In this document: piece after piece, positions 1 to 33,160 of the stretch
Layout of the letters: the number at the start of each line of letters is the position of its first letter
Numbering within the stretch: position 1 is the stretch's first letter
Assembly: GCA_016802835.1 (NCBI GenBank)
Contig: JAEVHO010000012.1
Span: 1 to 33,160 of the forward strand
Length of the DNA stretch: 33,160 nucleotides
Source of the DNA: Micromonospora sp. ATA32
GTDB taxonomy: Bacteria > Actinomycetota > Actinomycetes > Mycobacteriales > Micromonosporaceae
Reading direction: 5' to 3'
Program-made: the position numbers and the translations under genes
The notes under the pieces: model-generated
Database searches by the model: none
What the model saw: the letters and a program-made list of their open reading frames with translations, nothing else
Told to the model about the DNA's origin: nothing

Positions 1-870
1 CTTGGCGATCAGCCGGGGCAGCGCCGACTCCGACGACGAGGTCGACAGGATCAGCAGGAACTCCCGACCCAGGTAGCGCAGCAGCTGGAAGATCGAGACA
101 CCGGAGACGAAGCGCAGCAGCAGGCCGAGCACCACCACCACGAAGATCAGACAGGTGGCGTAGAAGCCCAGCATGATCTGGGCCAGGCTCTTCAGGGCGT
201 CCATCCCGGTCGCGCCGACCACCGCGGCCATCGCGCCGAACGCGCCGATCGGGGCCAGCCACATGATCATCGCCAGCACCTTGAAGACCACCCGCTGCAG
301 CAGGCCCACGGCCCGCAGCACCGGCTCGCCCCGCGTACCGAGGCTCTGCACGGCGAAGCCGACCAGCAGCGCGACGAGCAGCGTCTGGAGCACCTCGCCC
401 TCGGTCAGGGCGGAGAGCAGGGAGGTCGGGATCACGCCGAGGAGGAAGTCCACCGTCCCGCCGCTCTTGTCACCGGCGGCGGCCTTGCCCGCGCCGGCCA
501 CGTCCGGGCCCAGGTCCAGGCCGGAGCCGGGGTGGATGAGGTTGCCGACCACCAGTCCGATCGCCAGCGCGACGGTGGACATCACCAGGAAGTAGCCGAG
601 GGCGAGGCCGCCGACCTTGCCGACCTTGGCCGCCTGCCGGACGGATCCGACACCGAGGGCAATCGTGCAGAAGATGACCGGGCTGATCATCATCTTGATC
701 AACGCGACGAAGCCGGTGCCGAGCGGCTTCAGCTCCTTGCCGACCTCGGGTGCGGCGAGGCCGACCACGACGCCGGCCACGACGGCCAGGATGACCGCCA
801 GGTAGAGGTAACGGGTCCGGTCCCGGCGGGCGGGCCGGGCGACCGCGGGAGTGGTGGTGGTGGTGTCCAT
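1..870 (-). CDS. dctA: DctA-type C4-dicarboxylate:cation symporter (3' part beyond window)
   Basis: Reading leftward from ATG at 870, the frame is open to the window edge (290 codons, C-terminus missing). It encodes a hydrophobic multi-pass protein of the dicarboxylate/amino acid:cation symporter (SDF) family. Visible family signatures are the early segment with MMISPVIFCTIALGVG and the serine-rich re-entrant loop STSSSESALPRL near residues 278-289. The N-terminus is short and cytoplasmic (Thr-rich, then basic), followed by the first membrane helix. The role known for the family is uptake of succinate, fumarate or malate coupled to cations. The gene is divergent from a CitA/DcuS-like kinase and its response regulator, a classic arrangement for dicarboxylate sensing, so control by that pair is inferred. 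Confidence 0.93.
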   Translation of the reverse strand, partial: MDTTTTTPAVARPARRDRTRYLYLAVILAVVAGVVVGLAAPEVGKELKPLGTGFVALIKMMISPVIFCTIALGVGSVRQAAKVGKVGGLALGYFLVMSTVALAIGLVVGNLIHPGSGLDLGPDVAGAGKAAAGDKSGGTVDFLLGVIPTSLLSALTEGEVLQTLLVALLVGFAVQSLGTRGEPVLRAVGLLQRVVFKVLAMIMWLAPIGAFGAMAAVVGATGMDALKSLAQIMLGFYATCLIFVVVVLGLLLRFVSGVSIFQLLRYLGREFLLILSTSSSESALPRLIAK

Positions 871-1008
871 GCCCACAATGTGAAGCGGATCTCTACACAA
901 GGCACCCTTGCGTTCATTCTGTTCACCCCTGTGACTCGCGGCCGAAATCGGAACCTGACCGGTGCGCCACACTTGCGGGCGGAAGCCGAGCGGTACGAGG
1001 AGGTGGAC
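871..1008. promoter_or_regulatory. Divergent promoter region between dctA and the sensor kinase
   Basis: This is a 138-bp non-coding gap between divergent starts, locally richer in A/T than its surroundings. It contains short inverted repeats such as CAAGG-cac-CCTTG (about 898-910) and a GTTCAC/GTGAC pair (about 920-935), possible binding sites for the response regulator. A strong ribosome binding site, GAGGAGG at 997-1003, precedes the GTG of the kinase. No clear -35/-10 pair was recognised. Confidence 0.5.
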
Positions 1009-2596
1009 GTGGCCCGACGCCAGTGGAGCATCGCGGGGCAGCTGTTCGCCGTCCAGGCCGTGGTGGTGACCCTGCTCGTCCTGGCCGCGGCGGCGGGCGC
1101 GGTCTGGCTCGCCCGGGCCGACTCCCGGCAGGCGGCGGAGGATGAGGTGCTCGCCGTGGCGCAGACCGTGGCCCGCTCCCCCGACGTCCGCCGGGCCCTG
1201 GCCGCCGCCGACCCGGCGGCCACCCTGCAGCCGTACGCCGAATCCACCCGGGTGGCGACGGGCACCGACTTCGTGGTGGTGATGGCCCCCGACCGGACCC
1301 GGTACTCGCACCCGCACCCCGAGCGGATCGGCCGGCCGTTCGTCGGAGACATCGGGCCCGCCCTCGCCGGCCGGCCGTTCACCACGACCAACGTCGGCAC
1401 GCTCGGCGAGTCGGTGCGCGCGGTGGTCCCGGTGTACGGCGACGACCGCCGGATCATCGGCCTGGTCTCGGTCGGCATCACCACCCAGGCGATCAACCGC
1501 AAGCTGCTCGGCCAGCTGCCGGTGCTGCTCGGCGCCGCCGCCCCGGCGCTCGCCCTCGCCGCCACCGGCTCCTGGCTGCTCAGCCGCCGGCTCCGGCGGC
1601 AGACGCACGGCCTCGGGCCCGCCCAGATGACCCGGATGTACGAGTACTACGACGCGGTCCTGCACTCGGTGCGTGAGGGGCTGGTGGTGCTGACCACCGA
1701 CCGCCGGGTGGCGCTGGTCAACGACGAGGGCCGCCGGCTGCTCGGGCTCGACGAGGATTTGACGGGTGACGGACCGGCCGGTGGCCGGGATCGACCTGCC
1801 GCCCGCGGTGGCCGAGCTGCTGACCTCCGGCCGGGACGCGCACGACGAGCCGGTGCTGGCCGGCGACCGGGTGCTGGTGGCCAACCAGCGGACCACCCGG
1901 TTCGAGGGGACCGTCCTCGGCACCGTGCTGACCCTGCGCGACCAGACCGAGCTGCGCAACCTGGCCAGCGAGCTGGACTCGGTACGCGCGCTGACCGAGG
2001 CCCTGCAGGCCCAGACCCACGAGTCGGCGAACCGGCTGCACACCGTGCTGACCCTGGTGGAGCTGGGCCGCGGCGACGAGGCCGTCCGGCTCGCCACCCG
2101 GGACCTGGCGCTGGCCCAACAGCTCACCGACCGGGTGGTCGGCGCGGTGACCGAGCCGGCGCTGGCCGCCCTGCTGCTCGGCAAGTCGGCGCAGGCCGGC
2201 GAGCGCGGCGTGGACCTGGTGATCGAGCCGGACTGCCGGCTCGACGACAGTCCGCTGCCCGCCGCCGACCTGCTCACCGTCGTCGGCAACCTGGTGGACA
2301 ACGCGCTGGAGGCAGTGTCCGGCAACGAACCGCCGCGCCGGGTACGGGTCTTCGTCGGCACCGCCGACGACGAGATCGTCGTCCGGGTCGGCGACAACGG
2401 CCCCGGGCTGGACCCCGACCGGGTGGCGGACGCGTTCCGGCGCGGTTGGTCGACGAAGAGCGCCGGCCGCGGGCTCGGCCTGGCGCTGGTCGGTCAGGTG
2501 GTCCGCCGGCACGGTGGCCGGTCCGACGTGGGCCGCTACGACGACGGTGGGACCGTGTTCACCGTCCGGCTGCCGATCCGGGCGGGCCGGTCGTGA
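1009..2596 (+). CDS. CitA/DcuS-family sensor histidine kinase, interrupted by one frameshift
   Basis: Membrane sensor kinase of the citrate/C4-dicarboxylate family. GTG 1009 was chosen because GAGGAGG lies 5 bases upstream. Domains in order: membrane helix (about residues 12-31), extracytoplasmic sensor domain, second helix (about 169-188), a PAS-like region beginning near YEYYDAVLHSVREGL, and the phospho-acceptor segment HESANRLHTVLTLVEL (His is the likely phosphorylation site). The ATPase domain has N box NLVDNALEAV, DNGPGL and GRGLGLALV. The reading frame changes near 1,771: the first part reads to ...LGLDEDLTG and the second resumes as DRPVAGIDLPPAV. One extra G in the run around 1,771-1,772 explains this. 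The stop overlaps the response regulator start (GTGA). It is either a sequencing error or a recent pseudogene; the intact halves favour error. Confidence 0.88.
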
Positions 2597-3276
2597 CCGA
2601 CATCCGGGTGCTGGTGGTGGAGGACGAGCCGCTGCAGGCGGAGGCGCACAAGGCGTACACCGAGCGGGTGCCCGGCTTCGTGGTGGTCGGGGTGGTGCAC
2701 ACCGCGCGGGAGGCGATGGCGGCGCTGCGGCGCCGGGCCGGCGCCGATGTCGACCTGGTGCTGCTCGACTTCCGGCTGCCCGACCTGCACGGCCTGGACG
2801 TCTGCCGGGCCCTGCGGGCGGCGGGCAGCAGCGTCGACGTGCTCGCGGTGACCTCGGCCCGGGACCTGGCCGTGGTCCGCACCGCCGTCTCGCTCGGGGT
2901 GACCCACTACCTGCTCAAGCCGTTCACCTTCGCCGCCTTCCGCGACAAGTTGGAGCGGTACGCCGACTACCGGCGCCAGGCGCTCGCCGAGGGCGAGGTC
3001 GCCGCCCAGCACCAGGTGGACCGGATGTTCGCCACCCTGCGCGGCGCGGCGGGGCACACCCTGCCCAAGGGGCTGGACGTGCAGACCTTGAACCGGGTGC
3101 TCGCCGCGCTCACCGAGGGAGCCGGGCTCTCCGCGACCGAGGTCAGCCGGGAGACCGGCATCTCCCGGGTCACCGCCCGGCGGTACCTGGAATATCTGGT
3201 CAGCATCGAGCGGGTGGCGCGGACCCCCCGCTACGGCACGCCCGGCCGGCCGGAGGTCGAATACCGGCCGGTGTGA
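2593..3276 (+). CDS. CitB/DcuR-family response regulator
   Basis: A 227-aa two-component response regulator translated from GTG 2593, which overlaps the kinase stop by GTGA, so coupled translation is likely. The receiver domain begins IRVLVVEDEP (acidic pocket) and has phospho-acceptor Asp in VLLDFRLPD, the conserved T/S region VTSARD and Lys in YLLKPF. The C-terminal third has a helix-turn-helix (LSATEVSRETGISRVTARRY), typical of the CitB/DpiA/DcuR group rather than OmpR or NarL types. It presumably activates the adjacent divergent dicarboxylate transporter; this is inferred from gene order and family. Confidence 0.93.
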   Translation: MTDIRVLVVEDEPLQAEAHKAYTERVPGFVVVGVVHTAREAMAALRRRAGADVDLVLLDFRLPDLHGLDVCRALRAAGSSVDVLAVTSARDLAVVRTAVSLGVTHYLLKPFTFAAFRDKLERYADYRRQALAEGEVAAQHQVDRMFATLRGAAGHTLPKGLDVQTLNRVLAALTEGAGLSATEVSRETGISRVTARRYLEYLVSIERVARTPRYGTPGRPEVEYRPV

Positions 3277-3299
3277 CCGGGCGCGGTCAGGCGCGGGCG

Positions 3300-6833
<3,534 letters not shown>

Positions 6834-7038
6834 GCGTGGCGCCCCCCGGGTCAGATCATGGGTTGGTCAAGGCCGGTCGGTCCACCCTACCGAGATCCGA
6901 TCAGGGCCGGCGAGAGCCGCGCGGGGCGGGCCTCGGAACAGGTGGCGGACGTCTCCTCCGGCAAATCCGGTTGCCCTGCCGCGTGCCGTCTGGTGGCCTG
7001 TCCGCGACCGACCGCCACCCCACGGACCAGGAGGCCGG

Positions 7039-7120
7039 ATGCTCACCGGGGAACTCGTACGACTGCGCCCGCTGGAGCCGGAGGACGCGGCGCCTGCTGG
7101 AGGGTGAGCTGCGGGACTGA
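7039..7120 (+). pseudogene. GNAT acetyltransferase remnant (5' end joined to 3' end)
   Basis: ATG at 7039 opens with MLTGELVRLRPLEPEDA, the usual first residues of RimJ/RimL-type GNAT acetyltransferases. Only about 17 codons remain. The sequence then continues in a different frame as RRLLEGELRD and a stop at 7120, which resembles a GNAT C-terminus, and is followed directly by a strong terminator. The simplest reading is an internal deletion that removed almost the whole gene. The N-terminal match is clear; the C-terminal assignment is weaker. Confidence 0.5.
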
Positions 7121-7137
7121 GCAGGGAGCCGGCAGAA

Positions 7138-7167
7138 GCGGGGCGTCCGTCCGGACGCCCCGCTTTT
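7138..7167 (+). terminator. Rho-independent terminator
   Basis: Perfect 11-bp stem (GCGGGGCGTCC with GGACGCCCCGC), a 4-nt loop and a TTTT tail. It sits immediately after the GNAT remnant and insulates the PadR promoter from upstream transcription. Confidence 0.85.
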
Positions 7168-7217
7168 GTCTGTCGCGCCCGAACACACTGCTGGTGGCGC
7201 GCACGATGATGTGCAGC

Positions 7218-7253
7218 TCGACATAGTGTGTGTCACACAGTATGGTGTGTCGC
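7218..7253 (+). promoter_or_regulatory. padR promoter with operator in the spacer; probable leaderless start
   Basis: TCGACA at 7218-7223 and TATGGT at 7241-7246 are separated by exactly 17 bp, close to the vegetative sigma consensus. The predicted start of transcription falls at or next to the ATG at 7254, and no Shine-Dalgarno sequence is present, so a leaderless mRNA is likely. The spacer contains a perfect inverted repeat TGTGTG-t-CACACA (7227-7239), well placed for autorepression by the PadR protein. Confidence 0.65.
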
Positions 7254-7595
7254 ATGGTTAGCGATGACGTCCTGAGGACCCATCTCCAGGAACTACGTCG
7301 GGGCACAGTCGTGGTGGCGAGCCTCGTCGCCCTGCGCCGCCCCGACTACGGCTACGCGCTGCTGCAACGACTCACGGACCACGGCTTCCCGGTGGAAGCC
7401 AACACGCTCTACCCGCTGCTGCGGCGCCTTGAGGAACAGGGCCTGCTGACCAGCGAGTGGAACACCGAGGAGAGCCGGCCGCGCAAGTTCTACCGGACCA
7501 GCGAGGAAGGCGAGTCGATGCTGCGCCGACTCCTCGACGACCTGGCCGCCGTGCAGACCTCCATGACCGGGCTGATCGAAGGAGCCGACCGATGA
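7254..7595 (+). CDS. PadR-family transcriptional regulator
   Basis: A 113-aa winged-helix repressor. The PadR domain is visible as GTVVVASLVALRRPDYGYALLQRL, the recognition region EANTLYPLLRRLEEQGLL and the wing RPRKFYRTSEEGE. ATG 7254 is preferred over the upstream GTG at 7230 because the latter lies inside the promoter/operator and would add residues not typical of the family. The stop overlaps the next gene start by ATGA. The partner is a membrane protein with a HAAS-like N-terminus, the usual PadR partner in Gram-positives. These modules typically respond to envelope stress or ligands; no ligand can be inferred here. Confidence 0.9.
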   Translation: MVSDDVLRTHLQELRRGTVVVASLVALRRPDYGYALLQRLTDHGFPVEANTLYPLLRRLEEQGLLTSEWNTEESRPRKFYRTSEEGESMLRRLLDDLAAVQTSMTGLIEGADR

Positions 7596-8541
7596 CGACC
7601 CTGACCGACCGCTACCTCGCCGCGACCCTGCGGTCGGTGCCGGCCCCGCGCCGCGAGGAGATCGCCACCGAGCTACGCGCCTCCATCGAGGACATGATCG
7701 AGGGCCGCTCGGCCGGCGGGCAGGACACCGCCACCGCCGAGCGGGAGGTGCTCACCGAACTGGGCAACCCGGCGCAGCTCGCCGCCCGCTACGCCGACCG
7801 CCGGTTGCAGCTCATCGGCCCGACCTACTACCTGGCCTGGGAACGACTGCTGAAGCTGCTGCTCTCCTTCGTACCGGCCGTGGTCGGCGTCCTGGTCGGC
7901 CTGGTGGAGGCGACCGACGGGAAGAACCCGGGCGGCGCGGTCGGCGCCGGCATCGCCGCAGCCCTCCAGGTGGTGGTCCAGATCGCCTTCTGGGTCACGC
8001 TGGTCTTCGCGATGATCGAGCGGACCAACACCGCGCTGAACCTGCCGGAGTGGACCGTCGACCAACTCCCCGACGTCCGGGCCGACCGCCAGATCACCCT
8101 GACCGACACCGCCGCCGCGATCGGCTGGCTCGTGCTGGTCATCGCGTACCTGCCGCTGCAACACTTCCACTCGTTCGTCCCCGCCTCCGACGGCGCAACC
8201 TGCCGATCCTCGACCCGGCGCTGTGGAGCTTCTGGCTGCCGTTCCTGATCGCCGTGCTGGTCGCCACCGTCGGCCTGGAGATCGCCAAGTACCGGGCCGG
8301 GCGCTGGACCTGGCCGCTGGTTGCGGTGAACGCGGTGCTGGACCTGGCGTTCGCGGTGCCGGTGGTCTGGCTGCTGCTGACCGACCGGCTGCTCAACCCC
8401 GAGTTCGTGGCGCGCTTCGACTGGCTCGGGCGGGGCGACAACCTGAACAGCGTCGCGGCCTTGGTGGTGGTCGGCACGATCCTCGTCGTGCTCTGGGACA
8501 TCGTCGACAGCGTGGTCAAGGCGTACCGCAACCGGCACTGA
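7592..8541 (+). CDS. PadR-associated HAAS-domain membrane protein, interrupted by one frameshift
   Basis: Starts with ATG overlapping the padR stop. The first ~85 residues form a soluble helical HAAS/permease-prefix domain (RYLAATLRSVPAPRREEIATELRASIEDMIEG, then AEREVLTELGNPAQLAARYADR). About five to six hydrophobic segments follow. The frame breaks near 8,192-8,196: the first part reads ...FHSFVPASDG and the second NLPILDPALWSFWLPFL to the stop at 8541. One missing G restores a continuous protein of about 316 aa. Function is unknown. Co-transcription with padR suggests it is the regulated target or the signal transducer of that repressor. Confidence 0.8.
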
Positions 8542-8560
8542 TCCGCAGCGACCGTCGCGT

Positions 8561-8584
8561 CCCGGCACTCACGGGGGTGCCGGG
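8561..8584 (+). terminator. GC-rich stem-loop after the padR operon
   Basis: 8-bp stem CCCGGCAC / GTGCCGGG with an 8-nt loop, 20 bp after the operon stop. It has no T tract, as is common for actinobacterial terminators. It also lies just past the DUF397 fragment on the other strand and may serve both. Confidence 0.5.
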
Positions 8585-8606
8585 CCGCGGCACGTCCGCC
8601 TCGGGG

Positions 8607-8790
8607 TTACCGGTCGCCGCCGGGCCGCAGAGCGCCGGCGGCCGCGGCGAGGAAGCCGGTCCAGGCCGCGGGGCCGAAGGCCAGCACCGGCCCCCTACGA
8701 TCCTTGCTGTCGCGCACGCCGACCACGCCGGGCAGATTCGTCGCCACCTCGACGCAGGTCGCCCCACCGTTGTCGCTCCGGGTGGACGTT
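8607..8790 (-). pseudogene. DUF397 protein, 5'-truncated
   Basis: The minus-strand frame ending TAA at 8607 reads STRSDNGGATCVEVATN, then GVVGVRDSKD and GPVLAFGPAAWTGFLAAAAGAL. This is the typical DUF397 signature of small proteins that accompany XRE regulators in Streptomyces and Micromonospora. The start codon and first residues are missing. Upstream the sequence passes directly into a different gene (DUF5753) in another frame, so a deletion fused the two. It is probably non-functional. Confidence 0.7.
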
Positions 8791-9127
8791 GAAGGCTATC
8801 AACGTCATCCGGTCGGTCGGTGACGTGCGCCCGCAGCGGGGTGTCCAGGTGCGCAACCTCGCCGCCCTCCGGGCTCCTGCCGAGGATGAAGGCGCCGGCC
8901 AGCCCGGCGTGCATCCCCGCGTCGGCCGGCACCACCTGCAGGTGGACGTGCGTCGACTCGGTGAGCCGGAGCAGGTGCGCGAGCTGGCCGACCATCACCT
9001 CCGGGCCGCCGATGCGCCGGCGCAGCACCGCCTCGTCGACCACGGCCACGAACTCCGGCGGCGTGTCCCGGCTGAGCACCGCCTGCCGGGCCAGCCGGGA
9101 GGTGACCCGCGTCGTCCGCCGGTCCAC
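8791..9127 (-). pseudogene. XRE-family regulator, DUF5753 part only
   Basis: Reads VTSRLARQAVLSRDTPPEFVAVVDEAVL, then GGPEVMVGQLAHLLRL, STHVHLQVVPADAGMHAGLAGAF and AHLDTPLRAHVTDRPDDVDSLQR. This is the DUF5753 domain found C-terminal to a helix-turn-helix in actinobacterial XRE regulators. The N-terminal DNA-binding domain (about 100+ residues) is missing: the expected position is occupied by a plus-strand gene. The last ~35 residues are also gone, cut at the junction with DUF397. The locus is therefore decayed at both ends, although typical partners are still adjacent. Confidence 0.75.
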
Positions 9128-9145
9128 TGGCCGGCGTCGGTCGGG

Positions 9146-9309
9146 ATGAGGCCGGTGTCCATCGCGGACCTACGCCGGCACGTCGCCGCGTGGCGGTGCC
9201 GGGTCTGCGCGGCGCCTTGGCCGTGCCCCCAGCGAAGCTGGGCCTGCGGATCGAGTACGCCGACGACCCGGTCGTCGGCTGGAACCGCCCGTGGCGACCG
9301 TCGCGCTGA
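9146..9309 (+). CDS. Small Cys-rich protein of XRE/DUF397 loci, interrupted by one frameshift
   Basis: From ATG 9146 the frame reads ADLRRHVAAWRCRVCAAPWPC. After the run of five C at 9226-9230 the sequence continues in another frame as PAKLGLRIEYADDP to a stop at 9309. Together this resembles a small actinobacterial family with a W-x-C-x2-C-x3-PWPC metal-binding-like motif followed by an A+L-LxxEY helix, often found next to XRE/DUF397 genes and loosely annotated as flavin reductase. Function is unknown. One lost C in the homopolymer explains the break. Recognition of the family is from memory of its motif. Confidence 0.5.
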
Positions 9310-9312
9310 CGG

Positions 9313-9873
9313 TCAGCGGGCGGCGCGCCACTCGCGGGCCAGCAGCGCGTAGACCACCTCGTCGCACCACTCGCCCTTGACCCGCTCGTTCTCCTGCAGG
9401 TGCGCCTCGCGCCGCATGCCGAGCCGCTCCAGCACGCCGGCCGAGGCAGTGTTGCGGGCGTCCAGCCGACCGACGATGCGGTGCAGGCCGAGGTCGTGGA
9501 AGCCGAGGCGCAGCATGGCCCGGGTCGCCTCGGTGGCGTACCCGCGGCCGGCGTGGTCGGGGTGCAAGACGTACCCCACCTCACCCTGCCGGTGCTCGGC
9601 GTTGGTCCAGATGAGCAGCACGTCGCCGACCAGCGCGCCGGTCTCCCGGACCACCACCGCCAGGTTCAGCACGTCCCATCGGGCGCGCAGCGCCGTGCGC
9701 TGCCGCTTCAGGGCCAGCGCCTCCCGGGTCCCCGCCTCGTCCCGCGGACCGAAGTAGAGGTACCGGGTGACGTCCGGGCGGGAGTGGTAGGCGTGCAGGG
9801 CGGCGAAGTCGTCGTCGGTGAAGGGCCGCAGGTCGAGCCGCTCGGTCCGGACCGGATAGTCGGGGATCAGCAT
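9313..9873 (-). CDS. GNAT-family N-acetyltransferase (RimJ/RimL type)
   Basis: Intact 186-aa acetyltransferase. It opens with RTERLDLRPFTDDDFAALHAYHSRPDVTRYLYFGP, typical of RimJ/RimL. The acetyl-CoA binding core is EVGYVLHPDHAGRGYATEATRAMLRLGF, with the R/Q-x-x-G-x-G/A loop seen as HAGRGYA. The late segment IVGRLDARNTASAGVLERLGMRREAHL is the conserved C-terminal helix and strand. Substrate is unknown. The start lies 42 bp after the DUF402 stop on the same strand, so they may be co-transcribed. The 3' end converges on the small Cys-rich gene with almost no gap. Confidence 0.92.
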   Translation of the reverse strand: MLIPDYPVRTERLDLRPFTDDDFAALHAYHSRPDVTRYLYFGPRDEAGTREALALKRQRTALRARWDVLNLAVVVRETGALVGDVLLIWTNAEHRQGEVGYVLHPDHAGRGYATEATRAMLRLGFHDLGLHRIVGRLDARNTASAGVLERLGMRREAHLQENERVKGEWCDEVVYALLAREWRAAR

Positions 9874-9915
9874 CCCGGCAAGCTACGCCCGGCGACCCGC
9901 CGGATGCCACTGACA

Positions 9916-10530
9916 TCAGCGCACGGGTACGGTGTCCCAGCCGGTCGGCAGCGTCGGCACCGGCCAGGCCGGGTCCGGACGCCAGGACGACCACTCCTGG
10001 TCCCACCAGAGCCGGCCGGCGTCGAGCAGGCCGGCGAGCCGATCGCCCTCGGCGCGGATCGCGTCCGCCATGCCCGGGTAGCGGCCCTCGGTGAGGCGCT
10101 GCGCGAACATCTCGACGTCCTTCCAGACGTACCGGTCCGCGTCCGCCGCCCACCACAGGTCCAACTCGTGGTCTAGCGTGTCGACCCCGATCGAGGTACG
10201 CCGCAGCGGGTCCTGGAGGTTGAAGTACCAACCCGCGAAAGCGCGCTCCGGGCCGGTCCAGAAGACGTCCACCGAGTGCGCCTCGCCGGGCCGGTGCAGC
10301 ATCAGCTTGCCGTGCCCGCTCCAACGCTCGTGCCCGGCCGTCTCCCACGGGTGCCGCCCGCACGGGAACCGGCCCCCGTCGGGGAAGCCGAACTCCGCGC
10401 CGGTGGGCAGGTAGAGGGCAAGCAGGTCCGGCGAGTCCTCGACACAGATCGTCGGACAGCCGAACCAGACCTCGCCGCGCAGCACCTCACGCCGGACGAC
10501 CACGTCGCCCGGCGCGAACCGCCGTCGCAT
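9916..10530 (-). CDS. DUF402 domain protein
   Basis: A 204-aa protein beginning MRRRFAPGDVVVRREVL. The DUF402 core follows as RRTSIGVDTLDHELDLWWAAD and YVWKDVEMFAQRLTEGRYP with conserved Asp/Glu residues. Members of this fold include nucleoside phosphatases and Mg-dependent phosphohydrolases; the exact activity here is not known. The start is 10 bp from the stop of the stranded yebC tail, so before insertion of the mobile element yebC and this gene were almost certainly an operon. It is now fed by whatever transcription leaves the element's left end. Confidence 0.85.
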   Translation of the reverse strand: MRRRFAPGDVVVRREVLRGEVWFGCPTICVEDSPDLLALYLPTGAEFGFPDGGRFPCGRHPWETAGHERWSGHGKLMLHRPGEAHSVDVFWTGPERAFAGWYFNLQDPLRRTSIGVDTLDHELDLWWAADADRYVWKDVEMFAQRLTEGRYPGMADAIRAEGDRLAGLLDAGRLWWDQEWSSWRPDPAWPVPTLPTGWDTVPVR

Positions 10531-10540
10531 CACGACCGGA

Positions 10541-10606
10541 TCAGGCGTCGACCGCGGCCATGACGTCGTCGGAGACGTCGTGCGACACGGTTTCACAACC
10601 GGACAT
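10541..10606 (-). pseudogene. Hybrid 21-codon ORF: element-encoded start joined to the displaced yebC 3' end
   Basis: ATG at 10606 with a strong GGAGG upstream (on the minus strand, about 10,613-10,617) opens a short frame whose last residues are VSDDVMAAVDA and whose stop is at 10,541. These residues match the usual YebC C-terminal consensus (compare D-x-SDEV-x-A-x-D). They are exactly the tail missing from the yebC copy at the far side of the element. The first ~10 codons belong to the element, the remainder to the host. In the intact chromosome the sequence would have read ...NFDVSDDVMAAVDA-stop, then DUF402. The peptide itself is probably just a by-product, although its ribosome binding site may aid translation of DUF402. 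Confidence 0.8.
10575..10580. repeat. Left attachment-site core
   Basis: ACGTCG, the short identity shared with the right junction. On the minus strand, sequence to the 3' side is host (rest of the original yebC tail) and to the 5' side is element. Serine integrases need only a very short common core, so a 6-bp match is expected. Confidence 0.75.
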
Positions 10607-10628
10607 GAGGTGCCTCCAAGAGATGAAC

Positions 10629-10657
10629 GGCCCGGCGGCGCTGGAACGCCCCGGGCC
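10629..10657. promoter_or_regulatory. Stem-loop at the element's left end
   Basis: GGCCCGG, a bulged C and GGCG pair with CGCC and CCGGGCC across a 6-nt loop (11 bp in total). It lies between the att site and the first rightward gene, just before that gene's GGGAGGGA ribosome binding site. It could shield the operon from transcription coming from the att side or modulate translation. There is no T tract. Confidence 0.4.
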
Positions 10658-10678
10658 CGGCCGGGAGGGAACCCCGAC

Positions 10679-10855
10679 ATGACCAACCTTACGCCCGCTG
10701 CCGCGCTCGCGGTGAAGGCCCTTGAGCCGTTCCGTCCCCGTAACCGCGCTGAGGCGCGGGCCGTGCTCACCGGGTGGGCCCGCCGGGACACCTTGACCCC
10801 CGCCGACGTTGCCGCCGTGCTGGCGACCTTCCGGGCCCGTGGCGGTGCCCGATGA
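10679..10855 (+). CDS. Small hypothetical protein, first gene of the element's rightward operon
   Basis: 58-aa Ala/Arg-rich protein from ATG 10679, preceded by GGGAGGGA at a good distance. Its stop overlaps the next start (ATGA), so it is translationally coupled to the wHTH gene. It is predicted mostly helical (PRNRAEARAVLTGWARRDTLTPADVAAVLATFRAR). No family was recognised. Similar short proteins often precede replication or regulatory genes in actinobacterial integrative elements. Confidence 0.7.
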   Translation: MTNLTPAAALAVKALEPFRPRNRAEARAVLTGWARRDTLTPADVAAVLATFRARGGAR

Positions 10856-11460
10856 GCCAGGCCGTCAAAGCTGCGATGCGCGCCACCCATGACCTCAAGC
10901 CCACTGAGCGGATGGTTGTTCTGGTGATCGCTGCTCACCAGAACCAGGAAGGCGACGCCTGGCCGTCCGTTCAGACCATCGCGGATCACGTCGGGTGCTC
11001 CACCCGCACCGTGCAGCGGGCCCTCGCCAAGCTGGTTCAGCTTGGCCGCCTGGTCGTCCGCCAGGTCGCCAACGTCGCCACCCGGGTTTACCGGCTGGTG
11101 ACCGGACAGCCGAACCGAGAGGGAGAGAGCACCCTCTCTCCCGGGTCGGCCCCTGTCGGGGGTGACAGTGAGCGCCAGGGGGTGACGGAATCGGCCCCCG
11201 GGGGTGACACCCGTAGCGTGTCGCCCGAAGTTGAGAAGACCAAAGAGAAGAACTACCGCGCTCCCGCGCGAGACTGGCGTCGATTCATCCCCAAGAGCAA
11301 AAACCCCACCCCCCCGCAGCGACAGCCGTACGGGTACCCGGAGCGGCGTGGGGCCGCTCTGCCGGTAGCTGACAGGGCGGAGCAGTGCCCCAGCCATCGG
11401 GGTAGCCCTCGGGGCAACTGTGGCCCGTGCCGCTCTGAGGCTCTGGCGGGTGGCCGATGA
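10852..11460 (+). CDS. Winged-helix protein with a Cys/His tail
   Basis: 202-aa protein from ATG 10852 (overlapping the previous stop). The N-terminal ~80 residues form an HTH_36-type winged helix: TERMVVLVIAAHQNQEGDAWPSVQTIADHVGCSTRTVQRALAKLVQLGRLVV. Such domains occur in replication initiators and regulators of plasmids, AICEs and phages. The middle is low-complexity and likely disordered. The C-terminus carries C-x2-H-x7-C-x2-C (CPSHRGSPRGNCGPC), a probable zinc-binding knuckle. It is co-translated with its neighbours (ATGA at both ends). It could be a replication initiator or operon regulator; the sequence alone does not decide. Confidence 0.8.
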   Translation: MSQAVKAAMRATHDLKPTERMVVLVIAAHQNQEGDAWPSVQTIADHVGCSTRTVQRALAKLVQLGRLVVRQVANVATRVYRLVTGQPNREGESTLSPGSAPVGGDSERQGVTESAPGGDTRSVSPEVEKTKEKNYRAPARDWRRFIPKSKNPTPPQRQPYGYPERRGAALPVADRAEQCPSHRGSPRGNCGPCRSEALAGGR

Positions 11461-12104
11461 ACGCCCGTAGGTTCGCCAGCCTCGCCGGAACCGTTGCCGT
11501 CACTGTGATTGCCGCTGTCGGAAGTTACGGCCACCAGCGGGAGCTAGCCCTGATGGCTGGTCAAACCCCTTTGCTGGCAACGCTTTTGCCGCTGTCCGTT
11601 GACGGGATGCTGTTGGTTGCCACCCTGGCGCTAGGCGACGGTAGGCGGTCCCGGTGGTCCGCCTGGTTGGCCTTCCTGGTCGGCGTAGCCGCTTCCCTGG
11701 CTGCCAACGTCATCGTTGCCGACCCCCACCCGGTGGCCCGGGTAGTGTCCGCCTGGCCCGCCGTGGCGTTGCTGCTGACGGTTGAGGTACTGGCCCGTTC
11801 CGGGAAGGGCCACCAGGCGGCCGTCGTTCTTCCGGCGGAAGTAGCGGGAACCGTTGTGGCGCAACGGGAAACGGCCCCGGAGGAATCGACGCCTGACGAA
11901 TCCGCGGTGACCCCCACGGACGGCCCCGGCGGGCCCGTACCCCCGGAAGGTGGGAAGGCCCGGAAGGTTCGCCGCCCGGTGGAGGAAACCAGGAAGCTAG
12001 CTGCCGCCATGCTGGCGGATGGCATCACCACGCGGGAGCAGGTTGCCGCCACCCTCGGGGTAACGCCCCGGAGGCTCCGCCAGGTGCTCAACGCTGCCGG
12101 GTAG
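11457..12104 (+). CDS. DUF2637 membrane protein
   Basis: 215-aa protein starting inside the previous stop (ATGA). Four hydrophobic segments are visible (about residues 5-25, 35-58, 66-88, 92-110), including LLPLSVDGMLLVATLALGDG, the core of the DUF2637 family found on actinobacterial plasmids, AICEs and phages (related to Spd spread proteins). The Pro/Glu-rich linker is followed by a C-terminal helix-turn-helix-like segment (GITTREQVAATLGVTPRRLRQVL). Family members are linked to plasmid spread or replication, but the mechanism is not established. Confidence 0.85.
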   Translation: MNARRFASLAGTVAVTVIAAVGSYGHQRELALMAGQTPLLATLLPLSVDGMLLVATLALGDGRRSRWSAWLAFLVGVAASLAANVIVADPHPVARVVSAWPAVALLLTVEVLARSGKGHQAAVVLPAEVAGTVVAQRETAPEESTPDESAVTPTDGPGGPVPPEGGKARKVRRPVEETRKLAAAMLADGITTREQVAATLGVTPRRLRQVLNAAG

Positions 12105-12121
12105 GTGTACCGTGCCCGCCC

Positions 12122-12232
12122 ATGGGTGCTCTCAAGCCGTGGCACATTGCCGTGCTGTGTTGCGTCGTGTCGTCAGCCGTGCTCATCGGCGGCTTGGTCT
12201 GGCTCTTGGTCAAGAGGGCTAGCCGCCGGTAG
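12122..12232 (+). CDS. Tiny single-pass membrane protein
   Basis: 36-aa frame from ATG 12122: a short polar N-terminus (MGALKPWHI), one strongly hydrophobic helix (AVLCCVVSSAVLIGGLVWLL) and a basic C-terminus (VKRASRR). It follows DUF2637 by 17 bp. The ribosome binding site is weak (AGGTG about 12 nt upstream). The layout and charge asymmetry look like a real small membrane protein. A holin-like or accessory role is possible but not shown. Confidence 0.55.
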   Translation: MGALKPWHIAVLCCVVSSAVLIGGLVWLLVKRASRR

Positions 12233-12272
12233 CGCGGGACGATTCGCCGCGTAGGAAGGATTCACGCCCACT

Positions 12273-12455
12273 GTGAGAGTCGTACAGGATTCCGCCAACG
12301 TCTTTGTCACGTACGTTGATCCCCCGGTTACCCCCGTCCGCCTGGCGGAGCTGGTCGCCCAGCTCCCCCCGGAGGCTGTCTGCACTGAGGTTGTGCTCCA
12401 CCCTGACGGAATCTTGTTCGCCACGTTTGAAACCGCCCCTGACGCTGCCGCGTAG
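12273..12455 (+). CDS. Small hypothetical protein, last gene of the rightward operon
   Basis: 60-aa protein from GTG 12273 with AGGAAGGA upstream. It is predicted to be a compact alpha/beta fold (VFVTYVDPPVTPVRLAELVAQLPPEAVCTEVVLHPDGILFATFE). No family was recognised. It ends just before a clear terminator and faces the leftward capsid/HNH group. Confidence 0.6.
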   Translation: MRVVQDSANVFVTYVDPPVTPVRLAELVAQLPPEAVCTEVVLHPDGILFATFETAPDAAA

Positions 12456-12466
12456 GCGGCCCTGAG

Positions 12467-12507
12467 GGGCTGGGGTAGGTAAAGAGATACCGCCCCGGCC
12501 CTTTCTC
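12467..12507 (+). terminator. Terminator between convergent groups
   Basis: Long stem: GGGCTGGGG pairs with CCCCGGCCC (one G-U pair in the plus-strand RNA), extended by GGTA/TACC around an AAGAG-type loop, followed by TTTCTC. It ends the rightward operon. Confidence 0.7.
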
Positions 12508-12513
12508 GCCGCC

Positions 12514-12777
12514 TCACTTTGCCTCCCCGTTGTCGACAGCCTTGACCGCCTGGTGTACGGCGGCAACGCATCGACCGTTACCGCACGTCGGCATTCCGAA
12601 CCAAAACCCGTGAGGGCGCGGGTTGCCGTAAAGCACCTCCCGCGCGTTAGCCGTGTTGCCGTCCCGGTGCTCGTACTCGCACCGCAGGTTGTCCGACAGG
12701 TAGGAGCCAAGCCAGATGCGGCACTCAGTGCCCCGGACCGAATAGATACGCTTGCTGATGTATGCCGGAACCATCAT
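12514..12777 (-). CDS. Hypothetical 87-aa Cys-containing protein
   Basis: Starts ATG 12777, sharing one base with the stop of the HNH gene (TAATG), so translation is coupled. It contains Cys/His residues in two groups (RGTECRIWLG...LRCEYEHRDGNTANAREVL and GFWFGMPTCGNGRCVAAVHQAV). This could be metal binding, but no known family was recognised. It is co-expressed with the HNH nuclease and may be its partner. Confidence 0.65.
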   Translation of the reverse strand: MMVPAYISKRIYSVRGTECRIWLGSYLSDNLRCEYEHRDGNTANAREVLYGNPRPHGFWFGMPTCGNGRCVAAVHQAVKAVDNGEAK

Positions 12778-13136
12778 TACTTGACCCCCTCAATCCCGTT
12801 ACGGATGCTCAGCTCAGACAGCCGGCGGTATAGCCCCCAACGCTTGTTGGCGGCGCGGCTGGTGTTCTCCGCCAGCGTCACCAATTCGAGGTGAAGCGGG
12901 TTCCAACAGTTTTTGTTGGCGCACTGGTGGTCCGCGCTCAATCCCTCAATGTCGTAACCGTGGGCCCGCATGCTTTCCCGGTGGGCGTAACAGGTCCGCT
13001 TACGCGGGTGGTAAATGGTGAACTGGCCGTACCCGTCACGGTTAACGAAGTCATCCCACAACCAGCAGCCGCCCTCGGATTGCGGCTGAATCCAGCTACG
13101 GGAAGTCAGGTAATGAATCATTTCATGGTCAAGCAT
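12777..13136 (-). CDS. HNH endonuclease
   Basis: 119-aa nuclease from ATG 13136 with AAAGGGG upstream. HNH_3-type motifs: GGCWLWDDFVNRDGYGQF, YAHRESMRAHG, then LSADHQCANKNCWNPLHLELVT, where the His, Cys and Asn residues form the beta-beta-alpha metal site. Free-standing HNH proteins next to phage head genes can assist terminase-dependent DNA packaging (known for HK97 gp74-like proteins) or act as homing nucleases. It lies downstream of the capsid gene, but an intrinsic terminator separates the two, so it may be expressed independently. Confidence 0.88.
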   Translation of the reverse strand: MLDHEMIHYLTSRSWIQPQSEGGCWLWDDFVNRDGYGQFTIYHPRKRTCYAHRESMRAHGYDIEGLSADHQCANKNCWNPLHLELVTLAENTSRAANKRWGLYRRLSELSIRNGIEGVK

Positions 13137-13171
13137 TGTTTAACCCCTTTCGGTTATGCACTAAGGTATTT

Positions 13172-13209
13172 GGGGAAAAAGAGAAACGGCAGGGGTTAAC
13201 CCCCTGCCG
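13172..13209 (-). terminator. Intrinsic terminator of the capsid gene
   Basis: On the minus strand, a 9-bp stem (CGGCAGGGG with CCCCTGCCG, 5-nt loop) is followed by a pyrimidine run TTTCTCTTTTTCCCC. It lies between the capsid stop (13353) and the HNH start (13136). A second GC-rich stem-loop sits at about 13,306-13,330, just after the capsid stop, and lacks a T tract. Confidence 0.8.
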
Positions 13210-13352
13210 GCCCCCATTGCTCCCCCGAGCTATCCCCAACCACGGCCCACCAAAGACCGACAAAGCACCACGGGCCCGCTATGAAAACCCGTGATGCCAT
13301 GACGGCCCCGGGACCCCAAAGGGGCCCCGGAATCCGTTGTCAATTAGCTAGA

Positions 13353-14462
13353 TCAGGAGTGAGTCACCCAAGTACCAGCGCCAGCCTCCGCAACGTGGAC
13401 GCCAGCGGCGCGCACGATCGACCGCAGACCAACCTGGTCAGTCTCGAAATACACGTCCTCGGAAACCTTCACCTCAACGTCCTTGCGGATACCGCAGTAG
13501 ACGCGGTTGGTGTTGAGAAGCAGGGCAGTCTTAACAGGGATGCCCGCAACCGGGACAATCGGCGGAAGGTCACCGATCGGGCCCCGGGCCGCCAGGCTGT
13601 AGCCGCCAGCGCCAGACCCCAGCTTCTCAGTGAGAATCGACTTGTAAACGGTCTGGCTGACGTAGATAACCGTGGCGGGGCTGTTAGCCGCCACCCGGTC
13701 CGCCTGAGCGTTCAGCAGGTCGTCAAGGGTGATGGTGGTACCCGCCAGGGTGGTCGGCTTATTCACCAGGCCAGCCCGGAAGATACCGAAAATGTCACCA
13801 GCGGCAGCGTTCACGCCAAAGAACTTGGCATCCAGCGCCAGCCCGGTAGAGCGGCGCATGTTGTCGCTGATGATCTGCCGCAGGTTCAGCGCGCTATCGT
13901 CCAGGACTTCCGAAGACGCCTTAACGATCTGCGCAACCTTGACCGCCTTAAGCGTGAGCGACGACCAATCGCTGTCGCCCTGGCCGATAATGGCAGCCTC
14001 GGCCACGGTCCCCGGCAGGGAGAAAGTGTCCAGCTTCGGAAGCTGAAGGTCCCCACCGTCCCACCGGATGACATTCCCGGCCGGCAGGTACTTGAGGAAC
14101 TGCGATTCCGCGACCAACAGGTCGATGTAGCTAGCGGCAGTCTTGTTCTGAACGGTGACGCCACCGTCAGCGGCCGAACCAACGGAGAGGGCCGCCCGGT
14201 ACTCAGAACGGGTCGGAACAATGGTCCGCCACTCACCCCGGTTGCTAGAGCGGCTGCCGCCAGCGGCCAGCAGGGCGGCCCGCCCGGTCAGCTCCCGGTT
14301 CTCAGCCTCACGCTCAGCCGCCCGGATGTGGCCGTCAGCCTCAACGGCCAGGGCGTCAATGTCAGCGTTCAGCTCAGCGGCACGCTCCGGGTTGGCCCGC
14401 AGCTCAGCGAACTTGGCGGCCCGCTTTTCAATGGCAGCGTTAGCCAGTGCGATGTAATCCAT
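13353..14462 (-). CDS. HK97-fold phage major capsid protein
   Basis: 369-aa protein from ATG 14462 with GGAG 8 nt upstream. The N-terminal ~66 residues are highly charged and helical (EKRAAKFAELRANPERAAEL...), the usual delta/scaffold domain. The HK97 fold follows: EYRAALSVG, ASYIDLLVAESQFLKYLPAGNVIRWDGG, then the P-domain and E-loop region with QGDSDWSSLTLKAVKVAQIVKASSEVLDDS, FFG...GIFRAG, and the A-domain with TVIYVSQTVYKSI, IPVKTALLLNTNRVYCGIRKDVEVKVSEDVYFETDQVGLRSIVRAAGVH. It is full-length for the family and intact. It is the only virion gene in the element: no portal, protease, terminase or tail gene accompanies it. It has its own flanking terminators on both sides, implying a dedicated promoter in the ~90 bp upstream. 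Confidence 0.95.
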   Translation of the reverse strand: MDYIALANAAIEKRAAKFAELRANPERAAELNADIDALAVEADGHIRAAEREAENRELTGRAALLAAGGSRSSNRGEWRTIVPTRSEYRAALSVGSAADGGVTVQNKTAASYIDLLVAESQFLKYLPAGNVIRWDGGDLQLPKLDTFSLPGTVAEAAIIGQGDSDWSSLTLKAVKVAQIVKASSEVLDDSALNLRQIISDNMRRSTGLALDAKFFGVNAAAGDIFGIFRAGLVNKPTTLAGTTITLDDLLNAQADRVAANSPATVIYVSQTVYKSILTEKLGSGAGGYSLAARGPIGDLPPIVPVAGIPVKTALLLNTNRVYCGIRKDVEVKVSEDVYFETDQVGLRSIVRAAGVHVAEAGAGTWVTHS

Positions 14463-14552
14463 AGGTGGAACTCCGTATCTGTTGGATAGCTAGCCCCGGT
14501 CGCTGGTGCGCCAGGGCGTGGGGGAATGCACTCGCGCCCGGAAACGGGCACG

Positions 14553-14581
14553 AAAAAAGGGCCAGCCGGAATGGCTGACCC
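14553..14581 (-). terminator. Intrinsic terminator upstream of the capsid gene
   Basis: On the minus strand, GGGTCAGCC pairs with GGCTGGCCC (one G-U wobble; the plus-strand version would have a C-A mismatch), then TTTTTT. This favours leftward transcription. It marks the 3' end of the leftward transcript that contains the zinc-finger gene and the stem-loop-rich region. Confidence 0.85.
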
Positions 14582-14585
14582 TGGC

Positions 14586-15002
14586 TCCGTCGTTAGCGGA
14601 GAAGTTGAGGCCCCGTGTGGCCGCGTACGGGGCTAGACGCTTTCAGAGGTACCCGGGCCGTGGATTAGACGCGCCCGGCTTCCTGGCCGGTGGGAACCGT
14701 CTAGTGACCAGCTAGCCGTCATTCCCGTTGCTGAGATTCTGTCCGCATGCTCTCAGCCGGCATGCTCGCCGGTTACCAACCGGCTTGCCATGTTTGCTCG
14801 GACACGACATGGCGCGTGTCTCGCTGGTGACCAAACCAGCTTTGCGACGTTGTGACCCAAGGGTCACTAGCGCGGGATCGAGTGATCCCTGTTCGACCCA
14901 AACACCGTTAAGGGTCTGACCGTTACCGCCCAATTTCTTAGGCGAGTCAGAACGGCCTTAAGCCGTTGTTTGGAATCTCCCCGGCGATTGCCGGGAAGCC
15001 TG
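14586..15002 (-). ncRNA. Candidate structured RNA or structured 3' UTR (about 420 nt)
   Basis: No convincing coding frame is present on either strand. At least ten perfect stems of 5-7 bp occur in succession. Examples (arms): 14610-14616/14627-14633, 14731-14736/14751-14756, 14768-14774/14778-14784, 14787-14793/14807-14813, 14823-14828/14835-14840, 14852-14858/14861-14867, 14874-14879/14884-14889, 14951-14956/14962-14967, 14980-14985/14990-14995. Long-range pairs also exist: CTAGTGACC (14701-14709) with GGTCACTAG (14862-14870), and CTAGACG (14633-14639) with CGTCTAG (14698-14704). Two hairpin loops are complementary (TGTCCG at 14740-14745, CGGACA at 14799-14804). The run ends at a terminator with six T on the minus strand. 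It does not fold as a tRNA. An origin or packaging site made of DNA hairpins is the main alternative. Confidence 0.55.
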
Positions 15003-15215
15003 TTAGGCAGCCTCGCTGCCATAGTGCTGAGTACGAAATGCCCAACGCTCAGCGCCGTATCGGGCGGCAGACTGGCGGGCCCGCACTCTTGCGGCCCGTA
15101 CCCGTCGCGCCTCACGGCGGCAATTATCGGAGCAGAATCTAGGAAGCCGGCCGGTGTCCGCCCGGCGGACAACAGGGCCGGAGCAAACGAAGCACGGCCG
15201 TTCGCTGTCGCTCAT
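15003..15215 (-). CDS. Small FCS-type zinc-finger protein
   Basis: 70-aa protein from ATG 15215 with GGTAGGTGAT upstream. It has C-x2-C (CFVC) and RFCSDNCRREARRVRAARVRAR: a treble-clef/FCS-like zinc finger followed by a strongly basic helix, so nucleic-acid binding is likely. Such proteins are common on actinobacterial phages and plasmids, with no known specific role. It is the only gene on the leftward transcript that ends in the structured region, so it may bind or regulate that RNA (speculation). It is divergent from the 82-aa gene across a repeat-rich region. Confidence 0.7.
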   Translation of the reverse strand: MSDSERPCFVCSGPVVRRADTGRLPRFCSDNCRREARRVRAARVRARQSAARYGAERWAFRTQHYGSEAA

Positions 15216-15579
15216 GTCGGATCACCTACCCTCTTTAATTGTGGCGCTCTATTGGGCATAACCCACACACTCCGCGTCATTTGCAGGCGCAAAAGTCCGC
15301 ATAAGGACATGGGTCTGGGGAAGCTGAGGCTCAGAGTTTCGACCTCCCCCTACCCCCTCGCGGGGTCGGGACTGCATACCTAGTGCATAACCAGGGTCGC
15401 CGCGGTGCATAAGGCGCCGCATAGTATGCGGGGGAGTGTCCCTGCCACTGCATACCACTACCAACAACGGCAGCAACAGATATGCGCGTGCCCGTCTGTC
15501 TGTTGCGATACGCAACGGCAGGCAGCACGCAACCGGGTAGCCATAGCCCGCCCTAGATGGGCAGGCATAACCTCAGGGG
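15216..15579. promoter_or_regulatory. Divergent non-coding region with a GCATA repeat cluster
   Basis: A 364-bp gap between divergent genes. The core GCATA followed by A or C recurs at 15255-15263, 15297-15306, 15373-15380, 15383-15392, 15405-15414, 15449-15456 and 15564-15572. There is also a perfect palindrome CCGCATA-g-TATGCGG at 15417-15431. A separate inverted repeat GTTGCG-ata-CGCAAC is at 15502-15516. The spacing is uneven. It could be operators for a repressor controlling both directions, or an iteron-type origin. Confidence 0.6.
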
Positions 15580-15828
15580 ATGCACGAACTAACCACGGGT
15601 GATCTCGCGTACTGGCTAGATGCTGAGCGCCAGGCCGTGCGCGTACGGGTGGAGCTGGTCACCCCATACCGTCTCTATCTCAAGGCCACCACGGATGACT
15701 ACGGGGTGCCTAAGGGCACCGTGTGGTTTGAGTCCCGATACTCACGACGGGTAGCCCCGCGTGAAGCGGTCTACCTCCACGGGGGTAAGGGTCACTTCAA
15801 CCCCGCCGCCGTCGCGGTAGTGGAGTAG
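15580..15828 (+). CDS. Hypothetical 82-aa protein
   Basis: Frame from ATG 15580: TGDLAYWLDAERQAVRVRVELVTPYRLYLKATTDDYGVPKGTVWFESRYSRRVAPREAVYLHGGKG. It is predicted mostly beta. No family was recognised. The purine-rich AGGGG abuts the ATG with no spacer and TAACCT lies about 10 bp upstream, so the mRNA may be leaderless. It is the only rightward gene in the central part of the element and is divergent from the zinc-finger gene. Confidence 0.65.
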   Translation: MHELTTGDLAYWLDAERQAVRVRVELVTPYRLYLKATTDDYGVPKGTVWFESRYSRRVAPREAVYLHGGKGHFNPAAVAVVE

Positions 15829-16154
15829 CCCTAGAGGGCCGTAGAGCCCTCACCCCTAGCTGACTACTGCCGGGGCCCGTTAGGGGCCCTCGGTTGATTA
15901 CAGGGCCGTTAGGCGGCCCGTTGTGTCAGTGCCGTTGTGGTTGTTGTTGGGGAAGGTCTTAGCCGTTGGCTCGGTTGATCCTCGCCACGGCAAACAGTTA
16001 AGGGGCCCCCCGGAAGGGGCCCCTAGTTAGTTGGTGGGTTTCGCTAGGGCTTCACCCGCCACGGAAAATCTCAGCACAGGCGAACCGGCCCGGCAGGGGC
16101 CGGCCCTCAGCGGTTAAGTGGGTAAAGGGGGGAGCGTTGCGACCCCTATAAGGG
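15829..16154. repeat. Stem-loop-rich intergenic stretch
   Basis: Non-coding between convergent genes. Stems: GAGGGC/GCCCTC (15834-15851); GGGCCC/GGGCCC (15873-15889); GGGCCG/CGGCCC (15903-15919); and the strongest, AGGGGCCCC/GGGGCCCCT (16001-16024, loop CCGGAA). The second and third share the loop motif GTTAGG. The last is a good bidirectional terminator candidate for the 82-aa gene and the ATPase gene. Confidence 0.55.
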
Positions 16155-16186
16155 GTAACACCGTAACGGCGTAACACTGCAACACC
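16155..16186. repeat. Four tandem 8-bp repeats (GTAACNNY-like)
   Basis: GTAACACC, GTAACGGC, GTAACACT and GCAACACC follow one another without gaps and touch the stop codon of the AAA ATPase gene. An 8-bp period with a constant GYAAC core looks like short iterons. Upstream lies CCCC-tataa-GGGG (about 16,143-16,155). Confidence 0.5.
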
Positions 16187-17166
16187 TACCCGGCTAGCGG
16201 GCCCGCCAGGGCCCACACGGAACCCTCACGGTTGAGCAGCGTTCCGTACTTACGTCCGCCGCTCAGGTTGACCGTGTGCGTACCCTCCGCGCCGCCAAAC
16301 TTGCCGGCAATCTCCCGGGCAGTCTCCCGGACACCCTTCCCCTGACAGTTGCTCACAACCCAACGGGCAACCTCAGCGTTCCGGTCGAGCGTTGCCGTAT
16401 CCCTGGTGCGCTTCCGCGCCGCACTGTCGGCGGCAATCTCCGCCTCAGCTTTCACGCTCTCAACGGCAAAGAAATCCCCCGAGGTAGCTCGGGGATCAAA
16501 CGTCAGGGTCAAGCTAGCGTCAGCCTGTCGGTTGCCCTCGGCGGTCAACACACGCTTACCGGACTGCTTCCGCTTCTCAAGATAGATAACGGAACGGGTC
16601 CACGCCTCAAAAGCGCGGGACCCCATCGGGGAGCGGGTAGCGAACTGTCCCGGCTTAGCCGTGTGATGGCAGGCAATCACCGAAATTCCGTTGCGGGAAA
16701 TCATGGTGAGTCCGTCAAGGAAAGCCACCACGTCACGCTGACTGTTGATATCGCCCGCGATAGCGCCTAGCAGGTTGTCGAGAATGAAGACGTTAGCGCC
16801 GGCATCCTGCAACCCCGCCAATACGCCCGCCCAATACTCCGGAGTGTTGTTCCGCTCGATTAGCCCGAGGTTGTACGCGCAATGGTCAACGCCGAGCGTG
16901 TCGAAACGGTCTAGCGTCTCTTCTTCCCCGTCAGGGTCAGTCAGACCGAACACAACCCGTTTGGGTCCCCCGGTCACCCGGTGGCCCAACCATTCCCCGT
17001 CGCCACGGATAAGAGCAGCCGCGAGGGAAGACGTTAGGTGAGACTTGCCAGCCTCAGGGGCACCCGCAATCATGGTCACCCGGCCGTGAATCAAGCCCTC
17101 AACAAGAAACGTGGTGCCGCGAATCAACGTAGCCTGCCTCTCCTTGCCGGTAGGAAACAGATTCAC
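16186..17166 (-). CDS. RepA-like AAA ATPase (RecA-fold helicase-type)
   Basis: 326-aa protein. GTG 17166 was chosen: it overlaps the upstream stop (GTGA) and has GGAGG 8 nt before it. Walker A is GAPEAGKSHL (about residues 35-44), Walker B is NVFILDNLLG, and a sensor-like segment ISVIACHHTAKPGQ resembles hexameric RepA/DnaB-type ATPases (AAA_25). The C-terminal part looks like a winged helix (GVRETAREIAGKFGG...). In plasmids and phage satellites such proteins unwind the origin for element replication, so autonomous replication after excision is inferred. It is co-translated with the endonuclease VII-like gene and ends at tandem 8-bp repeats. Confidence 0.87.
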   Translation of the reverse strand: MNLFPTGKERQATLIRGTTFLVEGLIHGRVTMIAGAPEAGKSHLTSSLAAALIRGDGEWLGHRVTGGPKRVVFGLTDPDGEEETLDRFDTLGVDHCAYNLGLIERNNTPEYWAGVLAGLQDAGANVFILDNLLGAIAGDINSQRDVVAFLDGLTMISRNGISVIACHHTAKPGQFATRSPMGSRAFEAWTRSVIYLEKRKQSGKRVLTAEGNRQADASLTLTFDPRATSGDFFAVESVKAEAEIAADSAARKRTRDTATLDRNAEVARWVVSNCQGKGVRETAREIAGKFGGAEGTHTVNLSGGRKYGTLLNREGSVWALAGPLAG

Positions 17167-17669
17167 GCGGCAACCTCCGCCATCAAGGCGGACCAATTGA
17201 CGTAGGGGTGCCCCGCCAGGGCGTCAGCCATGTTGCAAGGGGCACAGAGCAGGCCCCGAACACAATTGCCGCAGCCGCCACGGGTCACGCCGCCGTGGGC
17301 CGGGGGGCAGCAATCATGGTCATGGTCAACATGGAAGCGGTTTCCGGTGGGGCACTCATCGGCTCCACATCCGGCGCATCGTCCACCCTGATAGACGTAG
17401 AGGGATTCCCATTGCTCAACAGTAATTCCGTATCTCTCCCGGAGGTTTTTGGACCGCTCCCGCTCCGGGGGCATGTTTTCGGCGCGCCACCTCCGACCGT
17501 TCCTCCGTGCACGCTCGGGGTTGACTGCACGCCAGCGGCGGTGGTTCTCCCGTGCGCAAAGCTTGCACCAGGAGTTCAAACCATCCCGGTTGCCCCGTGC
17601 CTTGTGAAACTCCGCCACCGGCTTAACCTCGCCGCACTTGTGGCAGGTTTTCTCAGCTAATAACTCCAT
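17163..17669 (-). CDS. Endonuclease VII-type HNH protein
   Basis: 168-aa protein from ATG 17669 with AGGAGG 8 nt upstream. N-terminal C-x2-C ... C-x2-C zinc region (KTCHKCGEVKPVAEFHKAR...NSWCKLCARENHRRW), then LRERYGITVEQWESLYVYQGGRCAGCG and the nuclease core FHVDHDHDCC...CVRGLLCAPCNMADAL. The D-H-D-H and RGLLC-x2-CN motifs are those of phage recombination endonuclease VII (Holliday-junction resolvase) relatives. It heads an operon with the ATPase, so roles in element replication or recombination are likely. The insertion of extra Cys residues between DHDH and RGLLC is somewhat longer than usual. Confidence 0.9.
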   Translation of the reverse strand: MELLAEKTCHKCGEVKPVAEFHKARGNRDGLNSWCKLCARENHRRWRAVNPERARRNGRRWRAENMPPERERSKNLRERYGITVEQWESLYVYQGGRCAGCGADECPTGNRFHVDHDHDCCPPAHGGVTRGGCGNCVRGLLCAPCNMADALAGHPYVNWSALMAEVAA

Positions 17670-17859
17670 ACGGAAACCTCCTGATTTTGGGCGCGGTTCA
17701 ACCCCGCGTGTAAACGGTTTGATTACTCAAAGATTGGTGGCGGCCCTCAACCGGGGCCGCTGGTTCATTCTGCCGGAAGTTGTCACACCCTCCAGGCTGG
17801 TGCTGGTTCGCCCGGTGCAGAGATCGTCCCACCTAGTGCAACAGCCGTACGTGGGCAGC
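17670..17859. promoter_or_regulatory. Upstream region of the endonuclease VII/ATPase operon
   Basis: Non-coding gap between the integrase terminator and the leftward operon. A more A/T-rich patch (about 17,705-17,740) is the likely promoter area, and AGGAGG lies next to the ATG. No convincing -35/-10 pair or repeat was identified. Confidence 0.35.
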
Positions 17860-17904
17860 AAAAAGCCCCGGCCGGGCACCCTTACCGGGACACCTAGCCG
17901 GGGC
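17860..17904 (-). terminator. Intrinsic terminator of the integrase gene
   Basis: On the minus strand GCCCCGGC pairs with GCCGGGGC across a 24-nt loop, followed by TTTTT. It lies 23 bp after the integrase stop. Confidence 0.8.
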
Positions 17905-17926
17905 CGCTGTCGCCTCTACGTGGCTG

Positions 17927-19489
17927 TCAGGCCGTTCTAGCGGCGCGCGCTAGCACCCGTTGCTCTAGGTCCTCGGGAATCTCGAACGTCTCCCGGGTGT
18001 GCGACGGCTGGCCGGCGGCCCAATCGGAGAACATCTCAACGTAGGTCGGTTGAGGCTTGGCGTGGACGTTCACCCGGAAGCCGGACGCCAACAGGAACGC
18101 CCGCCGTTCCTCCACCGTCGCCAGGGCGTCCCACGTCTCACGGAAGGTCCGCCCCGTGGGCACCATGTCCCAACGGTCCGGGACGTTGGGCAACCCCTCC
18201 AACGCTTCCCGCTTGTCCTCAAGGCTTCCGTACATGGCGCGAAACTCAGCGGCCCCACGTTCACCCCGAAACAAACCCGCCTGACGGTCGTCCCGTAGCT
18301 CCGCCAACGCTTCCTCTACGCGGGCAAGCTCCGCCGTGTGATCCTCGCCCGGGACTAGCCGGCGCTCCAACACCTCAAGGTCACCAACAAGCGCCAGGAA
18401 ATGCCCGACGGCGGCAGCCTCCAACTCCTCAGCCCTGGCCGCTTTCGCCGCACACTCCAACCCCTGTTTAGTGCGGGCGGAGCAACGGTAATATTTGTAT
18501 TCCTGGTTCCGCTGAGGCTTGAACATCCAGTGATAGTGAAGCGGCGAACCATCCTCGGCACAGAACGCTAGACCGCTCAGCATGGCCGCCGGGGCGGCCC
18601 GGTACTTGGGTTTACGCTTCCCGTCAAGGGCGTGCTGTAAAGCCTTCCAATCCGCCTCCGGGATCAACGGTTCCGCCCGCTGGACGGGTAGGCCACCGTC
18701 ACCCCGGATTACCCGGCCCTCATGCTCAAGTTGGCCCAGCAGGGCCCGGGAAACCAGCATCCGGCGCAACGTCGTATCGGTCCACGCTTGAGGCTTCCGG
18801 GGCGTCCCGTCTTTGTGAACCCGGGTTTTCCCGTCACGGGCCGCCGCATGATCCCGGGGCGAGAGAACGCCCCGGGCGTTCAGGTCACGGGCAATACTGG
18901 CGGTGCTCTTACCGTCGATCACGTCAGCCACAACGGCCCGGAGAATCGGCAGCGCCTCCGGATCGTGCGCCAGCGTCCAACCCTTGCCGCCAGCGTTCTT
19001 AACGGGCCGATACCCGTAGGCGACGCTGCCGCCGTGCCAACGGCCCTCCCGCCGGGCGTGCCGCCGGGAATCGGCAGACCTGGCCGCGATCGTCTTACGC
19101 TCGAACTCAGCGAAGATCGCTAGAACTTTGGCGACCAGCTCCCCGGTATCCGTGGACGTGTCCACGGCATCCATGTAAGCGGCAACGTACTTGCCATGCT
19201 CCCGGGCCCAGTCGATCAGTTGCACAAAGTGCAGCAGGGAACGGGAAATGCGGTCGATCTTCATTCCCGCCACAACATCGAACGGGGCCGGTGGCGTGTC
19301 ACCCAGCCACCGACCCAGCTCCGGCCGTTCCCATGGGGGCACAGCCCCGGACACGTCCAAATCCTCAGCCCAGCCAACGATGGTGTGCCCGTGGGCCGTA
19401 GCCCACGCGGTCAACCCCTGCCGCTGCCGCTCCGGCGACGTGGTTTCGTCTGTCTCCCGGCTAAGCCGGATCACCCCGAGTACGCGCAC
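17927..19489 (-). CDS. Large serine integrase
   Basis: 520-aa site-specific recombinase from GTG 19489. The catalytic domain begins VLGVIRLSRETDETTSPERQRQ (nucleophile Ser10), with DVSGAVPPWERPELGRWL, MKIDRISRSLLHF and LAIFAEFERKTIAARS, as in phage serine integrases. The recombinase domain includes GGSVAYGYRPV and ATPE-like helices. A zinc-ribbon region follows, with FCAED, YYRCSARTKQGLEC. The first C-x2-C pair has Asp in place of the second Cys, an oddity. A coiled-coil region (ELARVEEALAELRDD) precedes the C-terminus. It starts only 10 bp after the chimeric yebC stop and has no good ribosome binding site of its own, so it is probably translated by coupling to the gene upstream. Confidence 0.96.
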   Translation of the reverse strand: MRVLGVIRLSRETDETTSPERQRQGLTAWATAHGHTIVGWAEDLDVSGAVPPWERPELGRWLGDTPPAPFDVVAGMKIDRISRSLLHFVQLIDWAREHGKYVAAYMDAVDTSTDTGELVAKVLAIFAEFERKTIAARSADSRRHARREGRWHGGSVAYGYRPVKNAGGKGWTLAHDPEALPILRAVVADVIDGKSTASIARDLNARGVLSPRDHAAARDGKTRVHKDGTPRKPQAWTDTTLRRMLVSRALLGQLEHEGRVIRGDGGLPVQRAEPLIPEADWKALQHALDGKRKPKYRAAPAAMLSGLAFCAEDGSPLHYHWMFKPQRNQEYKYYRCSARTKQGLECAAKAARAEELEAAAVGHFLALVGDLEVLERRLVPGEDHTAELARVEEALAELRDDRQAGLFRGERGAAEFRAMYGSLEDKREALEGLPNVPDRWDMVPTGRTFRETWDALATVEERRAFLLASGFRVNVHAKPQPTYVEMFSDWAAGQPSHTRETFEIPEDLEQRVLARAARTA

Positions 19490-19499
19490 CCGGGGGAGG

Positions 19500-20252
19500 C
19501 TACACCTCGATTTGTGCTAGCGTCTCATCCGGCACGTCGAAGTTCGCGTAGACGTTCTGCACGTCGTCGCAGTCCTCCAGCACGTCGATCAGCTTGAAGA
19601 TCTTGCGCGCGCCGTCCTCGTCCAGCGGCACGTTCATGCTGGGGATCAGCGAGGACTCGGCCGACTCGTACTCGATGCCGGCGTCCTGCAGGGCGGTGCG
19701 GACCGCGATCAGGTCGGTCGGCTCCGAGACCACCTCGTACGCCTCACCGAGGTCGTTGACCTCCTCCGCGCCGGCCTCGAGGACGGCCATCAGCACGTCG
19801 TCCTCGCTCATCCCGGCCTTGGGGACGATCACCACGCCCTTGCGGGAGAACATGTACGACACCGAGCCGGCGTCGGCGAGCGAGCCGCCGTTGCGGGTCA
19901 GCGCGGTGCGCACCTCGGTGGCGGCGCGGTTGCGGTTGTCGGTGAGACACTCGATGAGCATCGCCACGCCGTTCGGGCCGTAGCCCTCGTACATGATGGT
20001 CTGCCAGTCGGCGCCGCCGGCCTCCAGGCCGGAGCCGCGCTTGACCGCGCGGTCGATGTTGTCGTTGGGGACCGAGTTCTTCTTCGCCTTCTGGATGGCG
20101 TCGTACAGCGTCGGGTTACCGGACGGGTCGCCGCCGCCGGTCCGGGCCGCGACCTCGACGTTCTTGATCAGCTTGGCGAACATCTTGCCGCGCTTGGCGT
20201 CGATGACGGCCTTCTTGTGCTTGGTCGTCGCCCACTTTGAGTGGCCGGACAT
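19500..20252 (-). CDS. yebC: YebC/PmpR family protein, C-terminus replaced by the mobile element
   Basis: 250-aa protein of normal length starting [37 protein letters not shown], the family's hallmark N-terminus. It continues with [18 protein letters not shown] and the C-terminal [16 protein letters not shown]. YebC proteins act as translation or transcription factors; recent work on the family ties them to ribosome stalling at proline stretches. The last ~10 residues ([10 protein letters not shown]) are encoded by the inserted element: the presumed native tail (SDDVMAAVDA) is found at 10,541-10,575 on the far side. The replacement keeps length and chemistry, so the protein should remain functional. 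Confidence 0.97.
19534..19539. repeat. Right attachment-site core
   Basis: ACGTCG within the codons for FDV of yebC, matching 10575-10580. Sequence to the right is host yebC; to the left is the element-encoded tail and integrase. Confidence 0.75.
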
Positions 20253-20553
20253 CTTGTACCTCCGTCTGCCGTCTGCTGATCACGTCTGCGTCGACTGCCC
20301 GCGCCAGGTCCACCACGCGGCCGGCGTACGGGCGGCCGGTCGGCTCCGGGTGGAAGGCCGCGGCGGGTGAGGGCCCCTGCCGAACCGCGGCAATCCTATC
20401 GAGGTCGTACCCGGGCATGTCACACCCGGCACCCGCGCGGGGCGGCGCCGGGGCACCCGGGCCACGGAAAAGACAACCACCGCGGGCCGGAAAACATGCC
20501 CCCGGGCATGCGGGAGGGCCCCTCCGGTCCGGAAGGGGCCCCTCACGCATCGC
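20253..20553. terminator. pdxT-yebC intergenic region with stem-loops
   Basis: A 301-bp non-coding gap. The near-perfect GC stem at about 20,514-20,544 (GAGGGGCCCC-type arms) lies directly after the pdxT stop and is the likely terminator, without a T tract. An adjacent inverted repeat CATGCCC-cc-GGGCATG is at 20,495-20,510. The rest presumably contains the yebC promoter; no clear -35/-10 pair was found. Confidence 0.5.
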
Positions 20554-21159
20554 TCAGGCGGCGCGGACCAGCTCCACGAAGTAGCGGTGCACCCGCAGGT
20601 CACCGGTCAGCTCCGGGTGGAACGAGGTGGCCAGCAGGTTGCCCTGCCGGACCGCCACGATCCGTCCGGCGGCCGGGCCGTCGGTCACCGTGCCGAGCAC
20701 CTCGACGTCGGCGCCGACCCGCTCGACCCATGGCGCCCGGATGAACACCGCGTGGAACGGCTCGCCCGCGACGCCGGTGATCTCCACCGGGGCCTCGAAC
20801 GAGTCGACCTGCCGGCCGAACGCGTTGCGCCGGACGGTCATCTCGATGCCGTCGAAGCCGCGCTGGTCGGGGCGACCGTCGAGGACCTCGGTGGCCAGCA
20901 TGATCATGCCGGCGCAGGAGCCGTAGACCGGCATGCCCGCGGCGATCCGCTTGTCGATCGGCTCACGCAGCTCGAAGATGTCGGCCAGCTTGCTGATCGT
21001 GGTGGACTCACCGCCGGGGATGACCAGCCCGTCGACCGCCTCCAGCTCCTCCCGGCGGCGGACCGGGCGGGCGTCCGCGCCCGCCCCGGCCAGGGCCGCG
21101 ACGTGCTCGCGTACGTCCCCCTGCAGGGCGAGCACACCGATCACCGGTGCGTCGCTCAT
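20554..21159 (-). CDS. pdxT: Pyridoxal 5'-phosphate synthase glutaminase subunit
   Basis: 201-aa class-I glutamine amidotransferase of the DXP-independent vitamin B6 pathway. It releases ammonia from glutamine and passes it to PdxS. ATG 21159 was chosen ([19 protein letters not shown], with AGAGGA about 9 nt upstream) over the longer in-frame start. Family motifs: [15 protein letters not shown], the nucleophile elbow YGSCAGMI (Cys) and ATSFHPELT (His and Glu of the triad). It is immediately downstream of pdxS. Confidence 0.97.
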
Positions 21160-21209
21160 GCTCGACGTCCTCTCCTCGCTCGCCGGTCCCGGGCACGCCG
21201 GAACCGTGC

Positions 21210-22126
21210 TCACCAGCCCCGCTCGGCCAGCCGGTGCGGCTGCGGGATCTCGTCGACGTTGATGCCGACCATCGCCTCGCCCAGGCCCCGGGAGACCTTC
21301 GCCAGCACGTCCGGGTCGTCGTGGAAGGTGGTGGCCTTGACGATCGCCGCGGCCCGCTGGGCGGGGTTGCCGGCCTTGAAGATGCCGGAGCCGACGAAGA
21401 CACCCTCGGCGCCGAGCTGCATCATCATCGCGGCGTCGGCCGGGGTGGCGATCCCACCTGCGGTGAAGAGCACCACCGGCAGCTTGCCGGTCTCGGCGAT
21501 CTCCTTGACCAGCTCGTACGGCGCCTGCAGCTCCTTCGCGGCGACGAAGAGCTCGTCGGTCGGCAGCGAGCTGAGCCGGCGGATCTCCTGCCGGATCTTC
21601 CGCATGTGGGTGGTGGCGTTGGAAACGTCACCGGTGCCGGCCTCGCCCTTGGAGCGGATCATGGCCGCGCCCTCGGTGATCCGGCGCAGCGCCTCGCCCA
21701 GGTTGGTCGCGCCGCAGACGAAGGGGACGGTGAACGCCCACTTGTCGATGTGGTTGGCGTAGTCGGCCGGGGTGAGCACCTCGGACTCGTCGACGTAGTC
21801 GACACCGAGCGACTGCAGGATCTGCGCCTCGACGAAGTGACCGATCCGGGCCTTGGCCATCACCGGGATCGAGACAGCGCTGATGATGCCGTCGATCATG
21901 TCGGGGTCGCTCATCCGGGACACCCCGCCCTGGGCACGGATGTCGGCGGGCACCCGCTCCAGCGCCATGACCGCGACGGCCCCGGCGTCCTCGGCGATCT
22001 TGGCCTGCTCGGCGTTGACCACGTCCATGATCACGCCGCCCTTGAGCATCTCGGCCATGCCGCGCTTGACGCGGGCGGTGCCGACGACGGGCGTGCGCTG
22101 GCGTTCTGGGAGGTGGATTCGGGCAC
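21210..22126 (-). CDS. pdxS: Pyridoxal 5'-phosphate synthase lyase subunit, one frameshift near the N-terminus
   Basis: (Beta/alpha)8 enzyme that builds PLP from ribose 5-phosphate, glyceraldehyde 3-phosphate and ammonia. Key segments: [14 protein letters not shown] (catalytic Asp), MAKARIGH (Schiff-base Lys), [23 protein letters not shown] (second Lys), [31 protein letters not shown]. The native start is GTG 22126 ([11 protein letters not shown]) with GAGGAG upstream. The frame shifts once near 22,089-22,093, where one missing base joins it to [19 protein letters not shown], giving about 305 aa, the usual size. An alternative in-frame ATG at 22058 would lack conserved N-terminal residues. 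It forms a complex with PdxT next door. Confidence 0.95.
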
Positions 22127-22264
22127 GGGTTATCGCTCCTCGGACGTGCTCAGCGGATGGCTACGAAAAAATGCTACGACGGGGTGAACGCGGATCCGAC
22201 AGCCAATCAGACCCACGGTGGCCTGCTCTGTGGCCGTCATCACGCCTGGTCGGGGCCCGCGCGC

Positions 22265-22771
22265 TCAGCCGGTGGTGACGTCCGCCGGGACCGCCAGAGT
22301 GGGGTCGTCGATGTCGAAGTAGCGCGGCCAGGAGTGCCGACGCCCCATCCGGAACAGGCGTACCACCGGGCGGCTGCGGGCGGACCGGGCGTCCCGGACG
22401 AGGTCGGTGTACACCTGCCGGGCCAGCGCGAGTCGGCGGCTGGCGGCGATCACCGCCTCGCAGGCCGGATCGGCCGGGTCAGCTCCACCGAGCGGAGCTG
22501 CCGGGTGAGGTCGTTCTCGGCCGCCTCGCGCTCCTCCTCGGAAACGGTGTCCAGCGCGATCCGCGCCGCCGCGTACAGCTCGACGCCGAACCGGCGCTCG
22601 GCGAGCACGGCGGCGGCCGCCGCGCGGCGCAGCAGGTGGGCGTCGAGGGCCCGGGCGGCCCACTCCGCCCGGATCCGCAGCCGCTCGACCCGGCCCGCGG
22701 TCCAGATCAGGTACGCCGCCACCAGCCCCACGACCAGTGTCGCGCCCCACCACCCACCACATGCCCGGCAT
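22265..22771 (-). CDS. Conserved membrane-anchored hypothetical protein, two compensating frameshifts
   Basis: Assembled from three frames: MPGMWWVVG (ATG 22771), then ATLVVGLVAAYLIWTAGRVERLRIRAEWAARALDAHLLRRAAAAAVLAERRFG...SEEEREAAENDLTRQLRSVEL, then ADPACEAVIAASRRLALARQVYTDLVRDARSARSRPVVRLFRMGRRHSWPRYFDIDD. The shifts fall near 22,740 (extra G) and 22,484 (one base missing), so total length (168 aa) is conserved. One N-terminal membrane helix precedes a long helical, probably cytoplasmic, domain. A protein of this kind is common at this place in actinobacterial pimA-pdxS clusters. Function is unknown. Confidence 0.75.
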   Translation of the reverse strand: MPGMWWVVGRDTGRGAGGGVPDLDRGPGRAAADPGGVGRPGPRRPPAAPRGGRRRARRAPVRRRAVRGGADRAGHRFRGGARGGRERPHPAAPLGGADPADPACEAVIAASRRLALARQVYTDLVRDARSARSRPVVRLFRMGRRHSWPRYFDIDDPTLAVPADVTTG

Positions 22772-22852
22772 CGTAGTGCTGCTCCGTTCCCACCCCCGGG
22801 GGTGCGGTCGACGCCGACGGCGCCGTCACATCCGCACCACCGGCCACGGGCC

Positions 22853-24015
22853 TCAGCCCAGCCCCACCCATTCCTGGTCGATGACCCGCCCGTCAGTGGC
22901 CTCGATCGCGGCTACGTATACCTCCAGAACCCGGCGGGCAACCACGGGCCAGTCGAAACTCGCCACCACCTGGTCGCCGCAGGCGGTCAGCGCGGCCCGG
23001 CGCGCCGGGTCGTCCAGCAGCTCGGCCGATGGCGGCCCGCAGCGCCGCCGCGTCGCCGGTCGGGAAGAGCCGCCCCGCCCGGCCGCCGTCGAGCACCCGA
23101 CGGAACGCGTCGAGATCGCTGGCCACCACCGTCGTGCCGGCGGCCAGCGCCTCGGTGAGGATCATCCCGAACGACTCCCCCGCCGGTGTTCGGCGCGACG
23201 TAGAGGTGCACGCTGCGCAGCATCCGTGCCTTGTCCTCCTCGGAGACCAGCCCGAGGAAGGTGACCCGGTCCCGCAGGTCGGCCGGGAGCGGGTCGAACA
23301 GGTCGTCGGGGTCACCCGGGCCGGCGACCAGCAGCCGCAGCCCCGGGCGCTGCCGGGCCAGCTCGACGAAGGCCTGCCGGAGCACCGGGAACCCCTTGCG
23401 GGCCTCGGTGAACCGGCCCAGGAAGCCGATCGTGCCGCCGGTGCCGGGGCCGCACTCCCCCGGCCAGCCGGGCAGCGGTTCGGCCCCGGTGAACTTGGCG
23501 ACCGTGACCCCGTTCGGGATCTCCACCGCGCCGCCGTCCATGTGCTCCACCTGCACCTTGCGGGCCAGCGCGCTGACCGCGATCCGGGCGGTGATCCGCT
23601 CCAGCACGATCTGCAGCGCGCCCTGCGCGGCGGAGAGCACCCGGGACCGGGTCATCGCGGTGTGGAAGGTGGCCACCACCGGGCCGCGCGCGGACAGCAC
23701 GGCCAGCAGCGACAGGCTCAGCGTCAGCGGCTCGTGCACGTGCAGCACGTCGAAGTCGCCCCGGACGATCCACCGCCGCACCCGGGCCGTGGAGACCGGG
23801 CCGAACGCGATCCGGGCCACCGAGCCGTTGTACGGCAGCGGCACGGCCCGACCGGCCGGCACCACGTACGGCGGCAGCGGCGAGTCCTCGTCGGCGGGCG
23901 CGAGCACGCTCACCTCGTGACCGAGGCCGATCAGCGCCTCGGCGAGCTCGGTCACGTGGTTCTGCACCCCGCCCGGCACATCGAAGGAGTACGGGCACAC
24001 GATGCCGATCCGCAC
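22853..24015 (-). CDS. pimA: PimA-like phosphatidyl-myo-inositol mannosyltransferase, two frameshifts
   Basis: GT-B fold, GT4 family enzyme that adds the first mannose from GDP-mannose to phosphatidylinositol on the cytoplasmic membrane face. GTG 24015 was chosen: MRIGIVCPYSFDVPGGVQNHVTELAEAL. Later motifs: LHVHEPLTLSLS, NGVTVAKF, GFLGRFTEARKGFPVL, and the E-x7-E sugar-nucleotide motif ESFGMILTEALAAGT. The frame is broken at 23,177-23,181 (extra G in a G run just before the E-x7-E motif) and near 23,025. Corrected, it continues as AELLDDPARRAALTACGDQVVASFDWP... to a stop at 22853, about 387 aa. Neighbours (acyltransferase, PgsA-like) support the PIM pathway assignment. Confidence 0.9.
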
Positions 24016-24085
24016 GTCAGTGCCCTTCGTTCGCGACTGCGGGGCTCCGCTGCGCTGCACTCCTCGCGCTCACCGCGACTCCCCC

Positions 24086-25029
24086 TCAGACCGTTCCGGT
24101 GGCGGCCGGCGGCTGCGCCGAGGACAGTGACCCGCCGGCGTCGGCGCCACGCTGGTCCAGCCACATCCGCTGCAACATGTGCCAGTCTTCCGGATGCCGG
24201 GCGATGCCCGCCGCCAGACCGTCGGCAATCCGTTGGGTCAGCAACCGGACCCGTTGGTCCAGCGGCCCGCTCTCCGGGTCGGGCACCGGTAGCGGCCCCT
24301 CGAGGGAGGCGCACGCCACGTCCGGTTCGTACCACAACGAGGCGACGTAGAGCGGCGCACCGGTACGCAGCGCCAGCAGGGCCGGGCCGCCGGCATCCGG
24401 GTCCGGGCGCCGAAGAAGTCGACCTCCACCCCGCGGGCGGAGAGGTCCCGGTCGGCCAGCAGCGGCACCACGGCGCCGGCCTGCAGCCGCTCCACCAGCA
24501 CGTCGAACGCGGGCCGCTCGCCGCCGTGGGTCGGCAGGATCTCCATGCCGAGGCCCCTGCGGAAGGCGAGGAACCGCTCGTAGACGCCTTCCGGCTTGAG
24601 TCGCTCGGCGACCGTGGTGATCGGCCAGCCGGCGGCCGCCACCCAAGCGCCCGCGGCGTCCCAGTTGCCGGCGTGCGGCAGCGCCACCACCGCGCCCCGA
24701 CCGGCGGCGACGTCGGCGGCGAGCAGCTCCCGGCCCTCCAGCCGGAACCCGTCGAGGATCTGCTGGCGACTGCGCGACGGCAGCCGGAACGCCTCCATCC
24801 AGTACCGGGCGTAGGAGCGCACGCCCCGGCGGACCAGCTCGTCCAGCTCGGCCTCAAGCAGCTCCGGGCCGACCACCCGGCGCAGGTTCGCGGCCAGTCG
24901 GGCCGTACCCCCGCCGCCCCCGCGGTGCGCACGGTCCGCGCCCGCCTGGAAGGCCGCGGCCACCACGGGCCGGGGCAGCGCCCGGATCAGTCGCCACCCG
25001 GCGACGTAGCCCAGCTCGGTGAGGTTCAC
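24086..25029 (-). CDS. PatA-like phosphatidylinositol mannoside acyltransferase, one frameshift
   Basis: Lauroyl/myristoyl acyltransferase (LPLAT) family, 314 aa once corrected. GTG 25029: NLTELGYVAGWRLIRALPRPV. The catalytic H-x4-D motif is in VVALPHAGNWDAAGAW; VPLLADRDLSARGVEVDFFG matches the family's later motif. The frame breaks near 24,388 after FFGARTRMPA; one missing G restores GPALLALRTGAPLYVASLWYEPDVACASLEGPL through HPEDWHMLQRMWLD. It would transfer a fatty acyl chain from CoA to the mannose of PIM. It sits between the PgsA-like and PimA-like genes in the same orientation. Confidence 0.9.
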
Positions 25030-25070
25030 CGGCGCGCCCTCCGCTCGCGACCGCGGGTCGCGCCTCGCGC

Positions 25071-25699
25071 TCACCCCTGCCCGCCGGGCTCGGCCGCGCG
25101 GGCCTGCCGGTAGACGTGGGCCATCCGCTGCCCGACAGTGAAGATCGACACGGCCGCCAGCAGCCAGAGCGCGATCGGCAGGGCCGGGCCGACGCCGAGG
25201 CCGGTGAGAATCCCGCCGACGCCGACGATCAGCAGCCGCTCGGTCCGCTCGGCGATGCCCACGTTGCAGGTCATGCCCAGCCCCTCGGCGCGGGCCTTGA
25301 CGTAGGAGACCAGACCGCCGGCGGCCAGACAGAGCAGCGCGGCCGCGACGCCCGCGTGATTGCCCTGCGTGGCCAGCCAGTAGGCGACCGCGCCGAAGAC
25401 GGCGCTGTCGGCTATCCGGTCCATGCTCGAGTCGAGGAACGCGCCGAACCGGGTCGAGCCGCCACTCATCCGGGCCATCGTCCCGTCGAGCAGGTCGGTG
25501 AGCGCGAAGATCGTGACGATCACGGCGCCGGCGACGAGGTGACCGCGGGCGCCGAAGCCGAGCGCGCCGACGAGCACCCCGAGGGTGCCCGCCACGGTTA
25601 CCGTATTGGGGGTCACGCCCGCACGGAGCAGGCCGCGCGCGATCGGCTCCACGACACGGGTCATCCCCGCTCGGGCCGACACTTGGAAGTCTTCGCCAT
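25071..25699 (-). CDS. pgsA: PgsA-like CDP-alcohol phosphatidyltransferase (phosphatidylinositol phosphate synthase), one frameshift
   Basis: Integral membrane enzyme joining CDP-diacylglycerol with an inositol phosphate. The full catalytic signature D-x2-D-G-x2-A-R-x8-G-x3-D-x3-D is present in DLLDGTMARM...GAFLDSSMD. About five to six membrane helices are visible. The likely start is ATG 25699 (MAKT); one missing base near 25,690 joins it to FQVSARAGMTRVVEPIARGLLRAGVTPNTVT, giving about 209 aa. An uninterrupted alternative starts further upstream but adds residues not typical of the family. It is the first gene of the pgsA-acyltransferase-pimA set. Confidence 0.92.
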
Positions 25700-25955
25700 G
25701 GCGGTCCCCCACGATAACGGCCGCCGAGGTCGGGCGGTACGGCCGGGCGGCGGCCCGCGCGGCGGAGGCTTGTGCCGGGTCGGCAACGGGTGTGAGATCG
25801 ACCCAGGGAGGTGAGCCAGCTCTCACCCACCCGCCCGTCCCGTACCCGTCGTCCAGCAGACCACCGGAGGATATCGCCGCGGGACCCGCCCGGGCCGCTT
25901 CCCCGTCGCGCGCGGCGGTCGCCACCAACCACCGGCTGAGGGAGGTGCGCCCGTC
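25700..25955. promoter_or_regulatory. Divergent gap between pgsA and the EF-G-like gene
   Basis: Non-coding, 256 bp. It contains an inverted repeat GGTGAG-n6-CTCACC (25810-25827). A good ribosome binding site (GGGAGGTG, about 25,938-25,946) precedes the EF-G-like ATG. No other clear signal was seen. Confidence 0.4.
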
Positions 25956-28117
25956 ATGGCGCAGAAAAATCAGGAGAAGGGTGTCACCGGCGGCGTGCCG
26001 GTGGTGACCGAGCCCGCCAGGGTTCGCAACGTGGTGCTCGTCGGCACTCCGGTGCGGGCAAGACCACCCTGGTCGAGGCGCTGCTCACGGCGACCGGCAC
26101 GATCGGCCGGGCCGGCACCGTCACCGACGGCACGACCGTCTGCGACCACGACCCGGCGGCGGTCCGCCAGCAGCGCTCGGTGAGCCTGGCCTGCGCGCCG
26201 CTGCTGCACAACGGCATCAAGGTCAACCTCCTGGACACCCCGGGGTACGCCGACTTCGTGGGCGAGCTGCGGGCCGGCCTGCGGGCCGCCGACGCGGCGC
26301 TCTTCGTGGTCTCCGCCGCCGACGGGATGGACGCCGCCACCGCCGCCCTCTGGGAGGAGTGCGCCGCGGTCGACATGCCGCGCGCGGTCGCGGTCGCCCG
26401 GCTGGACCACCCGCGCGCCGACTTCGACGAGGCGGTGGCGCTCTCCCAGCGCGTCTTCGGCGACAACGTGCAACCGCTCTACCTGCCCATGCTCGGCGAC
26501 GACGGGGTGTCGGTAGTCGGGCTGCTGGGCCTGATCACCCGCCGGGTCTTCGACTACACCGCGGGGCTGCCGGCCGACGTCCGCGAACCCGACCCGGAGC
26601 ACCTGCCCGCCATCTCCGAGTCCCGCAACGAGCTGATCGAGGGGATCATCGCCGAGAGCGAGGACGAGACCCTGATGGACCGCTACCTCGGCGGCGAGGA
26701 GATCGGCACCGACATCCTCATCGAGGACCTGGAAAAGGCCGTCGCCCGGGGCCACTTCTATCCGGTGGTGCCGGTCTGCGCGGAGACCGGGGTGGGGCTG
26801 GACGCGCTGCTGGAGGTGCTCACCGAGGGCTTCCCCTCGCCGCTGGAGCACGAGCTGCCCGCGGTCACCGGGGTGGACGGCTCGCCCCGGCCGCCGCTGC
26901 ACTGCGATCCGGACGGCCCGCTCGTCGCCGAGGTGGTCAAGACCACCGTGGACCGGCACGTCGGCCGGGTCTCCCTGGTCCGGGTCTTCTCCGGCACACT
27001 GCGCCCCGAGCAGACCATCCACGTCTCCGGGCACGGCATGGCCGAGCGCGGGCACCCCGACCACGACGCCGACGAGCGGGTCGGCCACATCTACACCCCG
27101 CTCGGCGCCACCCTGCGGGAGGTGCCGCTCTGCGTGGCCGGTGACATCTGCGCGATCACCAAGTCGGGCAGCGCGGAGACCGGCGACACCATCTCGGACC
27201 GCGACGAGCCGCTGCTCATCGCCCCGTGGGAGATGCCCGAGCCGCTGCTGCCGGTGGCGATCGTGGCGCGCAGCCGGGCCGACGAGGACGCGCTGGCGCG
27301 CAACCTGGCCCGGCTGGTCGCCGGCGACCCCACCATGCGGCTGGAGCGCAACCCGGAGACCCACCAGCTGGTGCTCTGGTGCATGGGCGAGGCGCACGCC
27401 GAGGTGGTCCTCGATCGGCTGCGCAACGGCGGGGTCGAGCTGCAGACCGAGCCGGTCAAGGTCTCGCTGCGGGAGACGCTGGCCACCGGCGCCCGGGGGC
27501 ACGGCCGGCACGTCAAGCAGTCCGGCGGCCACGGCCAGTACGCCGTCTGTGACCTCGAGGTCGAGCCGCTGCCCCGTGGCGGCGGCTTCGAGTTCGTCGA
27601 CAAGGTGGTCGGCGGCGCCGTCCCGCACAACTACATCCCGTCGGTGGAGAAGGGTGTCCGGGCCCAGCTGGAACGCGGCCTGGTCGCCGGTCACCCGGTG
27701 GTGGATCTGCGGGTCACCCTCGTCGACGGCAAGGCGCACAGCGTCGACTCCTCCGACGCGGCCTTCCAGACCGCCGGCGCGCTGGCGCTGCGCGACGCAG
27801 CCGAGAAGGGCCAGCCGGCCCTGCTGGAGCCGATCGACGAGGTGCTCATCCGGGTGCCCGACCCGTCGGTCGGCGCGGTGATGGGCGACCTGTCCGGCCG
27901 ACGCGGCCGGGTGCTCGGGACCGAACCGGACCCGGACGTCGAGGGCCGCACCCTGGTCCGGGCGGAGGTCCCCGCCACCGAACTGATCCGGTACGCGGTC
28001 GAGCTGCGTTCGATGACCTCCGGCACCGGCACCTTCCGCCGCACCTTCGTCCGCTACGACCCCATGCCCACCCACCTGGCCGACCAGGTCCGCAAGGAAC
28101 ACGCCACCCACTCCTGA
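25956..28117 (+). CDS. Elongation factor G-like GTPase (EF-G2 type), one frameshift
   Basis: About 720-aa translational GTPase paralogous to EF-G. ATG 25956 (MAQKNQEKGV). The P-loop is split by a one-base loss near 26,044: corrected it reads VVLVGHSGAGKTTLVEALL. G3 is LLDTPGYADF. Instead of the canonical G4 NKxD the sequence has VARLDHPRADF, as expected for the divergent EF-G-like group. Domain II (LVRVFSGTLRPEQTIHV), domain IV (GHGRHVKQSGGHGQYAVCDLEVEPL) and a C-terminal domain (VMGDLSGRRGRVLGTEPDP) are present. The divergent G4 argues against the housekeeping FusA role; EF-G-like proteins of this type are of uncertain function. Confidence 0.93.
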
Positions 28118-28133
28118 CCCATGATCTACCGGC

Positions 28134-29193
28134 TCAGGGGCGGGCGGACGGGACCGGGGGGACGGGCCAGTGGGGGCGGTCGGCGTCGCGGAGCGCGGCG
28201 GTGCGCAGGGCGGCGAGCTGGCGTTCGACCTCGGCGAAGTGGTCGGGGGCGAGGGGGCCCCGGTCCAGCGCGGCGGCGTTCTCCTCGACCTGGGCGACGG
28301 TACGGCAGCCGGGGATCGGCACGGTGCGTCCGCTCCGCGCCCAGATCCAGCCCAACGCCCCCCTGGGTCAGGGTGCGCCCGTCCGCGGTCAGCGCGCCGC
28401 GTACCGCGCCGACCCGGCGCAGCCACTCCGGCGCCGGCCGGCCGCCACGGAACCACTCCAGCCAGCCCGGGGCGATGCCGCGCACGTCGTCCCGGGGCAG
28501 GGTGGAGCCGGAGGTGTACTTGCCCGTGAGCAGCCCCATCCCCAGCGGGCCCCGGTTGACGCTGGCCAGGTCGTACTTGTCGCAGACGGCGAGCAGCTCG
28601 GGCGCGTCCCGGAGCACCGACAGGGTGTGCTGCACGGCGGTGGCGCCCGGCGCGCCGTGACCGAGCACGCTCGCCCGTTCGGGCCGGTCGGTGCTCCAGC
28701 CGTACGCCCGGACCAGCCCGTCGGCGACCAGGTCCTGCAACGTGCCGATCAGCGCCTCGGCCCGGGGCACCGACAGGTCGCCCAGGTGCAGCTGGTAGAG
28801 GTCGACCCGGTCGGTGTCCAGCCGGCGCAGCGAGTCCTGCACCGCGCGGCGCAGGTACGCCGGGGAGCTGTCCTCGCCGGTGGCCTGCCGGGTCGCCTCG
28901 TCGAAGGTGTACCCCCACTTGGTGGCGATCACCGCCTCGTCCCGCCGGCCGGCCAGCGCCCGGCCGAGGATCCGCTCGCTGTGCCCCGCCCCGTACGTGT
29001 CGGCGGTGTCGAAAAAGGTCACCCCCAGGTCGAGCGCGCGGCGAACCGCCCGGACCGACTCCTCGTCGTCCACCACGCCCCAGCCCAGCGGCTGGCCGCC
29101 CTCGGCCCAGGGGCCGCCGATCGCCCAGCACCCCATGCCCAGGGCGCTGACCTCGATGCCGCTGCGGCCCAACACCCGTGTCGTCGCTGCCAT
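28134..29193 (-). CDS. Aldo/keto reductase, one frameshift
   Basis: TIM-barrel NADPH-dependent oxidoreductase from ATG 29193: VLGRSGIEVSALGMGCWAIGG. Catalytic residues are visible in FFDTADTYGAGHSE (Asp and Tyr), VIATKWGY (Lys) and LYQLHLGD (His). The frame breaks at a run of six C (28358-28363; one extra base). Corrected, the end reads LGWIWARSGRTVPIPGCRTVAQVEENAAALDRGPL, containing the IPG-x-R-T-x2-Q-VEEN cofactor motif, to the stop at 28134 (about 352 aa). Substrate unknown. It is convergent with the EF-G-like gene. Confidence 0.92.
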
Positions 29194-29248
29194 CGGCCGA
29201 TCCTGCCACTTCGAGCGCGCTGGAGGGCAAGGAGTTCGCCGATGAGGC

Positions 29249-29748
29249 ATGATCGTCCGCATGCGACGGCTCGGTGTGGACGTCGGCGGTGTGATCATCG
29301 AGCCGGCCGACGAGGACGACGACACCTCTTTCTTCGGCGCCCACTACCTGCGCACTCCCCCCGTCGACGGGGCGTTCGAGGCGCTGGCCGCCCTGGTGGA
29401 CGAGGTGTTCGGTGACCAGGTGCACGTGGTGTCGAAGTGCGGCGAGGCGACCGAGCGGCGGACCCGGGAGTGGCTGGCCCACCACGACTTCTTCACCCGT
29501 ACCGGCATCGGGTCGGACCGGCTGCACTTCTGCCGGACGCGGCCGGAGAAGGCGCCGATCGCCGAGCGGCTGGGGCTGACCCACTTCGTCGACGACAGGC
29601 TTGAGGTGCTCGGCTACCTGGGCACGGTGGAGCACCGCTATCCTTCCACCCTCGGGAGGCGGAGGTCGCCCGGCACGCGGCGCACCTGCCCGCCGTACAC
29701 CGGGTCGAGACCTGGCCGCAGCTGCTCGCGACCCTGCTCGCCCGCTGA
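29249..29748 (+). CDS. HAD-superfamily-like protein, one frameshift
   Basis: From ATG 29249 (or the in-frame ATG 29261): RRLGVDVGGVIIEPADEDDDTSFFG. Later come VHVVSKCGEATERRTREWLAHHDFF and the acidic motif LTHFVDDRLEVL, as in HAD phosphatase-like proteins. Motif I reads D-V-G-G-V: the second Asp of the usual D-x-D is Gly, so classical phosphatase chemistry may be impaired. The frame breaks near 29,640-29,645; corrected, it ends as FHPREAEVARHAAHLPAVHRVETWPQLLATLLAR. About 160 aa. Substrate unknown. Confidence 0.72.
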
Positions 29749-29770
29749 CCCGCACCCCAACGGCATCGGA

Positions 29771-30331
29771 TCAGGGGGTTGGCCAGGCCTTGGTGAGCAG
29801 GTCGCGGGTGTCGGTGAGCAGCTGCGGCAGGACCTTGGTACGGGCGATCACCGGCATGAAGTTGGCGTCCCCGCCCCAGCGCGGTACCACGTGCTGGTGC
29901 AGGTGCGCGGCGATGCCCGCGCCGGCCACCCCGCCCTGGTTCATCCCGAGGTTGAATCCGTGCGCGTTGCTGACCTGCCGGATCACCCGCATCGCGTCCT
30001 GGGTGAAGGCGGCCAGCTCGGCGGTCTCCGGCCCGTCCAGCTCGGTGTAGTCGGCCACGTGCCGGTACGGGCAGACCAGCAGGTGCCCCGGGTTGTATGG
30101 ATAGAGGTTGAGCACCACGAAGACGTGCGCGCCCCGGGCGACGACCAGGCTCTGCTCCGGCGGCAGCCCGGGGGCCAGGCAGAACGGGCAGCCAGTGGGC
30201 TTTTCGTAGCCACCCTCGGGCCGGTCCTCCCCGGAGATGTAGGTCATCCGGTGCGGCGTCCAGAGCCGCTCCAGGCCGTCGGCCATGCCGACGTCGGTGC
30301 CGTTGTCGAAGTGCCGCGCCGCCCCAGTCAC
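29771..30331 (-). CDS. HIT-family protein
   Basis: 186-aa nucleotide hydrolase/transferase. GTG 30331 was chosen because of AGGA 9-10 nt upstream and because the residues before it lack family character. CPFCLAP at the N-terminal side resembles the zinc-binding part of HIT/Ap4A phosphorylase-like proteins. NLYPYNPGHLLVCPYRHV and the catalytic H-x-H-x-H motif (AAHLHQHVVPRW) are clear. Length and gene order (thrS, HIT, then the phosphatidylinositol genes) match other actinobacteria, where this gene is a conserved neighbour. Confidence 0.94.
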   Translation of the reverse strand: MTGAARHFDNGTDVGMADGLERLWTPHRMTYISGEDRPEGGYEKPTGCPFCLAPGLPPEQSLVVARGAHVFVVLNLYPYNPGHLLVCPYRHVADYTELDGPETAELAAFTQDAMRVIRQVSNAHGFNLGMNQGGVAGAGIAAHLHQHVVPRWGGDANFMPVIARTKVLPQLLTDTRDLLTKAWPTP

Positions 30332-30392
30332 ATGGCCGATCCTACGATCACCCGAGCGGATCCCCGCCATCCGCACCGGCCAGGACAGAGGG

Positions 30393-32398
30393 TCAGCTCT
30401 GGGCGGAGGGGCCGGCGTTGCTCCGCGAGGCGACCACGTCGAGCACGTGGGTGACCGCCTCGGCCATCGGCACGCCGTTGCGCTGCGAGCCGTCCCGGTA
30501 GCGGAAGGAAACCGTACCGGCGGCCACGTCGTCGTCGCCGGCGATCACCATGAACGGGATCTTCTGCTGCTGTGCGGTGCGGATCTTCTTCTGCATCCGG
30601 TCGTCGCCCGCGTCCACCTGGGCCCGGATCCCCTCGGCGCGCAGCGCCGCGACGAACCCGCGCAGGTAGTCGGTGTGGTCCTCGCGGATCGGGATGCCGA
30701 CCACCTGCACCGGCGCCAGCCAGGCCGGGAACGCGCCCGCGTAGTGCTCGGTGAGCACGCCGAAGAACCGCTCGATCGAGCCGAAGAGCGCCCGGTGGAT
30801 CATCACCGGCTGCTGCCGGGTGCCGTCGGCGGCCTGGAACTCCAGCCCGAACCGCGCCGGCTGGTTGAAGTCGACCTGGATGGTGGACATCTGCCAGGTC
30901 CGGCCGATCGCGTCCCGGGCCTGCACGGAGATCTTCGGGCCGTAGAACGCCGCGCCGCCCGGGTCGGGGACGAGATCCAGCCCGGACGCCTCGGCGGCGG
31001 TGCGCAGCGCCTCGGTCGCCTCCGCCCAGTCCTCGTCCGAGCCGATGAACTTCGGCGAGTCGTCCCGCGTGGACAGCTCCAGGTAGAAGTCGTCCAGGCC
31101 GTAGTCGCGCAGCAGGTCCAGCACGAAGGTCAGCAGCGTGGAGAGCTCACCGGGCATCTGATCCCGGGTGCAGTAGATGTGCGAGTCGTCCTGGGTCAGG
31201 CCGCGCACCCGGGTCAGGCCGTGCACCACGCCCGACTTCTCGTACCGGTAGACCGTGCCGAACTCGAACAGCCGCAGCGGCAGCTCCCGGTACGACCGCC
31301 CGCGCGCCCCGAAGATCAGGTTGTGCATCGGGCAGTTCATCGCCTTGAGGTAGTAGTCCGCGCCCTCCAGCTGCATCGGCGGGAACATGGTGTCCGCGTA
31401 GTAGGGCAGGTGGCCGGAGGTCTCGAAGAGCTGCGCCTTGGTGATGTGCGGGGTGTTGACGAACTCGTACCCCGACTCCTCGTGCCGGCGGCGCGAGTAG
31501 TTCTCCATCTCCCGGCGGATGATCCCGCCCTTGGGGTGGAAGACCGCCAGGCCGGAGCCGATCTCGTCGGGGAAGCTGAACAGGTCCAGGTCCGCGCCGA
31601 GCTTGCGGTGGTCGCGCCGGGCGGCCTCCTCCAGGAGCTTCAGGTACGCCTTGAGTTCGTCCCGGGTCGGCCAGGCGGTGCCGTACACCCGCTGGAGCTG
31701 CGGGTTCTTCTCGGAGCCGCGCCAGTAGGCGGCGGCCGAGCGCATCAGCTTGAACGCGCCGATCAGCCGGGTGGTCGGCAGGTGCGGGCCCCGGCACAGG
31801 TCCGACCAGCAGACCTTCTCCTCCTTGGCGTCGAGGTTGTCGTAGATGGTCAGCTCGCCGCCGCCCACCTCCATCACCTCGGAGCTGTCCAGCCCCTCGC
31901 CCTTGACGTCGATCAACTCCAGCTTGAACGGCTCGTCGGCCAGCTCCGCCTTGGCCTCGTCCAGGCTGCGGAAGCGCCGCCGGCGGAACCGCTGGCCGGC
32001 CTTGACGATCTCCTGCATCCGCTTCTCGATCTTGCCGAGGTCGTCCGGCTGGAACGGCTTGTCGACGTCGAAGTCGTAGTAGAAGCCGTTCTCGATCGGC
32101 GGGCCGATGCCGAGCTTCGCCTCCGGGAAGATGTCCTGCACGGCCTGGGCGAGCACGTGCGCCGTCGAGTGGCGCAGCACGTTCAGCCCGTCCGGCGAGT
32201 CGAGGGTGACCGGCTCGACGCTGGTCTCCTCGGCCGGCTTCCAGTCCATGTCACGCAGCTGGCCCTGCGGGTCGCGGACCACCACGATCGCCCTCGGGCC
32301 GGCCACGGGCAGCCCGGCCGCGGCCACCGCGTCGGCCGCCGCGTCCCGGCGCGACGACGACGGGGTCGGCCACGACGGGGGGTACGGGGTGCGGACAC
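30393..32398 (-). CDS. thrS: Threonyl-tRNA synthetase, two frameshifts in the N-terminal TGS region
   Basis: Class II synthetase charging tRNA-Thr, about 667 aa. GTG 32398: MSAPRTP. The frame is broken by two single-base insertions, in the G run 32377-32382 and at 32345-32347. Corrected, it reads [11 protein letters not shown], then [30 protein letters not shown]. The rest is intact: editing domain [15 protein letters not shown] and CRGPHLPTT, catalytic zinc site [13 protein letters not shown], motif 3 [15 protein letters not shown] and the C-terminal anticodon-binding domain. The gene is essential, so both breaks should be sequencing errors. Confidence 0.97.
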
Positions 32399-32643
32399 GG
32401 TGACTCCTCCAGAGACAGACGGAAACGGCCGAGGTACGGCCTCTTCCGATGCTATCGGTCGCGCCGTTCCTCGCCGTCGGCGACGTCACGGCTCCCGGCT
32501 CGGCTCCCGGCGCCGCTCCGCAGGGACGCCTTCCGCCCGGCGGCGGCCCAGTCCGCGATTCGTCCGGCGGCGCGTTGAACCTTTTCCTCCCGCCAGCCGA
32601 ACTACCAGGTGTGGCCGGAGCCGGTGCCGGCCCCGAGGAGCGG
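32399..32643. promoter_or_regulatory. Divergent gap between thrS and the YcnI-like gene
   Basis: Non-coding, 245 bp. No T-box-like structure was recognised and no -35/-10 pair is convincing. GAGGAG (32635-32640) is the ribosome binding site of the rightward gene. Confidence 0.35.
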
Positions 32644-33160
32644 ATGGGGACGCAGATGTCGATGACCCGTGACGACAGCCCTCGCGGCCGGGCCCGGGCC
32701 GTCGCCGCCGTGGCCGCCGTCCTCGCCGGGGCGCTGGGCCTGCCCGGCACGGCCCTGGCGGGCGTGGACGTCGACGAGCACCCCCGCCGAGGCCCACCAG
32801 GGCGACGCGGTGCGGCTGGAGTTCGTGGTGCCCGAGGAGCGGGCGGGCGCGCGTACGGACAGCGTCGAGATCCGGCTGCCACCCGGACCCCGATCGCCGA
32901 GGTCTACCCGATGTCGGTGCCCGGTTGGGCGCCCCGGATCACCTCCCAGAAGCTCGACCAGCCGGTCGCCGGCATCCATGCCGCCGGGGTGGACACGATC
33001 ACCGCCTCGGTGGTCTGGACCCGGGCCAGCGGGTCACCGGCGGGGCCGGCCCGACTCGCGCTCTCCATGGGGCCGCTGCCGCAGGCCGAGCGGCTGCCCT
33101 TCGAGGTGATCCAGACGTACTCCGACGGCACGGTGGTGCGCTGGTCGGACCAGGCCGGCG
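32644..33160 (+). CDS. YcnI-like (DUF1775) secreted protein, 3' end beyond window, two frameshifts
   Basis: Starts at ATG 32644 or, better spaced from GAGGAG/GGGGAC, at the in-frame ATG 32656. It has a signal peptide ([25 protein letters not shown]), with the mature part beginning VDVD. The frame changes near 32,780 (continuing [32 protein letters not shown]) and again near 32,880 (continuing [21 protein letters not shown]...[20 protein letters not shown]). This matches the DUF1775 domain of YcnI, an exported protein of copper-handling loci. The expected copper-ligand His at the mature N-terminus is not evident because of the frameshift region. Cut by the window edge. Confidence 0.82.

Follow-up and report, generated by a model that had tools for sequence, protein, structure and literature searches.

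Phage satellites have been reported to suppress capsid production by their helpers, and a PLE small RNA has been tied to structural genes. Downregulation of the phage capsid by PLE satellites is described in part of PMC7567579, and excerpts of PMC12987554 present SviR, a small RNA of the V. cholerae PLE, as binding phage transcripts and lowering a phage capsid morphogenesis factor. CapR is listed in a table of PMC11288032 as a PLE-encoded ORF (ORF2). The cf-PICIs, according to a section of PMC10690885, encode the major capsid protein (MCP), protease, portal, connectors and terminase. Outside the satellites, passages of PMC8860590 describe the ToxI RNA of type III toxin-antitoxin systems as several H-type pseudoknots, after which a terminator and a gene follow. 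Here, we compare with these systems a structured spacer next to the capsid gene of a small actinobacterial element.

The satellite-like element and related loci

The window, i.e. the whole stretch of DNA that was analysed, comprises 33,160 nt of Micromonospora sp. ATA32 (contig JAEVHO010000012.1, forward-strand positions 1-33,160). An integrated mobile element of about 8.96 kb occupies positions 10581-19539, and its boundaries can be read from a relative (G001) with an empty site (locus L118), in which 840-1506 aligns to 9934-10580 of the window and 1501-3068 to 19534-21141. Since this alignment runs directly from 10580 on to 19534, 10581-19539 is regarded as an insertion near the 3' end of yebC. 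The 6-bp direct repeat ACGTCG is found at both insertion ends (10575-10580 and 19534-19539). The yebC gene obtains a new C-terminus from the element, and its original end is located at the far side of the element.

The genes of the element encode a serine integrase (17927-19489, minus strand; Pfam Resolvase, Recombinase and Zn_ribbon_recom), an endonuclease VII-like protein, an AAA ATPase, a 70-aa zinc-finger-like protein (zf; ORF at 15003-15215, minus strand), an HK97-fold MCP (13353-14462, minus strand; Pfam Phage_capsid 1.4e-25, TIGR01554 2e-35), an HNH protein and a replication-initiation-like protein. The zf protein has an Arg-rich tail and a CxxC..CxxxC motif, which was assigned by eye. 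No further genes for head, tail or packaging functions came to light among the element proteins searched against Pfam, PHROGs and NCBIfam. The element is therefore called satellite-like, as the MCP is the single structural gene recognised in about 9 kb; like phage satellites in general, it is small and integrated and lacks a complete set of virion genes, and it presumably uses a helper phage. PADLOC gave no toxin-antitoxin match among eight proteins of the element.

Between the zf gene and the MCP gene (mcp) lies a structured non-coding spacer (14553-15002, minus strand), a candidate RNA of about 430-450 nt. The closest MCPs are encoded in at least five other loci, L027 (G115), L028 (G016), L072 (G202), L073 (G208) and L084 (G446), found among 160 genomes of the genus, 354 of the family and 394 of the class, where part of the first-look candidates was scored per genome and relatives may thus be missed. 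Inspection by eye showed a 1230-aa tape-measure-like ORF beside mcp in L084, which may be a phage. The order zf, spacer, mcp is common to the window and L072. In L073 one extra gene is present between spacer and mcp; it resembles the genes before mcp in L086 and L089, and we take it to be a protease gene. In L027 (6608-7848) two genes stand between zf and the spacer, and by eye these are similar to the genes that immediately follow mcp in L029 and L030, two full phages; the gene order of L027 is permuted relative to these phages. Short matches from the first genus search within 15049-15229 were considered as zf homologues and discarded, as tblastn with the window proteins finds none in L004-L015.

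Relatives of the window spacer were sought more widely. Searches of phage and plasmid DNA gave none or chance matches, scans of viral contigs gave no relative and scans of genome contigs none that was confirmed; in its own genome the spacer finds only itself. The L072 MCP had no tblastn match in phages and plasmids. Weak matches to the L072 and L073 spacers were obtained in 67 genomes of genus g4, and two of the 23 loci inspected were the elements themselves, the other 21 having no mcp-like frame by eye.

Structure, pseudoknots and terminator of the spacer

The minus strand of the spacer folds with a predicted energy of -204.8 kcal/mol (z -5.77) and the plus strand with z -4.30, and in both cases none of 100 shuffles is as good; a comparison stretch upstream of zf in the window has z -1.8. 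The structure thus exceeds chance, and the helices that an earlier note had named are present: a 9-bp long-range helix, whose 5' arm on the minus strand (14862-14870) is the perfect complement of the 3' arm (14701-14709), a 7-bp helix (14633-14639 with 14698-14704) and a 6-nt complementarity (14740-14745 with 14799-14804). The 9-bp and 7-bp helices are mutually exclusive, both using 14701-14704. The statement that nearly all of the sequence falls into perfect stems was too strong: perfect hairpins (arm of at least 6, loop of 3-12) cover 24.9% of 14553-15002, compared with 3.1% in dinucleotide shuffles, a cover that none of 1000 shuffles reaches. The first hairpin on the 5' side, H1 (14980-14995, minus strand), stands just past the zf stop, and comparison by eye places a hairpin close behind the preceding gene in L072, L073 and L027 also.

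Hairpin cover is not a property of the spacer alone. The mean in the window is 7.9%, and the richest 450-nt stretch is 14745-15194 (30.2%). Three further stretches, which were picked as maxima, reach 22.2% (10914-11363), 21.8% (8463-8912) and 20.9% (15769-16218), which was attained by 0, 1 and 0 of 500 shuffles, respectively; at 15219-15579 the cover is ordinary (128 of 500 shuffles reach it). The first of these maxima is located in the region of the replication genes, and the last one covers the end of the AAA gene and extends past it. Among the related loci, the cover of the spacers in the window, L027, L072 and L073 is reached by 0, 2, 0 and 0 of 1000 shuffles. The region upstream of the L028 mcp (8773-9295) has 16.1% (0 of 500), the L073 spacer 16.3%, and the spacer behind the mcp of phage L029 15.1% (7 of 500) with a fold z of -3.15; at L084 (176 of 500) and L030 (46 of 500) the cover does not exceed that of shuffles. 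Fold z values are -3.2 for the L027 spacer, -4.2 for that of L072 (its two terminators included), -3.7 for that of L073 and -1.6 behind the L030 mcp. As the L028 upstream region and the L029 phage spacer are comparable, stem richness alone does not set the L072 and L073 spacers apart. The use of hairpin cover as a hallmark of the spacer is weakened by L028 and the three maxima, which likewise beat shuffles, and the reading that we prefer below, like its more general version, becomes slightly less likely, because such richness is not specific to the spacer.

The pseudoknots are more distinctive. Two features had escaped the earlier note, and the first one is that overlapping stems form H-type pseudoknots, one stem of which competes with the 6-nt loop match. 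A strict scan of the spacer finds two of them on the minus strand and none on the plus strand: PKa (14787-14820; S1 6 bp, L1 1 nt, S2 7 bp, L3 7 nt) and PKb (14730-14765; S1 6 bp, L1 2 nt, S2 7 bp, L3 8 nt). A weaker one, PKc (14610-14640, minus strand; S1 4 bp, S2 7 bp; pairing checked), is detected in the relaxed scan only and lies shortly before the terminator. Two pseudoknots with a score of at least 12.5 occur in none of 1000 shuffles of the spacer, and two at any accepted score in one of 1000. Because L1 and L3 are unequal, the geometry is directional, which favours a leftward RNA. The whole window contains two pseudoknots on the plus and five on the minus strand, and the strict scan of 276,522 bases of other loci gave 121, with seven clusters. 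Four of these clusters are one place of G115 seen in overlapping loci; the other three (L041, L045 and L046) are pairs scoring 11.0-13.0.

The spacer stretch of L027, at the equivalent place before mcp, has two strict pseudoknots on the plus strand and none on the opposite one. None of 1000 shuffles gives two, and therefore pseudoknots, unlike stem richness, set the L027 spacer apart. One of the two, PK1 (7885-7920), has the same lengths as PKb; all 13 pairs are kept, five of them with both sides changed, and the loop letters are partly conserved. The covariation comes from a single pair of 36-nt units, fewer than a significance test needs; both were picked for pairing, so that the 100% agreement arises partly by construction, and its measures are reached by 18 of 500 shuffles. 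The L072 spacer has one weak pseudoknot (reached by 26 of 1000 shuffles) and the L073 spacer none in the strict scan.

On the minus strand the spacer ends in an intrinsic terminator (14553-14582), a hairpin with one G-U pair followed by six T, as the earlier note had described; it was checked in the sequence, and similar ones are present in L027 and L072. It is the only terminator-like site in 14400-15600, where shuffles average 0.8, so a single site is not unusual. The terminator end and mcp leader (14471-14569, minus strand; 99 nt) are 89% identical to L027, yet the MCPs are about 40% identical, and this could reflect either strong constraint or recent exchange. In L072 two near-identical intrinsic terminators, both resembling that of the window, stand in tandem before mcp (8664-8690 and about 8736-8760). 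By eye, L073 has no terminator straight after the spacer, and in the full phages L029, L030 and L031, which lack a spacer of this kind, a terminator likewise closely precedes mcp. No sigma-70-like promoter was seen. The leftward structured RNA proposed in the earlier note is favoured by the pseudoknot geometry and by the pseudoknots and same terminator of L027; hairpin richness by itself is unspecific.

The antisense capsid segment and its interpretation

The second feature that had been missed is a segment (14846-14935, minus strand; blastn and nhmmer) that runs antisense to the final ~90 nt of mcp genes of phages (a stretch that encodes ...DLFDLNSVKALTVTA and the stop). It is 80% identical to phage L029 (G020) in an alignment of 92 columns (E 1e-13 in 150 kb), where it is the reverse complement of the mcp end up to the stop codon; by blastn the spacer has no other match in L029 below E 0.3. 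A profile built on the 3' ends of phage mcp genes, in which the badly aligned L089 was included, detects the segment in antisense in the window (E 3.5e-14), L073 (5.9e-11) and L072 (4.1e-6) by nhmmer, and nothing in the spacers of L027, L028 and L084 (best E 0.34, in L084). A full-gene mcp profile, from which L089 was left out, was run on these six loci, with L032-L036 and L085-L088 outside the antisense test. It gives antisense matches at profile positions 1121-1208 in the window (E 5.5e-11), 1084-1208 in L073 (5.4e-9) and 1137-1193 in L072 (0.0017), and none in L027, L028 and L084; its background is a best reversed-sequence E of 0.21 and four matches outside mcp at E 0.015-0.84. All antisense matches fall within the spacers, in three of the six loci, and they correspond to the last 60-125 nt of mcp and to no other part.

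In the sense direction the same profile matches the mcp genes of the loci themselves: the 5' end is matched in three of them (the window, L027 and L072), pieces from the middle of the gene are matched in L027, L028 and L072, and L028 has a further match at positions 1089-1153. The profile matches neither the mcp of L073 itself nor anything in L084. The mcp of the window element thus resembles phage mcp at the 5' end and not at the 3' end that the antisense segment matches. The mismatches between the segment and the L029 mcp are spread evenly over codon positions (3/4/4, 2/2/2 and 7/7/9) and are accompanied by frameshifts. A coding role of the segment is thereby ruled out, and a conserved protein frame through the spacer, which would have spoken against an RNA, is absent, the mcp-like frame being shifted. 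We also considered an overlapping DNA signal at the mcp 3' end of phages and rejected it, since the identity of synonymous codons is hardly higher over the final 31 columns (0.56) than elsewhere (0.54).

Within the segment L072 and L073 have 26 of 29 nt in common, whereas in their mcp and zf genes a residue shared by both proteins is encoded by the identical codon in 43% of cases (41-47% in comparisons among the window, L072 and L073). The binomial chance of this agreement is 7.6e-6 at p 0.5 for a stretch picked as the best, and a recent exchange between the two may lie behind it. Perfect hairpins within the segment are built from letters that differ from the phage. Their positions are not the same in the window (14852-14867 and 14874-14889) and in L073 (7709-7723 and 7733-7750), and they interrupt the complementarity. 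Extended complementarity, as is expected of trans-acting antisense RNAs, is found in the match to the L029 mcp and in the duplexes predicted with four phage mcp ends: in each of the 12 pairs, none of 60 mononucleotide shuffles of the target gives a duplex as strong. Duplexes with the mcp ends of the elements themselves (-76, -61 and -89 kcal/mol, these ends being unshuffled) fall within the values obtained with shuffled phage targets. Such energies, computed for mcp ends, restate the homology and ignore the folding of each strand. A near-perfect phage target was not found, the L029 mcp being the best one.

We propose, with a probability of about 0.36, that the spacer specifies a structured satellite RNA that is terminated before mcp and pairs with the mcp mRNA of a helper phage, favouring the capsid of the element itself. 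A leftward RNA would start behind the zf message, or be processed from it, fold into hairpins and H-type pseudoknots and stop at the intrinsic terminator before mcp. Its 5' part would be a captured, no longer coding antisense copy of a phage-type mcp 3' end, which during helper infection would pair with the 3' end of the helper mcp mRNA and lower its translation or stability; the pseudoknots and hairpins might stabilise or present the RNA. The mcp of the element differs at its 3' end and would be spared, and particles would be biased towards the capsid of the element. Antisense targeting of the 3' coding end is less usual than that of the start site. Several observations speak against this proposal: neither a near-perfect target nor a promoter-like site was found, hairpins interrupt the complementarity, L027 has pseudoknots without the antisense segment, L028 and L084 have no antisense match, the full-gene match of L072 is weak, and L073 lacks a strict pseudoknot and, by eye, a terminator straight after its spacer. 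The more general version, in which a family of capsid-carrying actinobacterial satellites captured the helper mcp 3' end in antisense within a pseudoknot-rich RNA and silences the helper capsid mRNA, its own diverged mcp escaping, is more tentative, and we consider it rather doubtful. If it is true, it would amount to an RNA-guided capsid swap with built-in self-immunity.

The main rival is nearly as likely as this pairing with helper mRNA. An inverted fragment of a phage mcp could have been trapped in an ancestral spacer and be decaying there, and the hairpins and terminator would merely insulate the neighbouring genes. On the one hand, the even distribution of mismatches and the frameshifts are as expected without coding constraint, no near-perfect target was found and hairpin richness is not confined to the spacer. 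On the other hand, the same 60-125 nt, and no other antisense part of mcp, persist in three elements with heavily diverged genes, perfect hairpins are present in the segment, though not at the same positions in the window and L073, and the stems of the pseudoknot unit change on both sides. Even if it is a relic, the segment identifies a small family of elements that carry a capsid gene and have an antisense fragment in common.

It is less probable that the folded RNA acts in cis, as a leader that controls read-through into the element's own mcp by attenuation or antitermination. The position of the terminator directly before mcp would suit such a role, and so would the 99 nt of terminator end and leader kept between the window and L027 despite the divergence of the MCPs; however, the full phages L029, L030 and L031 share a terminator before mcp without the spacer, another gene instead of terminator and mcp follows the spacer of L073, and the antisense segment is left unexplained.

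A structural or packaging RNA that would bind a protein partner, such as the zf protein or the capsid, is regarded as improbable. The zf gene adjoins the spacer in the window, L072 and L073 and is located upstream in L027; the zf homologues (60% identity in L027, 51% in L072 and 38% in L073) have invariant Cys and Arg residues, and the loop letters of the pseudoknots are partly conserved between the window and L027. Against this, the zf protein matches no family of Pfam or NCBIfam and has a weak match in PHROGs, and zf-like proteins are seen by eye near the mcp of L028 and L084 without a recognised spacer. An element acting at the DNA level, e.g. an origin of replication or a site of recombination with many inverted repeats, is very improbable, for the inverted repeats on both strands and the plus-strand fold (z also -4.3) are countered by strict pseudoknots restricted to the minus strand, the terminator at the end and phage mcp 3' ends without extra synonymous conservation (0.56 vs 0.54).

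Comparison with known systems

If the pairing of a satellite RNA with helper mcp mRNA is true, an RNA derived from a capsid gene would be a simple and evolvable way to aim at a helper, it would hint at the way in which an element that has a single capsid gene can compete for assembly, and it would be an example of coding sequence becoming structured RNA.

The earlier note did not recognise the spacer as a known RNA, in agreement with Rfam, which has no match in the window at gathering score and nothing convincing at E up to 10. As long structured RNAs in or near phage-like elements, GOLLD, ROOL and OLE are similar in kind; the window spacer is shorter and has no such Rfam match, and none of the three is among the five (window) and nine (L027) matches at E up to 10. 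ARAGORN calls no tmRNA or tRNA-like gene in the window. Among the matches listed from the open-licence literature, titles and abstract openings contain no description of such an RNA.

The spacer resembles ToxI in the succession of pseudoknots, terminator and gene. It differs in that tandem near-identical repeats are absent and the pseudoknot units differ in stem sequence, and the gene downstream encodes an HK97 MCP and not a ToxN-type endoribonuclease. With the cf-PICIs the element shares its small size, integration and an MCP of its own, but the MCP alone, and not the full cf-PICI set, was found among the proteins searched. The outcome that we propose, downregulation of the phage capsid, is the same as for CapR of the PLE; CapR is an ORF, whereas here an RNA derived from the capsid gene is proposed. 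SviR, as a satellite RNA reported to lower a phage capsid morphogenesis factor, is similar in kind to the RNA proposed here. The candidate RNA, predicted from sequence, differs from SviR in its length of about 430 nt and in that the 3' end of phage mcp can be recognised in it as an antisense copy. What would be new in comparison with these systems is a satellite regulatory RNA apparently made from the very capsid gene that it would target.
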